From Actinomyces provencensis (GTDB taxonomy: Bacteria > Actinomycetota > Actinomycetes > Actinomycetales > Actinomycetaceae), in assembly GCF_900155435.1 (NCBI RefSeq), contig NZ_LT700212.1, positions 2,664,099-2,728,098 on the forward strand: 64,000 nucleotides of DNA, in the 5' to 3' direction. Both the position numbers and the translations under genes were made by a program. Positions 1 to 64,000 of this stretch are shown here, piece by piece. The first letter of the stretch is position 1. Every line of letters starts with the position of its first letter. The notes under the pieces were generated by a model. That model was given only the letters and a program-made list of their open reading frames with translations. It was not told the DNA's origin and did no database searches.

Positions 1-741
1 GCCGGCGGGGACGGACCCGCCGGCCCGCCCTCGTCCACCTCGGGTGGCGGTGCTTCCGGGACCGCTCCGCGGGGGACCGGGGGTCGGCGCCGGGGGCTGG
101 ACCCGACCATCCCGGCACTGGTCTTCGCCGGCGCCCTGGTCATCGCCGGAGGCGTGTGGGGGGTCAACACGGCGCTCTCGCCCGTCGGCGTCTTCGACCT
201 GCCCACCATTCCCACCCAGTCGGGTGAGCAGAGTGGACAGCAGAGCGGGGAGCAATCGGGTTCCGCCTCCGAGGAGCCCGGGGAACCGCAGGAACCGGAC
301 GTGGTGACGCCCGAGATAGCCACCCCCACCATCTTCTCCTGGCGCGACGACGGGGGCGACAATCCCGACTCCGTCATGAACATGTTCGACGGGGACCCCA
401 ACACCGAGTGGCACTCGCGTTCGTACTCCCTCAACCAGTTCTCGCCCACGGGCACCGTGACGATCCTGCTCACGCTCAAGGAGGAGGCACCTGTCTCCGA
501 GATCACCCTCACCATGGCCCCGGAGACCTCCGGCGGTGAGGTCGTGGTCCAGGACGTCTCGGACAACCCCGCCGACCCGCGTACGGGAACAGAACTGGCC
601 ACCTCGGCGTTGAGTCCACAGACAACCATCACCCTGCCCGAGCCCACCGAGGTCACCGCCCTGTCGCTGTCGTTCCGCACGATGCCGACCGGCCCCAACG
701 GTGAGAACTGGGCCTGGATCTACGAGCTCGCCGTCAGGTGA
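1..741 (+). CDS. C-terminal part of a membrane-anchored protein with extracytoplasmic discoidin-like domain (MviN-associated pseudokinase type)
   Basis: The reading frame is open from base 1 to the TGA at 739-741, so the start is outside the window. The visible 246 residues begin with a Gly/Pro/Ser-rich linker, then one hydrophobic helix (about residues 36-56, [15 protein letters not shown]), a Gln/Ser/Glu-rich spacer, and a beta-rich domain ending WAWIYELAV. The end resembles the discoidin/galactose-binding-like fold found at the C-terminus of the actinobacterial pseudokinase proteins encoded beside murJ/mviN and upstream of trxB. The call rests on this context and the domain layout; the kinase-like part is not visible. 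A role in regulating wall lipid II export is known for the mycobacterial relative and only inferred here. trxB starts 33 bases downstream. Confidence 0.6.
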
Positions 742-773
742 GCCCGACAACGACAGAGGAGAACCCTTCTTCC

Positions 774-1712
774 ATGAGCGACACCACCGTGCACGACGTC
801 GTCATCGTCGGATCCGGTCCAGCCGGGTACACGGCCGCCATCTACTGTGCACGCGCCGGACTGTCACCCGTGGTCCTCGCCGGCTCGGTGACCGCCGGGG
901 GCGCCCTGATGACGACCACCGAGGTCGAGAACTTCCCCGGGTTCCCCGAGGGGATCATGGGACCCGACCTCATGGAGCACATGCGTGAACAGGCCGAGCG
1001 CTTCGGTGCGCAGGTCCGCTTCGAGGACGCCACCGAGGTGGACCTGACCGGGGAGGTCAAGCGGGTCCTCGTCGAGGACGAGGAGATCCTGGCGCGCGCC
1101 GTCATCCTGGCCACAGGTTCGGAGTACCGCCACATGGGGCTCGAGAATGAGGACCGTCTCTCGGGACGGGGTGTCAGCTACTGCGCGACCTGCGACGGGT
1201 TCTTCTTCCGCGACAAGGACCTGGCAGTCATCGGCGGCGGCGACTCCGCGATGGAGGAGGCCACGTTCCTCACCCGTTTCGCCCACAAGGTCACCGTGGT
1301 GCACCGCCGTGACGCCCTGCGCGCCTCCAAGGCCATGGCCGACCGAGCCCTGGCCGATCCGAAGATCGAGTTCGCCTGGAACGAGCAGGTGGCCGACGTC
1401 CTGGGCACGGAGAAGGTCGAGGGCATCGAGCTGCGTTCCACCACGGACGGCTCCCTGACCACACTGCCGGTCGACGGCGTCTTCGTCGCCATCGGTCACC
1501 TCCCGCGCACCGACATCGTGCGCGGTCAGGTGGAACTGGACGCCGCCGGGTACATCCGGGTCGCCGAGCCCTCCACGCACACGAACCTCGAGGGTGTCTT
1601 CGCCTGCGGCGACGCGGTGGACCACATCTACCGCCAGGCGATCACCGCCGCCGGATCCGGGTGCCGCGCCGCCCTGGATGCCGAGCGATGGCTGGCCGTC
1701 CAGGGGCGGTGA
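774..1712 (+). CDS. trxB: Thioredoxin reductase (NADPH)
   Basis: This 312-residue flavoenzyme transfers electrons from NADPH through FAD to thioredoxin in the cytoplasm. The FAD-binding GSGPAG is at residues 13-18, the redox-active CATC with its following DG at about 137-142, the NADPH-binding [10 protein letters not shown] follows, and the terminal FAD motif GVFACGDA is present. Length matches bacterial TrxB (about 310-320). I chose ATG 774 because AGAGGAGAA (755-763) lies 10 bases upstream; a start at 738 would add a tail with no conserved features. trxA follows immediately, so the pair is probably one transcript. Confidence 0.96.
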
Positions 1713-1741
1713 GCCGCCACCGTCCGGGGACCGACCCCGGG

Positions 1742-2074
1742 GTGCCCGTCACCTCCGGCGTCGAGGCCGTGGGACCGGCGGACTTCCCCGAGCGGGTCCT
1801 GATGTCGCCCCTGCCCGTCCTCGTCGACTTCTGGGCACCCTGGTGCGCACCGTGCCGACAGATGGAGCCGGTCGTGGCCGAACTGGCCCGCGAGCTCTCC
1901 GGACGTGTCCAGGTCGTCTCCGTGGACGTCGAGGCACACCCCGGTGAGGCCCGCAGTGCCGGAGTCACGTCGCTCCCCACCTTCGTCGCCTACACCGCCG
2001 GCAGGGAGAGTGCCCGGCTGGTGGGTGCGCGCCCCAAGGCGGAGCTCCGGGACCTCCTGGCGCCCCACTTCTGA
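1742..2074 (+). CDS. trxA: Thioredoxin
   Basis: A single thioredoxin domain with the active site WCAPC in the context DFWAPWCAPCRQMEP, and the cis-proline loop SLPTF. It reduces protein disulfides and is recharged by the upstream TrxB. The GTG at 1742 gives 110 residues, the usual length. In-frame starts at 1688 (ATG, overlapping the end of trxB) and 1709 (GTG) would add an Arg/Pro-rich tail. None of the three has a strong ribosome-binding site, so the start is uncertain while the product is not. Confidence 0.9.
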   Translation: MPVTSGVEAVGPADFPERVLMSPLPVLVDFWAPWCAPCRQMEPVVAELARELSGRVQVVSVDVEAHPGEARSAGVTSLPTFVAYTAGRESARLVGARPKAELRDLLAPHF

Positions 2075-2281
2075 GGGGTCCGCACAGCCCATCGCCCCCG
2101 TCGAGCGAACCCCGCCACCTTCGCCGCACGCGCACCCCGCCACCGGCATGCCACCGTCCACGCACATGTCGGCAACCGGGCGCGCCGGACGCGGTGGCGC
2201 GTCGCAGGACATCCGTGTGCGGTGGCACACTTGGGGGACGCGGTCCGTCCGGGCCGCTCCACAGCGACGGAGGAAGGTCCC

Positions 2282-3628
2282 GTGAGCGACACGACACGCC
2301 CCTCGGGCGGCACGCAGGGCAACAGGCTCGATCCATGGTTCGGCTCCTACGCCGAGCGAGCCCACAACCTGCGAGCTTCCGAGATCCGGGCGCTGTTCTC
2401 CGTCGTCTCGCGCCCCGAGGTCGTCTCCCTGGCCGGTGGCATGCCCAATCTCAAGGACCTGCCCATCAGGGAGCTCGCCGAGTCGGCCAAGCAACTGATC
2501 CTGCGCGACGGCACGGTGGCCATGCAGTACGGGTCGGGCCAGGGGTGGGAGGTGCTGCGCGAACGCATCACCGAGGTCATGTCCTACGACGGGATCGCCG
2601 GTGCCGATCCCGACGACGTGGTGGTCACCACCGGCTCCCAGCAGGCGCTGGACCTCATGACCGAGCTGTTCGTGGATCCCGGTGACGTCGTGCTCGCTGA
2701 GTCGCCCTCGTACGTCGGCGCCCTGGGGGTCTTCCGCGCCCGACAGGCGGACGTCGTCCACGTGGACATGGACCACGACGGACTCATTCCCGAAGCGCTC
2801 GAGGCCACCATCCGCCAGCTGCGCGCGCAGGGTCGCCACATCAAGCTGCTCTACACGATCCCGAACTTCCAGAACCCCGCCGGAGTGACGCTCTCCGAGG
2901 AGCGCCGTCCCGTCATCGCCGAGATCTGCATGCGCGAGGGGATCCTCATCCTCGAGGACAATCCCTACGGGCTCCTCGGGTTCCACTCCGATCCCCTGCC
3001 GGCGCTGAAGTCCTACTCCCCCGAGGGCGTCGTCTACCTGGGGTCCTTCTCGAAGATGTTCGCCCCCGGCTTCCGCATCGGGTGGGCCTACGCGCCCCAT
3101 GCGATCCGCGACAAGCTGGTGCTCGCCTCGGAGTCCGCGATCCTCTCCCCGTCCATGGTCGGACAGATGGCGATCGGCGGGTACCTGGCGGAGTACGACT
3201 GGTACGGGCAGGTCAAGGACTTCCGCGCCATGTACCAGGAGCGCTGCGAGGCGATGCTGGGGGCGTTGGCCGAGTACATGCCCGACTGTTCCTGGACCAC
3301 CCCGGCCGGAGGCTTCTACACCTGGGTCACCCTTCCGGAAGGGCTCGACGCGAAGTCCATGTTGCCGCGCGCGGTCCGCGGGCAGGTCGCCTACGTCTCC
3401 GGCACCGCCTTCTACTACGACGGTCGGGGCGCGGACCACATGCGCCTCTCCTTCTGCTACCCCTCTCCGGAGGAGATCCGCGAGGGCGTGCGCCGCCTCG
3501 CCCAGGTGGTGAACGCCGAACGGGAGCTGGTGGAGATGTTCGGGACGGGAGCCACCCCTCCCGAGCCCCGGGCAGCATCCCCCCGACGTCCCCCCGAAGA
3601 CCCAGGTCCCGGCTCGGATGCCGTCTGA
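2282..3628 (+). CDS. PLP-dependent class I/II aminotransferase (2-aminoadipate aminotransferase-like)
   Basis: A 448-residue fold-type I aminotransferase. Visible features are the NPAG substrate/PLP loop (TIPNFQNPAG), the EDNPYG segment carrying the Asp that pairs with the PLP ring nitrogen, the Schiff-base lysine in GSFSKMFAPG, and the terminal arginine region MRLSF. It resembles the LysN/2-aminoadipate and aromatic aminotransferase group rather than MocR regulators, because there is no N-terminal winged helix. GTG 2282 is chosen because GGAGGAAGG (2269-2277) precedes it. The gene overlaps the raw frame of the next gene and is likely co-transcribed with it. This aminotransferase/ligase pair beside parB recurs in Actinobacteria. 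The substrate cannot be read from sequence. Confidence 0.85.
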   Translation: MSDTTRPSGGTQGNRLDPWFGSYAERAHNLRASEIRALFSVVSRPEVVSLAGGMPNLKDLPIRELAESAKQLILRDGTVAMQYGSGQGWEVLRERITEVMSYDGIAGADPDDVVVTTGSQQALDLMTELFVDPGDVVLAESPSYVGALGVFRARQADVVHVDMDHDGLIPEALEATIRQLRAQGRHIKLLYTIPNFQNPAGVTLSEERRPVIAEICMREGILILEDNPYGLLGFHSDPLPALKSYSPEGVVYLGSFSKMFAPGFRIGWAYAPHAIRDKLVLASESAILSPSMVGQMAIGGYLAEYDWYGQVKDFRAMYQERCEAMLGALAEYMPDCSWTTPAGGFYTWVTLPEGLDAKSMLPRAVRGQVAYVSGTAFYYDGRGADHMRLSFCYPSPEEIREGVRRLAQVVNAERELVEMFGTGATPPEPRAASPRRPPEDPGPGSDAV

Positions 3629-3689
3629 CCTGCGCAGATACCGATCCGTTCCCGTTGCCGACACCGCACACCACCTTCAGGAGCACGTC

Positions 3690-4676
3690 ATGACCACCTC
3701 CCTGCGAGTCCTCGTCATCGCCGGCGGCCTCACCCACGAGCGAGACGTCTCGGTGCGCTCGGGACGACGGGTCGCCAATCTCCTCCAGCACCTGGGGCAC
3801 GTCGTGCGTGTCTCCGACCTTGACTCCGACCTGCTGCCCCTGGTTGAGGAGTTCGCACCCGACGTCATCTGGCCCCTCGTCCACGGCTCGGTCGGCGAGG
3901 ACGGGTCCCTCCAGGCCCTCCTGGAGAGCCTGGGCGTCCCCTTCGTGGGATCCAACTCCGTGCAGGCCATGCTCGCCTCGAACAAGCCCACCGCCAAGGG
4001 CCTGGTGGCTGCTGCGGGCCTGGAGACCCCGGGCTGGGTGTCCCTGCCCCAGTCCCTGTTCCGGCAGCTCGGGGCCTCCGAGGTCCTGGGTGTCCTCGAC
4101 CACGACATGGTCTTCCCCGTGGTGGTCAAGCCCACCGACGGAGGATCGGCCCTGGGCATCTCACGTGCCGACGGCTCCGAGGACCTGCGCTCCGCGATGG
4201 TCGACGCCTTCGCGTTCGGGGAGCGCGTGATGATCGAGCAGTACGTCGAGGGCCACGACATCGCGGTCTCGGTGCTCGACCTGGAGGACGGGCCCGTCGC
4301 CCTGCCCCCCGTCGAGATCGTCACCGATGACGGTCGCTACAACTACGAGGCCCGCTACACCACCGACAGCACCCAGTACTTCGTGCCCGCACGACTCGAC
4401 GAGGACCTCGTCGCCGCGGTCCGTGACGCCGCCCTCGAGGTCCACCGGGTCCTGGGACTGCGCCACCTGTCGCGCATCGACTTCATCGTCGGCGAGGACG
4501 TCATCTGGTTCATCGACGCCAACGTCGCCCCCGGCATGACGGACACGTCCCTGTTCCCCCAGGCAGCCGAGGCCTTCGGGTCCTTCTCGGATGTGTGCGC
4601 GCGCATCGTGGAGTACGTCGCCGCAGGAGGTGGCGCGGTCCCGCTCGACGAGGACGAGGGCGCCCGGGTGATCTGA
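3690..4676 (+). CDS. D-alanine--D-alanine ligase-family ATP-grasp enzyme
   Basis: A 328-residue ATP-grasp ligase with the Ddl layout: the N-terminal GGLTHERDVSVRSG resembles the Ddl GGxSxEr/hxVS motif, followed by PLVHGSVGEDGSLQ, the ATP-grasp KPTDGGSALGIS loop, and the metal site near FIDANVAPGMTD. Family members join two amino acids (D-Ala in wall synthesis) using ATP. This copy differs from housekeeping Ddl in the N-terminal loop (GGLTHERD rather than GGxSSEHE), so the substrate may differ. ATG 3690 is preceded by AGGAG (3679-3683). It follows the aminotransferase by 61 bases and probably shares its mRNA, which suggests a joint amino-acid or peptide pathway (inference). Confidence 0.75.
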   Translation: MTTSLRVLVIAGGLTHERDVSVRSGRRVANLLQHLGHVVRVSDLDSDLLPLVEEFAPDVIWPLVHGSVGEDGSLQALLESLGVPFVGSNSVQAMLASNKPTAKGLVAAAGLETPGWVSLPQSLFRQLGASEVLGVLDHDMVFPVVVKPTDGGSALGISRADGSEDLRSAMVDAFAFGERVMIEQYVEGHDIAVSVLDLEDGPVALPPVEIVTDDGRYNYEARYTTDSTQYFVPARLDEDLVAAVRDAALEVHRVLGLRHLSRIDFIVGEDVIWFIDANVAPGMTDTSLFPQAAEAFGSFSDVCARIVEYVAAGGGAVPLDEDEGARVI

Positions 4677-4689
4677 ACCCGAGGGAGGG

Positions 4690-5346
4690 TCAGGAGGCGA
4701 GCGCGCCCGTGCGACTGGCCAGCAGCTCGGCGAGCTGCGCGCGTGCGGCGGCCACGGTGGTCCACCGCAGGGTGGACATCCCCATGAGCTGGGCGGCCCG
4801 CAGGTTCGGCGAGCGGTCGTCGATGAAGAGGATCTCACCGGCGGGTACACCGATGTCCTCCACGGCCTGCCGGTAGATGGCCCTCTCGGGCTTGGTCTCC
4901 CGGAGTGGACCCGAGAAGGTGAAGCTGTCGAACAGGCCCACCGCCCAGGGGCGGTGCTCGATCGCCCGCGCGATCGCCACCGGAGCATTCGAGAGGATCC
5001 CCAGTCGGAGTCCACACCCGTGCAGTTCGCGGGCGATGGTGAGGGCCCCGGGATCCGGCTCCTCGGACCGTGCCACGTCCTCGTCGACCAGGGCGTGCAG
5101 GGTCTCGTCGCTGATCTCCCCGAGTCCGCAGTCGCCGGCCACCCTGTCCCAGAACTCGCGGTCTGAGCATCCGGCGTCATACGCATCCCGGTGGAACCAG
5201 GTGGAGTGGTCCACCAGTGAGACCGATTCCGCCAAGGTGTCGAGCCCGAGGAGCTGTGCGACGCGCGCGGGGTCGGGACGATTCGTCACGAGGACACCAC
5301 CGACGTCGAACAGGACCGCCGTGGTCCGTGGAACCGTGTCTGTCAT
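4690..5346 (-). CDS. HAD superfamily (subfamily IA) hydrolase
   Basis: A 218-residue haloacid-dehalogenase-type phosphatase. Motif I is LFDVGGVLV (nucleophile Asp, with Gly where classic phosphatases have the second Asp, as in the alpha-glucose-1-phosphatase-like IA branch). Motif II is ILSNAP, the conserved lysine is in RETKPE, and motif IV is FIDDRSPNL. It is probably a soluble phosphatase of unknown substrate. It is convergent with the ligase gene, only 13 bases from its stop, so terminators here must be short or shared. ATG 5346 (MTDTVPRT) gives a normal family length; the longer open frame has an unconserved prefix. Confidence 0.82.
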   Translation of the reverse strand: MTDTVPRTTAVLFDVGGVLVTNRPDPARVAQLLGLDTLAESVSLVDHSTWFHRDAYDAGCSDREFWDRVAGDCGLGEISDETLHALVDEDVARSEEPDPGALTIARELHGCGLRLGILSNAPVAIARAIEHRPWAVGLFDSFTFSGPLRETKPERAIYRQAVEDIGVPAGEILFIDDRSPNLRAAQLMGMSTLRWTTVAAARAQLAELLASRTGALAS

Positions 5347-5611
5347 GTCTGCCCCCAGCGCATCAGGATGACCCCATTCTCCCTGCCCGGGAGGTCTCCT
5401 GGAACGACCTGTGAGCATTCACACCAGCGCTCGGCAACCCTGTGGTGGTCCCTGACCGGGCCCCACCGGACCCCATCGGGTCCGGGTGACCCCGTTGTCC
5501 TCCTCGACACTCACAACCTGAACCAGTGGTCAGGGTGCGGGAGCGTCCCGGGATCCCGCGTGGAGCCCCGTGCGTGCCTCCACCGTGGACTCGCAAGTGT
5601 ATATGTGCAGG
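5347..5611. other. Intergenic region between the HAD gene and the end of parB
   Basis: No gene is seen in these 265 bases. On the minus strand this is the parB 3' flank and the HAD promoter region. It contains a perfect hairpin (5466-5485), listed separately. Confidence 0.6.
5466..5485 (-). terminator. Hairpin downstream of parB
   Basis: A perfect 8-bp inverted repeat, CCGGACCC and GGGTCCGG, with a 4-base loop. It lies 127 bases after the parB stop in the direction of parB transcription. There is no U-run, so it may be a weak or Rho-assisted terminator; this is inferred from structure and position. Confidence 0.4.
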
Positions 5612-7231
5612 TCAGAGCTCGTTTGAGTTCCCGGGAACGATCAGTTCCGCCAGGCGTTCCAGGTCGTCGGGTCCGGCGAACTCGATGACGATCCGTCCCT
5701 TCGTCCTCCCCTCGGTGATCGTGACGCGGGTGTCGTAGGCGTCACTGAGCCGGGAGACGAGGCTCTCCCCCAGGGGAGACAGTGCCGCCGCCCGTCGACG
5801 GGGGGCGTTCGCAGGGCGCCTCGTCTGTCCCAGCCTCACCAGCTCCTCCGTCGTGCGGACCGAGAGCCCCTCCGAGACGATCCGGTCCGCCAGGGCATCC
5901 ATCTCCTCCGGGGTCGCCAATGACAGGAGAGCGCGGGCGTGCCCCGCGGAGATCACACCTGCCGCGACCTTCCGCTGCACGGTAGGCGGGAGACGCAGCA
6001 GACGCAGCGTGTTCGCGATCTGCGGTCGGGAGCGCGCGATCCGCTTCGCCAGCTCCTCCTGCGTGGCTCCGAAGTCCGCCATCAACTGTTGGTACGCGGA
6101 AGCCTCTTCCAGCGGATTGAGCTGGGCGCGGTGCAGGTTCTCCAACAGCGCATCCCGGAGCAGATCAGCGTCGTCGGTGTGTCGGACGATCGCCGGGACA
6201 CTCGGCAGGCCCGCGATCTCCGAGGCCCTGAGCCTCCGCTCACCCATGATGAGTTCGTAGCGCGCATCCGGGCGCTCCTCCAACAGCTCCAGCAGCCCTG
6301 CGTCGGGAGTCCCGGAGGTGTCGATCAGCCGGACGACCACCGGTTGGAGCACACCGACCTCACGGATCGATGCCGCGAGCTCGTCCAGGTCGTCCTCGTC
6401 GAAGACCTCACGTGGCTGCCGGTGGTTGGGGATGATCCACGCCGTGGGGATGTCAGCGAAGGTCGCGCCCGGCACCGAGACCAGGTCCGGCTCCGTCCCG
6501 CTGTCGATGCCCGTCTGAGCATCCCGGCCGAGTACGTCAAGGTTTCCGGCGGGCCCCGGTGCGGATGTTTCACGTGAAACATCGGCCGCCCGCGTCAGCA
6601 GGTCGTCGAACAACTCGGGTCCGCGCGCCCCGGGCAACCCCGTCCTCGGCGACGCGGAACGCTCCTCAGTGGGGCCGACACTCCCGGCGCCGGTGCGCGT
6701 GGCGGCGGCGGACTCCGGAGCCTTCCGCCCCTTCCCACCTGTGCGCGGGGTGGCAGGTGACTGCTCCCCTGTCGCCGACCCGGAGGGGGTCCCGCTGTTC
6801 CCGACGCCGACCCCGTCAGGGAGGGACTTCGCAGAAGTCCTCCCACGGGGCGCCGTCTGCCGGGCATGTACGCTCCCGCGGTTCTTGGACTTGCCCTGTG
6901 TGCCGGGGACGAGGAGATCTCGTGCCGACCCTCCTCGCGCGTGCACCTCACGATCGTCCGAACGGCCGGGGAACAGGACGTCCAGGGGACGGGCTCCTTG
7001 GATCGCCTCTTCGTTCTGTCCCGAGGGGATCAGCGCAGCCAGGCCACGACCCAGACCCGTCCTGCGTCCGTGCTTGGTGGGTGCGACGGATTCCTGCTCG
7101 TGCGACCCGGTAGCTGTGGGGTGCGCGGACCCGGCGACCACCTCATCAGGGTCGCCCTGTACTCCCACGGCTTCACCGTTCGCGGGTTTCCCACTCCCAG
7201 TGCCGTCGGGGGTCACTCGTCGTGCAGCCAC
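5612..7231 (-). CDS. parB: Chromosome partitioning protein ParB
   Basis: A 539-residue CTPase clamp that loads at parS and spreads around the origin. The N-terminal part carries the ParA-activating type motif TGLGRGLAALIP (about residues 58-69), then a disordered Ser/Gly/Arg-rich stretch of about 150 residues. The ParB/Srx domain follows, with GERRLRASE and ENLHRAQLNPLEEA, then the parS-reading helix-turn-helix (AKRIARSRPQIANTLRLL) and the dimerisation tail. The ParB/Srx domain has a short insert (about DTSGTPDAGLLELLEER) before the GERR box. GTG 7231 has AGAGG on the mRNA 7-8 bases upstream. The protein is long for the family (usually 280-400), mainly through the linker. Its own coding sequence contains a parS site at 6566-6581. 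Confidence 0.95.
   Translation of the reverse strand: MAARRVTPDGTGSGKPANGEAVGVQGDPDEVVAGSAHPTATGSHEQESVAPTKHGRRTGLGRGLAALIPSGQNEEAIQGARPLDVLFPGRSDDREVHARGGSARDLLVPGTQGKSKNRGSVHARQTAPRGRTSAKSLPDGVGVGNSGTPSGSATGEQSPATPRTGGKGRKAPESAAATRTGAGSVGPTEERSASPRTGLPGARGPELFDDLLTRAADVSRETSAPGPAGNLDVLGRDAQTGIDSGTEPDLVSVPGATFADIPTAWIIPNHRQPREVFDEDDLDELAASIREVGVLQPVVVRLIDTSGTPDAGLLELLEERPDARYELIMGERRLRASEIAGLPSVPAIVRHTDDADLLRDALLENLHRAQLNPLEEASAYQQLMADFGATQEELAKRIARSRPQIANTLRLLRLPPTVQRKVAAGVISAGHARALLSLATPEEMDALADRIVSEGLSVRTTEELVRLGQTRRPANAPRRRAAALSPLGESLVSRLSDAYDTRVTITEGRTKGRIVIEFAGPDDLERLAELIVPGNSNEL
6566..6581. promoter_or_regulatory. parS centromere site (inside parB)
   Basis: TGTTTCACGTGAAACA is the perfect 16-bp parS palindrome. 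It is inside parB and is translated as part of DVSRETS in the linker, which explains that peptide. Confidence 0.95.
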
Positions 7232-7275
7232 TCCATCACCTCTCGTGTCGTGTCGACCTCGGGACCAACGGTGGA

Positions 7276-7291
7276 TGTTTCACGTGAAACA
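7276..7291. promoter_or_regulatory. parS centromere site
   Basis: Perfect TGTTTCACGTGAAACA, 45 bases upstream of the parB start. ParB bound here could also repress its own promoter (inference). Confidence 0.95.
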
Positions 7292-7641
7292 TCCACACTC
7301 CGAAGCCGCTTCATTGTCGCACCTCCCGGCGTCCGACCCTGGTTCCCCACGCCCGCAGGCACCGGCACGCGTGCACCCACGTGCGTGGGGCCGGGCGCTG
7401 CCACGGGAACAGGTGGGCAGACGTTCACCCCCTCGTCAGAGGGGCGAAGTCCCGGGCGGGAGCACGGACACCGGCACGTGCTGGGAGACGGACGCTCGGA
7501 CAGTGACGCAGACGGTCCGCCCTGCCACGGAGATCCGGAGGCCACCGTCCCGAGCACCCCACCCACCACGCCGACAAGGGCCACGGATGCGCAGAGCACG
7601 GGAAACACCGGTCGGGAGCAGACGGAGACCGGGGCCGTGAA

Positions 7642-7657
7642 TGTTTCACGTGAAACA
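7642..7657. promoter_or_regulatory. parS centromere site
   Basis: Perfect TGTTTCACGTGAAACA, just after the parA stop at 7749 in the direction of parA transcription. Confidence 0.95.
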
Positions 7658-7748
7658 CTCTCGGCCCGGCACGATCTGGGCCGGTTCCAGGTCATGCACT
7701 CCGGGTCATGCCCGCCGGGCCGACAATGCGACCCCCACGAACAGGAGT

Positions 7749-8639
7749 TCAGGCACTCCCGGCTGCCAGGCGTTGGCTGAGCTCGAGTGCGGCCTTCCGG
7801 TAGGCGAGGGCTCCCGAGCTGCGCGGATCGTAGGTGATCACGCTCTGGCCGTAGCTCGGTGCCTCCGACACCCTCACCGAACGAGGGATGACGGTCCCCA
7901 GCGTGAGGTCGGGGAAATGGGCTCGGACCTCCTCCTCGACCTCCTGGCTCAGGTTCGTGCGCCGATCCGCCATGGTCAGCAGGATCGTCGAGACCCGCAG
8001 GTGAGGGTTCAGGTCGCGGCTGATCCGCTGGATCGTCGACCACAACTGCGTGAGTCCCTCGAGCGCGTAGTACTCCGTCTGGATCGGGATCAGCACCTGG
8101 TCCGTGGCCACCAGGGCATTGAGGGTCACCAGGCCCAGGGAGGGCGGACAGTCGACGAGCACGATGTCAACCTCCCGGTGCAGCGAAAGGAACTCGGACA
8201 GGGCGTCCGCCAGGAGGAACTCCCGGCGGGGGAGGTCCACCATCTCGATCTCCGCACCCGAGAGGTCGATCGTGGCCGGAGCGACCACCAGTCCCTCCAC
8301 GTCGGGGCACGGGCGCAACACCTCTGCCAGTGCCATCCCGCCAATCATCACGTCGTAGGTGGAGGGGGTCCCGACGTCATGCGCCACGCCCAGAGCACTC
8401 GACGCGTTCCCCTGGGCGTCCGCATCGATGACGACCACGTTCAGACCACCCATCGCCAGTGCGACCGCGATGTTCACCGTCGACGTCGTCTTGCCGACGC
8501 CGCCCTTCTGGTTGGCGACCGTCATGACGACAGGGCGACCCGGGCGCGGGAACACTGCATCCTCGAGCATCCGGCGGTCCGCCAGGTTCTGCTCGATCTG
8601 GGCGGACAGCGGGGTGTCCGCGACGTTCCGGTCGGTCAC
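7749..8639 (-). CDS. parA: Chromosome partitioning ATPase ParA
   Basis: A 296-residue MinD/ParA-type ATPase. It binds DNA as an ATP dimer and is released by ParB. Visible motifs are the deviant Walker A NQKGGVGKTTSTVN, Walker A' VVVIDADAQGN and Walker B VDIVLVDCPPSLG. The GTG at 8639 (VTDRNVAD) has a GAGAGGTGG-like site upstream in the mRNA; the longer frame runs back to the end of rsmG and has no conserved residues. The parA and rsmG genes are 107 bases apart on the same strand. Confidence 0.95.
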   Translation of the reverse strand: MTDRNVADTPLSAQIEQNLADRRMLEDAVFPRPGRPVVMTVANQKGGVGKTTSTVNIAVALAMGGLNVVVIDADAQGNASSALGVAHDVGTPSTYDVMIGGMALAEVLRPCPDVEGLVVAPATIDLSGAEIEMVDLPRREFLLADALSEFLSLHREVDIVLVDCPPSLGLVTLNALVATDQVLIPIQTEYYALEGLTQLWSTIQRISRDLNPHLRVSTILLTMADRRTNLSQEVEEEVRAHFPDLTLGTVIPRSVRVSEAPSYGQSVITYDPRSSGALAYRKAALELSQRLAAGSA

Positions 8640-8746
8640 AGGTCCACCTCTCTCGCCACCCGCCCAGTCTACGTGGCTGGTTCCCGCTGCCCGTCCGGCA
8701 CACGCAGGGGCAGGCGCTGCCACGGGCACACCTGCCCCGGGGTGCC

Positions 8747-9517
8747 TCACACCCTCCGGCACACGACCACGTAGGTCGAGTCGTCCTCCATGATGCTCGG
8801 GACCTCGTGCACCTTCGCGGACAGGTGGTGGCGCTTGAGCTCAGCTGCTGCCTCCTCGACCTCCAGGGGAGCACGCCTGCCCTTGAGCGCCACCAGGGAA
8901 CCACCGGGCGCGATGAGCTTGGATGTCAACCGAATCAACTTCGACATGTTGGCAACGGCGCGTGCCGTGACGACATCCGACTTCCCCTTGCCGCGCAGCT
9001 CCTCGGCCCTCGCCTGGTGGATGGTGACATTGTCCAGACCCAGGGCGGAGACCACGTCCGCCAACCACTCACACCTGCGCTGCATGGGCTCCGCCAGGTG
9101 CACGTCCAGGTCCGGACGTGCGATCGCGATGACGATCCCGGGGAAGCCCGAACCGGACCCCACGTCGAGCACCTGACCCCGACGCGGGAGGAAGTCCAGC
9201 ACAGCGGCGGAGTTGACGATGTGTCGGGACCAGAGGCGGGGAAGCTCCCGGGGTCCGATGAGGCCACGCAGCTCGCCCTCGTCCTCGAGCATCCGCGCGA
9301 ACTCCTCGACCGCGGGGAAGGCGAGTCCGAAGAGGTCCACCACCTCCGGGGTCGGTTCTTCCGGGACCTCCGCCCCCGTGCCCGGCCCCACCGGATCCTC
9401 CTGCTGGGCAGTGCGTTCCCGCTCAGGTGGGATCCGCCCGGCCGGCGGCTCCCCGCTGCCGGACGTCACCGACGCCACGTCCCCGACTCCGTCGCCCACC
9501 TCACCGGCCCCGCTCAC
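8747..9517 (-). CDS. rsmG: 16S rRNA (guanine527-N7)-methyltransferase RsmG
   Basis: A 256-residue SAM-dependent methyltransferase that modifies G527 of 16S rRNA; in other bacteria its loss gives low-level streptomycin resistance. The SAM site VLDVGSGSGFPGIV and the downstream ARAVA segment are diagnostic. The N-terminal 50 residues are a Pro/Glu-rich extension not found in short homologues. The gene starts with GTG and overlaps jag by 4 bases (GTGA), indicating translational coupling. Confidence 0.94.
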   Translation of the reverse strand: MSGAGEVGDGVGDVASVTSGSGEPPAGRIPPERERTAQQEDPVGPGTGAEVPEEPTPEVVDLFGLAFPAVEEFARMLEDEGELRGLIGPRELPRLWSRHIVNSAAVLDFLPRRGQVLDVGSGSGFPGIVIAIARPDLDVHLAEPMQRRCEWLADVVSALGLDNVTIHQARAEELRGKGKSDVVTARAVANMSKLIRLTSKLIAPGGSLVALKGRRAPLEVEEAAAELKRHHLSAKVHEVPSIMEDDSTYVVVCRRV

Positions 9518-10107
9518 TCCTGCGGGTCCCCGGCGCCGGAGTCCTCGCCCTCGTCGACCACGACGGTGACCTCCTCGACCACCTCGGCACCCGCCCCGCC
9601 CTCGTCAGCCGACTTTTCAGCGGGAAGGATGACGACCCGACGGTTCGGCTCGGCCCCCTCCGACTCCGAGACCAGGCCGGCAGCGGAGACCACGTCGTGG
9701 CAGACCTTGCGTTCGAAGGGGTTCATGGGATCCAGCCGCTGGGGCTCACCGGTGGCCCGCAGGCGGGCGATGGCCTCCTCGGTGATGGCCTGGAGCTGGG
9801 CCTTGCGGTCCGCCCGGAAGCCCGCGATGTCGAGCATGAGCCGGGAGCGTTCCCCGGTCTCGGTCTGCACCGCCAGGCGGGTCAGCTCCTGGAGGGCGTC
9901 CAGGACCTGACCCTCGTCGCCCACGAGACGGTCCAGGGAGGTGCGGTCCTCGGAGACGACCTCGACGGATGCGCGACCGTTCTCGACGTCGATCTCGATG
10001 TCGCCGTCCAGGTCGGCGATGTCGAGGAGCTCCTCGAGGTAGTCGGCAGCGATCTCGCCCTCCTCCTCGAGCTGGGCGATGCGGTCCTTCTGCGTGCTCT
10101 CACTCAT
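9514..10107 (-). CDS. jag: Jag/KhpB-type RNA-binding protein (KH-R3H)
   Basis: A 197-residue protein that binds single-stranded RNA. The KH domain spans about residues 25-95 (DRLVGDEGQVLDALQELTRLAV carries the GxxG-like loop), followed by the R3H domain with MNPFERKVCHDVV. The C-terminal 40 residues are very acidic. Jag/KhpB acts with KhpA in cell elongation and small-RNA biology in Gram-positives. It sits next to yidC as in most Actinobacteria. ATG 10107 has AAGGACA upstream. Confidence 0.9.
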   Translation of the reverse strand: MSESTQKDRIAQLEEEGEIAADYLEELLDIADLDGDIEIDVENGRASVEVVSEDRTSLDRLVGDEGQVLDALQELTRLAVQTETGERSRLMLDIAGFRADRKAQLQAITEEAIARLRATGEPQRLDPMNPFERKVCHDVVSAAGLVSESEGAEPNRRVVILPAEKSADEGGAGAEVVEEVTVVVDEGEDSGAGDPQE

Positions 10108-10191
10108 GATGTGTCCTTCGGCCGGATGTGGGGAATGGGGTACTGCTACCGCCGGGGTGCGCGGCCGCCTTCGGCCGCGCGTCCGGCGCGG

Positions 10192-11556
10192 TCACTCCTG
10201 GGAGGAGTTCGGCTTCTTCCTGCCCTGGTTGCGGCGGGCCTGGCGGCGTTCCTGACGACGTCGCTCGATCTCCTCCGGGGTCAGGTTCGAGGCCGGCTTC
10301 GCCCCGTGCTTGCGTGCCTCGCGACGCTCCGCCTGACGGGCCTCCTCCTGCTCACGCAGTGCCTGCTGGCGACGCTGCTCGCGGCTGAGCTTGCGCGGCT
10401 GCTCGCGGGTCGCCTGGTGGGAGCGCTGGATCTGGGACTTCTCGGTGGCCCGCTTGACGCCGCGCATCCACATCTCGTCGGGGAGGACCGTCCACTCCTG
10501 GTTCGCCAAGTTCCGGTACACGGTGACCCTCTCGCCCGGGCCCATGGCCTCGGGGAAGTCGCTGGCCACCTTCTGGCCCTTGGCCTTGCCCTGCACCTCG
10601 GCCAGGGTGCGCACGTTGAGTTCCTCGAGGGCCTCGGGGGAGTCAGCGACCAGGGCGCGTTCCCGGTCGTAGTCCATGAAGAAGGGCTTGGCCCACTCGC
10701 GGTAGGCGCGCTGGCGCTTGGCGACCAGTTCCTTGTAGGCGGGGGCACCGGGGGTCGGCATGACCTTGACCGTCCAGACCGACTGCCCCCAGGACCAGGC
10801 GGTCGTGGTGACCATGTAGACCAGCAGGCCCATCTGGAAGGCGAGGCCGGTGAAGATGAACATCGCCGGCATCAGGTACATCATCATCTTCTGCGAGCGG
10901 ACCATCGGGTTGTTGGGATCCGTCTGCGGGGGCATGTTCTTCGTCATCGACAGCCGGATGGAGAGGAACTGCATGACGACCATGAGGATGATCATGATGA
11001 CGAACGCGAACAGGCCGAGGCCGCCGTCGCCGTCGCGGATCGTGTGGGACAGCGGGACACCAAGCACGGTGGACCCGTCGATCTCGGTGGCCACGGCCTT
11101 GGTGATCGGACCCAGCGACTCGTAGGGCGTGCCACCGATCGTGTAGGTGCCCTCCATGAGCGGCTTGATCGCGAAGATCGCCCGGTAGAGGGCGAAGAGG
11201 ATCGGCATCTGCACCAGCAGCGGCAGACAGGAGGCGAAGGGGCTGGTCCCGTGCTTCTTGTAGAGGGCCTGGGTCTCCTCCGCCATCTTCTGACGTGAGA
11301 CCGTGTCCGTCTTGCCCTTGTACTTCGCCTGGATCTTCTGCAGTTCGGGCTGGACGGCCTGCATGCCGCGGGTGGACTTGATCTGCTTGAGGAACAGCGG
11401 CAGGATCAACAGCCGCACGATCAGTGTCAGGACCACGATCGAGAGCACCCAGCCGATACCGGATCCCGACCCGACGACCAGGCTCAGGACGTCATGGATC
11501 TTCACCCACAGCCACGCGATGGCGACGGCGAAAGGGTGGAGGACTTTCTCCCACAT
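10192..11556 (-). CDS. yidC: Membrane protein insertase YidC
   Basis: A 454-residue insertase of the Oxa1/YidC family that places proteins in the cytoplasmic membrane with or without SecYEG. There are about five helices: near residues 30-55 (IGWVLSIVVLTLIVRLLILP), a helical-hairpin region with QPELQKIQAKYKGK, FASCLPLLVQMPILFALY, the 165-190 helix (FAFVIMIILMVVMQFL) and a pair near 225-260. The hydrophilic-groove arginine is in VRLLILP. The C-terminal 150 residues are strongly basic (Arg/Gln/Glu repeats) and would contact the ribosome. ATG 11556 is preceded by AAGGAG. It lies 11 bases from yidD. Confidence 0.95.
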   Translation of the reverse strand: MWEKVLHPFAVAIAWLWVKIHDVLSLVVGSGSGIGWVLSIVVLTLIVRLLILPLFLKQIKSTRGMQAVQPELQKIQAKYKGKTDTVSRQKMAEETQALYKKHGTSPFASCLPLLVQMPILFALYRAIFAIKPLMEGTYTIGGTPYESLGPITKAVATEIDGSTVLGVPLSHTIRDGDGGLGLFAFVIMIILMVVMQFLSIRLSMTKNMPPQTDPNNPMVRSQKMMMYLMPAMFIFTGLAFQMGLLVYMVTTTAWSWGQSVWTVKVMPTPGAPAYKELVAKRQRAYREWAKPFFMDYDRERALVADSPEALEELNVRTLAEVQGKAKGQKVASDFPEAMGPGERVTVYRNLANQEWTVLPDEMWMRGVKRATEKSQIQRSHQATREQPRKLSREQRRQQALREQEEARQAERREARKHGAKPASNLTPEEIERRRQERRQARRNQGRKKPNSSQE

Positions 11557-11567
11557 GGGGTGCTCCT

Positions 11568-12026
11568 TCAGGTGGTCGGGACGCCCTGGGCGTCCACGGG
11601 TCGTCCGGCCGGGGCCGGGAGGTGTGTGTGGACGAGGGCGGCGCCGCCCTCGTCAGGGGTGGGGGACGGGAACGCGTCCCCGGACCCGGGCGGCACGTCC
11701 ACCCCACCCAGTCCCATGGGGAGCGGGACCTCGATGTCGGCGTTGCCCGCCCAGTCCGCGGGTGGCACCCAGGCGTCCGCGCGCCAGCGGCCGCGCGGGG
11801 GGACGTGGTCGACCCCACCCAGGGACCACGGATTGCACCGCAGCAGGCGCCACGTGGCGAGCAGGGTCCCCTTGACGGCGCCGTGGACCTGCAGGGCCTC
11901 GACGGCGTAGGCGGAGCAGGTGGGGGCGTAGCGGCAGCGCTGTGGGGTCAGCGGCGAGATGAGGCGTTGGTAGAGGCGGACCGGCCCGATGAGGACTCGG
12001 GCGAGGGGGCCCGGACGCGCGGTCAT
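11568..12026 (-). CDS. yidD: Membrane protein insertion efficiency factor YidD
   Basis: The N-terminal 75 residues are a typical YidD: an amphipathic start, [23 protein letters not shown] and [16 protein letters not shown], with the three conserved cysteines. The protein is 152 residues, about twice the usual length; the C-terminal half is Pro/Gly/Asp-rich and carries no recognised domain. It helps YidC-dependent insertion at the membrane. The ATG overlaps the rnpA stop by 4 bases (ATGA). Confidence 0.92.
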
Positions 12027-12382
12027 CGCGGGACCTTCCCGGAGCGCGCCCAGGCGCGGGAGAGCGCATTGTCCAGGGCCGATCCCAGGTGTTCCGAGTC
12101 CTGGCCCAGTGCCTGTGCGTGGACGCGCACGACCACTCGCGCGCCTGCGGGCAGGGCGTCGACGCGCGCGCGCATGAGGTGACGCAGCTGGCGCTTCACC
12201 CGATTGCGTCCTGTGGCACGTGGGATCTCCTTCTTGGGCACGACGAAACCGACGAGGCGCTCCGGGGAGTCCTCGTCGGTTCGGCAGTGCACGACGACCA
12301 TGGCATTCCCCGCACGGGACCCGCGGCGGATCGTGCTCCGGAAGTCCTCGGGATCCACCATGCGGTGCGCGCGCGGCAACAC
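12023..12382 (-). CDS. rnpA: Ribonuclease P protein component
   Basis: A 119-residue basic protein that assists RNase P RNA in 5' maturation of tRNA. The family signature is in [16 protein letters not shown] (RNR box) and [15 protein letters not shown] 12382 begins VLPRAHRM, matching the usual N-terminus; a longer frame runs back through rpmH in the wrong phase. Its start is 11 bases after the rpmH stop. Confidence 0.95.
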
Positions 12383-12393
12383 CTGCGCCGCTC

Positions 12394-12531
12394 TCAGGCA
12401 GAGAGCTTGGCGCGGCCCTTGCGGCGGCGGTTGGCCAGGATCGAGCGTCCTGCGCGGGTGCTCATGCGCAGACGGAAGCCGTGCACCTTGGAACGGCGAC
12501 GGGTGTTGGGCTGGAAGGTCCGCTTGGTCAC
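12394..12531 (-). CDS. rpmH: 50S ribosomal protein L34
   Basis: A 45-residue, very basic protein starting [20 protein letters not shown] and ending [11 protein letters not shown], the standard L34 pattern. It starts at GTG 12531 with a GAGGAG site about 7 bases upstream on the mRNA. It is the first gene of the rpmH-rnpA-yidD-yidC-jag-rsmG-parAB string and is divergent from dnaA. Confidence 0.96.
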
Positions 12532-12980
12532 GACAGTCTCCTCGGGGAACGGGGGAGTGTCCCCCGATCATCGGTCGGTGTGCCCACTCCCACCGAGACG
12601 TCCTCGCAGGGGGTGGCCGGGCGTGCCCACAGGACGGGCACATACGGGTGTCCAGCCTAGGAGGCGGGCCGCAGGACGTCAACGGCGCCGAAACGGCGCA
12701 CTGTGTCCACATCTGTGGACCTGTCGGTGGACAGAGGCGTCCACACCGGTGAATTCCCCCTCACCGTCCACAAGCCTGTGGATGGGCAGAATTCGGCGTC
12801 GTTACCGCGATCGGCCGTGTAACTACATTTCTGTCATTCACCGGAAAGTTCTCCACAGCTCTTTCCCCAAGCTGTGGACAAGTGTGTGGGACGGTACTGT
12901 GGAGCTCCGATGCGGGGTCTCCGGGGCGTCACCCCCGTGTCGAACGTCACCCCGCCCCCGGTCTCGTGGAGGTTCCAGCG
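12532..12980. promoter_or_regulatory. rpmH-dnaA divergent region with DnaA-box-like sites
   Basis: This 449-base gene-free region must hold both divergent promoters. It contains one perfect box TGTGGACAA (12873-12881) and near matches GTGTCCACA (12703-12711), TTCTCCACA (12849-12857) and TGTGGATGG (12777-12785), plus several 7/9 matches. The clustering suggests DnaA autoregulation of dnaA and possibly part of the origin. Confidence 0.75.
12873..12881 (-). promoter_or_regulatory. DnaA box (perfect)
   Basis: TGTGGACAA, the complement of the actinobacterial consensus TTGTCCACA, 100 bases upstream of the dnaA GTG. Confidence 0.8.
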
Positions 12981-14447
12981 GTGGGAAATGCACTCTCTGA
13001 CGCATGGGCGGTCGCCGTGCAGTCCCTCGACTCCCTGGAGCTGGGGCCGGTGGCCTCCTCCTTCATCCGCATGACGAAGCCCCTGGGGGACATCGAGGGC
13101 ACGATCCTGCTGGCGGTCCCCAATGAGTTCACCAAGTCGTTCATCGAGACCCGTGTCTCCCAGCAGCTCACCGATGCCCTCTCCACCGCGACCGGACGGG
13201 ACCTCCGCATCGCGGTGACCATCGACGCCTCCCTGGTCCCCGAGGACGACGAGGAGGAGGACTCCGCCCCGGAGGCAGGGCGGGACACCGCCGGGTCCGA
13301 TCCGTCAGCCGCGGGGAGCGCCTCCCCCGAGGACCACTACCCACCGTTGCAGACCCCGCGCGGAGCCCATGCCTCCCGGATCCTCGACGCGGTCAACATC
13401 GACTCCACGGAGACCCATCTCAATCCGAAGTACACCTTCGACACCTTCGTCATCGGTCCGTCCAACCGTTTCGCCCACGCTGCCGCCACGGCGGTCGCGG
13501 AGAGTCCGGCGAAGGCCTACAACCCGCTCTTCATCTACGGCGACTCCGGTCTGGGCAAGACCCACCTGCTCCACGCCATCGGGCACTACGCACTCTCCCT
13601 GTACCCGCACCTGCGTGTGCGCTACGTGAACTCCGAGGAGTTCACCAATGACTTCATCAACGCGATCCGCGACGACCGCGCCGAGGAGTTCCAACGCCGC
13701 TACCGCGAGGTCGACATCCTCCTGGTCGACGACATCCAGTTCATCCAGGGCAAGGAGCAGACGGTGGAGGAGTTCTTCCACACCTTCAACACGCTCCACA
13801 ACGCCAACAAGCAGGTGGTGCTGACCTCCGACCTGCCCCCCAAGCAGCTCAACGGCTTCGAGGACCGCCTGCGCTCCCGCTTCGAGTGGGGTCTGCTCAC
13901 CGATGTGCAGCCCCCGGATCTGGAGACCCGCATCGCGATCCTCCAGAAGAAGGCGGCGGCGGAGAACCTGGAGGTGGACCCCGCCGTGCTGGAGTACATC
14001 GCGTCGCGCATCTCCTCCAACATCCGCGAGCTCGAGGGCTCCCTGCTGCGGGTGACGGCGTTCGCGAACCTCACCCAGCAGCGCATCGACCTCCCCCTGG
14101 CCGAGCTGGTCCTCAAGGACATGATCTCCGACCCCGAGGACACCGAGATCACGGCGGCCCTCATCATGGGCCAGACCGCCCACTACTTCGGGGTCACCCT
14201 CGAGCAGCTCTCCAGTGCGGACCGCTCACGGACCATGGTCGAGGCACGCCAGATCGCCATGTACCTGTGCCGGGAGCTCACCGATCTCTCACTGCCGAAG
14301 ATCGGGGCCGCCTTCGGTGGCCGCGACCACACGACTGTCATGCACGCGAACAAGAAGATCACGGAACTGATGGCGGCCAAGCGTGAGACCTTCAACCACG
14401 TCACCGAGCTGACGAACCGCATCAAGCAGAAGGCCCGCGAGTCCTGA
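12981..14447 (+). CDS. dnaA: Chromosomal replication initiator protein DnaA
   Basis: A 488-residue AAA+ initiator. Domain I is the N-terminal 85 residues, domain II is an acidic Pro/Ser linker (about 85-150), and domain III has Walker [11 protein letters not shown] (about 187-196) and Walker [10 protein letters not shown]. Domain IV carries the box-binding signature [12 protein letters not shown] (about 443-454). GTG 12981 has GGAGG (12968-12972) 8 bases upstream; the longer open frame gives an unconserved prefix. DnaA opens the origin and probably regulates its own promoter through the boxes at 12.7-12.9 kb. Confidence 0.97.
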
Positions 14448-14505
14448 CAGCTCTCGTCTTCCCGGCGGGGCACGCCCGGAGTGCACGGGGACAGTGCCCG
14501 GGGCC

Positions 14506-14580
14506 CGGCCGAGATCCACGTTTCCGACTGATATCCACGTCTCCGGCCGAGATCCACGTCTCCGGCCGAGATCCACGCGC
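14506..14580. repeat. 19-bp tandem repeat array A in oriC
   Basis: Four units at 14506, 14525, 14544 and 14563, each close to CGGCCGAGATCCACGTCTC. Each unit contains ATCCACG, a near match to the core of the DnaA box TTATCCACA, so the array may be a ladder of weak DnaA sites spaced 19 bp (just under two helical turns). Confidence 0.85.
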
Positions 14581-14585
14581 ACACC

Positions 14586-14675
14586 CCGGTACCTCGCCCC
14601 GAACCCGGTACCTCGATCTGAAGCCGGTACCTCGACCCGGTATCCCGTCCTGAACCTGGTACCTCACCCGCAATC
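14586..14675. repeat. Tandem GGTACCTC repeat array B in oriC
   Basis: The palindrome GGTACC followed by TC occurs at 14588, 14607, 14626 and 14658, with a decayed copy (GGTATCC) at 14639. Spacing is 19, 19, 13 and 19 bases. It is not a DnaA box and no known function is recognised. Confidence 0.85.
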
Positions 14676-14719
14676 TCGAGTCCCACGGGTCCGGGCAGCC
14701 GTGTCGGTGGCACACAGGT

Positions 14720-14799
14720 CGGACCTCGACCAAGGAACAGGGCGGACCTCGACCAAGGAACAGGGCGGACCTCGACCAAGGAACAGGGCGGACCTCGAC
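14720..14799. repeat. 23-bp tandem repeat array C in oriC
   Basis: Four copies of GGACCTCGAC at 14721, 14744, 14767 and 14790. The first three sit in a near-perfect 23-bp unit that also contains CAAGGAACAGGG. It follows array B by 45 bases. Confidence 0.88.
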
Positions 14800-15293
14800 G
14801 AGTGGGGGAGGGCGGGTCCTGCCTGGGGACGGAATTGTGATTCACCAGTGGATGAGGGGGCCGCGGGCTGTGGACGACTGTACCCCTCCTGTGGAAGCCC
14901 CGGGGAACGACAACTTCCGTCCACAGCCACCACCGTGTCCTCCACAGTGAGGACCCAGTGTCCGTCCACATGACAAAGTCCCACCTGATCTGGGAAAACA
15001 GCACTTGTCCACGGTTTCCACACACCCTATGACGGTGACGATTCTTGTAATTCCAAGAATGATGTGGAAAGCCTTCAAGTGACTCCACGCCCGACACCGA
15101 CCCGATCCGCGACCTCCTGAGCACGTCGACCCGCACATCGCACAGCCGAAGCCGCTCCCCGATGACCAGCCCTGACCTCACCCCGTCCCCGACCGGCACA
15201 CCCCGGGTCGCACCCGCTGTGGAGTGGTGCGAACCTCCAGCCCGGTCGCGTAGAGTTGGACGGCACATCCGTATCACCATGGAGGGACCCGGC

Positions 15294-16430
15294 ATGAAGT
15301 TCATCGTCGCTCGTGACGTTCTCTCCGAGGCCGTGTCGTGGACGGCACGCGCACTGCCGGTTCGTCCTGCGACACCGATCCTGGCCGGAGTGCGCATCAA
15401 GGCCCACGACCAGGCACTGACACTCTCCTCCTTCGACTACGAGGTCTCCGCGAACTCCGAGGTCCCCGCCACCGTCGAGGAGGACGGAGAGGTCCTGGTC
15501 TCGGGGCGTCTGCTCGCCGACATCTCGAAGTCACTGCCCAACCAGCTCGTCCACCTGGCCCTCGAGGGCCAGAAGGTGAACCTGACCTGCGGGTCCTCGC
15601 ACTTCACCCTCGCCGTCATGCCGCTGGACGAGTACCCGCTGCTCCCGGCCCAGCCCACGATCCGAGGCTCGGTCGACTCCCAGGTCCTCACCCAGGGCGT
15701 CCAGCAGGTCTCGATCGCTGCCTCCCGCGATGACACGCTGCCGCTGCTCACCGGTGTGCGCATCGAGATCGAGGGCGAGAACATCACCCTCCTGGCCACG
15801 GACCGCTACCGCCTGGCCATGCGCGAACTCACCTGGGAGCCGACCGACACCTCCATCTCCGAGTCGGCACTGGTCAAGGCCCGCATCCTCACCGATGTCG
15901 CCAAGTCCATGACCTCGGGTGCGAAGGTCGACATCGGCCTCTCCCACGAGTCCCAACCCGGTGCGTCCTCGTTGATCGGTTTCTCCGCCGGTGGCCGCCG
16001 CACCACCTCCACGCTCATGGACGGCGACTACCCGCCGGTGCGTCGCCTCTTCCCGGAGAACACGACGATCCAGGCCGTCTGCGAACGCCAGACCCTCCTC
16101 GAGGCCGTCAAGCGCGTGTCCCTGGTCGCCGAGCGCAAGACCTCGGTGCGTCTGGCCTTCTCCGAGGGCCAGGTGGTCCTCGAGGCCGGTCAGGGCGACA
16201 ACGCCCAGGCATCGGAGGCCATCGAGGCGGAGCTCTACGGTGAGCCCATCGCCACCGCCTTCAACCCCCAGTTCCTCATCGACGGACTCAGCGTCGCCGA
16301 CACGGACTGGGTGCGCTTCGGCTTCACCCACCCCACCAAGCCGGCCGTCATGACCGGTCAGACCAAGGCCGACGGCGGCGAGGTCACCTACTTCCGCTAC
16401 CTCCTGATGCCGATCCGCTTCGGCATCTGA
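15294..16430 (+). CDS. dnaN: DNA polymerase III subunit beta (sliding clamp)
   Basis: A 378-residue three-domain clamp. It starts [25 protein letters not shown], has LTGVRIE in the second domain, and ends with YLLMPI, the usual clamp C-terminal pattern. ATG 15294 has GGAGGG at 15281-15286; the open frame before it lies in oriC. The clamp tethers the replicase and binds partners in the cytoplasm. It is followed by recF after 12 bases. Confidence 0.97.
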
Positions 16431-16442
16431 GCGGAGGTCGCC

Positions 16443-17741
16443 ATGCGCGTCTCGCACGTGGCACTGGACGACTTCCGCTCCTACCGCCACACCGTCGTGG
16501 AACTGCCACCGGGCACGACCGTGCTGGTGGGACGCAACGGTCAGGGCAAGACCAACCTGGTGGAGGCCATCGCCTACCTCTCGGCCTTCTCCTCCCACCG
16601 CGTCGCCGCCGAAGGTGCCCTCGTCCGACTGCCCCGTGGTGACGAGGCCGCCCCCGCCGGCGCCGTCATCCGCGTCAGGTTGGTCTCGGGGGAGCACGGG
16701 GACGCGGACGAGGGCGGGACCCGCGAGCAGGTCATCGAACTCGAGATCGTGCGGGGTCGCGCGAACAGGGCGCGGCTGAACCGGACGGTGCTGCGTCCCC
16801 GCGAGATCGTCGGGATGGTGCGCACCGTCGTCTTCGCCCCGGAGGACCTCCAACTCGTGCGCGGGGACCCCGCGGTGCGACGGCACTTCCTGGACGACCT
16901 GGCCACGCAGCTGCGTCCCACCCTCACGGTGGTGCGCTCGGACTTCGACCGGGTGGCGCGCCAGCGGGCGGCACTCATGAAGCAGGCCTCGGCGAGGATG
17001 CGCCGGGGCATGGCCCCCGACCTGTCCACCCTTGAGGTGTGGGACCAGCAGTTCGCCGCGCTCTCCGCCCAGCTCACCGCCGCGCGTGCGGCGCTGGTCG
17101 AGCAGCTCCGGGGCCCCGTGGCCGCGGCGTACGCGCGGGTCTCGGACTCCCCGCAGGAGCTGCGGATCAGTCTGGACGCCTCGGTGGACCGGGTGCTGGC
17201 GCGGGATGCGGGCGCAGGTGCGAGCACGGCTGCGGACACCGGTGGTGGGACCGCCACGGGCACATCGGGAACTGCGCAGGATGTCCGCTCCGGTCCCAGT
17301 GCCGGTGCGGACACCGATCTGGGCGATGTCGGGGCACAGACGGCGCGCCTGCTGGAGGCCCTGGCAGCGGTGCGTGGGCGTGAGGTCGAGCGTGGTGTGA
17401 ACCTGGTGGGCGCCCACCGTGATGACCTGGTCCTGGACCTGGGCGGTATGCCCGTGAAGGGATACGCCAGTCACGGGGAGTCCTGGTCGGTTGCCCTGTC
17501 GCTGCGTCTGGGTGCCTTCGCCGTCCTCGAGGAGGACGGCGAGGAACCCATCCTGGTCCTCGACGACGTCTTCGCAGAACTGGACGCGGAGAGGCGGGAG
17601 GGACTCGCGGAGATGGTCTCGGACGCCGACCAGGTCCTCGTGACCGCGGCGGTCGCAGACGACGTGCCGGAGTCCCTCCAGGGGCACCGTCTGGTGGTCC
17701 ACGCCGACGAGCAGGAGGGATCGGTGGTCTCGGATGCCTGA
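16443..17741 (+). CDS. recF: DNA replication and repair protein RecF
   Basis: A 432-residue ABC-type ATPase that loads RecA at gaps with RecO/RecR. Walker A is GRNGQGKTN (about 31-39), the signature is near GYASHGESWSVALSLRLG, and Walker B is LVLDDVFAELD. Residues about 255-300 form an Ala/Gly/Thr-rich insert that lengthens the protein over the usual 360-400. The gene overlaps the next one by 8 bases. Confidence 0.95.
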   Translation: MRVSHVALDDFRSYRHTVVELPPGTTVLVGRNGQGKTNLVEAIAYLSAFSSHRVAAEGALVRLPRGDEAAPAGAVIRVRLVSGEHGDADEGGTREQVIELEIVRGRANRARLNRTVLRPREIVGMVRTVVFAPEDLQLVRGDPAVRRHFLDDLATQLRPTLTVVRSDFDRVARQRAALMKQASARMRRGMAPDLSTLEVWDQQFAALSAQLTAARAALVEQLRGPVAAAYARVSDSPQELRISLDASVDRVLARDAGAGASTAADTGGGTATGTSGTAQDVRSGPSAGADTDLGDVGAQTARLLEALAAVRGREVERGVNLVGAHRDDLVLDLGGMPVKGYASHGESWSVALSLRLGAFAVLEEDGEEPILVLDDVFAELDAERREGLAEMVSDADQVLVTAAVADDVPESLQGHRLVVHADEQEGSVVSDA

Positions 17742-18603
17742 GGAGGACCTCCCGGTCGAGCCGACGGGTCCCGCGCAGGGTCCCGGGCGGGGACGTGGCC
17801 GGGGTCCGGGAACCCCTGCCCGGGGCCCGGCCGCCGGGTCCGAGGACGGCGACGGTGCGGGGACCAGCGCTCCCCGGGTCCCCGGCCTGCCGGAGCCCAC
17901 GCCGGAGGAACTCAGCGAGGTCGCCCTGGGTGTGCTCGCACGCTTCCAGGAGGCCGCGCGGTCGCGGGGCGACCTGCGACGCTCTCCCCGCAGGTCAGGC
18001 GGTGCATGGCGTCGTGAGGGGGTCGACGAGGGCGGGGGCGACCCTGCCGGCAGGGGTGCGGCCGGGGCAGGATCCCGCACGGAGGACGGCGCGGGGGATC
18101 CCGGTGCTCGCGGCGGTGTGATCGGCGTCGTGGGACCGGGGACCACCGGGGCCGTGGCCGGTGACGCCCGAGGTGGTGCGGATGCCGAGGGGACGGCCTC
18201 GACGAGGTGGAGGCGCTCCCCGGGCCTGGCCGCCTCCCGGACACGGTGGCCGGAGCCACGTGCACTCGGATCCGTGATCGGGCGCATGTCGAAGCGGCGC
18301 GGATGGGACGGTCCCACCGCGATGGGCTCCGTGATGGCGAAGTGGCCGGACATCGTCGGTGAGCAGGTGGCGGAGCACTGCCACATCGAGACCTTCGAGG
18401 GTGAGCGCCTCGTCGTGCGCTGCTCGTCGACGGCGTGGACCAAGCAACTGCGTCTCCTGCTGCCCCACATCGAGCGTCGCATCGAGGAGGAGGTCGGTCC
18501 CGGGGTCGTCACCCAGGTGATCGTGCGCGGGCCGGCGGCGCCCTCGTGGAAGAAGGGCCGTCTGTCGGTGCCCGGGAGGGGCCCGCGCGACACCTACGGG
18601 TGA
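17734..18603 (+). CDS. DUF721 / DciA-family protein
   Basis: A 289-residue protein. Only the C-terminal 110 residues are conserved: MGSVMAKWPDIVGEQVAEHC and LVVRCSSTAWTKQLRLLLP are the DUF721 (DciA) domain. DciA proteins help load the replicative helicase in bacteria that lack DnaC. The first 180 residues are Gly/Ala/Pro-rich and look disordered. The ATG overlaps recF by 8 bases, and the position between recF and gyrB is standard in Actinobacteria. Confidence 0.85.
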   Translation: MPEEDLPVEPTGPAQGPGRGRGRGPGTPARGPAAGSEDGDGAGTSAPRVPGLPEPTPEELSEVALGVLARFQEAARSRGDLRRSPRRSGGAWRREGVDEGGGDPAGRGAAGAGSRTEDGAGDPGARGGVIGVVGPGTTGAVAGDARGGADAEGTASTRWRRSPGLAASRTRWPEPRALGSVIGRMSKRRGWDGPTAMGSVMAKWPDIVGEQVAEHCHIETFEGERLVVRCSSTAWTKQLRLLLPHIERRIEEEVGPGVVTQVIVRGPAAPSWKKGRLSVPGRGPRDTYG

Positions 18604-18955
18604 CGTGTCCTGCCGCCCCCGGTCGCCCCTGCCCCCGGTCGCCCGACGACGTGGGACCGGCAGTTGCGGGCACTTCCGGAGGCCTCTCCGGGGCACCCCA
18701 CGCCGTCTGGGCCGGGTGACCCCGGACACACTGTGGACGCAGCGGTGTCATCGCTGGTCAGCGCCCATTCCCGCCGGGATCCCCGGGTCCGCTGGACCGG
18801 GGCCGGGAACGGGATCCTTGGTAGGATGGAGGCGGAGAATTCTTGATCAGGACGCGCATTCGTGCGCCTTGAGGGGTCCGGCGCGTGACGCCGGACCGGG
18901 GCCCGACGGTGGCCCGCGTGCGCACGGTTCGCACGCACGGACGAGGGGAGCCTGA
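18604..18955. other. dciA-gyrB gap with structured gyrB leader
   Basis: No gene is seen in this 352-base gap. Just upstream of gyrB there are two hairpins: GCGCA-TTCG-TGCGC (18854-18867, a UUCG-type loop) and a perfect 9-bp stem GGTCCGGCG/CGCCGGACC with loop CGTGA (18875-18897). They could form part of a gyrB leader or be a terminator of the recF-dciA transcript; there is no T-run. Confidence 0.5.
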
Positions 18956-21031
18956 GTGGCTGGGACGACTGGGACGACCCGGGGTGATGACGACATCGAA
19001 CCCGTGGTCGTCACCGGCAACGGTGAGGACACCTACGGTGCCTCCGACATCACCGTGCTGGAGGGACTTGAGGCCGTGCGCAAGCGGCCCGGAATGTACA
19101 TCGGATCGACGGGGGAGCGCGGGTTGCACCACCTCGTCTACGAGGTGGTCGACAACTCCGTCGACGAGGCCCTGGCCGGTTACGCCACCCACATCGAGGT
19201 GACGATCCTGGCCGATGGCGGCCTGCGCGTGGTCGACAACGGTCGAGGCATCCCCGTGGACATGCACCCCACGGAGCACAAGCCCACCGTCGAGGTCGTC
19301 ATGACGATCCTCCACGCCGGCGGCAAGTTCGGCGGTGGCGGGTACGCCGTCTCCGGCGGTCTCCACGGCGTCGGGATCTCCGTGGTGAACGCACTCTCGA
19401 CCCGCGTCGACACGGAGGTGCGCCGCCAGGGTCACGTGTGGCGGATGTCCTTCGCCAATGGTGGCCACCCGATCACCCAGCTCGTGCGTGGTGAGGGCAC
19501 CGACGAGACCGGCACCACCCAGACCTTCTACCCGGACCCCGACATCTTCGAGTCCGTGGACTTCAACTTCGAGACGCTGCGCCAGCGGTTCCAGCAGATG
19601 GCGTTCCTCAACAAGGGTCTGCGCATCACGCTGACCGACGAGCGTCCCGGCGTCCAGGACGAGGGCGACGAGATCACCGGTGACGAGGCCGGGACCTCCG
19701 ACGACCCGGTGCCCGGCGTGCGACGCGTGTCCTACATGTACGAGCACGGCCTGCGCGACTACGTTGCGTTCCTGGACTCCACGAAGAAGTCCGAGGTCAT
19801 CAACTCCGAGATCATCGACTTCGAGTCGGAGAACCCGGAGGGCACGATGTCCCTCGAGATCGCCATGCAGTGGACCGGGTCCTACTCCTCCTCGGTGCAC
19901 ACCTACGCCAACACGATCAACACCACGGAGGGTGGCACCCACGAGGAGGGGTTCCGCACCGCGCTCACCACGGTCATCAACCGCTACGCGCGTGAGAAGG
20001 GCATCCTCAAGGACCGTGACGACAACCTCTCCGGTGACGACGTGCGTGAGGGCCTCACCGCCGTCATCTCCATCAAGCTGACCGAGCCCCAGTTCGAGGG
20101 ACAGACGAAGACGAAGCTCGGCAACACCGAGGCACGCACCTTCGTCCAGACGCAGGTCTACCAGCAGCTCAACGACTGGTTGGACGCCCACCCCGCGGAC
20201 GCCCGCGCCATCGTCGGCAAGGGCATGCAGGCCCAGATGGCACGCGTGGCCGCACGCAAGGCCCGCGAGGCGACGCGCCGCAAGACGGCCCTCGACACGG
20301 TGTCGATGCCCTCCAAGCTGCGTGACTGCAGCTCCAGGGACGCCTCCGTGTGCGAGATCTTCATCGTCGAGGGCGACTCGGCCGGTGGCTCCGCCGTGCA
20401 GGGGCGTGATCCCGAGCACCAGGCGATCCTGCCGCTGCGCGGGAAGATCCTCAACGTGGAGAAGGCACGGCTCGACCGGGCACTCAACTCCGAGACCATC
20501 CAGGCCCTCATCGGGGCGCTGGGGACGGGCATCGGGGAGGAGTTCGACCTCGCCAAGCTCCGGTACGCCAAGATCGTCCTCATGGCCGATGCGGACGTCG
20601 ACGGTCAGCACATCGCGACGCTGCTGCTGACCTTCCTGTTCCGCTACATGAAGCCCTTGGTCGAGGGCGGACATGTCTACCTCGCCATGCCCCCGCTCTA
20701 CCGGCTCAAGTGGACCAACGCCGCCCACGAGTTCGTCTACTCCGACAAGGAGCGCGACGAGCGACTGGCCGCGGGACTCGGCGCCGGGCGCAAGATGCCC
20801 AAGGACCGCAAGGAGGGCGGCATCCAGCGCTACAAGGGCCTCGGTGAGATGAACGACCAGGAGTTGTGGGAGACCACCATGGACCCGGCCCACCGCATCC
20901 TCAAGCAGGTGGAGGTCGGTGAGGCGGCCGCTGCGGACGAGGTCTTCACCCTCCTCATGGGGGACGACGTGGAGTCACGTCGTGCCTTCATCCAGCGAAA
21001 CGCCCAGGACGTCCGTTTCATCGACGCCTGA
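18956..21031 (+). CDS. gyrB: DNA gyrase subunit B
   Basis: A 691-residue ATPase subunit of gyrase. The GHKL ATP site includes [11 protein letters not shown] and [14 protein letters not shown]; the TOPRIM metal site is EGDSAGGSA (about 471-479) with [10 protein letters not shown]. The end, EGDSAGG through the C-terminal [16 protein letters not shown], is standard. It starts at GTG 18956 with a GGGGAG site upstream. gyrA follows after 34 bases, so the two are probably co-transcribed. Confidence 0.97.
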
Positions 21032-21065
21032 TCGCGCCTGAGCAACCCCAAGGAGAACATCCACA

Positions 21066-23855
21066 GTGAGTGACCAGCCCTCCCAGCCGGACGAGGCACG
21101 CACCACCCCCCAGGACGGCGACGCCGTCGGGACACCTCAGGACACCGCGGTCTTCGACCCGCACCGGCGCGTCAACCCCGTCGATCTCGAGGGCGAGATG
21201 CAGAAGTCCTACCTCGCCTACGCGATGTCGGTGATCGTCGGGCGCGCCCTGCCCGATGTGCGTGACGGCCTCAAGCCCGTCCACCGCCGCATCCTCTACG
21301 CGATGTACGACGGCGGGTACCGACCCACGGCGGGCTTCTACAAGTGCATGCGCGTCGTCGGTGACGTGCTGGCCCACTACCACCCCCACGGTGACGCCTC
21401 GGTGTACGACGCCCTGGCCCGGCTGGTCCAGCCCTGGTCGATGCGCTACCCCCTGGTGGCCGGCCAGGGGAACTTCGGGTCCCCCGGCAACCTGGGCCCC
21501 GCCGCCCCCCGGTACACCGAGTGCAGGATGGCGCCGCTGGCCCTGGAGATGGTCCGGGACATCGACGAGGACACCGTCGACTTCCAGGACAACTACGACG
21601 GTCGCTCGCAGGAGCCCGTCGTCCTGCCCTCGCGCTTCCCGAACCTGCTGGTGAACGGCTCGGAGGGCATTGCGGTGGGCATGGCCACGCGCATTCCCCC
21701 GCACAACCTGCGCGAGGTCGCCTCCGGCGTGCAGTGGGCTCTCGAGCACCCCGAGGCCACGCGCGAGGAACTCCTCGAGGCCCTCATGGCCCGCATCAAG
21801 GGTCCGGACTTCCCCACCGGTGCCACCATCCTGGGGCGCCGCGGCATCGAGGACGCCTACCGCACGGGCCGCGGCTCCATCATCCAGCGCGCTGTGGTCG
21901 ACGTGGAGGAGCTCCACGGCCGCCAGTGCCTGGTGGTCAAGGAACTGCCCTACCAGGTCAATCCCGACAACCTGGTCGCCAAGATCGCCGACCTGGTCAA
22001 GACCGGGCAGATCACCGGCATCGCCGACATGCGCGACGAGACCTCGGGTCGCCACGGCCAGCGCCTCGTCATCGTGCTCAAGCGCGACGCCGTGGCCAAG
22101 GTGGTCCTCAACAACCTCTACAAGCGCACCCAGCTCCAGGACTCGTTCCCCGCGAACATGCTGGCGCTGGTCGACGGCGTGCCGCGCACCCTCAGCCTGG
22201 ACGGCTTCGTGCGCTACTGGGTCCGCCACCAGATGGAGGTCATCGAGAGGCGCACCCAGTTCCGGCTGGTCAAGGCCAAGGAGCGCCTGCACATCCTCGA
22301 CGCCTACCTCAAGGCGCTGGAGGACCTGGACCGGGTCATCGCCCTGATCCGTCGCTCGCCCACCGCGGATGCGGCCCGCACCGGCCTCATGGACCTCCTC
22401 CAGATCGACGAGGTCCAGGCCGACGCGATCCTGGCCCTGCAGCTGCGCCGCCTCGCCGCCCTGGAGCGCCAGAAGATCCTCGACGAGCACGAGGCCCTGC
22501 GTGCCCGCGTGGAGGACCTCGAGGACATCCTGGCCACCCCCCAGCGCCAGCGCGACATCATCTCCACCGAGCTCGCCCAGATCGTCGACAAGTTCGGCGA
22601 CGAGCGCGTCACGCGCATCCTGCCCTACGGCGGGGAGATGTCCATGGAGGACCTCATCCCCCAGGAGGACGTCGTGGTGACGATCACCCGCGACGGCTTC
22701 GCCAAGCGCACCCGCACCGACGCCTACCGCTCCCAGCGGCGTGGAGGCAAGGGTGTGCGCGGCACGCAACTGCGCGGGGACGACGTGGTGGAGCACTTCT
22801 TCGTCACCACCACCCACCACTGGCTGCTGTTCTTCACGAACCTCGGGCGGGTATACCGCGCCAAAGCCTACGAGATCCCCGAGGGCGGTCGCGACGCCAA
22901 GGGCCAGCACGTCGCCAACCTCCTGGCCTTCCAGCCGGGGGAGACCATCGCCCAGGTCCTCGCGATCGAGGACTACGACCAGGCCGAGTACCTGGTGCTG
23001 GCCACCAGGTCCGGACTGGTGAAGAAGACGCGGCTCTCGGAGTACAACTCCCCGCGCTCGGGCGGGATCATCGCCATCAACCTCCGCGAGCAGGAGGACG
23101 GGGCGCCCGATGAGCTGGTCTCCGCCCAGATCGTCAATGCGGACGACGACCTGATCCTCGTCTCCCGCGAGGGGCAGGCGTCCCGCTTCACGGCCTCCGA
23201 CGAACAGCTGCGCCCCATGGGCCGCTCCACCTCCGGCGTGAAGGGCATGCGCTTCCGCGGCCATGACGAACTACTGGGCATGGAGGTCGTGCGCGACGGC
23301 GCGGACCTGCTCATCGTCACCGAGGGCGGCTACGCCAAGCGCACCCCCGTCGAGGAGTACCCGACCAAGGGCCGCGGCATCCTGGGCGTGCGGGTCGGCA
23401 AGCTGGTCGAGGAGCGTGGCGCACTGGTCGGGGCACTCATCGTGGACCCCGACGAGGACGTCATGGTCATCACCGAGTCCGGCAAGCTGGTCCAGGTCAG
23501 TGCCGCGGACGTGCGTCCGACCGGACGCAACACGATGGGCGTGATCTTCGCCCGGCCCGACGGCGACGACCACATCATCGCCATCACGCGCAACACCGAG
23601 CACGAACTCCCGGAGGAGAACGGCGGTCCCGGAGCGCCCGATCCCGCTGTGACCTCGGGGGACACCCCTAAGGGGGACACCGCCGCGGAAGTCACCGCCG
23701 AGGCGACCGAGCAGCTGGCCGAGGACGCGTCGCCCTCGTCGACCCAGGAGGTCGAGGAGGTCCCGGAGGGGACCACGGACGGTGGGGCGGCTGACGTGGG
23801 TGCCCCGGACGCTGTAGCGTCTGTGCAGGACGGCGTCGAGGAGGGTGACGAATGA
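21066..23855 (+). CDS. gyrA: DNA gyrase subunit A
   Basis: A 929-residue DNA-cleaving subunit. The catalytic tyrosine is Y150 in APRYTECRM; the quinolone-determining segment reads [15 protein letters not shown]; the GyrA box is near [10 protein letters not shown], and the beta-pinwheel domain follows. After residue 840 there is an acidic Ala/Glu/Thr-rich tail of about 85 residues not needed for the fold. GTG 21066 has AAGGAG about 10 bases upstream. It overlaps the next gene by 4 bases (ATGA). Confidence 0.97.
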
Positions 23856-24253
23856 GTGCAAGCGTCGGGACGGAGATCGACATCTCCGAGGACGCACCCC
23901 GCCAGGTGAACCTCGCGGTCGCCCGCGTCGATCCGTGGACGGTGATGAAGGTCGGGTTCCTCCTGTCGGTGGCGATGGGCATCGCGACCGTCATCGCCAC
24001 GGTGGTCGTGTGGCTGATGCTGGACGGGATGCACGTCTTCTCCTCCATCGAGGACTTCCTCAACCAGATCAGCGCGACGAAGTTCGTGGCGCTGCTGGAC
24101 TACGTCAAGCTGCCCAAGGTCGTCTCCTACGCGACGGTCTTCGCGGTCGCCAATGTCATCATCATGACCGCGATCTCCACCCTGGGGGCGCTGCTGTACA
24201 ACGTCATCGCCTCCCTGGTGGGCGGTGTGCGCGTCTCCCTGATGGACGAGTGA
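23852..24253 (+). CDS. DUF3566 membrane protein
   Basis: A 133-residue protein with two hydrophobic segments (about 31-54, [24 protein letters not shown] in part, and about 95-118) and a short C-terminal VSLMDE. This matches the DUF3566 family encoded directly after gyrA in many Actinobacteria. It is probably an inner-membrane protein; the function is unknown. It overlaps gyrA by 4 bases and is the last gene of the operon before a terminator. Confidence 0.88.
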
Positions 24254-24282
24254 GGAGACGCCGTCCCCGCGGGCGAGCGGTG

Positions 24283-24306
24283 GCCCAGTTCACTGGGCGC
24301 GGTTTT
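24283..24306 (+). terminator. Rho-independent-type terminator after DUF3566
   Basis: A 6-bp stem GCCCAG/CTGGGC with a TTCA loop, followed by GCGGTTTT. It lies 30 bases after the DUF3566 stop and before tRNA-Ile. Confidence 0.65.
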
Positions 24307-24358
24307 GTCGGCGGGCGGCCCCTCGGGTAGCATTGTGCGGTGCCCGGACGGGCACGGA

Positions 24359-24435
24359 GGGCCTATAGCTCAGTTGGTTAGAGCGCAGTCCTGATAAGAC
24401 TGAGGTCGATGGTTCGAGTCCATCTAGGCCCACCA
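24359..24435 (+). tRNA. tRNA-Ile (GAT)
   Basis: A 77-nt cloverleaf with acceptor GGGCCTA pairing TAGGCCC, anticodon GAT in CTGATAA, T-arm GGTTCGAGTCC and an encoded CCA. It lies after the gyrase operon, as in most Actinobacteria. Confidence 0.97.
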
Positions 24436-24465
24436 TCCGCAGTCGGCGGAGAGTGGAGGTCCCCC

Positions 24466-24603
24466 GTGAAGAAGTGGATCGCAACCCTGGCCGCCGTCGG
24501 CACTGCTGCGGCGATCGGGTTGGTCATCCGTCAGATCGGCCAGGACCTCGACACGAATGCCGCACTGTGGAGGTCCGTCACCGACGATCCGTCGGGAGTC
24601 TGA
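24466..24603 (+). CDS. DLW-39-family small protein
   Basis: A 45-residue protein starting MKKWIATLAAVGTAAAIG and ending ALWRSVTDDPSGV. The N-terminal hydrophobic helix and the LW-x-x-VTDD end match the DLW-39 family, small actinobacterial proteins encoded between the tRNA-Ile and tRNA-Ala genes near gyrA. Here the D of the DLW signature is Ala. GTG 24466 has GGAGG at 24455-24459. Function is unknown. Confidence 0.8.
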   Translation: MKKWIATLAAVGTAAAIGLVIRQIGQDLDTNAALWRSVTDDPSGV

Positions 24604-24666
24604 TCCCGGGGGGCGTACGAGGGCGGCGCTGCCGGCACGTCGGACCGCGAGGTCTGCGACGCCGGC

Positions 24667-26415
24667 TCATGTGGTCGATGTCGGGCCACGCAGAGGGGCC
24701 ATGGCGCAATTGGTAGCGCACCTGCTTTGCAAGCAGGGGGTTACGGGTTCGAGTCCCGTTGGCTCCACCAGATCGTCGTTGTTCAAACCGACGACGTTTC
24801 CGGTTTGAGGTCCAGATTCCGCCGTGGCTCGCTGTCGTGCGAGCGCGGTGCGCTGGACCTCCGGATCGAACAGGATGTTGAACGGTTCCCCGGGCTGCCC
24901 GTCCACGGTGTCGTCGGGCATGACGACGAGCTTGTCGAAGAAGGCTTGGTTGGCCAGACGGCGCAGGGAGTCGTCAATGCTCATGTAGATCGCGTGGCAG
25001 TCTCCGGCGAGGGCGAGGCGGTCTTCGAGGTGGGCCTTGGCTTGGTCGTACTCGATGTCTCCGGCGTAGATCTGGGCGTCGAGGAACGCCAGGCGGCGGG
25101 CGATGCGTTCTTGTTCCTCGCCGAGCAGGTCGAGCGGGATCATGCCGGCGTAGTGGGCTTGGAGCAGCTTCTTGCGCTCGTCGCGGAGCGCGTCGCGTTC
25201 GGCGGTGTAGGCGTGGCGTTCGCGCCGGGCGGTGGCGTGGAGTCGGTCGAACTCTGCGGTGACCAGCTCGCGCAGCGCGGTGATGATATGCGCGGGTATC
25301 TGCACGCGACGGTAGTAGTCCTCGACAGCGGCTTCGATGTCGGGCACAAACATGGACTTGCGTTCGCAGGTTGTGCGCTTGGAGTGCCGGCCCGCGCACA
25401 GGAAGTAGGGGTAGATCACCCCTTGGCTGCTGCGGGCGTTGGACAGGATCAGCCGGGAGCCGCACTCGCCGCAGTAGATGCTGCCTTTGAGGTAGTGGTC
25501 GTGGGCTTGGGTCTTCTCCCCGGAGGTCTGGTGCGCGGTGAGGACGGCCTGCACCCGGTACCAGACCTCGGTGGCGACCAGCGGTTCGTGCAGCCCGTCG
25601 TAGGTGGCGCCACGGAAGCTGACCTGTCCTTTGTAGTACGGGTTGGTGAGCATCTTCTGGATCGTGGACAGCGCCGGGGCCTTTGACGGCCGCTTGGGTG
25701 TGGGCACGCTCGTCAGCCCTCGGTCGATCAACTCTTCGTGCAGGGTGATGGTCGAGTAGTTCCCGGTGGCGTATGCCTCGAACGCCCACTTGACGAGGGC
25801 GGCCCGGTCGGGGTCGGGCTCGACCACTCGCATTTCGCGGCCCAGTTCGTCGCGCTTGCGGAGGTTGAGGTAGCCGATGGGTGCTTTGCCGTTGGTGCCT
25901 CCGGTGATCGCCTTCTGGGTCATGCCCTTGGCGACCTCGTTGGCGAGGTTGCGGGAGTAGAACTCGGCGATGGTGGACATGATGCCGTGCAGCAGCATCC
26001 CGCTCGGGGTCTCGTCAATGTTCTCCGTGGCCGAGACGAGCATGACCCCGGCCTCTTTCAAGGCCAGGTGGATCGCCACGTCGTCGGCGCGGTTGCGGGC
26101 GAGCCGGTCGACCTTGTGGACGATGCAGTATGCGACAGGGTGGGTCTTGACGTACTCGATCATCCGCATCAGCTCGGGCCGGTCGGCTTTGCGAGCGGAC
26201 TCTCCAGCGTCGACGAACTCTTCGGTGATGATCGCGTCGAGTTCGCGGGCTTTGCGGAGGTTCGCTTCACGCTGGGCGGGGATCGAGAAGCCTTCTTCCC
26301 TGCCGCCGCGTTCGGCTTGTTCCTTGGTCGAGACGCGCAGGTAGGACACCGCAAGGCAGGTCGTCTCGCCCACATAGGCGAGCGCGGCCGGCGGTGCGAC
26401 GTGGGTGATGGTCAT
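24667..26415 (-). CDS. Large serine recombinase (ICE integrase)
   Basis: A 582-residue site-specific recombinase. The resolvase domain (about 1-150) carries the catalytic serine in YLRVSTKEQAERGG, plus VDRLARNRAD. The recombinase domain has KAPIGYLN and NPYYKGQVSFRG, a zinc-ribbon pair CGECGSR...CAG...TTCERK lies around 320-360, and a coiled coil follows. It cuts attachment sites and joins the circular ICE to the chromosome. ATG 26415 is chosen over 26496, whose prefix lies in a leader hairpin. The last 33 or so codons (from about LVEPTGLEPV) are read from the antisense strand of tRNA-Ala and host DNA, so the native C-terminus must differ in the circular form. Confidence 0.93.
   Translation of the reverse strand: MTITHVAPPAALAYVGETTCLAVSYLRVSTKEQAERGGREEGFSIPAQREANLRKARELDAIITEEFVDAGESARKADRPELMRMIEYVKTHPVAYCIVHKVDRLARNRADDVAIHLALKEAGVMLVSATENIDETPSGMLLHGIMSTIAEFYSRNLANEVAKGMTQKAITGGTNGKAPIGYLNLRKRDELGREMRVVEPDPDRAALVKWAFEAYATGNYSTITLHEELIDRGLTSVPTPKRPSKAPALSTIQKMLTNPYYKGQVSFRGATYDGLHEPLVATEVWYRVQAVLTAHQTSGEKTQAHDHYLKGSIYCGECGSRLILSNARSSQGVIYPYFLCAGRHSKRTTCERKSMFVPDIEAAVEDYYRRVQIPAHIITALRELVTAEFDRLHATARRERHAYTAERDALRDERKKLLQAHYAGMIPLDLLGEEQERIARRLAFLDAQIYAGDIEYDQAKAHLEDRLALAGDCHAIYMSIDDSLRRLANQAFFDKLVVMPDDTVDGQPGEPFNILFDPEVQRTALARQRATAESGPQTGNVVGLNNDDLVEPTGLEPVTPCLQSRCATNCAMAPLRGPTSTT
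24695..24770 (+). tRNA. tRNA-Ala (TGC), ICE attachment target
   Basis: A 76-nt cloverleaf with acceptor GGGGCCA/TGGCTCC, anticodon TGC in CTTTGCAAG, T-arm GGGTTCGAGTCCCGT and encoded CCA. The ICE begins directly after the CCA, so its 3' part is very probably the left attachment core. Confidence 0.97.
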
Positions 26416-26521
26416 GGGTCGTGTTTCCTTCCCCAACAGGTGGGGCCAACACGAGCGGCGGCGACCGCTCGCGCGGTGCGACTCGTTGGAAAACACGACC
26501 CGGAACGCTCCGAGCGGAGCG
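26416..26521 (-). promoter_or_regulatory. Structured leader of the integrase gene
   Basis: A long inverted repeat has arms GGGTCGTGTTTCC (26416-26428) and GGAAAACACGACCC (26488-26501), complementary except for one extra base. Between them are two smaller hairpins (CCCCA/TGGGG at 26431-26445, ACCGC/GCGGT at 26464-26477), and CGCTCC/GGAGCG lies outside at 26506-26521. On the mRNA the 3' arm ends at the base before the ATG and contains the GGAAGGA-type ribosome site, so folding could hide it. Confidence 0.6.
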
Positions 26522-26598
26522 CCCTAGGTAAGCCTCGAAGGCCGAACAAGACTTGCGCACCACGGCCACACCGGAGCGTGACCGCTAGCTTGGTACGT

Positions 26599-26799
26599 CT
26601 ACGATTCTACCTCGCCGTCGACCTCGTGCCGAGGACTCGACGGTGGTGTCTGCTGGTTGGCGCGCTCGGCGTCGGCGCGGGCGAAGGCCATGCCGATTAA
26701 CAGTTGCGCGAGCTTGTGCAGATCGGGCGTGGCACGCGGCTCAGCCTCGATACGGTACGTGCGCATCCGGGCTGGTGGCGACTTGCGGGGCTTGCTCAC
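26599..26799 (-). CDS. Small hypothetical ICE protein
   Basis: A 66-residue basic protein (SKPRKSPPARMRTYRIEAEP start) with a central helix LHKLAQLLIGMAFARADAE. No family is recognised. Its GTG overlaps the upstream DUF4913-like gene by 4 bases (GTGA), which supports it as a real coupled gene. Its end is 184 bases from the integrase start. Confidence 0.6.
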   Translation of the reverse strand: MSKPRKSPPARMRTYRIEAEPRATPDLHKLAQLLIGMAFARADAERANQQTPPSSPRHEVDGEVES

Positions 26800-27374
26800 T
26801 GGACTTCTCCCGTCGTCGGATCGACGCCGGCGAAGAAGGCGTCTTCGGCGGCCTGCCGGGTAGCGACTTCATCGAGGACGTAGCGCACGAAGTCCTCGTC
26901 GCGGTCGGTGATCGGCGCCTCTTCGACGGGCTCGGTGGGTGCTTCGCCGGGCCAGGTGGTCTGGCGGGTGGGTCGGTCGCGGTCCAGGCGGGTGCCGCTG
27001 GTGGCTACCCAGTCGCGGAGGCGCTGGCGGGCGTCGGCGAAGTCGCGGTGCCAGCCCAGCGGCGCGGAGCCGTTCTGCTCGGGGTCGTAGGCGCACAGCC
27101 AGTGCAGGTGCAGCGCGGACAGTTCCCAGAGCAGTTCGGGGTGGCGGTGCCACATGGGTGGGATCACGCTGGCGGGCAGTCCGTAGGTGTGGCGTAGCCA
27201 GTCGACCCAGCGGTTCAGTTCCAGCAGCTCGGCTTCCAGGTCGGCAGCCGAGAGCAGGTTCCAGTTGATCGGGCGGGGTGGCCCAGGCAGATCGTTGCCC
27301 GGGTCGAACGCCGGACGATCATCGAAGTCGTCCGGCACTTCCGGCCCCGGCGTGGGGGTGCTGATGGGACTCAT
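26796..27374 (-). CDS. DUF4913-like ICE protein
   Basis: A 192-residue protein. The core LNRWVDWLRHTYGLP, IPPMWHRHPELLWELSALHLHWL and GWHRDFADARQRLRDW is a pattern I associate with the DUF4913 family found on actinobacterial plasmids and ICEs; its biochemical role is unknown. The N-terminus is Pro/Asp-rich. ATG 27374 has a GAGGG site; a GTG at 27386 would overlap the SSB-like gene's stop by 4 bases and is the alternative. Confidence 0.7.
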   Translation of the reverse strand: MSPISTPTPGPEVPDDFDDRPAFDPGNDLPGPPRPINWNLLSAADLEAELLELNRWVDWLRHTYGLPASVIPPMWHRHPELLWELSALHLHWLCAYDPEQNGSAPLGWHRDFADARQRLRDWVATSGTRLDRDRPTRQTTWPGEAPTEPVEEAPITDRDEDFVRYVLDEVATRQAAEDAFFAGVDPTTGEVQ

Positions 27375-27382
27375 GTCGACCC

Positions 27383-27841
27383 TCACATTCCCATCGCCGG
27401 CGCAGCGGCCGGTTGGCTCGGCTCGGGGCTGGTGAACGCCGAGGCGTCCCGCGTGGGCGCTGTCTGCTCGGTGGCGTTGCGGCGGGGCGTGCGATCGACC
27501 TCGTAGCGGGTGCGTGCCAGGTCGTGACCTAGGCGGGTCGCGATGAACTCTTCGCCCTCGTGCCGCTGGCCGTCGCGCTCGTAGGAATATTCGCGCACGC
27601 GCCCGTCGGCGATGAAGTTGTCGCCCTTGGCGAGCTTCTGGTGCCCGAACTCGGCTGCGGCTTTGAACGCGATCAGGTCGTGGAAGGTGGTCTCCAGCTT
27701 GGTGAACGAGTTGTCTTCCTCGCGCCGGTAGTGCTCCAGCCCGAACTTCATGTAGAGCCGGGCATCACCCTTCTCGGTGAAGCTCAACTGCGGCACGGAG
27801 GCGACGAACCCGGACACGGCCTGCTGAGTCTGAATCGACAT
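27383..27841 (-). CDS. SSB-like single-stranded-DNA-binding protein
   Basis: A 152-residue OB-fold-type protein: GFVASVPQLSFTEKGDARLYMKFGLEH, then FHDLIAFKAAAEFGHQKLAKGDNFIADGRVREYSYERDG, similar to the SSB beta-barrel with the loop that precedes the oligonucleotide-binding strand. The C-terminus is Pro/Ala-rich and lacks the acidic DDDIPF tip of housekeeping SSB. It probably coats the single-stranded transfer DNA in donor or recipient. ATG 27841 has a GGAGCA site. Confidence 0.75.
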   Translation of the reverse strand: MSIQTQQAVSGFVASVPQLSFTEKGDARLYMKFGLEHYRREEDNSFTKLETTFHDLIAFKAAAEFGHQKLAKGDNFIADGRVREYSYERDGQRHEGEEFIATRLGHDLARTRYEVDRTPRRNATEQTAPTRDASAFTSPEPSQPAAAPAMGM

Positions 27842-27918
27842 CGGAGTGCTCCTATCTGCTCACGCAGCCCGTCTTGCAGGGGCCGCTGTGGCGGAAAGGT
27901 GCGCGACCGTCTCCGGGG

Positions 27919-29694
27919 TCAGTTCTCGGTGCGGCGCAGGAGTGCTTCGATCTCTTTGCGGTCGGCGGTGAGCTGCCCGGCGTCGGGGCGGCTGGGCCAG
28001 GGGTGCAGGTCGGTGACGATGGGTGGTGCGGAGCGCAGCAGCACGACGCCTGTGCCGAAGGGCAGTCGGCGGATGCGGTCGGGTGGGAAGATCGGGACGC
28101 GGCGCACGGACCTTTGGTTGGAGCGGGTGCCGTGATCGCCCAGCGTCACCGAGTCGGTGTATTCGTCACGCTCACCGACCAGCGCGGAGAGGTCTTGCAG
28201 GTCGCGGGAGTTCGACGCGCCGCCGAGGATGACCTTCACAATGCTGGCATCCCAGATCGCATTGGCCTGGTGCTCGTTCCACTTGTCCCGCGCCTGCGCG
28301 AGTGACTGCAATACGGGCATGGTTGTGATGCCCGACCCGCCACCTTCGGCCATCAACGTCGGCAATGACGGCAGGGGCGAGAGGTTGGCTATCTCGTCCA
28401 GCGCCAGCAGCATCGGCGGATCGAGACGGGCACCGGGTGAGCGGGCAGCGAGACGGCGGGCCGTCTCGATGAGGTCTTCCACCAACGCAGCCACCAGCGC
28501 CGCGCTGGCTCCCGCACCGGAGCCGGTCGCCAGCAGGAACAGGGTGCCGCGGTCGCGGATGAATGCCTCGGGATCGAAGCCTTCTCCCTCGGCCGGTGAT
28601 ACGGCGTCGAGCACTCGGGGATCAGCGAGTGATCCGAGCGCGAGGGAGACTCCTTGCCAGATTGAGTCGCGGGTGCGTGGGTCGGAGTCGATCATCGCCT
28701 CCAAGGACTCGGCCCATCCGGTCGCGGCGCGGGTGGAGCCGGTCAGGATCGCCACCGCATCCGCGGCGGCGGTGGGATCGAGGGTCCAGCGGAACAGCTC
28801 GGCGGGTGGTCGGTTGTCGATCGCTGCGGCGTGCAGCAGGGCTTGGAGCGCGGCGCGGGTCTTGCCTTCCCAGAAGCCTCCGGAATCGACGCCGCCGGCG
28901 GACAGGCCGGTGCCGGCGGCGAGGCCGGTGGCGCGGATCATCGCGGTCTGTGGCGACTCGCATCCCCGGATCGGTGACCAGCGCAGTCCGGCGGGCAGCC
29001 CCTCAGCGAGGTGTTGGGGGTCGAAGATCGCGACGGGTCCGATGCGGCGGCGGGCGCGCATGGTCGCGGTCAGGTTGTCGGGTCGGGTGCTGGTGACGAC
29101 GACGGCGCCGGGTGCGTCGAGGATTGCCGGGATCACCAGGTGCAGGCCTTTGCCGGAGCGGGGCGGGCCGATGACCATGATCGAGTCCTCGACCGATGCC
29201 CACACGCTCACGCCTTTCGAGGCACCGAGCCGGTATCCGACATCGTGCGGCTTCGGGTCGGTCAGGCCGGGGCGGAGGTTCTCGGCCCTACGCAGCAGCG
29301 CCTTGTCTGATGCCGTGGTGGCGACTTCGTGGCGGGTGGCGATCCCGGCCATCCGTCGCGGGTCTTGCTCGGCCCGGTGGGTGAAGCGGCGCACTCGCAC
29401 CCACACGAACACCACCAGCGCAACGAGGAGCGCGAGCATGGCCCCGGTGACCACCCAGTAGACGATCGGGTTCAGACCGTCCGCATCGAGCGCGGCGCCA
29501 GGGTCGCCGGGATGGAACAGCACCCCAACCCCTGCCGCCAGTCCACCTTCGGGCTGGGCGGTGTCGGTGAGCCAGGCGGTGATGGTGCCAGCGGCGCGGA
29601 GGACGAGCGCGATCCCGAAGAGGGCGACCAGGCCGATCATGGCGGCGTTGGTCAGCTCGTCCCCGAACGATCCGGTCTGCCTCCCCTCGGTCAC
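27919..29694 (-). CDS. TraG/VirD4-type coupling ATPase
   Basis: A 591-residue type IV coupling protein that links the relaxosome to the transfer channel. There are two N-terminal helices (about 13-40 and 78-100), then Walker A GPPRSGKGLH (about 175-184) and Walker B LLALDEIANLSPLPSLP. The segment STRPDNLTATMRARR and the late GLATPMVLQSLAQ-like region fit the TraG family. It uses GTG 29694, overlapping the upstream gene by 4 bases (GTGA). Confidence 0.88.
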   Translation of the reverse strand: MTEGRQTGSFGDELTNAAMIGLVALFGIALVLRAAGTITAWLTDTAQPEGGLAAGVGVLFHPGDPGAALDADGLNPIVYWVVTGAMLALLVALVVFVWVRVRRFTHRAEQDPRRMAGIATRHEVATTASDKALLRRAENLRPGLTDPKPHDVGYRLGASKGVSVWASVEDSIMVIGPPRSGKGLHLVIPAILDAPGAVVVTSTRPDNLTATMRARRRIGPVAIFDPQHLAEGLPAGLRWSPIRGCESPQTAMIRATGLAAGTGLSAGGVDSGGFWEGKTRAALQALLHAAAIDNRPPAELFRWTLDPTAAADAVAILTGSTRAATGWAESLEAMIDSDPRTRDSIWQGVSLALGSLADPRVLDAVSPAEGEGFDPEAFIRDRGTLFLLATGSGAGASAALVAALVEDLIETARRLAARSPGARLDPPMLLALDEIANLSPLPSLPTLMAEGGGSGITTMPVLQSLAQARDKWNEHQANAIWDASIVKVILGGASNSRDLQDLSALVGERDEYTDSVTLGDHGTRSNQRSVRRVPIFPPDRIRRLPFGTGVVLLRSAPPIVTDLHPWPSRPDAGQLTADRKEIEALLRRTEN

Positions 29695-30209
29695 GGCAGC
29701 CGCCGGATCACCGTCGCGCCCGAGATCCGGCCGAGCAGCAGGACCTCAACCCGCCCGGTCGTCTGGTCTGGGATCGGATGCTTGGGGTCGATGATGGCGC
29801 GGGCGGTGCCGGTGTGCGCGGCGTCGGTGTGGCCGGTGATGATCGCAACGGCGACATCCTCACCGGGCACGAACCCCTCGCCCTCAACCGTATGGAACAC
29901 CGGCATGCCCGCTGCGGGCTTCGCCTCGACGGCCGGTTCTGGTTCGGGGAGGGCGCGGCGATGTCGTGCGGTGATGAGGTCGGTGAACACCGAGCCGTCT
30001 GCTTCGCGGACCTCGACGCGGATGGGGCGGGTGCGGTCGTTACTGGCCTGGTCGATGATCTGCGGGAATGACTCACGCCGCCACGGCGGCGCCCACTGAG
30101 GCGGCGTCAGCGGTGCCCCGTCGAGAGTGGCGATCAAGATGCCGTCCTCGTGCACCGTGAGAACGACGGTCGGGATGCTAACAGGCCAGTCGGGTTCGCT
30201 TCGCTTCAT
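29691..30209 (-). CDS. Conserved ICE hypothetical protein
   Basis: A 172-residue protein. The N-terminus (PTVVLTVHEDGILIATLDG) is a beta-hairpin-like start, with a Pro/Glu-rich linker and a C-terminal RVEVLLLGRISG. No known domain is recognised. It is coupled to the coupling-protein gene by a 4-base overlap. A GCGCACCTG motif lies 6 bases before its ATG, at the place where a ribosome site would be expected. Confidence 0.65.
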   Translation of the reverse strand: MKRSEPDWPVSIPTVVLTVHEDGILIATLDGAPLTPPQWAPPWRRESFPQIIDQASNDRTRPIRVEVREADGSVFTDLITARHRRALPEPEPAVEAKPAAGMPVFHTVEGEGFVPGEDVAVAIITGHTDAAHTGTARAIIDPKHPIPDQTTGRVEVLLLGRISGATVIRRLP

Positions 30210-30215
30210 GTCCGG

Positions 30216-30224
30216 CAGGTGCGC
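30216..30224 (-). repeat. ICE motif CAGGTGCGC (mRNA GCGCACCTG)
   Basis: A copy of the recurrent motif (see findings), 6 bases upstream of ATG 30209 on the minus strand. Confidence 0.6.
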
Positions 30225-30232
30225 CTGTGCCT

Positions 30233-30337
30233 CTACCGGGTATCGCCCTCCCTGCGTTCAGAGTCCAAGTGACCACGTTTTGACCTGGATGACGGGTTCG
30301 TGGGGCCGCTCGGAGTTTGCTGAGACTCCAACCACAT
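30233..30337 (-). CDS. Possible 34-residue small ORF
   Basis: ATG 30337 to TAG 30233, beginning MWLESQQTPSGPTNPSSRSK. A CAGGTGCGT motif copy is 5 bases upstream of its ATG. No homologue is recognised, and it may be a chance frame or a gene remnant. Confidence 0.2.
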   Translation of the reverse strand: MWLESQQTPSGPTNPSSRSKRGHLDSERREGDTR

Positions 30338-30544
30338 CAGGTCAGGTGCGTCACCAGATCACGTGCAAGGCCTTGGCGGTGGACAGGGTTGGGAGCAACG
30401 ACCAGAATGGGAGTGTCGTTGGTTCAAGGTGCTAGCGAGCCCTCAATGTGGCTTGGCACAGTGTGGCTGGCGGTGACCCTGGCTCTGGCGTTCGTCCGCC
30501 TCCTAAGTGAGATTCCCGGAAGGGACAAGCGAAAGGAGAAGCGT

Positions 30545-30775
30545 ATGAAAGCTACACGGGCAAGTGTCCCCAATAGTCAGTCCGGACAACCAAGGAAGTT
30601 CTTGCAGTATCTGCTCGAAACCATCTGGGCGGCGGGCGCTGGGGTCCTTGGGACCTCGCTAGCCACCTTGAGCCAACGAACGAGTGGAGCTCTCAGTGCG
30701 AGAGCTCCACTCCGCTATCCGGTCGACCCGGAGCCTGCATGGTGGAGTCCTCATTGGAGCGTTCACCAAGTTTAA
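30545..30775 (+). CDS. Small predicted membrane protein on opposite strand
   Basis: A 76-residue frame starting MKATRASVPNSQSG with a strong site GAAAGGAG (30533-30540) 5 bases upstream. One hydrophobic stretch (about residues 25-42, YLLETIWAAGAGVLGTSL) suggests a single membrane helix. It lies in a gap of about 620 bases inside the transfer operon, with lower GC than the flanking genes, and reads against them. No family is recognised. An in-frame upstream extension exists (from 30407, with another hydrophobic segment) but lacks a good ribosome site. Confidence 0.45.
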   Translation: MKATRASVPNSQSGQPRKFLQYLLETIWAAGAGVLGTSLATLSQRTSGALSARAPLRYPVDPEPAWWSPHWSVHQV

Positions 30776-30831
30776 TGGTCCACCGTTCTCGCTGAGGACT
30801 GCTGAGGATCGCCAGCGAACTTCCAAGATGT

Positions 30832-32301
30832 CTAGATCATGCGGGTCGTGGTGTCGAATAGCGCCAACTCATCGGGATGCATCTGGTGTTGCACGACGAA
30901 GGAGCGTTCCTTGATGCGCCACAGCCCCTGCCCAGTGCCCAGGCCGGGTAGGAGGTGTTGTTCGGTGCCGGTCAGGCCGAGGGTCTTGGCGGTGAGGGAG
31001 AGTTGGTCGGACTCTTGCCGGTAGATCACTCTCGTTTCGGCGTTGGCGAGCAGGCTGTTTGCCAGGGAGCGCATGGCCGAGCCTTGATCGCCCACGTTGT
31101 CGAGGTCGCTCAGCTTGTGGAAGATGAGCATGTTGGCCAACCCGTAGTGGCGGGCGAGCCGCCATTGGGCGTCCATCCGGCGTAGCAGGGCGGGGTGGGC
31201 CATGAGTCGCCAGGCTTCGTCGTAGATCATCCAGCGTTTCCCGCCATCGGGGTCCATCAGCGCGGCTTCCATCCACGCCGACGCGCAGGTCATCAACACG
31301 CTCAGCAGGGCGGCGTTCTCCGCGACCCGGCTCAGGTCGAGGCTCACCATCGGCAACGTGGGGTCGAACCGGACGGTGGAGGGGCCGTCGAACAGGCCAG
31401 CGAGGTCGCCACCGACGAGTCGGCGCAGCGCGTGCGCGACGAGTCGGCCGTCTTCGGCCAGCCGCCCGTCCTCGTCGGTGGACGGGGTGAGTAGGCGGTC
31501 TACGACCATCGGCAGGATCGGCACCTTCGCATCTCGGACAGCCGCGGTCAAGGCGGTGTCAATGGCGGTGTGTTCCAAGGGCGACAAGTCGCGCCCGAGC
31601 ACCGTTTCTGCGAGCGCACCCAGCAACTCGCGACGCCGCGACGCCAACGTGGAGCCCCATTCCCGATCCGACAGACCCGAGGGCCGGTGGCCTTCATCGA
31701 GTGGGTTCAGCCGAGTGCGGAGCCCGTGGCCGAGGACGATGGCCTTCCCGCCAACTGCCTCGGCGACGGCGGTGTGCTCGCCCTTGGGGTCGCACGCGAT
31801 GTAGACGCGGCGACCGAACGGCAACGATCGCGTGTAGAGCGACTTGGCGAGGCTGGATTTTCCGGAGCCGACGATGCCGGCGAGGATCATATTCGGGGCG
31901 GTGATGATGCCCCGCCGGTACAACTCCCACGGGTCATAGACGAACGATCCGCCAGAGTACATGTCCTGCCCGACGAACACGCCCTGACTGCCGAGGCCGC
32001 CTTCGGCGAGGAACGGATACTGCGCCGACAGCACCGCGCTGGTGTCCTGATGGCGTGGGAGGCGAAACCGGCCCGGCGTCCGCAGCATCGCCGGTCCGGG
32101 TTCGCCGGCCTTCGGCAGATACGTCGTGGCACGCCGCTCGGCTCGCTCGGCTTCGGCCTTGGCTTTGGCGGCTTTGGCCTCAGCGCGGCGTTGCTCGGCG
32201 ACGAGCCGGGCGGCAGCCTGCCGGCGTTGCTTGCGGTACTTGCGCCGCTCCGACGCCGGGGCGACGAGCACCGAGGTATGCAGCTTCTCCCGCTCGTTCA
32301 C
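30832..32301 (-). CDS. VirB4-like type IV secretion ATPase
   Basis: A 489-residue motor ATPase. An N-terminal basic Ala/Lys/Arg coiled region is followed by Walker A LAGIVGSGKSSLAKSL, Walker B KRWMIYDEAWRLM and the trailing ANMLIFHKLSDLDNVGDQGS and QESDQL segments typical of VirB4/TraC C-terminal domains. It is assumed to power pilus/channel assembly at the membrane. It corresponds to the ATPase half that is fused in other systems; the SCO6880-type gene upstream may supply the N-terminal function. GTG 32301 overlaps the upstream gene by 4 bases. Confidence 0.82.
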   Translation of the reverse strand: MNEREKLHTSVLVAPASERRKYRKQRRQAAARLVAEQRRAEAKAAKAKAEAERAERRATTYLPKAGEPGPAMLRTPGRFRLPRHQDTSAVLSAQYPFLAEGGLGSQGVFVGQDMYSGGSFVYDPWELYRRGIITAPNMILAGIVGSGKSSLAKSLYTRSLPFGRRVYIACDPKGEHTAVAEAVGGKAIVLGHGLRTRLNPLDEGHRPSGLSDREWGSTLASRRRELLGALAETVLGRDLSPLEHTAIDTALTAAVRDAKVPILPMVVDRLLTPSTDEDGRLAEDGRLVAHALRRLVGGDLAGLFDGPSTVRFDPTLPMVSLDLSRVAENAALLSVLMTCASAWMEAALMDPDGGKRWMIYDEAWRLMAHPALLRRMDAQWRLARHYGLANMLIFHKLSDLDNVGDQGSAMRSLANSLLANAETRVIYRQESDQLSLTAKTLGLTGTEQHLLPGLGTGQGLWRIKERSFVVQHQMHPDELALFDTTTRMI

Positions 32302-32726
32302 AGCGACCGCCCCCGCGTGCGAGCATCTGAACTGGCAGCGGAGCGGTCGAACCACGACGGCCCCGGTGGCAGCGGTGGTGTCTCGCTCAGGAGGGCGAGT
32401 GCGTCGGCGTTCTGCCGCGCGGCCTCCGCCGCCCACTCTGGGAACAGCCCGGCGTGCTCGGCATGGCCGGGGTGGTCGATGGCGTACTGCCGGGACTCAC
32501 CGGCGGCACCGAGGTATCCGGCGAGGTCGCGCAGCGCCCGCTCGGGCGCGACGGGGGCACCGGCGCCGGTGAACAGGTCGCGGCCTTCGAGGCTGTGCCC
32601 GGCTTCGGTGTCCTCGATGCGGTAGGCGTACCGCTGGTGCTCGCCGACCGGGGTATCGGGCCAGACGGTCAGGGTGAGCGTGCCGGCCTGCCGGGAGGTG
32701 CGTGGCGTGGGGTCTGTGGTGTTCAT
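32298..32726 (-). CDS. Conserved ICE hypothetical protein
   Basis: A 142-residue protein. The N-terminal part (GTLTLTVWPDTPVGEHQRYAY) is beta-rich and the C-terminal half helical (AEAARQNADALALL). No domain is recognised. It sits between a 270-residue unknown and the VirB4-like gene, with a 4-base overlap to the latter. ATG 32726 has no Shine-Dalgarno but has the GCGCACCTG motif 6 bases upstream. Confidence 0.6.
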   Translation of the reverse strand: MNTTDPTPRTSRQAGTLTLTVWPDTPVGEHQRYAYRIEDTEAGHSLEGRDLFTGAGAPVAPERALRDLAGYLGAAGESRQYAIDHPGHAEHAGLFPEWAAEAARQNADALALLSETPPLPPGPSWFDRSAASSDARTRGRSL

Positions 32727-32732
32727 GCCGGG

Positions 32733-32741
32733 CAGGTGCGC
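32733..32741 (-). repeat. ICE motif CAGGTGCGC (mRNA GCGCACCTG)
   Basis: A copy of the recurrent motif, 6 bases upstream of ATG 32726. It continues as CCCCGGCACC, which could pair into a small hairpin. Confidence 0.6.
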
Positions 32742-32759
32742 CCCCGGCACCGGCAGGGG

Positions 32760-33572
32760 TCAGAGTGAGAGGCGGCCGCTCTGTTTGAGCGTCGTGATCG
32801 CGGCCGGCTCGAACCACGACCCCTGCGACTGCGCCTGCCGGGGTGCGACAGCGGGCTTCGGGGCGTTCGGGGACGAGTACGACACCAGCAGTTCCGGCCC
32901 GCCCCGCACCGGCGCGGGCGCTTCGGTTTGTTCGGGTTCGGGGTTGGTGGTGTGGCGGCGGAGCAGGGAGACGTAGCCGATGTGTGGGTTCACGACCAGC
33001 GCGTAGTCGCCCGAGATCGCTACCTGGTCGTTGGTTCCTTCGCCGGGTTTGTCGTAGACGTACCCGTTTTCCATTGCTGCGTCGGTGGTCTCGTCGCCGT
33101 AGTCCCACTGGGCGAGGTAGTCCACCGCGTCGACGTGCCCGAGTTCTCCGAGGATGCGCAGCGGCCGGTCGGCCTCATCGCCCTGCAAGAACACGACACT
33201 GACCCACCGCTCGGTGGTGGCGGGTTGGGGGTGCCAGACGATCTTGCCGGACTGGATGAACGCGGCACTGAGTTGATCGTGCGCCCGGTCCAGCAGTACC
33301 GCGGCCTGATGGAACCCATCGGCCGCGCTCAGTGCCGCGACGGCTCCAGCCTTCCGGTCACCGTCATCGGTGCTCACGCCGTCTTGGTGGCGCAGGTGGA
33401 CGCCTGCGAGCTGGTCGAGCACTTGCCCCAGGCACCGGATACCGGCGACCACCTCGCCGATGACGCGGTAGGTCTCGGCGGGCTCGTCCCAGCTCCGGGT
33501 CGCGTGGGCCAGGCCCCGCAACGCCTCGTAGGCTTCGGCGGCGTCGGTGACGGGGTTCTCGTAGGTGGGCAT
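32760..33572 (-). CDS. Conserved ICE hypothetical protein
   Basis: A 270-residue protein, helical in the first half (EAYEALRGLAHATR, GVHLRHQDG, AVLLDRAHDQLSAAF) and beta-rich in the second (WVSVVFLQGDEADRPLRILGELGHVDA, YVYDKPGEG, DYALVVNPHIGYVSLLRR). No transmembrane segment or known domain is recognised. The position in the transfer operon suggests a cytoplasmic accessory role. ATG 33572 has GGAGG on the mRNA 5-10 bases upstream. Its promoter side faces the divergent DUF4062-like gene. Confidence 0.65.
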   Translation of the reverse strand: MPTYENPVTDAAEAYEALRGLAHATRSWDEPAETYRVIGEVVAGIRCLGQVLDQLAGVHLRHQDGVSTDDGDRKAGAVAALSAADGFHQAAVLLDRAHDQLSAAFIQSGKIVWHPQPATTERWVSVVFLQGDEADRPLRILGELGHVDAVDYLAQWDYGDETTDAAMENGYVYDKPGEGTNDQVAISGDYALVVNPHIGYVSLLRRHTTNPEPEQTEAPAPVRGGPELLVSYSSPNAPKPAVAPRQAQSQGSWFEPAAITTLKQSGRLSL

Positions 33573-33606
33573 GGCGGGCCTCCATCGTTCAGGTTCGGAC
33601 GCCAAC

Positions 33607-33615
33607 CAGGTGCAC
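33607..33615 (-). repeat. ICE motif CAGGTGCAC
   Basis: A copy of the recurrent motif between two divergent genes. Here it is 34 bases from the minus-strand start and 39 from the plus-strand start. Confidence 0.5.
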
Positions 33616-33654
33616 GCCAGTGCCGATGTCAGCGACGTTCCCTAGGCTTAAGAC

Positions 33655-34512
33655 ATGCCCTATATCGCTTCCGTCCTGCGCGTAATGATCGCTTCGCCCT
33701 CCGATGTTCCGGAGGCACGGGACGCTGTGGAGAAGGCGGTTTATGGATGGAACGATGCCAATGCGCGAACGAAGGGGGTGATTCTGCAGCCGTGGCGGTG
33801 GGAGACATCGGCGGTGCCGGTCATGGGAGCGCATCCGCAGAAACTCATAAACGCGCAGGGTGTCGATGACTCCGACATCGTGTTCGCCCTGTTCGGCGGG
33901 CGCTTAGGGTCACCGACCCCCGATGCCATCTCGGGAACCATCGAAGAAGTGGATCGTGCTCTGGAGTTGGGCAGACCGGTTCACATGTACTTCTCAACTG
34001 CACCCTTGCCTAACGATGTTGACACGACGCAGCTCGACGCACTACGTGCCTTCAAGAAGGACATGCAGGATCGCGGCTTGCTGGGCGAGTTCAGCAGCGT
34101 CGAACAACTCAACCACGAAGTCTGGAAGGCCATAGAGCACGACATCTCAGCCGTGTCCCTCCCGCAGGCAACAGGGGCAGCCCCAAGCCCTGTCGGCGTT
34201 GATTTCCTCGTTCAACCGCGCCAGGAACGAGAGGTCTCGGGCTTCAGCTCCAAAGGTGCGCCGCGCTACAGCACGAAGCACTGGGCAGAGATCACCAATA
34301 CCGGTGACCGGGACGCCGAGAGCGTGACCTTTGAAAGCCCAACCGAGAACGGCGGCATGTTTGTCGGCGGTGATGATCCCACGACCATCCATCGTGGCCA
34401 GATGCGACGAGTGCCACTGATGTTCACCTTGGGCGGCTCTACCGATCCCATCCTTCGTATCCACTGGGTCGAGGACGGTGAGAACCACCAGCGTGACTTC
34501 CACGTTGGATAG
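33655..34512 (+). CDS. DUF4062-like cargo protein with C-terminal beta-sandwich
   Basis: A 285-residue protein on the strand opposite to the transfer operon. The N-terminal 150 residues (LRVMIASPSDVPEARDAVEKAV, DSDIVFALFGGRLGSPTP, GTIEEVDRALELGRPVHMYFS) look like the DUF4062 fold, related in shape to TIR and nucleoside deoxyribosyltransferase domains and often found in defence or signalling proteins. The C-terminal 100 residues are beta-rich (WAEITNTGDRDAESVTF, LRIHWVEDG) and resemble an Ig-like repeat. It has no transmembrane helix. It lies between SCO6880-type and unknown transfer genes and appears to have been inserted there. Family assignment is tentative and the function unknown. Confidence 0.6.
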   Translation: MPYIASVLRVMIASPSDVPEARDAVEKAVYGWNDANARTKGVILQPWRWETSAVPVMGAHPQKLINAQGVDDSDIVFALFGGRLGSPTPDAISGTIEEVDRALELGRPVHMYFSTAPLPNDVDTTQLDALRAFKKDMQDRGLLGEFSSVEQLNHEVWKAIEHDISAVSLPQATGAAPSPVGVDFLVQPRQEREVSGFSSKGAPRYSTKHWAEITNTGDRDAESVTFESPTENGGMFVGGDDPTTIHRGQMRRVPLMFTLGGSTDPILRIHWVEDGENHQRDFHVG

Positions 34513-34520
34513 AGGCCCTG

Positions 34521-35990
34521 CTAGATAGTGCGGCACAAGGGCAGCGCTGCGGCCGTGAACGCGGCGGCTTGCTGGCCGACGAGTCGCCGGGTTTCGCAGG
34601 AGCTTTGGATCGCGGCTTGGGTGATCGCGGCGACGGCGGCTTCGAGGTCGTCGATGCTGGGTGCCGACACACTGATGAGTCCGGTCACGCGCAGGACGCC
34701 GTGCCCGGCGGTGAGGTCGGCTTCTTGTTGCAGCACGTCGTGGAACTCGGCCGATTGGGCGGCGTCCTCGATCTGCCCGAGCCGGGCACGCTGGGCCGCG
34801 TCCGAGATGTACTCGACCTTCTTGCGGCGGATGTCGCGGGCGGCCTGGTCGGAGCGCATCGGGGTGTAGATCAGCGACACGGCACGTTGGATGCCGGTGG
34901 AGAGCAGGATCGGGGCGGCGAAGCCGGGATAGACGAGGCTGCGGGGCCATTCGGAGACCCAGAGCACGGCGTGGTGGGCGGAGTCGGTGCGCAGGTTGCC
35001 CCAGGTCTCGGTGACTGCGACCGGGCCGGCGGTGGCGAGGTCGCGGCCGATCTGCCCGTGCCGCTCCAACGCCGAGGCGACTGCTGGGTCGTAGGCGGAG
35101 CGGAGGATGACGGCGATCTGTCCGGCGTCGAGCCACCCGGAGGGGGCGAGGTCGGCCGACCGCAGCGCCGAGACCAGGGTGGACATCTCTTGCCGCAGTA
35201 CCCCGGCGGCGCCCTTGATGCCGCCGCCGGCGGTCCTGATCTGCCGGGCCGCGGCTTTCATGTCCAGCGACAGGCTGATCGTGGTGGCGTGCCGTTCCCC
35301 GGCCGGGCCGGCGCGCTCGATCAGCTCGGCGTAGGTGTCGGCCGGCCAGGAGCCGTCCGGGGTGCCGTGCGCGGTCCACCATTCCGCCAACCCCGTGCCA
35401 GAGTCGGGCAGGGTGCGTTCGAGGACTTGTAGCGTCGCTATCCGGCCCGAGCGGCACACCGTCGCCAGCGCACGGCCCCAGGTGGTGACGCGGCGTTCCT
35501 GCTCGCCGGGGTCCAACAAGACGAACGCCGAATGGGCCACTTCGCACACGACTGTGAGGGTGGCGGCGTGGGGGTCGTGGATCATGCACGCCCCGGTCTC
35601 CAGGTCGGTGTATTCGCGGAGTCGTGCCATGTCGCCGGGGAGCGCGAGGGTGCCGGCGGGGCGGGGCTTGACGATGCGGCGGCGGTAGAGCAGTTGCCCG
35701 CCCGTGACCCGCCAGAGCCACCAGACGGTGACCGGCAGCCATTCAACGACCGGGCGCCCGCCGACCGGTATCCAGGTCAGCGCGGCGCAGAGCGCCCAGA
35801 CGGGGGCGGTGTAGGCGAGCAGCATCCCGCCGCCGGCGTAGAACGCGCCGATCAGGGTGAGGCCGCCGATGCCGAGGGTGACGAGTTGGGCGACCGACAG
35901 CCCCAGCAGCACCCCGCGGCGGGTGAGGCGGCTGAACTTCACCGGTACCAGCTCGCCCGGCGAGGCGGTGTCTTTCGCGTGACTGGGCAT
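34521..35990 (-). CDS. SCO6880-type transfer membrane protein (VirB3/VirB4 N-terminal-like)
   Basis: A 489-residue protein with two N-terminal membrane helices (about 27-70) followed by GTLALPGDMARLREYTDLETGACMIHDP and a soluble beta/alpha domain. The domain order matches SCO6880-family proteins, which resemble the PrgI membrane part plus the N-terminal domain of VirB4. There is no Walker A, so the ATPase part is supplied by the downstream VirB4-like gene, from which it is separated by the DUF4062-like gene and two unknowns. Its ATG is 3 bases after the VirB6-like stop. Confidence 0.75.
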   Translation of the reverse strand: MPSHAKDTASPGELVPVKFSRLTRRGVLLGLSVAQLVTLGIGGLTLIGAFYAGGGMLLAYTAPVWALCAALTWIPVGGRPVVEWLPVTVWWLWRVTGGQLLYRRRIVKPRPAGTLALPGDMARLREYTDLETGACMIHDPHAATLTVVCEVAHSAFVLLDPGEQERRVTTWGRALATVCRSGRIATLQVLERTLPDSGTGLAEWWTAHGTPDGSWPADTYAELIERAGPAGERHATTISLSLDMKAAARQIRTAGGGIKGAAGVLRQEMSTLVSALRSADLAPSGWLDAGQIAVILRSAYDPAVASALERHGQIGRDLATAGPVAVTETWGNLRTDSAHHAVLWVSEWPRSLVYPGFAAPILLSTGIQRAVSLIYTPMRSDQAARDIRRKKVEYISDAAQRARLGQIEDAAQSAEFHDVLQQEADLTAGHGVLRVTGLISVSAPSIDDLEAAVAAITQAAIQSSCETRRLVGQQAAAFTAAALPLCRTI

Positions 35991-35993
35991 CGG

Positions 35994-37367
35994 TCACTCC
36001 TTCGTCGGCTTGGGCGGGTTCGGGGTTGTCGGGCGTGGGCTCGGTGGTGCGGTCGGCGCCGGTGTCGAGGGCGATGGTGGGGCGCTGGTCTGTCCGGCGC
36101 CGGCGGCGGCCGTCTCGGCCTCGCCCGCCAACGCCGTCCCGGCCTTTGGCCCCGCGGTCGCGGCGCCCTTCACTACCTGCGCTCCGACCACGACCGCAGC
36201 CGCCGGGCCTGCCGCCGCAGCACCCGCCCCAGCTCCCGCGCCTGCGCTGGCTCCAGTTCCGGCGCTCCCGCTCGCGCCAGCTCCCGCGCCGGCACCGCTT
36301 GCGCCGCCGCTGCTTCCAGCGGTCGGGGTGGGCTTCGGCGGCACCGCACCACCGGCACCGCTTCCTGAACCACCGCCACCGTCGCCGCTGGTTTGGCCGT
36401 CGAGGACCTTCTTCGGCCCGTCACCGGACGGCTTCGACGGGACGGGGATGGGGCGGTTCAGGGCGCGCTTGGCGTCGTCCTCGGCGCCGGCCTGCCCGTA
36501 GTAGTCGGTGCCGACGAACGCGAGGAACCGGTACGTCAGATACGGGGCGAACCCGGCCAGCGCCATGAGCACGATGCCCGAGAGCGGATCGGACACCGAG
36601 GCCAGGTCGAGGTCGATGGGTGCGGCGACCTGGGTGATCGCCACGAGGAAGATCACGACCAGCACGAGTTTCGACAGGATCAAGGCGATGACGAACATGG
36701 CCCACTTGCCGACCCAGCCGCGTGCCGCGTCCCACGACGACCCGGAGAACGCCAACGGCGCCAGGGCGACCGCGACGAGCAGCAGCGACTTGCGGATCAG
36801 CAGCGACAGCCACACGATCGCCGCCGAGGCGATCGCCAGCCCGGCGAGGAAGATCATGATGATCGCGCCGACACCGGGGGCTGCGATGGACAGCCCGGAC
36901 AGGGCCAGGACGAGGGCGGCGATCTTGTCGCCCATCGTCTCGGTGGTTTCGCCGGCGGCTTGGATGATGCCGACGCAGAGTTGGTCGGTGATTTCCAGCA
37001 GCAGCGCGACCAGGGTGATGACCACGAAGGAGCCGAGGACGGATTTCCCGAGGCCGAGCGCGGCCCGGGTGAGGGCGGTGGGGTCGCGGCGGATCATGCC
37101 GGTGATGAGTTGAAGTGCGAAGAACAGCAGCATCACGAACACGGCGATGCCGAACACGAGGTTGAACACCGACACGAACCCTGGCCGCTGCACATCGATA
37201 AGAGTGGTGGTGTCGAAGACCGTCCAGACGGCCTCGAACAGCCAGCCGGCCGCGCCGCCCATCGCCTGCGCGAGCCAGTCGAACGGCGCCGACACCAGCG
37301 AGGCGGCGGCCTCACCGGCCGTCTCACACACGGTGGAAATCACTGGGACATCGCAAATGCCCATCAC
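35994..37367 (-). CDS. VirB6/TrbL-like polytopic membrane protein
   Basis: A 457-residue protein with six or seven hydrophobic segments between residues about 55 and 300 (VFNLVFGIAVFVMLLFFALQ, VLGSFVVITLVALLLEI, GAIIMIFLAGLAIASAAIVWLSLL and KWAMFVIALILSKLVLVVIF in part), then a long Gly/Ala/Pro tail of about 150 residues. This layout fits the VirB6/TrbL inner-membrane core of conjugation machines. The tail is low complexity. It starts at GTG 37367 or ATG 37364, with AGGAAGG upstream. Confidence 0.8.
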   Translation of the reverse strand: MMGICDVPVISTVCETAGEAAASLVSAPFDWLAQAMGGAAGWLFEAVWTVFDTTTLIDVQRPGFVSVFNLVFGIAVFVMLLFFALQLITGMIRRDPTALTRAALGLGKSVLGSFVVITLVALLLEITDQLCVGIIQAAGETTETMGDKIAALVLALSGLSIAAPGVGAIIMIFLAGLAIASAAIVWLSLLIRKSLLLVAVALAPLAFSGSSWDAARGWVGKWAMFVIALILSKLVLVVIFLVAITQVAAPIDLDLASVSDPLSGIVLMALAGFAPYLTYRFLAFVGTDYYGQAGAEDDAKRALNRPIPVPSKPSGDGPKKVLDGQTSGDGGGGSGSGAGGAVPPKPTPTAGSSGGASGAGAGAGASGSAGTGASAGAGAGAGAAAAGPAAAVVVGAQVVKGAATAGPKAGTALAGEAETAAAGAGQTSAPPSPSTPAPTAPPSPRPTTPNPPKPTKE

Positions 37368-37395
37368 AAGACCTGCCTTCCTCGCACGACTGCGC

Positions 37396-37665
37396 TCAGA
37401 CGGCTTGGCCGACGCCCCAGAAGAAGTTCACGAGCGCGACGCTCGCGCCGCAGATCACGGCGGCGCCGCAGGAAATCAGGACGCCGGTCTTGCCGCGTCC
37501 GGCGAGGTGGGGGTTGGAGCTGTTCGCGCCATAGGCCCACACGATCGCCGAAACGATCAGGGCGAGGACGGCCAGGATCAACCCCACCGTCATCACGGCA
37601 CCAACGATGGTGCGGAGCTGTTCGATACCGGGAAGACCGGTGCCATTGGGGTCGATGTCGATCAC
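37396..37665 (-). CDS. DUF6112-like two-helix membrane protein (first copy)
   Basis: An 89-residue protein with two membrane helices (GAVMTVGLILAVLALIVSAIVWAYG and VLISCGAAVICGASVALVNFFWG in part). GTG 37665 is favoured over longer starts because GGAG precedes it by 6-7 bases and because it equals the 89 residues of the paralogue upstream. It resembles DUF6112 proteins beside transfer genes; by size and topology it could be a VirB2-type pilin, but without a cleavable signal peptide. Confidence 0.7.
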   Translation of the reverse strand: MIDIDPNGTGLPGIEQLRTIVGAVMTVGLILAVLALIVSAIVWAYGANSSNPHLAGRGKTGVLISCGAAVICGASVALVNFFWGVGQAV

Positions 37666-37704
37666 GACGATTCTCCATTCACGCAGAGGGGTTGCTTCTG
37701 CCAT

Positions 37705-37713
37705 CAGGTGCGC
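37705..37713 (-). repeat. ICE motif CAGGTGCGC (mRNA GCGCACCTG)
   Basis: A copy of the recurrent motif in the 127-base gap between the two DUF6112-like genes. It abuts an in-frame ATG (37704). Confidence 0.55.
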
Positions 37714-37792
37714 CCCCACCACCCGCCTGCCGTTGCATGACGTGCGAAGGCCCGCCCCGAGACGATCCGGGACGGGCCACACGCAGTACGGG

Positions 37793-38062
37793 TCAGAGTT
37801 GTCGGCCGAGAGCGATCAGCCAGTTCATCCACGCCACCCCGCCACCGGCCAGAGCGGCGGCACCGAGGGCGACCAGTACCCCGACCCGGCCCTTGGCGGC
37901 AGCGGAGTAGTTGCCGTGAGAGGCAGCGATCGCCCAGCAGATCGCGGAGACGATCAGCATGAGCACCGCGATGATGAGCACGAACATGAACAGCGCACCG
38001 ACGACCTGTTTCAGATCACCGATCCCAGCCAGACCATCGAAATCGGGGAACACGTCCATCAC
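37793..38062 (-). CDS. DUF6112-like two-helix membrane protein (second copy)
   Basis: An 89-residue paralogue of the protein at 37396-37665. It starts DVFPDFDGLAGIGDLKQVVGALF, with helices VLIIAVLMLIVSAICWAIA and VLVALGAAALAGGGVAWMNWL. Both copies share the GIxxLrxxVGA start and a WxN near the end. It overlaps the M23 gene by 4 bases (GTGA). A VirB2-like pilin or channel subunit role is inferred. Confidence 0.7.
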   Translation of the reverse strand: MMDVFPDFDGLAGIGDLKQVVGALFMFVLIIAVLMLIVSAICWAIAASHGNYSAAAKGRVGVLVALGAAALAGGGVAWMNWLIALGRQL

Positions 38063-39672
38063 GCACCGGCTTTCACGGTGACGTGCAGGTGGTCGAAGTG
38101 GCCGCCGGTGATCGAGGCGGGGTCGTGCATCCCACCGCCGTTGTACGGCCGCCAGCCCTGGTCGTCGCGGGCAACAGACCAGATTTTCCCTTGCCAGATC
38201 AGGTACTCCACCCCGAGCACGGCGGCGTTGTCCTTCATCCAGTTCGTGACCTTCCAGCCAGCTTCCAACTGGCCCGGTGTCGAGTAGCGACCGATGGCGT
38301 TGCCGAAGGTAATGTCACACGCCCGCCCGAGCGGATGCTCGGACTTCGTGCCGGGCCTCGGTGAGTAGCAGCCCCAGCCGGTGTCGGGGAACGCGGCTTT
38401 GGTCTGGGCCATGAGGTGCGCGAGCCGAGCGGTGATCCGCCCGTTGCTGGTGGGGTCGTCCACCATCTGATCCGGGTCACCCGTCAACGGGGTCGGAACT
38501 CCTGCGGCGCCGTTCTGGCAGCCCGCGGCGGGGCCGGTGGCAGCTTCGGGAAGGTTCGCCGCGCCGTGGTCGCCCAGCCACTTCGCGGGGTCGATGGCTT
38601 CGCCGTTGGTGCCGCCGGGGCGGACCTCGAAGTGCAGATGCGCCCCCGTGGACAGGCCCGAGGAGCCGACGTCCCCGATGTGCTGCCCGGCGCTCACCCG
38701 GTCTCCGACGTGGACGTGGATGCCGCTCTGCCACATGTGCGCATACGCGGTCGCGACGCTCTGGCCGTCGATGGTGTGCTCGATGACGATGAGACCGCCG
38801 TAGCCGCCGCTGAACTCTGCCACGGTCACGGTGCCGTCCGCGACGGCCAGGATCGGCGTGCCATCGGGGGCTGCGAGGTCGAGGCCGGTGTGCAAGGACT
38901 GTTCGCCGGTGATCGGGTGGATGCGCGGACCGAAGTCGTCGGTCTTGACCCACGTCCCTTCCGGCAGCGGGAACACCACCCGCGACGACTCCGCCACGCC
39001 AACTGCCGGCCCACCGCGGCCCCCACTGCTGCGGGTGAGGGTGTCGAGGATGGTGTCGGCGACGGGCGCGTAGTTGCGGTACCGGTCGGGGAACGCGCTG
39101 ATTTCGACGGCTTGGGCGGCTTCGCCGGGGTCCATGCGCTCCCATCCCGGAATGTCCAGCAACCCGCGCGGCGAGGGGTAGTTCGGGCCACTCGGCCCGC
39201 CGAAGAACGCCCGCGCCTGATACTGCGGGTCCATCAACTCCGCGACCGTGCCCCACCCAGATTGCGGGCGCATCTGGAACAAGCCCAGACTGTCGTGATC
39301 CGAGCCGTTGCCATCGTTCGGAAAATCGGCACTCTCGGGATAGGTGCCGATGTTCGACAGCATCCGCAGCGTGGACTCGGTAAGCGCCGCCATCAGCGCG
39401 ACCTTCACACCGGCCCGGCCCACCCCGTCGATCCGGCCGCCGACCGTGATGATGGTGGCCGCATGGGTGAGCTGCCGCTTGTTCAACGTGAACGTCGCGC
39501 CGTCTGCGGTGGTGACTTGGAGGCTGTCAGGCACGTTGCCCACCGAGAGCGTGCCGGTGGTGGTGCAGGCGGCGATGGCGGCGGGGTTCATCAGCACCCC
39601 GATCCCGATTAGCAGCATCGCGGGGCCGAAGAACAGCCCGGCGAGAGCGAGGACAGCGAACTTCTTGAACAC
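38059..39672 (-). CDS. Transfer-associated wall hydrolase: lytic-transglycosylase-like plus M23 peptidase plus C-terminal VanY-like domain
   Basis: A 537-residue exported enzyme. It has an N-terminal signal or anchor helix (FAVLALAGLFFGPAMLLIG), then ALTESTLRMLSNIG...SLGLFQMRPQSGWG (a lysozyme/SLT-like pattern), then an M23 metallopeptidase (HTGLDLAAPDGTPI and HLHFEVRPGG supply the zinc ligands), and a C-terminal domain with SEHPLGRACDITFG and GGHFDHLHVTV, a VanY/D,D-carboxypeptidase-like zinc pattern. Such proteins open the peptidoglycan for the conjugation channel. It starts at GTG 39672. Confidence 0.82.
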   Translation of the reverse strand: MFKKFAVLALAGLFFGPAMLLIGIGVLMNPAAIAACTTTGTLSVGNVPDSLQVTTADGATFTLNKRQLTHAATIITVGGRIDGVGRAGVKVALMAALTESTLRMLSNIGTYPESADFPNDGNGSDHDSLGLFQMRPQSGWGTVAELMDPQYQARAFFGGPSGPNYPSPRGLLDIPGWERMDPGEAAQAVEISAFPDRYRNYAPVADTILDTLTRSSGGRGGPAVGVAESSRVVFPLPEGTWVKTDDFGPRIHPITGEQSLHTGLDLAAPDGTPILAVADGTVTVAEFSGGYGGLIVIEHTIDGQSVATAYAHMWQSGIHVHVGDRVSAGQHIGDVGSSGLSTGAHLHFEVRPGGTNGEAIDPAKWLGDHGAANLPEAATGPAAGCQNGAAGVPTPLTGDPDQMVDDPTSNGRITARLAHLMAQTKAAFPDTGWGCYSPRPGTKSEHPLGRACDITFGNAIGRYSTPGQLEAGWKVTNWMKDNAAVLGVEYLIWQGKIWSVARDDQGWRPYNGGGMHDPASITGGHFDHLHVTVKAGA

Positions 39673-39685
39673 GACAGGCCCGCTC

Positions 39686-40360
39686 TCATCGCAGCGGGTT
39701 GTCGAGCTGGGACAGCCGCAGCACCGAGCACGACCCGCCGGTATCGGGGCAGAGCACGAACACGGTGAACGACACGGCGTGTTCGCTGGTGACGGGTTCG
39801 CCGTTCCAGGCGCCGTCGCGGTGCCGGGTGGCCTCGATCGTGAACGCGCTGGTGCCAGGGGCGATCTGGCCGGGCTGTGCCTGCGTCACGGCGTCGGCCC
39901 ACGTCTTGGGCACGAACGCCTGGTCGATCAGGAGGTGCTGGCGGGTCTCGTGCTTGCGCAGCTCGATCCATGCATCGCGCGTCGGCAGATAGGTCGCCAG
40001 GTCGGAGGCGAGACCGGCTTGCTCGGTGCCGGACGGGTCACCGATGTCGAGGATCGCGGCCGTGTAGTCCAGCGGCATGAGTCCGCTGGTGGTGTCCCAC
40101 GCGAAGATCGCCTCGGCGACGTTGCGGGCGAACGTCTCCGGGTCAGCGGATCGCGGCACCACCGGAAGCCGCGGCGACGGGGCCGGAGTCGTGGGCGTGT
40201 GCGTCGGGGACGGTGCCGGGTCCGGGGTCGGGGTGCTGGTGGTGCGGGGTCCGAGGACCAGGCCGTAGATGCCGACCCCGGCGAGGATCAGGAGCGCGAG
40301 GCCGGCGGCGATGAGGGCGACCAGGTGGCCACGCGAGAGGGATGGGGAGGAGGTCTTCAT
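39686..40360 (-). CDS. VirB8/TcpC-like transfer protein
   Basis: A 224-residue protein with one N-terminal membrane helix (HLVALIAAGLALLILAGVGIYGLVLG), a Thr/Pro linker and a soluble domain outside (FARNVAEAIFAWDTTSGL, SFTVFVLCPDTGGSC, which could hold one disulfide). This topology fits bitopic VirB8-like proteins of Gram-positive conjugation systems; the sequence link is weak. ATG 40360 has the GCGCACCTG motif 6 bases upstream and no clear Shine-Dalgarno. Confidence 0.65.
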   Translation of the reverse strand: MKTSSPSLSRGHLVALIAAGLALLILAGVGIYGLVLGPRTTSTPTPDPAPSPTHTPTTPAPSPRLPVVPRSADPETFARNVAEAIFAWDTTSGLMPLDYTAAILDIGDPSGTEQAGLASDLATYLPTRDAWIELRKHETRQHLLIDQAFVPKTWADAVTQAQPGQIAPGTSAFTIEATRHRDGAWNGEPVTSEHAVSFTVFVLCPDTGGSCSVLRLSQLDNPLR

Positions 40361-40366
40361 GCCCGT

Positions 40367-40375
40367 CAGGTGCGC
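40367..40375 (-). repeat. ICE motif CAGGTGCGC (mRNA GCGCACCTG)
   Basis: A copy of the recurrent motif, 6 bases upstream of ATG 40360, at the same spacing as the copies at 30216 and 32733. Confidence 0.6.
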
Positions 40376-40396
40376 CCCAGCAGACCGAGCGCCGCG

Positions 40397-41398
40397 TCAG
40401 AGTGCGCGCAGGTGCGGGCGTTCGGCGGCGTGTTCGCGGGCGGCGCGTAGACGGCCCGCGAACTGCTGGGTGCCTTCGACGGTCGCGTAGAACGACTCGA
40501 CCTGCTCGTCGGTGAGCTGTGTGGCGAGCTCGTCCAGGTCGTAGTGCAGCCACCACGAGTCGAGTTCGGCCCAGGTGAGCACGAACGCCCGCACCGCATA
40601 CCGCGCATCCGGCACCGCCGGCGTAGCCTTCCCCGCCTTCGACTTCGGCTTGCCATTCTTCGGTGCGCTGGCGTCGATGCGGGCGAGGGCTTGTTCGGCC
40701 AGGTCGTGCAGATGCTCGTCGCGGGCGGTGTCGCTGGTCTGGTGGATGTCACGGACCCGCTGATATGCGGGGTCGACCGGGCCGCCGGCCTCGATCTGCG
40801 TCAGCCCGGCCTGTGCCTCAATACGCAGCGGTTCTGGCGTGTCGGGGTCGGCGACGAGGTGTTGCAGGTAGCCGATCTGTTCCAGCCGTGTGTAGGAGTT
40901 GGCGCCGGTGACCATCTGTGCGGCCTGCCTGCGGGTATCGCCTGCGGGCGTAGCCAACGGCTCCGCCGATTCGACGGGGCCGTTCCACCGGGGCTGATAG
41001 TCGCTGGTGAACTGCCCGGCCGCCTCACGTCGGGCGGCGTCCTCGGCCATCAGCGTCTTGATCTCCCGATACAGCCCGGCGGCTTCCAGCGGGGAGAGGG
41101 TCTTGTGGAGCTGGTTGTCGTCCTGCTCGGCCAGCAGGTGCCCCAACCTGTCCGAGATGGACGAGCGCACCCAGACGTTGACGGTGCGCCAGCCGAGCTG
41201 CCGGATCGCGGCGAGCCGCCGCATCCCACAGACGAGCACCCCGTCGGGGGTGATGGTGATGGGTTGCAGCAGCCCGTCCCGGTCGATGGACGCGGCGAGA
41301 GCATCGAGGTCTCCGAGGTCGTGCCGGTGCCGGCGGCCGACCTGGATCGACTCGACGGTCCGGTCGAGTTCGATGTGCCCCGTCGCCGCGGTCATCAC
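40397..41398 (-). CDS. ParB N-terminal domain protein of the ICE
   Basis: A 333-residue protein. Residues about 15-110 form a ParB/sulfiredoxin-type domain (DLDALAASIDRDGLLQPITITPDGVLVCGMRRLAAIRQLGW, then LLAEQDDNQLHKTLSPLEAAGLYREI, the box II equivalent). The rest is helical. It could bind ICE DNA sites, act as a CTPase or stabilise the circular form; no helix-turn-helix was recognised. It starts at GTG 41398 (GTGA overlap with the upstream gene) or ATG 41395. Confidence 0.75.
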   Translation of the reverse strand: MMTAATGHIELDRTVESIQVGRRHRHDLGDLDALAASIDRDGLLQPITITPDGVLVCGMRRLAAIRQLGWRTVNVWVRSSISDRLGHLLAEQDDNQLHKTLSPLEAAGLYREIKTLMAEDAARREAAGQFTSDYQPRWNGPVESAEPLATPAGDTRRQAAQMVTGANSYTRLEQIGYLQHLVADPDTPEPLRIEAQAGLTQIEAGGPVDPAYQRVRDIHQTSDTARDEHLHDLAEQALARIDASAPKNGKPKSKAGKATPAVPDARYAVRAFVLTWAELDSWWLHYDLDELATQLTDEQVESFYATVEGTQQFAGRLRAAREHAAERPHLRAL

Positions 41399-42258
41399 GC
41401 ACCTCGCCGTCGGGTGTGGGGTGCGGCGTGGCTGATGGTCGCCACGAGCCCGTCATCGCCCAGCAGCACGGGCAGGCCCTCGCCGATCAGCAGCCGCAGC
41501 AGGATGCCTCGGCCTTCGCCGGTCGTCCCGTAGCCGGGAGTGGTGCGGCCCAGCAGCACACGCAACAGCATCGTCCATGAGGCGGCGGGGACATCGAGCA
41601 GGGCGCGAGCGTGCTGGTCGCGGCGCAGCGCCTCATAGGTGCCGGTGCGTGACCCGATCCGGGCGAGGGCTTCACAGACGTGCTCGATCGCCGGGCGGGC
41701 GGTGCCCTCGGGCCAGCCCAGCAGCATGAACAACACGATCGCGTCCTCCACCGCGCCGGTCACCGACGCCGGCTCACCCACATCCGCATCGGGTTCGTCG
41801 TCGTTGTGGTGGGGGTCGGTGACGTGGAACGCCGGGTGGTAGTCCGACAGCGTGTTGTCGCGTTCGGAGAGCCGTTCGGGGTCGTGGAAGCAGGAGATGT
41901 GCGGGCGGCGGGCCTGATGCACCGAGCACAGCAGCCCTTGGCCGCGCTCTTCGGCGATGCAGGTGATCCGCACCGCATGTGTCACGACAGCCCACGGGTC
42001 GTCGGCCTCACGGGCGGCGCGGGTACGCATCACGTCGAACGCCGCCGACGCGGCCTCCCACGGGTCCAGACCGTGCTTGCGCGCCAGCGGCATGTACTTC
42101 TCCGCCGCGAACATCATCAGCTCGGCGGCTACCGGGTCGTGCTCCCACGCGCCGGGGCCGGCGTCGTGGAGCCGGTTCAGCAGGGAACGCAGGCCCTCAC
42201 CGCTGGTGTAGTCCTCACCCGCAGGATCGGTCGCGGTCGGGGTGGTGGTCGAAGCCAT
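41395..42258 (-). CDS. Conserved ICE hypothetical protein
   Basis: A 287-residue acidic protein (LLNRLHDAGPGAWEHDPVAAELMMFAAEKYMPLARKHGLDPWEAASAAFDVMR core) that looks all-helical. No known domain is identified; some sigma-factor-like context words (SAAFDVMRTRA) are too weak for a call. ATG 42258 has AGGAGG 10 bases upstream on the mRNA. It is coupled to the ParB-like gene by a 4-base overlap. Confidence 0.6.
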   Translation of the reverse strand: MASTTTPTATDPAGEDYTSGEGLRSLLNRLHDAGPGAWEHDPVAAELMMFAAEKYMPLARKHGLDPWEAASAAFDVMRTRAAREADDPWAVVTHAVRITCIAEERGQGLLCSVHQARRPHISCFHDPERLSERDNTLSDYHPAFHVTDPHHNDDEPDADVGEPASVTGAVEDAIVLFMLLGWPEGTARPAIEHVCEALARIGSRTGTYEALRRDQHARALLDVPAASWTMLLRVLLGRTTPGYGTTGEGRGILLRLLIGEGLPVLLGDDGLVATISHAAPHTRRRGA

Positions 42259-42280
42259 GGTGTGGGCACCTCCTGGCAGG

Positions 42281-42289
42281 CAGGTGCAC
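42281..42289 (-). repeat. ICE motif CAGGTGCAC
   Basis: A copy of the recurrent motif 22 bases upstream of ATG 42258, outside a normal AGGAGG site. Confidence 0.5.
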
Positions 42290-42352
42290 CGGCCGCCCCT
42301 GGCGACCCTCACCCCGCTGCGCTGGGTGTCCATGACTCATCACCACCCCGGC

Positions 42353-42751
42353 TTACCTCATCCCGACCCCGGACCGTGCCGGCCCCTCGGACCGCTGGCC
42401 GCGACGGCCGAACGCCGACAACGGCGGCAGCCGCTTGGCCCGCTCCGACAGCGACCGACCACCCGCGGCCAGCGAGGCACGAGCCCGGCGGCCCTGCTCG
42501 CTGTTGAACTCGATCCCGCGCCCCGCGAGGCTCCCGCTACCACGGACGATCAGATCGGTCGGGCGCACCCACTCCACGCCCCGGCCGCGCACCTGATCCA
42601 GGCGCTCCCGAGCCGACCGAACGGCCGCCTTCTGCTTGACCGCATCCGGCGTCCCCGCCGGCTCGACGCCCTCCGGTGCCTTCGCCGGCTCCGGGGTGTG
42701 TTCGGGGATGCGGTGCGGTGGTTGCTCGCGCATCAGATCGTCGGTGCTCAT
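42353..42751 (-). CDS. Conserved ICE hypothetical protein
   Basis: A 132-residue protein with a Pro/Glu-rich start and a basic Ser/Arg-rich helical end (RARASLAAGGRSLSERAKRL). No recognised domain. It is coupled by ATGA overlap to the DUF2637 gene, so it is a real part of the operon. Confidence 0.55.
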   Translation of the reverse strand: MSTDDLMREQPPHRIPEHTPEPAKAPEGVEPAGTPDAVKQKAAVRSARERLDQVRGRGVEWVRPTDLIVRGSGSLAGRGIEFNSEQGRRARASLAAGGRSLSERAKRLPPLSAFGRRGQRSEGPARSGVGMR

Positions 42752-43455
42752 GGTGTCGCTCCCTCCAACATCGGCATCGGCGCAGAGTCCGGTTGCTCTG
42801 GCTCACCGGGTTGGTGCGCGTCGGCGAACCAGCGACCCACCGTCGAGGGATGCACATCGAGCGACCTGGCGATCTTCTTGTTCGACCACCCCGACTCCCG
42901 CAACTCCGCCGCCCGCACCCGACGATCCACAACGTCGGCAGGAGCAATCCGCGTCAGCTCCGGTGTCGGCGACGCCACGGCAGGCGGCACAGCGGGCATG
43001 ACTTCGAGCGCGACCGACTCACGAGCCCCGGCAACTTCGGCAGCGGGTTGGGTGGTGGTGCGGATGAGGACGACGGTCAGATGGGTAGAGGCCAGCAGCA
43101 CCACGGGCGGGACGGCCGCGACCGCCGCCGCGAGCCCCACGGGTACATCGGCGTCAGCGGCGACGATCGCGTGCAGCGCGTTCGCGGTCACCGACACCGC
43201 CGCGCCACCGATCAGCAGCGTCCACGGATACCAGGCCGCCCGCTCACCCGCGAGCGCCACCACCGCGACGGTCGAAACGACGATCACGCCATCAACGATC
43301 AAAGGCCACGCCCACGCCTGGCCCTCCCCGATGCCCGCTCGGCGTGCCAGGTCAGCCAACGCCGTGAACGACAGCCAGAACGCGCCGGCCGCGATGAACA
43401 CCGTTCCGGCGACCGAGGTGATGACCGCCCACCGGCGGCCCCGCCACCTGGTCAT
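42748..43455 (-). CDS. DUF2637 membrane protein with C-terminal helix-turn-helix
   Basis: A 235-residue protein with four membrane helices in the first 130 residues (WAVITSVAGTVFIAAGAFWLSF, AWPLIVDGVIVVSTVAVVAL, WTLLIGGAAVSVTANALH and LAAAVAAVPPVVLLASTHLT in part), as in DUF2637/SpdB-related spread proteins of actinobacterial plasmids. The C-terminus has AAELRESGWSNKKIARSLDVHPSTVGRWFAD, a resolvase-like helix-turn-helix. ATG 43455 overlaps the primase gene stop (ATGA). Confidence 0.78.
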   Translation of the reverse strand: MTRWRGRRWAVITSVAGTVFIAAGAFWLSFTALADLARRAGIGEGQAWAWPLIVDGVIVVSTVAVVALAGERAAWYPWTLLIGGAAVSVTANALHAIVAADADVPVGLAAAVAAVPPVVLLASTHLTVVLIRTTTQPAAEVAGARESVALEVMPAVPPAVASPTPELTRIAPADVVDRRVRAAELRESGWSNKKIARSLDVHPSTVGRWFADAHQPGEPEQPDSAPMPMLEGATP

Positions 43456-44375
43456 GCCAGCCCCCGAGTCGGCGCCCGCTGCCGACCACCCGCACCAGGA
43501 CCCGCGAACGAGTCACCGTCGTCGCGGACGGTCGGGGCGGCGTGGACACGACGGTAGGCGCTGCTCACGGTGCGGGCGATCTCCCGCTCATCGAAACCGG
43601 GCTGCTGCGCGGCAGCCACCAGCACATCCCGAGCATCAGACGCCGTCACGCCGTTCTCTGCCAAGCGGCACGCCGCCCAGAACAGCGAACGATTCCGTTC
43701 ACCCTCGCCCTGCAGAGCGACCCAGGACGCCAACCGCTCCACATCCGCGACCCGCACCAACGCACGACCGGTCCGCAGGACAGCACCGGGACGCGGATCG
43801 AGGAAGTCCCGCAACCGGGCCGAATCGATCCCGGCTGCGAGGTGCTCACTGACTTCGGCGATCTCGTAGCGGATCGGCACACTGTCGATGACGCGCACCG
43901 AGGGCGACACGATGATGTAGCCCCCATCGCCGCGGAAGTCGATCCCGGCCCGGGCGGCCTGCCACGACCGCTGCTCCACACCCGACGTCGCCGAAAAGTA
44001 GGCGTGCATCCCACCCGTCGGCGTCCGCACCAGCAGACCCCACCCATCCACCAGACCAGCCGCTGCGACACTCTCGAACGCGAGCCGCCCATCGATAGGG
44101 CCATGCACATCCACATCGACCACGACCATCCCCGACGCCACACCGGTCGGGACACCGAGGTTCGCGTACGGGATACGCGCCCACCACTCCTCAACCTGTG
44201 CCGGATCGGTACTGGCATCGTGGAACCCGCGCAGCGTATACGGATGCTTCCCCAGCGGCGCGCACGGGAACACCGGCAACCCCGCCACAGCCAGATGCCG
44301 AGCCGCCACGGCGAGCGTTGACGCGCCACTGGCCCGCAGCAACGCTCTAGCGAAATCAGTGGTCTCGGGCATCAC
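43452..44375 (-). CDS. Bifunctional DNA primase/polymerase (prim-pol) domain protein
   Basis: A 307-residue archaeo-eukaryotic-type primase. The domain begins ALAARHLAVAGLPVFPCAPLGKHP-like, with VVVDVDVHG (metal ligands) and TPTGGMHAYF as the conserved loop, then IDFRGDGGYIIVSPS. Such proteins prime or copy plasmid and ICE DNA after transfer. It is coupled to ardC by a 4-base overlap (GTGA). Confidence 0.85.
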   Translation of the reverse strand: MMPETTDFARALLRASGASTLAVAARHLAVAGLPVFPCAPLGKHPYTLRGFHDASTDPAQVEEWWARIPYANLGVPTGVASGMVVVDVDVHGPIDGRLAFESVAAAGLVDGWGLLVRTPTGGMHAYFSATSGVEQRSWQAARAGIDFRGDGGYIIVSPSVRVIDSVPIRYEIAEVSEHLAAGIDSARLRDFLDPRPGAVLRTGRALVRVADVERLASWVALQGEGERNRSLFWAACRLAENGVTASDARDVLVAAAQQPGFDEREIARTVSSAYRRVHAAPTVRDDGDSFAGPGAGGRQRAPTRGLA

Positions 44376-45313
44376 AGCCCCCGACCCGCCAGGACAGGCG
44401 CCCCGGCTCGCTCGGGCATCGGCTCGACCCGCGCAGGCACCTTCGCCGGGGTATCCCTGGCTGGGGTGTCTCGTTCAAGGCCGGGCGGTGTGCCGTTGCC
44501 GGCCTGGTGGGTGTCGAGCTGGTCCAGGATCGCCAGCGCCGTCTTGCGCACCCGTTCGCCGGTGGCCTGGACCACCTGCACCGGGTCCTTCCCGTCGACG
44601 CGGGCAGCCCAGGTCGAGACATACGGGATCGTGTAGCCGGCGGTGTCCATCCCGTGCGCGGCACCGATCATCAACGCCACCGACTCGGCCTCGACCTCGC
44701 CGATGCCACGGTGCTGCCGAGCGTCCTCGTCCTTGGGGTCGTGCATCAGCACATGCGCCAACTCGTGGGCAAGGGTCTTGGTCTGCGCGGCAGGGTCCAT
44801 GTTCTCCCGCACCACCACCAGACGGGCGGACCAGTCGGTCATGCCATTCGCGCCCTGGATCATGCCCTCGTGCGGCACCCGCGCCACCTCGAACCCGGCC
44901 GCCGCCACCTGCGCGGCCAAGCCCTCCCACAACCCGGCCGGCGCCTCACCCTCCAGCAACCTCGGCGCCGGCGGCTCCGGGATCGGCTCCCCGGCAGTCT
45001 GCGACACATCCCACACGTACGCGGGACGGACGCCCACCATCCTGGAACGCACGACCTCACCCGGCCTCGGCTTCTCCCCACGACTCAGGCGACGCCACGA
45101 TTCCGGGTCGGCAGGCGTCGATGACGCGAAGCGACCCGTGACCGGCGCAAGAATCTGGTAGCCGCCCTGTCCCTTCTCAACCTGACGGCCGAGCTGCTGC
45201 CACTGCCTGTACCCGGCCACATACGACGGGAAAGGCTCGGGGACCCTCCCTGCCTCGAACGCGGCCTCGTGCTGGACCCAGATCAACAGCGTGTTGTTGA
45301 ACGAGCGCGACCT
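44372..45313 (-). pseudogene. ardC: ArdC antirestriction protein, 3' part cut by IS256
   Basis: The frame enters from the left end of the IS256 copy and reads RSRSFNNTLLIWVQHEAAFEAG, the ArdC N-terminal ssDNA-binding domain (from about its 47th residue). A zinc-metallopeptidase part follows with HELAHVLMH and a downstream Glu-rich metal site. Joined to 46723-46875 it gives an intact 359-residue ArdC. ArdC shields incoming DNA from restriction. The stop overlaps prim-pol by 4 bases. Without the IS this is the first operon gene; as it stands any protein from this part would start internally and lack the first 46 residues. Confidence 0.82.
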
Positions 45314-45321
45314 GAACCGGG

Positions 45322-46735
45322 GGTCAAGTCCCGTGGAGTGGTGTAGCGGTCGGTGATCCTTGTGGTGTTGGTTAGGCGGTGAGTTCGAGGGTGGGGTCGG
45401 TGGTCACCTCCGGCGTGGTGTCGGGGGCGAGGGTGAGGCGGCTTTTGGCGAGGATGTCGAGGCCGAGGTAGCGGCGGCCTTCTGCCCATTCGTCGGTCTG
45501 CTCGGCGAGCACGGCGCCGACGAGGCGGATGATCGCGTCGCGGTTGGGGAAGATTCCGACGGAGTCGGTGCGGCGGCGGATCTCGTGGTTGAGGCGCTCG
45601 TTGGGGTTGTTGGACCAGATCTGGTGCCAGAGTCCTTCGGGGAACCCGGTGAAGGCGAGGATGTCCGCGCGTGCCGCGTCGAGGTGCTCGTGCACGTCGG
45701 GAAGCTTCCCGTCGACGTAGTCCAGCAGCCGGTCGAACTGCGCGTTCACGCTGTCGGCGTCGGGTTGGTCGTAGACGGAGTGCAGCATCGCCTTCACCGC
45801 CGGCCATATGCTCTTCGGGGTCACGCTCATCAGGTTGGCCGCGTAGTGGGTTCTGCATCGTTGCCAGGCCGCGCCGGGCAGGTTCGCCGCGATGGCCTCC
45901 ACCAGTCCGGTGTGAGCGTCGGAGGTGACCAGGCGGACCCCGCCCAGGCCGCGGGCGACGAGGTCAGCGAAGAACGAGTTCCAGGCTGCACCGGTCTCGG
46001 ATGTCGCGACCCGTAAGCCGAGGACTTCGCGGCGCCCATCCGCGTTGACACCCGTGGCGACCAGCACGACCGCGTTGATGACCCGGCCTCCCTCGCGGAC
46101 CTTCATCGTCAGCGCGTCGGCGGCGAGGAAGGTGAACGGGCCCGCCTCGCCCAGGGGGCGGTGCCGGAACTGGTCGACGTGCTCGTCGAGCTCGGCCGCC
46201 ATCCGCGAGACCTGCGACTTCGACAGTGAGTGGATCCCCAACGTCTTGACGAGTTTGTCCATCCGGCGAGTGGAGACGCCCGCGAGGTAGCAGTCCGCGA
46301 CGACGGTGATCAGCGCGGTCTCGGCGCGTTTGCGGCGCTCCAACAGCCATTCCGGGAAGTAGCTTCCCTGTCGTAGCTTCGGGATCTGAACGTCGATCGT
46401 GCCGACCCGGGTATCGAGGTCGCGGTGGCGGTACCCGTTGCGCTGCGCCGTGCGCTGGGGGCTGGGCTGGCCCCATTCAGCGCCGACGACAACGTCCGCG
46501 TCGGCGGACAGCAGCGCGTTGATCATGGTCTGCAGCAGCTGGCGCGTCAGATCCGGCGACGAGTCGGCGAGGGCTTCACCGAGCAGGCGGGCAGGGTCGA
46601 GAATATGAGGTGCGGTCATCGTGATGATGCCTTTCGAGTGGGATGTGAGAGTTTCCTCGAAGGATCACACGGTGACCGCGCCCACGCTCACGACGAGGCC
46701 GGCCACCGCGGGCTACACCACTCTAAGGGGCACTA
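45322..46735 (-). mobile_element. IS256-family insertion sequence, with target duplication
   Basis: The element is about 1.41 kb with imperfect terminal repeats sharing GAGTGGTGTAGC (left 45336-45347, right 46713-46724 complement). It is flanked by CTGAACCGGG at 45312-45321 and 46736-46745. The family makes 8-9 bp duplications, so one base of the ten may be chance and the ends are set to about 2 bases. It carries one transposase gene and sits inside ardC. Confidence 0.9.
45372..46619 (-). CDS. IS256-family transposase
   Basis: A 415-residue mutator-type DDE transposase. Catalytic residues are seen in FLAADALTMKVREGG, in VTSDAHTGL with the C/H zinc-like WQRCRTHYAANL, and the Glu in SNNPNERLNHEIRRR. 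It is complete and appears functional. ATG 46619 follows the right terminal repeat by about 100 bases. Confidence 0.95.
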   Translation of the reverse strand: MTAPHILDPARLLGEALADSSPDLTRQLLQTMINALLSADADVVVGAEWGQPSPQRTAQRNGYRHRDLDTRVGTIDVQIPKLRQGSYFPEWLLERRKRAETALITVVADCYLAGVSTRRMDKLVKTLGIHSLSKSQVSRMAAELDEHVDQFRHRPLGEAGPFTFLAADALTMKVREGGRVINAVVLVATGVNADGRREVLGLRVATSETGAAWNSFFADLVARGLGGVRLVTSDAHTGLVEAIAANLPGAAWQRCRTHYAANLMSVTPKSIWPAVKAMLHSVYDQPDADSVNAQFDRLLDYVDGKLPDVHEHLDAARADILAFTGFPEGLWHQIWSNNPNERLNHEIRRRTDSVGIFPNRDAIIRLVGAVLAEQTDEWAEGRRYLGLDILAKSRLTLAPDTTPEVTTDPTLELTA

Positions 46736-46875
46736 CTGAACCGGGCCGCGAACGCCAGAGCCCTCGCCCAGTCCTGCCCGGACACCAGCGACTCAACGGC
46801 GCCCGTCAGCCGCTCACGCAGCTCATCAAGCCTGGCATCCCGCGCAGCCCGGGCCTCCTCCGTCACAGCCATCAT
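46723..46875 (-). pseudogene. ardC: ArdC antirestriction protein, 5' part cut by IS256
   Basis: The first 46 codons (MMAVTEEARAARDARLDELR start, ending LAFAARF) run into the IS and stop at TAG 46723 after SSAP. Strong ribosome site GGAGG lies 4 bases before the ATG pair at 46875/46872. Deleting the IS and one target copy restores the frame ...AARF-RSRSFNN. The surviving promoter may drive the IS or the downstream operon. Confidence 0.8.
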
Positions 46876-47091
46876 CTGACCTCCCTCCGCGAAGGCCACC
46901 CCTCGCGAAGGGGCGGCCGTGCGACTGTGAGGTACGCCGGGAAGGTCAGAAGACGAGACGGGCCAGGGGTACGACCAAGACCGTCAGGACTGGTGAGAAC
47001 CCGACGAGTCTCTACCGGACTACCGGATGGGCGCGGGTTTCGGAGCGTGCAAGCGTCGATCCTGCGGTTATCGCCGGGATGGATGCGTGCT
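46876..47091. other. Gap between ardC promoter and AraC regulator gene
   Basis: 216 bases without a gene. It contains the ardC upstream region and a direct repeat TACCGGAC/TACCGGAT; nothing else is recognised. Confidence 0.4.
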
Positions 47092-48015
47092 TCACCCGGT
47101 CGCCCGCGTAGCCCGCACGCGGCTCGACGCCCGATAGCTACTCGGGGTGACGCCCACGCTACGGCGGAACTGACGGGCCGCGAAGTCAGGATCGCCCCAA
47201 CCCACCTCCTCGGCAATCACCGTGATCGGCGCATCAGTGGTGCGCAGAAGCACCGCCATCCGCTCCGTCCGCAACATCGTCAAGTACGCGATCGGCGACT
47301 TCCCGAACGCCTCCACAAACAAACGCCCGACCTGCGACTTCGACAAATGCACCGCCTTCGCCAACTCGGAAACCGACCAGCGCCGCTCAGGCTCAGACCG
47401 CAGCAGGTCAGCAACCTTGCGTGCCTCCGCACGTAGCGGCCCGAACCGCCGAATCCGCGGCGAGGTCGGCCACGCAGCGGCGCGTTGCGTAGAGGATGTT
47501 CGGACAGGTGAGGTCTTGATGAACGGAGCGATCACATGGGCGACGCTGAACCAGAGCGCCTGCATACGGTAGAAGGTCTCCACTGGCCGGCCTTCGAGAC
47601 TCAACGCGACCAGCTCATCCAGCCACGGCATCAGCATCCCAGACCTGTCCGCGCCCAGACGGAGAATCTGCGCCGACTCCGTGTAGATCGTTGCGGCGAA
47701 CTCTTGTGCATCGAGCCGATCCTGCAGAATGCCGGCATGCTGCCAGAACACCTGGTCGATCACATAGTCCGTATCCAGACAGACCGTCGTGACGGTGACA
47801 TGACCCTCCGGTTCGCTGCCGCACAACGTGTTCGCGCAAAGCAGGATCACATCACCGACCTTGACCGGCTGCTGCCCAAACTCGCTGAACAGGATCGCGC
47901 TACCGTCTCGTACCGTGATGACCTTCACACAGTCATAAGCGACTGGGATAATTGGCCGATGCACAGTTCGCGATCGAGCCACGATGGGCTGAGAATCGCG
48001 GTTCTGTGACGGCAT
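47092..48015 (-). CDS. AraC-family transcriptional regulator
   Basis: A 307-residue protein. The N-terminal cupin-like domain senses a ligand (ITVRDGSAILFSEFGQQPVKVGDVILLCANTL). The C-terminal AraC DNA-binding domain has WSVSELAKAVHLSKSQVGRLFVEAFGKSPIAYLTMLRTERM and the second helix-turn-helix APITVIAEEVGWGDPDFAARQFRRSVGVTPSSYR. It is convergent to nothing nearby and probably controls the two-component/ABC genes next to it. ATG 48015 is chosen (MPSQNRDS); 48051 is possible. Confidence 0.85.
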   Translation of the reverse strand: MPSQNRDSQPIVARSRTVHRPIIPVAYDCVKVITVRDGSAILFSEFGQQPVKVGDVILLCANTLCGSEPEGHVTVTTVCLDTDYVIDQVFWQHAGILQDRLDAQEFAATIYTESAQILRLGADRSGMLMPWLDELVALSLEGRPVETFYRMQALWFSVAHVIAPFIKTSPVRTSSTQRAAAWPTSPRIRRFGPLRAEARKVADLLRSEPERRWSVSELAKAVHLSKSQVGRLFVEAFGKSPIAYLTMLRTERMAVLLRTTDAPITVIAEEVGWGDPDFAARQFRRSVGVTPSSYRASSRVRATRATG

Positions 48016-48106
48016 GGATCGTCCTGATTCGGGCAGAAGACAGCAGATCAAGCGATGGCTGATCGCTGATCGTGGCTGCGTCGTACTTTGGGTTCGGGTG
48101 CCTTTG

Positions 48107-48739
48107 TTACTGCCGGAGGTAGGTCAGGACAGCCCGTACTCGCTTGTGGATGGTCTCGTCGCCGAGGTCGAGCTTGGCGAAGATTCGGTTGATGTGCTTG
48201 GCAACCGCCGCGTCGGTAATGACCAGCTCGTTGGCGATGGCGGTGTTCGTCTTGCCTTGTGCCATGAGTGCGAGCACTTCCGACTCGCGTGGAGTGAGTT
48301 CATCCAGCTTGGATCGGCGGCGGAACAGCTTGCGGACGACTTCTGGGTCGATCACTTCGCCTCCGGCGGCGATGGTGTCGAGGGCCCGAAGGAACTCATC
48401 CACATCGCCGACACGCTCTTTGAGGAGGTAGCCGATACCGCCGTCGCCGGTCGTCAGCAAGTCGGCGGCTGCCCGGCCCGAGACGATCTGCGAAAGCACG
48501 AGTATGGGTTCTGCGGGGTTGAGCTTCCGAAGCGCCTGTCCTGCTTTGATGCCCTCGTCGGTGTGTGTGGGCGGCATTCGCACGTCGATAATCGTGAGGT
48601 CGGGGTGGTGCGCGCGCACGGCGTCGAGGAGCGAGTCACCGTCGGAAACGGCAGCGACGACCTCGTGACCAGCAGTGGTGAGCAGACGTGCGAGTCCTTC
48701 GCGCAGGAGGGCGGCGTCTTCGGCTATGACGATGCGCAT
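48107..48739 (-). CDS. NarL/LuxR-family response regulator
   Basis: A 210-residue regulator. The receiver domain has IVIAEDAALLREGLARLL and phospho-acceptor Asp in TIIDVRMPP; the LuxR-type helix-turn-helix is LTPRESEVLALMAQGKTNTAIANELVITDAAVAKHINRIFAKL. It is the partner of the kinase gene, which it overlaps by 16 bases. Targets are unknown but the adjacent ABC transporter is likely. Confidence 0.9.
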   Translation of the reverse strand: MRIVIAEDAALLREGLARLLTTAGHEVVAAVSDGDSLLDAVRAHHPDLTIIDVRMPPTHTDEGIKAGQALRKLNPAEPILVLSQIVSGRAAADLLTTGDGGIGYLLKERVGDVDEFLRALDTIAAGGEVIDPEVVRKLFRRRSKLDELTPRESEVLALMAQGKTNTAIANELVITDAAVAKHINRIFAKLDLGDETIHKRVRAVLTYLRQ

Positions 48740-49995
48740 GGAACCTCCAGTGTGATGCGGGTGGGACCCCCGACGGGGCTGCTGACCTCCACTCGGCCAC
48801 CGAGTGTTTCGATGCGGTCGATGACTCCGAGGAGTCCGCTGCCGTTTGCGTTGGCGCCGCCGTGCCCATCGTCTTGGACGGTGGCGGATAGGGTGCCGTC
48901 AGGCGTGTGGTGGACGAGGAGGACGACGTTGGTTGCTTCGGCATGCTTGGCGACGTTCGTGAACAACTCGCTGATTGCGAAGTAAATGCCAACTTGGATG
49001 TCGGTAGGAAGGTCACTGGGAAGGTCGATCTTCGCTGTGGTTCGCAGGCCTGCGGCCTCGGTCCGGGCGGCGAGTTCGTCCAAGGCGTCGGCAAGGTCGT
49101 GCTCGGAGAGTGCCGAGGGGTAGATGCCGTGGACGATCTCGCGGAGCTCGTCGACGGCCCGTTGAGCGTCGGTGCGCGCCTGGAGGATGAGCGGCTCGAT
49201 GTCGTCCCCGCGCTGATGCTGGTATTGCAGCGTACCCAGAGTCATCACCAGAGAGGTGAGGCGCTGTTGGGCGCCGTCGTGCAGGTCACGTTCGATGCGG
49301 CGTCGTTCTTCATCGAACGCTGTGGTGATCCGAGCGCGTGAGCGCGTGAGGTCACTGACCTGTTCGGCAAGCGCTGCGGAAGGTGTGCTGATAAGCAAGC
49401 GGGTGAGGAAGCGTTGCCCTTCGGCGGCGAGGGTTACCAGATACATACCCGCTGCGAGCAAAACCAGTCCGAGCAGGAAGAACCCGACTTGCGCGGCGGC
49501 GTTCTCCTGAATCGCTCCCGAGGCCGGGTCGGCAGTACGGGGATCGATCCCCAGTGCCAGCATCGATATCAGCAACGCACTGGCACCGGCGATCGCGGCC
49601 GGTATCAGTAGGCCGATAGTCATAGTGGCAAACCCGAGCAGCGAGAGTGGGATCAAAACGACGCCGTAGAGCAGTTCGGCCCAGGTGATTTGCTCACCAA
49701 GTCGGTGCCGAATCCACTGTTTGAACCCGGAAGCCGCCGGGGCTGTGTGCGGATCGGGCACATCGTGAAGGTCGACCCAGCGCAGCCTCGACCTCTCGAC
49801 GCGTCCGAGTGGCACTCCGGCGAGCGGGAGTAGTGGCCAGCAGATCAACAGCCAGGCCAGGGCGACGACTGGCGTGCTGAGCAGATAGGCCAGGGACCGC
49901 CAGGGCCATGATGTGAACAACAACGAGAGCCGGTGATGGCGCAGGGCGAGGCCCGGGGTGGTGACTCCGGTCTGTCCCTGTCTCATGCTGTCCAT
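48724..49995 (-). CDS. Sensor histidine kinase (HisKA_3 type)
   Basis: A 423-residue membrane kinase. An N-terminal sensor domain with about four helices (SLAYLLSTPVVALAWLLICW, VLIPLSLLGFATMTIGLLIP) is followed by FDEERRRIERDLHDGAQQRLTSL with the phospho-His, and a HATPase_c domain with AISELFTNVAKHAEATNV and DDGHGGANANGSGLLGV. ATG 49995 is chosen; the frame is open to 50148 but the added part lies in the gap before the ABC permease. Confidence 0.88.
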   Translation of the reverse strand: MDSMRQGQTGVTTPGLALRHHRLSLLFTSWPWRSLAYLLSTPVVALAWLLICWPLLPLAGVPLGRVERSRLRWVDLHDVPDPHTAPAASGFKQWIRHRLGEQITWAELLYGVVLIPLSLLGFATMTIGLLIPAAIAGASALLISMLALGIDPRTADPASGAIQENAAAQVGFFLLGLVLLAAGMYLVTLAAEGQRFLTRLLISTPSAALAEQVSDLTRSRARITTAFDEERRRIERDLHDGAQQRLTSLVMTLGTLQYQHQRGDDIEPLILQARTDAQRAVDELREIVHGIYPSALSEHDLADALDELAARTEAAGLRTTAKIDLPSDLPTDIQVGIYFAISELFTNVAKHAEATNVVLLVHHTPDGTLSATVQDDGHGGANANGSGLLGVIDRIETLGGRVEVSSPVGGPTRITLEVPCASS

Positions 49996-50053
49996 TTTCC
50001 CGCACCATCCTGGAGTTGCTTGGGATGCAGTCACCGTGCACATGGCGTGGCAC

Positions 50054-51439
50054 CTACGCGGCCCGTAGTCCGACGGCGATGTCAGCCCGCAGAGAGGCAC
50101 GGGCAGGCCACCACTGGACGAAGAAGAGCACAAGCCAGCTAAGGGCAAAGCCGAAGATCAGTGTTGCCCACGGCACGACGACGATGGGTGCTCCCGTGTA
50201 GGCGGTGGAGCTGATAGACGTCGTCGCCACGGTGATAACGATGGGCACAAGAGCGAGAACGGTGCCCGTCAGGGCGAGCAAGAACGCCTGCCATACATAC
50301 CAAGTAGTGATGCGCCGACTCGACATTCCCGCCACCCGCAGCAGCGAGTGCTCGCGCTCAACGTCGCGCGAGGCCAGTGATGTGACCGCGGCCGAGGTGA
50401 TGAGAAGGACGAAGGAGATCAGTGCGGCCATGACGAGGGTGTCGGTGAGGTTCGTCTCAGCCGCGCCATCGAGGGTCGCGACGACGGCCGCCGCGGAGTT
50501 GACGGAGGTGAGGATGACACCCACGCCTCCGATGCCGGCTGCCAATGGAGCGATGGTGTTTGCGCTCGTGCTCGCCCGCTCGATTGCCGCTCTGGCCGCT
50601 AACCTTCCGGTGATACTGCCCAACGCACCAGCCAGACCCCCAAGGCTGGCGAGGACAGCCGGGACGACAAGCGGACCAATGACGTAGATGAAGAGCACAG
50701 CGCAGACCCCTGCGTTCATGGCGAGGTTGAACATCACCGCGATACCGGCCTCTTGTGCCCCCATCGCCGCCGCAGCGGCGACCATCCCGAGGGAGGACAG
50801 GAGCAGGATCGCTGCCAGCGGTGCCCGCCACCACCAGCCTTTCTGTCGGGTGTGGGGGATGTCGCGGAAGACCTCGAGCGCTTGGGTACGCGAGGCACGA
50901 TGCGCCGGTCCGAACGTGCCGAGCAGGCACGTGAGAACGCCGAGGACGAGGGAGAAGAGCCAGGCGAGGATCGACGGCGGGAGTAACGGCGCATCGAAGC
51001 CACGGGCGGCCATCTGGTTGAATGCCGGGACGACGAAGTAGCTTGCGCCGACCGCGAGGATCGAGCCTGGCACAGCCCCGATGAGTGAGGCCGTGGCCAC
51101 CAGGGCCCAGATGCTACGGCGAACATCGCTGGGACTTGCCCCGACCAGACGCCACTGGGAAAAGGTGCGCCGAGTGGACTCTACGGTGGCGATACCGACG
51201 ACGGTCAGCGAGAACAACGCGAGGGCGGCAACGAGCATATAGATCGTTTCCGAGACAATGGTGAACTCGCTAATCAAGTGTCCCTGGGCCGCGGCTGCGG
51301 CGATGAAGCGGGGGTCGTGGGTCCATGCGAACTGTGTCGCACACAGGCCGACCAGCAGGGTGACGGCAGCAACAGTGACGATGGCCGGCCACCAGCTTCC
51401 AAGGTCGGAGAACAGTATGCGCCGGGCGTACCTATGCAT
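50054..51439 (-). CDS. FtsX-type ABC transporter permease
   Basis: A 461-residue MacB/FtsX-like permease: one N-terminal helix (about 17-38), an extracytoplasmic region, then helix groups near 95-125, 150-170, 200-260 and a C-terminal set ending FALSWLVLFFVQWWPARASLRADIAVGLR. Only one permease is present, and it is duplicated internally (two FtsX halves). These proteins move or sense antimicrobial peptides and lipids. The ATG overlaps the ATPase gene by 8 bases. Confidence 0.82.
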   Translation of the reverse strand: MHRYARRILFSDLGSWWPAIVTVAAVTLLVGLCATQFAWTHDPRFIAAAAAQGHLISEFTIVSETIYMLVAALALFSLTVVGIATVESTRRTFSQWRLVGASPSDVRRSIWALVATASLIGAVPGSILAVGASYFVVPAFNQMAARGFDAPLLPPSILAWLFSLVLGVLTCLLGTFGPAHRASRTQALEVFRDIPHTRQKGWWWRAPLAAILLLSSLGMVAAAAAMGAQEAGIAVMFNLAMNAGVCAVLFIYVIGPLVVPAVLASLGGLAGALGSITGRLAARAAIERASTSANTIAPLAAGIGGVGVILTSVNSAAAVVATLDGAAETNLTDTLVMAALISFVLLITSAAVTSLASRDVEREHSLLRVAGMSSRRITTWYVWQAFLLALTGTVLALVPIVITVATTSISSTAYTGAPIVVVPWATLIFGFALSWLVLFFVQWWPARASLRADIAVGLRAA

Positions 51440-52172
51440 CCTGATCCCCTCCCAGCCGGGCCATCGTGTGGAGGATCTGACCAACATCCATCCGCCCGGT
51501 CATGTGGGCGATGATCCCGTCGCGCATGAACACGATCCGGTCGGCGAGGGCCGCGGACTCCACATCATGCGTGACCATGACGACCGAACAGTGCTCGGTG
51601 GCGAGGTCTCGGAGGACGCGCAGCACGATGCCCGTGTTGGCGGTGTCGAGCGCACCTGTGGGCTCGTCTGCGAAGATCACTGAGGGTCGCATGAGGATCG
51701 CCCGACACAGCGCCGCCCGCTGCTGCTCACCACCGGAAAGTGTGCTCACCCTCGCTGCCCTCCTCTCAAGCAGACCGAAGCGCGAGAGGACATCCTCGAC
51801 GGCGGCACTGTCGACCTTCTGACGGGCCAGGGCGTGTGGAAGGCGCACGTTCTCCTCAAGGGTGAGGTAGCCGATGAGGTTGTACTGCTGAAAGACAAAG
51901 CTCACGGTCTGTCGGAGGAACCCGGTGCGCTTCTCGTCGCTGAGAGCGTAAAGGTCAGTCCCGTTGATCCATACCTGTCCCTGGTCCGGTCGATCCAGGC
52001 CGCTGAGACAGTAGAGCAGAGAGGTCTTGCCGGCGCCGCTGGGACCGACAACGGCGGTGAGGCCACCACCGCCCAGTTCGAGAGAGCAGCCTCGCAGGAT
52101 CGGGACCTGCTGCCCGTCGCCACTGGGAAGCTTGACGATCTGATTGGCCTGGATCATGGGCGCCGCACTCAT
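51432..52172 (-). CDS. ABC transporter ATP-binding protein
   Basis: A 246-residue ATPase of the LolD/MacB type. Walker A is VGPSGAGKTSLLYCLSGL, the Q-loop FVFQQYN, the signature LSGGEQQRAALCRAI, Walker B VIFADEPTGALD and the switch His in VTHDVES. It powers the permease. ATG 52172 (MSAAPMIQ) is used; the frame is open to 52226. Confidence 0.92.
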   Translation of the reverse strand: MSAAPMIQANQIVKLPSGDGQQVPILRGCSLELGGGGLTAVVGPSGAGKTSLLYCLSGLDRPDQGQVWINGTDLYALSDEKRTGFLRQTVSFVFQQYNLIGYLTLEENVRLPHALARQKVDSAAVEDVLSRFGLLERRAARVSTLSGGEQQRAALCRAILMRPSVIFADEPTGALDTANTGIVLRVLRDLATEHCSVVMVTHDVESAALADRIVFMRDGIIAHMTGRMDVGQILHTMARLGGDQDA

Positions 52173-52349
52173 GCGCCCTTGTCCAATCGAGGCCCTGGCA
52201 CGCGGTTGAGAAGGACTTGCAGTCATACATCCATCTCACGCCGCGAGCAGAAGCCAGTCGATGACGCTCACACCCCAATCCGAGGTAACGCCAGTTTTAC
52301 CTTCATTCATGAGTCTTCGTTCCACGGCAGACCAAGAACCGCTGGAGGA

Positions 52350-53456
52350 CTACCAACCATTCTCGAACAAACGGCGCGGATCGATGGCAAGCACAGCCTG
52401 CAGCGGAAGAACACCGTTCCCCAGTGCAGTGATCTGCTGATTCGGCGTGAGCGCGTGTGCTGGGTCGGTCACCCAGCCCGCGGGGAGGCCCATGAGCCAT
52501 TCTACGAACTTGGGGGCTGGTCGCGGCCCTGCCGCCTCGGTCAGGAGCGCGGGTGCGGGCCTGCCGGTGATGTGTTCCCACCGTGCGATGGCGTGAGCGT
52601 AGCCTCCCCAGCGTTGAAGATGCCCTCGACCAGGTTCCACAGCGTCTCCGACTCGGCGCTCTTGCTCCGCAAGCCAGGCGGTCCGTTGAGGACGAGGTCG
52701 ACGATCTGGTGCGAGAGCGCGATCGTCCCGCGCCGCGCCTTGACTTGGTCGAGCGATTCGCCGCCGCGGGTGGAGTCGGTCGCCAGTGGCGTCCGAAACA
52801 GCGCCTTGGCGGCGGGCAATGATGAAGACGCGGAGCCTGGGATGCGGAGCACCGGCGAGGGAAGCAGGTAGGCCGATCCATTGCGCATCCATCCCGAGGT
52901 CGGCCAAATCGCCCAGTACGGCGCCGGCTGCGCGTAGAGGTCGAGTTGCGGTGTCTCCCAGACCCCACGGGTCGGGTTCCAGGTCGCGAAGGGTTGCAGC
53001 GGCGGGGGTTGCATCGTCGGGGTTACGGGACTCATGGTCGGTTCCTTCCTGGCGTGCGCGGATCGCTGGGGATGACAGCAGCCCGCGCACGTTCTCGATG
53101 ACGACCAGCCCGGGTTGCAGTGCCGCGATCGCGGTCGCCATGTGCGACCAGAGCCCGGAGCGGGTGCCGGGCGCGAGACCGGCACGTTTCCCGACAGTGG
53201 AGACGTCTTGGCAGGGGAACCCGCCGCAGAGCACGTCGACCGGTGGCACCTCTTTCCAGTCGATCAGGGTGATGTCGCCGAGGTTGGGGGCATCGGGCCA
53301 GTGGTGGGCGAAGACGCGGGCGACGGGTTCGTTGATTTCGGAGAACCAGACGGTCTCGGCGCCCAAGGCGTGTTCGACGGCGAGGTCGAGTCCGCCGTAG
53401 CCGGAGAATAGCGATCCGACTCGGAGCGGGCGATCTTGGCTGGGGACGTCGAGCAT
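52350..53456 (-). CDS. C5-cytosine DNA methyltransferase (phage/ICE type), possibly frameshifted
   Basis: A 368-residue enzyme. Motif I is SLFSGYGGLDLAVE, motif IV GGFPCQDVST with the catalytic Cys, motif VI VVIENVRGL, and motif X ITALGNGVLPLQA. No restriction gene is nearby, so it is an orphan that may protect the ICE. Between about 52600 and 52830 the main frame turns Arg/Gln-rich (RIARPSQGAARDDR), while the +1 frame reads a plausible target-recognition region (ALFRTPLATDSTRGGESLDQVK). Two compensating frameshifts are possible. ATG 53456 has GGAG about 8 bases upstream; the longer frame to 53495 is unconserved. Confidence 0.8.
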   Translation of the reverse strand: MLDVPSQDRPLRVGSLFSGYGGLDLAVEHALGAETVWFSEINEPVARVFAHHWPDAPNLGDITLIDWKEVPPVDVLCGGFPCQDVSTVGKRAGLAPGTRSGLWSHMATAIAALQPGLVVIENVRGLLSSPAIRARQEGTDHESRNPDDATPAAATLRDLEPDPWGLGDTATRPLRAAGAVLGDLADLGMDAQWIGLPASLAGAPHPRLRVFIIARRQGAVSDATGDRLHPRRRIARPSQGAARDDRALAPDRRPRPQRTAWLAEQERRVGDAVEPGRGHLQRWGGYAHAIARWEHITGRPAPALLTEAAGPRPAPKFVEWLMGLPAGWVTDPAHALTPNQQITALGNGVLPLQAVLAIDPRRLFENGW

Positions 53457-53760
53457 GAGGACTCCGGCTGACGGATGGTCCCGGCCGGACTTCACGGGAA
53501 GTCGCTGCCGAGATGGTCACCTGGAAGGTGCACGATGACGCCGAACAGCACAGGCCCCGCTACGAGCACGCCGATTCGCGCGTCACGGCCTCCGAGTACG
53601 ACGACGATCAACGGCGTTTCGGGTTGCCCTCGTCCCGGGGTCACCACCCTGGCACCCACTTGAGCGACCACACGTCTTTCTGTAGAGGCGCGACCGCGCA
53701 TTGTCGCGGCCGAGAGCGGCGACTTCCGGCCCACCTTGCGGGCACGGGAAGGAGTCGCTG
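53457..53760. other. Gap before the relaxase gene, candidate oriT region
   Basis: 304 bases without a supported gene, between the divergent methyltransferase and relaxase genes. It contains an inverted repeat CGCGAC (53689-53694) and GTCGCG (53703-53708) with an 8-base spacer, 53 bases before the relaxase start. Position and repeat suggest an origin of transfer; no nic consensus was identified. Confidence 0.4.
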
Positions 53761-56700
53761 GTGACGGTTTCGATGCGCGTGATGACCGCGGGCGATGGTT
53801 ACAAGTACCTGCTCCGCTCGGTCGCGGCCGGCGACGGTGATCGTTCGCTCTCGACTCCGTTGACGCGCTACTACGCCGAGGCGGGGAACCCGCCGGGGTT
53901 CTGGATCGGCCAGGGCCTCGCCGCCCTCGGAAACGGCGAACTGACGCCGGGCTCGCAGGTGTCGGAAGCACAACTCGAGCTGCTGATCGGGTCCGGTCGT
54001 GATCCGATCACCGGCGACCCACTCGGCAAGGCATACCCGACGTTCTCGCCGGTGGCCGAGCGGATCGAACGCCGCATCCAGGCCCTCAATGATGGTCTGG
54101 GGCCGGCGGCGCGGGCGGTCGAGACAGCACGGATCGAGGCTGAGGAAACTGAGCGCGGAACCCGGCGCGCGGTGGCAGGGTTCGACTTCACTTTCTCGGT
54201 GCCCAAGAGCGTGTCGGCGTTGTGGGCGGTCGCCGACGCCGGCACGCAGGCATTGATCGCGGACGCGCATCATGCGGCGGTTGCAGGGCTGGTTGCGTTC
54301 ATTGAAGGCGAGGTTGCAGTCACCCGCACCGGCGCGGACGGCCCCGAGGGCACGGTTGCACACGTCGATGTCCTCGGCGTGGCCGCAACCGCGTTCGACC
54401 ACTACGACTCCCGGGCGGGTGATCCGCAGTTGCACACCCATGTCGTCATCAGCAACAAGGTCAAGACCGCCCAGGACGGCAAGTGGCGCGCCCTGGCCGG
54501 CCGGCCGATGCACGCCGCGGTCGTCGCGGTCTCCGAGCTCTACAACGCCGCCCTGGCCGACCAGCTCACCCGCACCCTCGGCATCGAGTGGGAGAGCCGC
54601 GACCGGGGCCGGGACCGTAACCCCGCCTGGGAACTCGTCGGCGTCACCGAAGAACTGATCAGTGAGTTCTCCACCCGGTCACGGCACATCGAGGTCGAAA
54701 AGGACCGCCTCATCGCCGAGTACGTCGCCATGCACGGCAGGCAGCCATCCGCCCGGATCGTGTTGAAGCTCCGCGCCCAAGCGACCCTGGCAACGAGGCC
54801 CGAGAAGCACATCCACTCGCTCGCAGACCTGACCCGCCAATGGCGGGAACGCGCCGGCCGGGTGCTCGGGCAGGATGCGACCGGCTGGGCACGCGCCCTC
54901 ACCCATTACGCCGGCGAGGACGGGGAACGTCGTGTGTTGCGGGCCGACGATGTGCCGCTGGATGTTGTGCGCGAGGTCGGGCTGTCGGTGATGGCGGTCG
55001 TGAGTGAGAGGCGATCGACGTGGGCGCGCTGGAACCTGCACGCCGAAGCATCCCGGCAGTTGATGGGCTGGCGGTTCGCCTCGATGCTGGATCGGGAGGT
55101 GATCACCGGGCTCGTGGTCGATGCCGCCGAACACGCTTCACTCCGTCTGACTCCGCCCGAACTCGCGTCAAGCCCAGTGCAGCTCCGCCGGGCCGACGGC
55201 ACCTCACGATTCCGGCCGCACGCCTCGGTGCTGTTCTCATCCGAAGCCCTGCTCGTCGCCGAAGACCGACTCCTGTCCCGCGCCGATACTCTCGCCGGGC
55301 CGGTGGTGGGGTTGGAGACGGTTGAGCAGATCACCAGCCGCCCCGACCCGCGGGGCCGGATGCTCGGCGAGGATCAAGCCGCAGCCCTCGCGGCGATCGC
55401 CGTCTCTGGCCGCGCCCTCGACGTGCTGGTCGGCCCCGCCGGCGCAGGCAAGACCACCGCCATGTCAGTGTTGCGCCGCGCATGGGAGAAGGAACACGGC
55501 CCCGGCTCGGTCGTCGGGCTCGCGCCATCCGCCGTCGCGGCCCAGGTGCTTGCGGACGATCTGGGGATCGTCACGGAGAACACGGCGAAGTGGTGGCAGA
55601 ACCACCTCATGCACGGAACCACGTTCGAGGCGGGCCAGCTCGTCATCATCGACGAGGCATCCCTGGCCGGTACCGCCTCCCTCGACCGCATCACCGCCGA
55701 AGCCGAACAGGCCGGCGCCAAAGCCCTGCTAGTTGGTGACTGGGGGCAACTCCAATCGGTCGACGCCGGCGGCGCGTTCTCGATGCTTGTCCACGCCCGC
55801 GACGACACCCCCGAACTGCTCGACATCTACCGCTTCACCAACGAGTGGGAGAAGACCACCTCGCTCCAGCTCCGCCACGGCCGTCCCGAGGCGATCGACA
55901 CCCTCATCGACCACGACCGCATCACCAGCGGCGACCAAGAAGCCATGATCGACACCGCCTATGGGGCGTGGCGGCACGACCTCGCCGCCGGCCGGGCGTC
56001 GATCCTCGTCGCCGAGACCCACGAGACCGTCACCGCCCTCAACGCCCGCGCCCGAGCGGACCGGATCATCGACGGCACCGTGCACGGCACCCGAGAAGTC
56101 GGCCTGCATGGCGGCACCGCCGTGTCCGAGGGCGATCTGGTCATCACCCGCCACAACGACCGCCGCCTCCGCAACGGCCGATCCTGGGTCCGCAACGGCG
56201 ACCGCTGGACCGTCACCGGCGTCCACATGGACGGGTCGGTCAGCATCCGCCCGGTCGGCCGCCGGCTCCGTGGCGGGATCGTCCTGCCCGCCGACTACGT
56301 GGCCGAACACCTCGACCTCGGCTACGCCATCACCGCCCATAGAGCGCAAGGCGTGACCACCGACACCGCGCACGTCATCGCCACCGCGACCACGACGCGG
56401 GAGAACTTCTACGTATCCATGACCCGCGGCGCCGATGGGAACTTCGCCTATGTCGTTCTCGACCGGCCCGACGACAGCCACGGGGTGCCGCACCCCAGCG
56501 ACAACCCCGACGCCACAGCCAAGTCGGTGCTCTACGGCGTGATCCAGCACATCGGCGCCGAACTCTCCGCGCACGAGGCGATCAGCGCCGAACAGGACCG
56601 GTGGAGCAACATCGGCCAGCTCGCCGCCGAGTACGAAACCATCGCCCAAGCCGCCCAACACGACCGCTGGGCCACCCTCCTTGCCACCGCCGGGCTCACG

Positions 56701-57324
56701 AGTACACAGGTCGATGCCGTGCTCGACTCCGACGCCTACCCGGCCCTGTCGGCCGAACTCCGGCACGCCGAAGCCAACCACCACGACCTCGACACCCTGC
56801 TACCGCGCCTGATCGCCGCGCGAGGGCTGGGCGATGCCGACGACCTCGCTTCGGTGATCCACGCCCGCGTCGCCCGCACCACGGCCCGGCCCGCCGGGTC
56901 CGGCCGCACTCGCAGGCCACCGCGGCTCATCGCCGGCCTCATCCCCTACGCGGGAGGGCCGATGGCCGACGACATGCGCCAGGCTCTGGATGAGCGCCGT
57001 GAGCTGATCGAAGCCCGAGCCGACGCCGTACTCACGGGCGCGCTCACCGACAAGGTGCCGTGGACGAGCCAGCTCGGTCCGGTGCCGAAGGACGCGAAGC
57101 AGCGGGCGGCATGGCGGCGAGCGGCTGTCATCGTCGCGGCGTACCGGGACCGGTACCAGATCACCGACGACCGAACCCCACTCGGCCCGGCACCGCAGAG
57201 CACCCGGCAGAAGATCGACCGTGCCCGTGCCGAGGCCGCGCTAAGGGAGTTCAACGCCGGCATGTCGTCGCCGGAGACTGGGCGCCCGGTGGTGCAGGCC
57301 GTGAATCGCGGTCCTCGTCTCTGA
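53761..57324 (+). CDS. MobF-family relaxase-helicase (TraA/TrwC-like)
   Basis: A 1187-residue enzyme that nicks at oriT and unwinds the strand for transfer. N-terminal catalytic tyrosines are in TRYYAEAG (about 38-43). The three metal histidines are in FDHYDSRAGDPQLHTHVV. The helicase domain has Walker A VGPAGAGKTTAM (about 557-568) and Walker B IIDEASLAG, then GYAITAHRAQG and TRGADGN. GTG 53761 follows GGAAGGAG by 5-6 bases. It is the only transfer gene on the plus strand and faces away from the coupling module. Confidence 0.93.
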   Translation: MTVSMRVMTAGDGYKYLLRSVAAGDGDRSLSTPLTRYYAEAGNPPGFWIGQGLAALGNGELTPGSQVSEAQLELLIGSGRDPITGDPLGKAYPTFSPVAERIERRIQALNDGLGPAARAVETARIEAEETERGTRRAVAGFDFTFSVPKSVSALWAVADAGTQALIADAHHAAVAGLVAFIEGEVAVTRTGADGPEGTVAHVDVLGVAATAFDHYDSRAGDPQLHTHVVISNKVKTAQDGKWRALAGRPMHAAVVAVSELYNAALADQLTRTLGIEWESRDRGRDRNPAWELVGVTEELISEFSTRSRHIEVEKDRLIAEYVAMHGRQPSARIVLKLRAQATLATRPEKHIHSLADLTRQWRERAGRVLGQDATGWARALTHYAGEDGERRVLRADDVPLDVVREVGLSVMAVVSERRSTWARWNLHAEASRQLMGWRFASMLDREVITGLVVDAAEHASLRLTPPELASSPVQLRRADGTSRFRPHASVLFSSEALLVAEDRLLSRADTLAGPVVGLETVEQITSRPDPRGRMLGEDQAAALAAIAVSGRALDVLVGPAGAGKTTAMSVLRRAWEKEHGPGSVVGLAPSAVAAQVLADDLGIVTENTAKWWQNHLMHGTTFEAGQLVIIDEASLAGTASLDRITAEAEQAGAKALLVGDWGQLQSVDAGGAFSMLVHARDDTPELLDIYRFTNEWEKTTSLQLRHGRPEAIDTLIDHDRITSGDQEAMIDTAYGAWRHDLAAGRASILVAETHETVTALNARARADRIIDGTVHGTREVGLHGGTAVSEGDLVITRHNDRRLRNGRSWVRNGDRWTVTGVHMDGSVSIRPVGRRLRGGIVLPADYVAEHLDLGYAITAHRAQGVTTDTAHVIATATTTRENFYVSMTRGADGNFAYVVLDRPDDSHGVPHPSDNPDATAKSVLYGVIQHIGAELSAHEAISAEQDRWSNIGQLAAEYETIAQAAQHDRWATLLATAGLTSTQVDAVLDSDAYPALSAELRHAEANHHDLDTLLPRLIAARGLGDADDLASVIHARVARTTARPAGSGRTRRPPRLIAGLIPYAGGPMADDMRQALDERRELIEARADAVLTGALTDKVPWTSQLGPVPKDAKQRAAWRRAAVIVAAYRDRYQITDDRTPLGPAPQSTRQKIDRARAEAALREFNAGMSSPETGRPVVQAVNRGPRL

Positions 57325-57390
57325 ACGCTGTCGGTCGGGTCTGCGATCCTTGATGTAGAGCATTCGGTCGCTGAGAGACGAGGTGGGAAG

Positions 57391-58053
57391 GTGGCGCAGT
57401 CGGAGCAAGCGCGCGAGGTCGCGCGACGCCTCGGCGTGGTCAGTCATCCCACTCTCGACCAACTGGCCGAAGCCGTGGCGCTCTTTGCTCCGTTGGGTTG
57501 GGCGATGTGCGGACGCTGGCATATGGAAGGCACATTGCGCGTGCTCCGACAAGCCGGGAACGGTGCCACGGACGACGAGCTGGACGAAGCGATCACTGAT
57601 GTGTGGAACAACGAGAACGCGACCTTGCTGAAACACGCCGCCGCGCCGATGCGCCGATGGTCGAACTCTCACTACCCGTTCAAGCAACTTGTCTGGAATC
57701 GCGTCAGTCTCATCGAGAAGGCCATCGAGCATCACTTCGCAGGCGCCTACGAAGCATCGACCCCGATCATCCTGGCTCAGATCGACGGCATGAGTCGGGA
57801 CCTCACCGGCCAGTCCTTCTTCTCCAAAGGAAGCAACGACCCATACCTGGACGACGAGACGATCGCCGGCATGGAAACCAACCTCCCGGTGGTACGCGCC
57901 CTCTTCTCAGAAGACGTAAGGCCAACCGGCGACTACGGCAAGGTCTCGCGACACGGCGTGCTCCACGGCCGAGACCTCGGCTACGCGACCCGCGTGAACT
58001 CCACCAAGACAATCGTCCTCATCGCCGCCCTCGCCGAATACCTCCCCAAGATC
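57391..58053 (+). pseudogene. Unknown ICE gene, 5' part cut by ISL3 (HEPN-like motif)
   Basis: 221 codons from GTG 57391 (MAQSEQAREVARRLG start) to the ISL3 target duplication. The segment SRHGVLHGRDLGYATRVNSTK contains RHGVLH, an R-x4-H pattern like the catalytic core of HEPN ribonucleases; helices on both sides fit that fold. The rest (HYPFKQLVWNRVSLIEKAIEHHFAGAYEASTPIILAQIDG) looks helical. The full gene is 376 residues when joined to 59499-59966. The HEPN idea is an inference from one motif; the gene is broken as it stands, with a hybrid tail read into the IS. Confidence 0.65.
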
Positions 58054-59490
58054 GGCGCTCCTGACGCATCTGTGGGTGTGTGTGCGCGTCGGAGTGGGTC
58101 GCACGCCGCTTCCTGCATAGGTTCTGAGCTGTTCGAAGGCAACAGGACCGATGGTCAGGAGAAGCGGCGTGCGTGATGTCAGCATATGGCGGGTTCTGCT
58201 CGGGATCGACAAGGCGGTGATTGAGCGGGTTGAGTTCGATGAGGACGCCGGCTCGCTGATCGCGCATGTGCGGCCTCGCTCGCGTGAGCGTGGTCGCTGT
58301 GGTGTGTGTCGGCGGCGCAGCCCGGGCTACGATCCTGGTCCCGGCAGGCGCCGGTGGCGGAGCCTGGATCTGGGCTGGATCCAGGCGTTCGTGGAGGCGG
58401 AGTGTCCACGGGTGCGGTGCCGGGACCACGGCGTCGTGGTCTCCCACGTGCCCTGGGCTCGCCACGGTGCCGGTCATACCCGGGTCTTTGATGATCAGGT
58501 CGCGTGGTTGGCCACTCGCTCCTCGAAGACGACCGTGGTGGAGTTGATGAGGATCGCGTGGCGCACGGTCGGGGCGATCATCTCCCGGGTATGGGCCGAC
58601 GCCGAGGGGAAGCAGGACAGGTTCGAGGGGCTCAGGCGCATCGGGATCGACGAGATCAGTTTCAAGTTGGGCCACAAGTACCTGATGGTTGTCGTCGACC
58701 ACGACACCCGCCAGCTGGTGTGGGCTGGTGAGGGGCGGGACAAGAAGGCGGTGGGTGAGTTCTTCGATCTCCTCGGTGAGGATCGTTGCCAGTTGATCAC
58801 GCACGTGTCCGCTGATGGGGCGGACTTCATTGACTCCATCGTCGCGCAACGCTGCCCCAACGCGGTGCGTGTGGCGGACCCGTTCCACGTGGTCAAGTGG
58901 GCCACCGAGGCACTGGACGAGGTCCGGCGCCAGTCCTGGAACCAGGCCCGAGCCCAGGCCAGGAGCGAACCCCAGCGCAGCATCGGACGCCCCCGCAAGG
59001 ATGCCCCGCCACGGCCGGCCTGTGAGCGGGCGAAGGCCTTGAAGGGCGCCCGGTACTCGTTGTGGAAGAACCCGGAGAACTTGACCGAGAACCAGCAGGT
59101 CAAGCTGGAGTGGATCGCGAAGACCGACCCGAGGCTGCATCGCGCCTACCTGCTCAAGGAGGGCTTACGTGTGGTGTTCCAGCTTCCCTACGACGCCGCC
59201 GTGGACGCGCTGGAGAAGTGGCTGAGCTGGGCGCGACGCTGCCAGATCCCCGCGTTCGTGAAACTGTCCAAGACCATCGTCAAACACCGAGACCGGATCC
59301 TCGCCGCGATCAAACACAACCTCTCCAACGGGCTCATCGAGTCCACCAACACCAAGATCCGCCTCATCACCCGCGTCGCATTCGGCTTCCACACAGCCCA
59401 GCCCCTCATCGCCATGGCCATGCTCACCCTCGGAGGCCACCGCCCCACCCTCCCAGGCCGCCAATGACCCACACAAGAGTCAGGAGCGCC
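58054..59490 (+). mobile_element. ISL3-family insertion sequence, with 8-bp target duplication
   Basis: A 1437-bp element. The left end GGCGCTCCTGACGCATCTGT and the right end (complement) GGCGCTCCTGACTCTTGTGT are matching terminal repeats. CCAAGATC is duplicated exactly at 58046-58053 and 59491-59498. One transposase gene fills it. Confidence 0.96.
58169..59467 (+). CDS. ISL3-family transposase
   Basis: A 432-residue transposase (GTG 58169; ATG 58151 is possible, but AGGAG at 58156-58160 fits 58169). The N-terminal zinc ribbon is CGVCRRRSPGYD with later CPRVRCRDHG; the DDE-type core has GIDEISFKLGHKYLMVVVD, VSADGA and the Glu in NGLIESTNTKIR. It appears complete. Confidence 0.95.
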   Translation: MRDVSIWRVLLGIDKAVIERVEFDEDAGSLIAHVRPRSRERGRCGVCRRRSPGYDPGPGRRRWRSLDLGWIQAFVEAECPRVRCRDHGVVVSHVPWARHGAGHTRVFDDQVAWLATRSSKTTVVELMRIAWRTVGAIISRVWADAEGKQDRFEGLRRIGIDEISFKLGHKYLMVVVDHDTRQLVWAGEGRDKKAVGEFFDLLGEDRCQLITHVSADGADFIDSIVAQRCPNAVRVADPFHVVKWATEALDEVRRQSWNQARAQARSEPQRSIGRPRKDAPPRPACERAKALKGARYSLWKNPENLTENQQVKLEWIAKTDPRLHRAYLLKEGLRVVFQLPYDAAVDALEKWLSWARRCQIPAFVKLSKTIVKHRDRILAAIKHNLSNGLIESTNTKIRLITRVAFGFHTAQPLIAMAMLTLGGHRPTLPGRQ

Positions 59491-59498
59491 CCAAGATC

Positions 59499-59966
59499 GC
59501 CGACGACGCCGGCGCCCAACTCAGACGCGAACACGAAGACACCGTTGCCGGCTCCACCGACCTCGATGAACGCGGGCGACTCGTAGACGACCGCCACGTT
59601 CCAGAACTGCTGAACTTCGCCTACGACCTCGACACCGAATACCTCAACGCCGTCCTCCTGAAGCCTGCACCGTTCGACGCCCACGGACAGGTGGCAGCGG
59701 TCGCGCGCAAACACGGGCTCGACCCGGAAGCGTTCACGCTTGACGAAGATCAGACCGGCTGGCGCTGGCACTACACAATCCCAGCCGGTCAGACCCTCGG
59801 CTATGCAGCACGTCCAAGCACCAGCAGCGAGCGACGCCATCCCGACGTGTGGCGATGGGACGACCCCACCACACCAGACACGTTCCCGTGGAACGACTCA
59901 ACGGGTTGGCGCTCCGACGATGACTTCCCACGATCCCCGAACTGGGAACCCAAACTCGTCATGTAG
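59499..59966 (+). pseudogene. Unknown ICE gene, 3' part cut by ISL3
   Basis: 155 codons plus TAG continue the frame of 57391-58053 exactly after the target duplication (PKI-ADDAGAQLRREHED). It contains a Pro/Trp-rich end (WHYTIPAGQTLGYAARPSTS and NWEPKLVM). No domain is recognised. Confidence 0.65.
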
Positions 59967-59980
59967 CTATCGTCAGCTCG

Positions 59981-60985
59981 TTAGATCGAGTGCCCAGACC
60001 CGTCCGGCGCAGAGCGATAGCCGCCGAAGCCGTGTCCGGCAGCGGATCGCGTCAGGTTCTTGCCGGTTGGCTCAGCGCCGTCGAGCAGTGCGATGACATC
60101 GCTGGCCTGAGTGACGACGGACGCGGCCCCTTGCTTGATGAGCTCGTTCGGGCCGTTGCTGACGGCACTGGTCACGGGGCCAGGCACCGCGCCGACACGT
60201 CGGCCGAGGCCGAGCGCGTTGAGCACGGTCGTGAGCGACCCAGACCGTACGCCTGCCTCCGGGATCACGACGCCGCCTGAGAGTGCTGCCATCAAGCGGT
60301 TTCGCGCGATGAACCTGTCCCGGCTGGGCACAGCACCTGGCGGGAGTTCACTCACGAGCAGGCCGGTGTCACCGATCCGATCCAGCAGTTCGGTGTGCGC
60401 GGCCGGATAGCGGCGATCCACGCCAGTTGCCAACACGACGATCGTCTGACCGCCGGCGGCGAGCACGCTCCGGTGCGCCGCACTGTCGATGCCGTAAGCG
60501 CCTCCGGCGATGACCACCCGTTCCTCATCGGCCAGACCCGTCGCCAGTTCGTTGGTGACGTGTTCACCGTAGTGGGTGGACGCGCGAGCGCCCGTGATTG
60601 TGACCCGATCACTCAGCGCCGTCGCCAAGAACGACGATGCGCCCCGCGTCCACAGCACATACGGGGCGCGGTCGCCCAGCTCGTCCAGCCCGGCGGGCCA
60701 CTCCCGATCCGCCGGAATCAGCGTGCCGAACCCGTACTGCTCGGCCTCGGTCACCCGCTCCATCAAGTCGGGCGCGATCCGGGCCCGCAGGCGCTCGCGC
60801 CACAACAGCACGTCCGCGCGGCCCAGCCCCGTCACGTCGTGATCGGACTCGACCAGGCTCAGCGTCGCAACGCCGCCGTGGCGACCCAAGACGTATCCAG
60901 TCGTCGTGTCATCCGGCTCAGCGATCATCGACAGCACGATCCGCGCCATCCGCTCACCCTGCACCTGCTCCGCCAGCGTCGCCAT
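59981..60985 (-). CDS. DprA-like DNA-processing protein of the ICE
   Basis: A 334-residue protein. The Rossmann-type DprA core is clear: ITGARASTHYGEHVTNELA, VVIAGGAYGIDSAAHRSVLAAGGQTIVVLATGVDRRYP and RFIARNRLMAALSGGVVIPEAGVRSGSL. DprA protects incoming single strands and loads RecA. This copy has a divergent GARAS loop (housekeeping DprA has GSR). It may help the ICE establish in recipients. ATG 60985 has GGAAGGAC upstream, and a GGTGCACC motif lies 35 bases upstream. Confidence 0.8.
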   Translation of the reverse strand: MATLAEQVQGERMARIVLSMIAEPDDTTTGYVLGRHGGVATLSLVESDHDVTGLGRADVLLWRERLRARIAPDLMERVTEAEQYGFGTLIPADREWPAGLDELGDRAPYVLWTRGASSFLATALSDRVTITGARASTHYGEHVTNELATGLADEERVVIAGGAYGIDSAAHRSVLAAGGQTIVVLATGVDRRYPAAHTELLDRIGDTGLLVSELPPGAVPSRDRFIARNRLMAALSGGVVIPEAGVRSGSLTTVLNALGLGRRVGAVPGPVTSAVSNGPNELIKQGAASVVTQASDVIALLDGAEPTGKNLTRSAAGHGFGGYRSAPDGSGHSI

Positions 60986-61187
60986 GATCGGTGTCCTTCC
61001 ACTCCACGGTCACCGACGAGGTGCACCCCCGGGCGCCACCGCGAGGGGTTCCCAACGTCGCAGCTCAGACGTAGAGTTGAAGGTGAGGCGGCTTTCTCCT
61101 TCACAGTGGGCCGTTCGCGGCAGGCCTTCGGGCCACTCTTCAACGCACCGTCTCGCAGAGACACCTTGCGTAGAAGAGGAGCATCCG

Positions 61188-61550
61188 ATGATCCGCCTAC
61201 TGATGATCGCCAGCATCCATATCCGCGACTTCATGCGTCGCTTCATGCCGAGCAACATCTTGCTCGACCTCATCCGTACCCGCCGCGGCCTCAAGTGGGG
61301 CGTCCCAGCCATGCTGCTGGCGATCCCGTACTTCGGCGTCGCCTACTGGTGCACCACGATCATCGGCAACGGTGGCCCCGGTTGGCTCAACCTCGTCGTC
61401 CTGATCTGCGTGTGGAGCGGCTTGAAGATGCTGTGGATCGGCCCCGTTAGCCTGCTCCACCTACTCCGAGCCAGGACCAGCGATCGCCGTGCGCGCCGCG
61501 AGGACACTCGTCGCAACCACGAAGAGCCCGTGCAGACCGGGGTCATGTGA
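61188..61550 (+). CDS. Small ICE membrane protein
   Basis: A 120-residue protein with a short amphipathic start (MIRLLMIASIHIRDFMRRF) and two hydrophobic segments (about 41-60 and 67-90, including GVPAMLLAIPYFGVAYW and LNLVVLICVWSGLKMLWI). The C-terminus is Arg-rich. ATG 61188 has GAGGAG 5 bases upstream. It overlaps the next gene by 4 bases. Similar small proteins occur in actinobacterial ICEs; the function is unknown. Confidence 0.7.
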   Translation: MIRLLMIASIHIRDFMRRFMPSNILLDLIRTRRGLKWGVPAMLLAIPYFGVAYWCTTIIGNGGPGWLNLVVLICVWSGLKMLWIGPVSLLHLLRARTSDRRARREDTRRNHEEPVQTGVM

Positions 61551-61765
61551 TGGGCCGGTACGTGAAGAAGACCACGCGGCGCCGCCGGGAGGATCGGAAC
61601 CTCTCTGTCCGGGCAGAGCACCGCTACCCACCGGATGTGGACAAGCTCTGCCAACTGCTCATCAGGTTCACGCTGCAGGACATGGGGGAATCGCGAGCCT
61701 GGCAGCGCCGCGAAGAGATTGCCGGAACTCGCAAGTTTCAGCCCAGCGGCACCAAGGGCGCGTGA
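61547..61765 (+). CDS. Small basic ICE protein
   Basis: A 72-residue basic protein (KKTTRRRREDRNLSVRAEHRYPPDVDKLCQLLIRFT). Its ATG is coupled to the upstream gene by ATGA overlap. No family is recognised, though it shares the PDVDKL/LLI pattern with the 66-residue protein at 26599-26799 (PDLHKLAQLLI). Confidence 0.6.
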   Translation: MMGRYVKKTTRRRREDRNLSVRAEHRYPPDVDKLCQLLIRFTLQDMGESRAWQRREEIAGTRKFQPSGTKGA

Positions 61766-61783
61766 CTTTGCGCCGCGTCTTGT

Positions 61784-63031
61784 CTACGAGTCTCGATCCG
61801 GCGGCTGAATCATCCTCACGTTCGAGACGCCACCTTGGTTGATGCAGTCTTGGGCGAGGTCGTGAACATGCCAGTAGAAGTCAAGAGCTGGTTCCGCCGC
61901 GTTCACGGTCGTTTCCACGGCTGTGTAGTGATGCAGCGGCGTTGATACGCCGTCGTACATGAATCCGTGATTGTCGGTCGTCAGGATCATCAGCGGTTCG
62001 TTGCCGGTCCAGTCGATGCCGACACGCAGGTCGTACTCGTCGTTCCCGGTGGCTTCGGCAGTGGCGCGGATCAGTCCCATGAAGTCGGCGATGGCGCATT
62101 CGATTGCGGCCGACTGAATCTGTGAACCCTCGAAGTAGCCGTCGCTACTCATGCGATGCCCGCCGACCGCGGCTGCCAGTGTGACCGAGCCGTCGTGGTG
62201 GATGCTCAGCCACGCCTCCTTCCACGTCGAGCGGTCACCAGTCGCCGTGTTGACCGCAACCCAGCGCCTCAAGCCCGGGCGAGGGTTGTGCCTGTCCACG
62301 CTCTCCAGCGGGTGAATCCCTCCTCGACCGGCGTAGGTCAGGGCAAGCCCCTCTGTCTGGGACAGCACCTCCCGGGCCTGATCGCGAGTGAGCCGATCCC
62401 GGAAGCGCGGCACGCGCGGATGAGCAGCAGCGATCAACCAGGCTCGCTTGTCGGTGTCGCGGCCTCTGGCTGTCTCGGTGAACAAGTTGTCCAGCGCCTC
62501 AGTAGCGTGCCGACGTTCATCGAACCGCGCCCGGTACATTGCCTCGATCTGTCGTTCCTTCATCCACACGGTGTCTGAGTCGTTGCGGATGGGCGCGCCG
62601 AAGAAGTCGTTGCGGTAGATCAGGTGCGGGCCGTCGATGCTTGCTGGAACCTCCACGACGACTGCACGCTTGGCGCCATCGCCGAGCCGGTAGACATTCA
62701 GCCCGAACACGGGCGGAGAGATGGCGGTGATCGCGGCGCTGCGCAAGGTTCGCTCGTAGGCTTCGTCGCACTCGCCAACATCGACACGCCCAGTTGCTGC
62801 CTTCTGCGACTCGCGCACACCGAAGACGATCACGCCGCCACCGCTGTTGGCCATCGCTGCGACATCTTTGGGGAAGTCCGTCTGCGACAGCCCCTTGGCC
62901 GGCGGCAACTCAGACTTCCAATCCAAGTCGCTCGTCTCCACCGCACCGACGCCCACGGCCGCGTCCAGCAGCGCATCGGTCAGCGGTCCAGGTCCAGCCC
63001 CGGCGGCGCGGTGAAGTGCAGTGAAGTTCAT
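61784..63031 (-). CDS. AlbA_2 (Schlafen-type) DNA-binding domain protein
   Basis: A 415-residue protein. Residues about 35-130 form an AlbA_2/SLFN-like domain (ETSDLDWKSELPPAKGLSQ, FPKDVAAMANSGGGVIVFGV, VEVPASIDGPHLI), often seen in nucleic-acid-binding stress or defence proteins. The C-terminal 230 residues are unassigned. ATG 63031 is chosen; GTG 63061, touching the upstream stop, is possible and would be a coupled start. The conserved E-x-DWK of the AlbA_2 fold is present. Confidence 0.75.
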   Translation of the reverse strand: MNFTALHRAAGAGPGPLTDALLDAAVGVGAVETSDLDWKSELPPAKGLSQTDFPKDVAAMANSGGGVIVFGVRESQKAATGRVDVGECDEAYERTLRSAAITAISPPVFGLNVYRLGDGAKRAVVVEVPASIDGPHLIYRNDFFGAPIRNDSDTVWMKERQIEAMYRARFDERRHATEALDNLFTETARGRDTDKRAWLIAAAHPRVPRFRDRLTRDQAREVLSQTEGLALTYAGRGGIHPLESVDRHNPRPGLRRWVAVNTATGDRSTWKEAWLSIHHDGSVTLAAAVGGHRMSSDGYFEGSQIQSAAIECAIADFMGLIRATAEATGNDEYDLRVGIDWTGNEPLMILTTDNHGFMYDGVSTPLHHYTAVETTVNAAEPALDFYWHVHDLAQDCINQGGVSNVRMIQPPDRDS

Positions 63032-63061
63032 GCCTTCAAGGATATGGAGCATGTCGGACAC

Positions 63062-63532
63062 TCAGCGTGGTATCGGCTGACGACCGCGCGGACGGATCGT
63101 CCCGCCACAGGCGACGATCCCTGCACGGGCGCCGTCGTTGCTGATGCCGAGGCGGGCCGCAACCTGTGGCAAGGTCAGCCCTTCCTCATACAGCCGTGCC
63201 GCTTCACGACGGATGCTCTCGGGAAGCCCCGGACTCCGGGTCGGTACGCCTGCCCGGCGCACCAGCTCACTGACGGTCGAGCGGTGCACGCCGAAGCGGT
63301 CGGCCAGCTCTTGAACGGGTACCTCTGCGGCGTAGGAGTCGAGCAGTGCCGCACGATTCGAGGCATTCAAACGAGTTTGAGACTGACGCGATCTTTCGAC
63401 CACCAGGCCTCGCGTGTCCGCTCGCTGGGTCGCCGGGCGACCCATCCTGCGAGCCCGAGATGCCTTGTGGACACGGGAAATCAGCGAACGTATGGGCTTG
63501 CGAGGGTTTGAGAAGTACCTACGGAGGTCCAC
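63062..63532 (-). CDS. Helix-turn-helix DNA-binding protein
   Basis: A 156-residue basic protein with two helix-turn-helix motifs: VQELADRFGVHRSTVSELVRRAGV and TLPQVAARLGISNDGARAGIVACG. The pair resembles the DNA-binding tail of resolvases without the catalytic part. It ends one base before the longest open start of the AlbA_2 gene and may regulate it. The start is uncertain (ATG 63442 is an alternative) and the first 30 residues are Arg/Lys-rich. Confidence 0.65.
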   Translation of the reverse strand: MDLRRYFSNPRKPIRSLISRVHKASRARRMGRPATQRADTRGLVVERSRQSQTRLNASNRAALLDSYAAEVPVQELADRFGVHRSTVSELVRRAGVPTRSPGLPESIRREAARLYEEGLTLPQVAARLGISNDGARAGIVACGGTIRPRGRQPIPR

Positions 63533-63631
63533 AGTTCCGGACGTGGTCGAGTCCCCGACCTGGGCGTGCTGGCTCTTCGTGACGGCGAACCACTCCGCGG
63601 GTCGGAGGGTTGCCTCCTCGTCCTCAACGGA
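63533..63631. other. Gap at the possible right edge of the ICE
   Basis: 99 bases without a gene. It contains TCGAGTCCC (63547-63555), also present in the tRNA-Ala T-arm, but without the rest of a tRNA 3' end. Confidence 0.3.
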
Positions 63632-64000
63632 TCAGTCGGGCAGCCGTTCGGCCAACGCTGCCACCGTCGTGCAGTCGATCAGCAGTGTCCCGCCCACGGC
63701 GTCGATCGCCGTTCCCATCCCCCGGAGGAGCGTGTCGAGCTCGTCCTCCGGAAGACGGTTGATGCCGCCCGAGGTCGAGGCCCGCTCAAGCCATGCATCA
63801 CGCCCGATGGTCGACTGCCGCGTGAAGGTCAGACGCTCGACCGGCCCGAATGCGCCGGTTGTCCGGAGACCGGCGGCGGCACGGTCGATGATCGAACCGT
63901 AGGGATCAGCGTGTGGCGCGGCGGCCCAGGGATTGAACGGGAGACCCGTGTCGAGGGAGTCGAAGACCTCGGCGAACTCGGCAGCGAGTTCCGGCGATGG
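63632..64000 (-). CDS. SAM-dependent methyltransferase, C-terminal part
   Basis: 122 codons to TGA 63632; the start lies beyond the window. The part visible (VERLTFTRQSTIGRDAWLERASTSGG, INRLPEDELDTLLRGMGTAIDAVGG, LIDCTTVAAL) matches the C-terminal end of class I UbiE-like methyltransferases in Actinobacteria. The SAM motif is not in view, so the identity is moderate. It could be the first chromosomal gene after the ICE or further ICE cargo. Confidence 0.6.
   Translation of the reverse strand, partial: PSPELAAEFAEVFDSLDTGLPFNPWAAAPHADPYGSIIDRAAAGLRTTGAFGPVERLTFTRQSTIGRDAWLERASTSGGINRLPEDELDTLLRGMGTAIDAVGGTLLIDCTTVAALAERLPD

Follow-up and report, generated by a model that had tools for sequence, protein, structure and literature searches.

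In leaderless genes of Actinobacteria TANNNT stands about 12 bp ahead of the start codon, according to the accessible part of PMC3160421, and the promoter proposed here for an ICE of Actinomyces provencensis is laid out similarly, with a six-base element about 12 bp before the start codon, no Shine-Dalgarno (SD) sequence and the start codon as the presumed +1. Unlike those TANNNT (sigma-A) promoters, it has CACCTG in that place and a G some 10 nt ahead of this. A second likeness is to sigma-54 promoters, whose consensus, of the -24/-12 type, has GG and GC 10 nt apart: the ICE promoter would have GG-N10-GC at about -25/-24 and -13/-12 (the GC being fixed by our search pattern itself), but its motif is GYGCACCT and not TTGCW. 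Actinobacteria are without sigma-54 in the available part of PMC3162934, and RpoN (PF04552) was over the cut-off in none of 18 genomes, that of A. provencensis included, with two weak matches below it. If our reading is true, a -24/-12-spaced promoter is present in a phylum without sigma-54.

The SetCD and ICEclc regulators are activators that work with host sigma factors, and not an element-encoded sigma-like factor. In the partial accounts available of these two systems the transfer regulon is likewise under element-encoded regulators. ConjTn1549-type ICEs have a sigma factor gene in the transfer module, according to the accessible part of PMC4701971. Two plasmids have sigma factor genes (WP_160318823.1 and WP_309817931.1) that precede the T4SS genes, near the place that the gene for p287, discussed below, has in the ICE; in the Citricoccus plasmid the sigma gene comes after a DUF2637 gene. 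The open-access titles and beginnings of abstracts that were searched hold no description of how transfer genes are switched on in T4SS-type actinobacterial ICEs, and none of an actinobacterial ICE sigma factor or a GYGCACCTG promoter.

We think it fairly likely that ICE transfer operons have a promoter of their own, partly leaderless and probably read by p287, with GYGCACCTG as its core. This promoter would be common to the transfer operons of the ICE family, with its core at -15 to -7, G(G) at -25/-24, CACCTG in the place of the -10 box, a pyrimidine at -1, a purine at +1 and no -35. For p224, p142 and p172 the +1 would be the A of the ATG, so that the mRNA would be leaderless and need no SD; for p287, p270, the DUF6112 gene and probably the DprA gene, the promoter would produce a short leader that has an ordinary SD. 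The reader, probably the sigma-like p287, would be coded at the head of one such operon and, as its gene usually lies behind the same promoter, could turn on the transfer genes along with its own. If this is true, much of the regulon is defined by a single ICE protein and a single 25-bp signal, which would open the switch to direct testing and let it be predicted from sequence across many genera.

Sites in the window and in related loci

The window (the whole stretch of 64,000 nucleotides that was analysed) carries the motif, written CAGGTGCRC on the + strand, at 30216, 32733, 33607, 37705, 40367 and 42281, just where a preliminary description had placed it, and the 6-base gap between motif and ATG given there for the starts at 30209, 32726 and 40360 is exact. 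Both strands together hold 10 matches against 2.66 expected, a number that 1 of 100 shuffles reached; the four matches outside this set lie within tRNA-Ala (24716), ahead of the ICE region (9095) and within open reading frames (42587 in ORF 42353-42751 and 51650 in ORF 51432-52226). The bare 8-mer GGTGCRCC is without significant enrichment in the window (20 vs 14.5; 13/100 shuffles). GYGCACCTGNCNGNCATG is found four times in the A. provencensis genome: three of the copies are in the window ICE, and the fourth is in a second element, which belongs to the same family. In a family-wide search, the functional-looking copies were those in elements of the window ICE's kind.

Three other details of the preliminary description stood in part. 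The sequence at 30343, GACGCACCTG, is off consensus; a relative has GTGCACCTG at the equivalent position. The site at 42281 is intergenic, as claimed, if the gene starts at 42258, and is not if the start is the ATG at 42333; the relatives, with a conserved AGGAGGTGCC followed by ATG, favour 42258. What had been described as a palindrome at 61020 fits as a - strand site, GTGCACCTC at 61026, 5' of a DprA-family gene. With an extra - strand site at 27904, the window set comes to eight sites, all on the - strand; the - strand GYGCACCT copies at 51170, 38421 and 34261 were excluded as lying in or against ORFs (27-62 kb), and that at 53533 as not assignable.

The genes of p224, p142, p172, p287 and p270, downstream of five of these sites, are also on the - strand. 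GCGCACCTG at 40367..40375 (proposed -15 to -7, with the upstream G at 40385, -25) would set the start of transcription for p224, a 224-aa conserved ICE protein (39686..40360), at the A of its ATG, 40360, which lies 6 nt past CACCTG and is without an SD. The same sequence at 32733..32741 has a proposed leaderless start at 32726 for p142 (142 aa; 32298..32726), which precedes a VirB4-like ATPase, and at 30216..30224 one at 30209 for p172 (172 aa; 29691..30209), which precedes a VirD4-like coupling protein. GTGCACCTG at 42281..42289 has its proposed start at 42274 (the A of AGGAGG), giving p287, a conserved ICE protein of 287 aa and the sigma-like candidate (41395..42258), a short leader with a strong SD before the ATG at 42258. 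At 37705..37713, downstream of a stable hairpin that comes after the preceding gene, GCGCACCTG has a proposed start at 37699, with a leader containing the SD GGAG and a GTG start at 37665 for the DUF6112 gene (37396-37665). GTGCACCTG at 33607..33615 would start transcription at 33600, with an SD leader before the ATG at 33572 of p270, a 270-aa conserved ICE protein (32760..33572). This last site lies in the 82-bp gap between divergent genes, p270 and a cargo gene (itself with TAGGCT-N6-ATG, which is the TANNNT arrangement of actinobacterial leaderless genes); being behind an oppositely oriented gene, p270 plausibly needs a promoter in the gap that holds the motif. GTGCACCTC at 61018..61026 (proposed start 61011) is upstream of the DprA-family gene 59981-60985, and GCGCACCTT at 27896..27904 (proposed start 27889) has a VirD4-like gene on one side and the gene 27383-27841 on the other. 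G at -25 is absent upstream of the motifs ending at 30224 and 33615.

A search over related ICEs, which the preliminary description had suggested as a check, showed that the motif recurs in 80 actinobacterial loci from Microbacterium, Brevibacterium, Arthrobacter, Tessaracoccus, Streptomyces and other genera. GYGCACCT[GA] occurs there 231 times in the operon sense and 32 times antisense, against 40 and 26 in a shuffled control (one dinucleotide shuffle per locus). Nine of the 231 sense matches are inside genes mapped from the window and 64 have no assignable mapped gene start; genes in the relatives were mapped by similarity to window genes, so that those outside mapped genes may include some in unmapped ones. 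Upstream of p224, CACCT begins 12 nt (66 loci) or 11 nt (12 loci) before the ATG, and CACCTG ends 5 or 6 nt ahead of it, in 78/80 loci; ATG is the p224 start in 80/80 partly by construction, as start picking favours ATG over GTG and TTG. Mean pairwise identity among the 63 distinct p224 upstream sequences, used in preference to 26 that had been selected for upstream dissimilarity, is 0.72 at -15 to -7, against 0.40 at -6 to -4 and 0.34-0.44 further upstream. The p224 ATG is 36 nt past the ParB stop in 32/77 loci. Where the gene could be mapped, the strict motif is present at p142 in 8/17 loci and at p172 in 5/30.

Proposed promoter geometry and translation starts

The surroundings of the motif have the geometry of a promoter with a predicted +1, that is, G(G) at about -25/-24, CACCTG at -12 to -7 and no -35. 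A pyrimidine-purine (YR) step lies about 6 nt past the hexamer in 57/64 non-redundant leadered sites, vs 26% in the background, and G is found 10 nt upstream (-25) in 79/93 non-redundant sites and at -24 in 62/93, the non-redundant set excluding 43/295 sites labelled other, and binomial tails being indicative only, as the sites are related by descent. The antisense control has 3/27 for the YR step and 5/27 for the upstream G. Among 18 sites picked by eye from 30, 15/18 have the G and 15/18 the YR step.

Translation starts fall into two groups. Measured from the start of the motif, the estimated gene start is about 15 nt away for p224 and p142 and 35 to 89 nt away for p270; at p287, p270 and DUF6112 the motif stands tens of bases upstream of the start, with an ordinary SD in the leader. 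An SD and start codon were found in the leader at 62/62 p287 sites, 32/34 p270 sites and 45/46 DUF6112 sites (a class assigned by distance to VirB6), whereas they follow the motif at 0/65 p224, 0/8 p142 and 0/6 p172 sites; the figure for unassigned sites is 15/43. Counted by gene, an SD core directly before the start is present in 4/80 for p224 vs 63/66 for p287. The p224 genes have the sequence marks of a leaderless promoter, no SD and an element in the -10 position with about 6 nt between it and the start codon, the transcript start itself being a prediction.

p287 as candidate reader

The motif, its constraint in strand and position, the YR step, the upstream G, the split in SD use and the linkage to p287 are properties of the sequence itself, from which the +1 is predicted as the transcription start. 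p287 is found in 72 of the 80 loci. The motif is upstream of it in nine of the 18 class-wide, divergent loci listed (several from other orders) and missing directly upstream in the other nine, as it is in the close loci L109, L110, L114, L115 and L156. Four plasmids without a p287 match, drawn from 589 records with a VirB4 relative, have no such motif upstream of their T4SS genes, and 7-mer counts gave no obvious motif of their own in these four clusters.

The N-terminal domain of the AlphaFold model of p287 resembles sigma region 2, at the level of the fold. When Foldseek's 148 chains were re-ranked with VIA-align (not a search; rows were classed by entry title), the top 18 were all sigma or RNA polymerase-complex chains (Z 8.4-4.3), among them sigmaE 1or7_A (Z 7.3, rmsd 3.7, 92 aligned) and sigmaS 6omf_F (Z 7.3, rmsd 2.7, 87 aligned), and the row after these had Z 3.7. 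Several of the 18 are at rmsd 9 to 20, middling Z values are common among helical domains, and Foldseek's own E for the best sigma match is only 0.96. The C-terminal domain (pLDDT 89) has no clear structural match (best Z 3.8; the sigma rows 5wuq_B, Z 3.1, and 4cxf_A, Z 2.7, stand amid unrelated ones), so that no region 4 is identified. Sequence comparison is not significant. None of 41 p287 members matches a Pfam sigma family, Sigma70_r2 included, at E 10 (12 unrelated families are matched weakly, best E 0.05), and NCBIfam has no match. The p287 HMM scored 11.7 against 14 sigma region-2 sequences (20 fetched, minus 6 without W then L, I or V), which 4/30 column shuffles reach. The profile found unrelated PDB sequences only (best E 0.15), neither of the plasmid sigma factors is significantly similar, and among viral models some phage sigma factors appear amid unrelated rows (best sigma E 0.88); phage records and a single scan of viral contigs gave no p287.

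p287 is probably the reader, being the likeliest candidate and preferred over the ParB-like protein and the HTH protein at 63062-63532, which the preliminary description had put forward as possible binders; it would be a putative specificity factor, presumably using the host RNA polymerase core, with putative self-activation. More tentatively, and with some doubt, p287 may be the founder of a new element-encoded sigma-like family, acting at a -24/-12-spaced promoter without -35 in a partly leaderless ICE transfer regulon. If the main reading is right, a class of promoter would be added, and with it a candidate family of initiation factors, both unnamed in the Pfam and NCBIfam copies used. The same promoter might instead be served by the host's ordinary sigma together with an ICE activator that binds the motif (p287, the ParB-like or the DUF2637-HTH protein). 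We regard this as unlikely: several HTH proteins are coded by the ICE, and sequence leaves the sigma identity of p287 unproven, but none of the eight window sites has a TANNNT host -10 box in the stretch that runs from 70 nt before the motif start to 20 nt after it, and -12 to -7, the place of the host -10, is taken by the motif itself. Two loci, L219 and L220, moreover keep p287 and motif-like sites with no recognised ParB or DUF2637 relative.

RNA, translation, operator and peptide readings

It is improbable that the motif acts in the RNA, where it would mark a point of pausing or antitermination (RfaH/ops-like) or of processing along a long transfer transcript. Some sites do lie within a row of co-directional genes with short gaps, such as that of p224 after ParB, but this reading does not account for an SD-less ATG at a constant distance of 5-6 nt, for the site flanked by divergent genes or for the one that follows a stable hairpin.

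The preliminary description was right in seeing an ICE-wide regulatory signal tied to SD-less starts, and its two more specific readings fell away. A translation signal replacing the SD at fixed spacing is very unlikely: the spacing to ATG is indeed fixed (5-6 nt at p224, 6 nt at p142 and p172), but the same motif stands tens of bases before SD-led starts in three other gene classes, and the RNA at three single sites folds no better than shuffles do (z 0.65, 1.08 and 0.36). Only the sequence ahead of the DUF6112 site has an unusually good fold (z -3.42). We give just as little credence to a palindromic operator for an ICE repressor. GGTGCACC is palindromic, and many p287 leaders have a CACCT/AGGTG inverted repeat, but that repeat takes in the SD and is absent at p224; the motif is strongly strand-specific (the sense and antisense counts above), and its halves vary unequally: across the aligned p224 sites position 2 can be C or T, and the A that pairs with it in the palindrome does not change.

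That the motif is a conserved in-frame peptide, x-H-L-x-G-M, and not a DNA signal is hardly credible: at the N6 sites it does share the reading frame of the ATG, but this reading is already contradicted by the spacing, 1 nt shorter in 12/78 loci and thus breaking the frame, while in the window no in-frame ATG, GTG or TTG lies upstream at 30209 or 40360, and before the SD-led genes the motif is non-coding.

The motif in the window and in related elements

The motif coordinates given in the preliminary description are correct. CAGGTGCRC has 10 matches in the window against 2.66 expected, and the 8-mer GGTGCRCC is not enriched there; the case made by the window itself is modest, and comparison with relatives makes it a strong one. 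Among 213 genomes of the same family, GGYGCACCTGNNNGNCATG is found at 28 places, five of which lie, their contexts being judged by eye, within elements of this ICE kind (three in the window, one at locus L013 ahead of a p224 relative, and one at locus L024 ahead of a p172-like protein; proteins are named by their length in amino acids). Most of the other places look like coding coincidences, for instance in purE-like genes.

The gene for p224 (39686-40360, 224 amino acids) is matched at E 0.001 in 50 of 396 genomes from the order, and below E 1e-30 at 37 places in 32 of them. In many relatives the intergenic flanks have diverged, yet GYGCACCT[GA] followed by GG[CT]ATG is kept. A scan of named genomes, taking at most 20 kb per locus, gave 172 loci; of the best 80, 66 have CACCT beginning 12 nt ahead of the p224 ATG and 12 have it beginning 11 nt ahead, and the other two carry TACCT in its place. 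Mean pairwise identity among the 63 distinct p224 upstream sequences is 0.72 at -15 to -7, 0.40 at -6 to -4, 0.44 at -30 to -17 and 0.34-0.37 beyond.

GYGCACCT[GA] occurs 231 times in operon sense against 32 times in antisense over the 80 loci. Sense sites there lie upstream of p224 (64), p287 (50), p270 (18), p142 (8) and p172 (6), with nine within mapped genes and 64 without a gene class, many of the latter some 416-429 nt ahead of VirB6, which is the position of the DUF6112 gene (37396-37665 in the window). The wider pattern GYGCACCT has 295 sites outside mapped genes: p224 65, p287 62, DUF6112 46, p270 34, g42 14, M78 9, p142 8, p172 6 and others 51. For p224, p142 and p172 the ATG comes directly after the motif, and no start led by a Shine-Dalgarno (SD) sequence is found within 65 nt past it (0/65, 0/8 and 0/6). 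At p287 (62/62), p270 (32/34) and DUF6112 (45/46) the motif is followed by a leader that has an SD and a start, as it is at 15 of 43 sites without a gene class. The earlier suggestion of a translation signal at fixed spacing is unlikely, because the distance from motif to start differs between the SD-less and SD-led classes; a promoter allows such differences, whereas a translation signal would be expected to hold its spacing.

In the window, a Mutator-family transposase gene (45372-46619, reverse strand) lies directly upstream of the M78/ArdC-like gene, and the motif is present upstream of the latter gene in some relatives. The off-consensus GACGCACCTG stands at 30340-30350 (reverse strand), some 125 nt ahead of the p172 site; locus L064 carries the consensus GTGCACCTG at that place, and this may therefore be a decaying tandem site.

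Geometry of the probable promoter

We hold, with fair confidence, that the motif is a promoter. Local anatomy supports this, since the motif at p270 is flanked by divergent genes and the DUF6112 site lies downstream of a stable hairpin (-48.4 kcal/mol over 87 nt, z -3.42). Further fitting sites are found at 61026, ahead of a DprA-family gene, and at 27904.

When 93 non-redundant sites were aligned on the motif, G was found at index -10 in 79 and at index -9 in 62, and a pyrimidine-purine (YR) step at index 14/15 in 57 of the 64 leadered sites (those with an SD-led start tens of bases past the motif), against a 26% background. Both features lie outside the search pattern; the YR step had been suspected by eye ahead of the count, and the upstream G was unexpected. 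Antisense occurrences have the upstream G in 5/27 and YR in 3/27. From 30 rows listed for more remote elements and for the second ICE that this genome carries, 18 sites were chosen by eye, and each feature is present at 15 of them. No -35 element and no other conservation further upstream was seen in the 93 aligned sites. If the purine of the YR step is +1, the layout would be G(G) at -25/-24, GYGCACCTG at -15 to -7 and YR at -1/+1, and +1 of the SD-less genes would be the A of the ATG. G stands at -25 in six of the eight window sites and YR at the same offset in seven, site 37713 having its YR step one base earlier.

A DNA-methylase ORF (52350-53495) has its GTG 38 nt downstream of GTGCACCTT (53533, reverse strand), a sequence with a YR step and without the upstream G that may be a ninth site. 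A large serine recombinase gene (24667-26496, reverse strand) beside tRNA-Ala (24695-24770, forward strand) probably marks the integration end of the ICE; the tRNA contains GCGCACCTG, which we take as coincidence.

Sigma-54 promoters have GG-N10-GC spacing, and the ICE motif sites are like them in this respect. No RpoN-type domain (PF04552) was found above cut-off in the 18 genomes searched, and one account describes Actinobacteria as being without sigma-54 (PMC3162934). Leaderless genes in Actinobacteria are described in another as having TANNNT about 12 bp upstream of their starts (PMC3160421). That layout is present, as TAGGCT-N6-ATG, at the cargo gene at 33655 (33655-34512, forward strand, DUF4062), the divergent neighbour of p270, whereas TANNNT occurs near none of the eight ICE motif sites of the window.

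p287 as a candidate reader

On balance, we favour p287 (41395-42258) as a sigma-like factor reading the motif promoter. It is present in 72 of the 80 loci, and neither Pfam nor NCBIfam has a match for it; across 41 members no sigma family was found in Pfam, 12 unrelated families matching weakly, and sequence profiles give no support to a sigma resemblance. The AlphaFold model, from 41 sequences, has pLDDT 82 and pTM 0.46. For its N-terminal domain, the first 18 rows of VIA-align, a re-ranking of 148 Foldseek chains with several rows of large rmsd, are by their entry titles sigma factors or RNA polymerase-complex chains (Z 8.4 to 4.3), other proteins having Z of 3.7 and below. Poor Foldseek E-values count against a sigma resemblance, as does a C-terminal domain for which no clear match was obtained. 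Membership in the sigma-70 family was considered, and a sequence-level feature that defines it was tested for and not found, so we call p287 sigma-like rather than filing it there.

In two T4SS plasmids of Micrococcaceae, a gene annotated 'sigma factor' (L163:1339-2268 and L164:8911-9702) precedes the transfer cluster, close to the position that p287 has in the ICE; no similarity of these two proteins to p287 was detectable. Many p287 leaders (L063-L142) contain an inverted repeat made up of GCACCT and the SD AGGAGGTGC; if transcription begins upstream, the repeat may add a control on the translation of p287.

Class-wide, p287 is found in 19 of 394 genomes (E 1e-8), and 18 of the 22 loci were examined, the two of the genome that holds the window and two partial ones being left out. 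GYGCACCT is upstream of p287 in nine of the 18 (YR in 8/9, upstream G in 8/9) and missing in the other nine. At two loci, L219 and L220 (9 and 17 kb), no ICE relative besides p287 was detected at E 0.001; both have CACCT-type sites ahead of p287 and, after it, ACCTG-N5-ATG ahead of a short putative reading frame. Four plasmids with a related VirB4 and no p287 match, selected among 589 records, have six sense motif matches, five of them within annotated genes and none ahead of T4SS genes. These observations link the motif more closely to p287 than to ParB or DUF2637, short of proving binding. This genome also harbours another ICE of the family (L223, contig C1 917000-936999), which carries the motif ahead of p224, ahead of p270 and, between M23 and the gene that follows it, at an additional leaderless ATG, but lacks it directly ahead of its p287.
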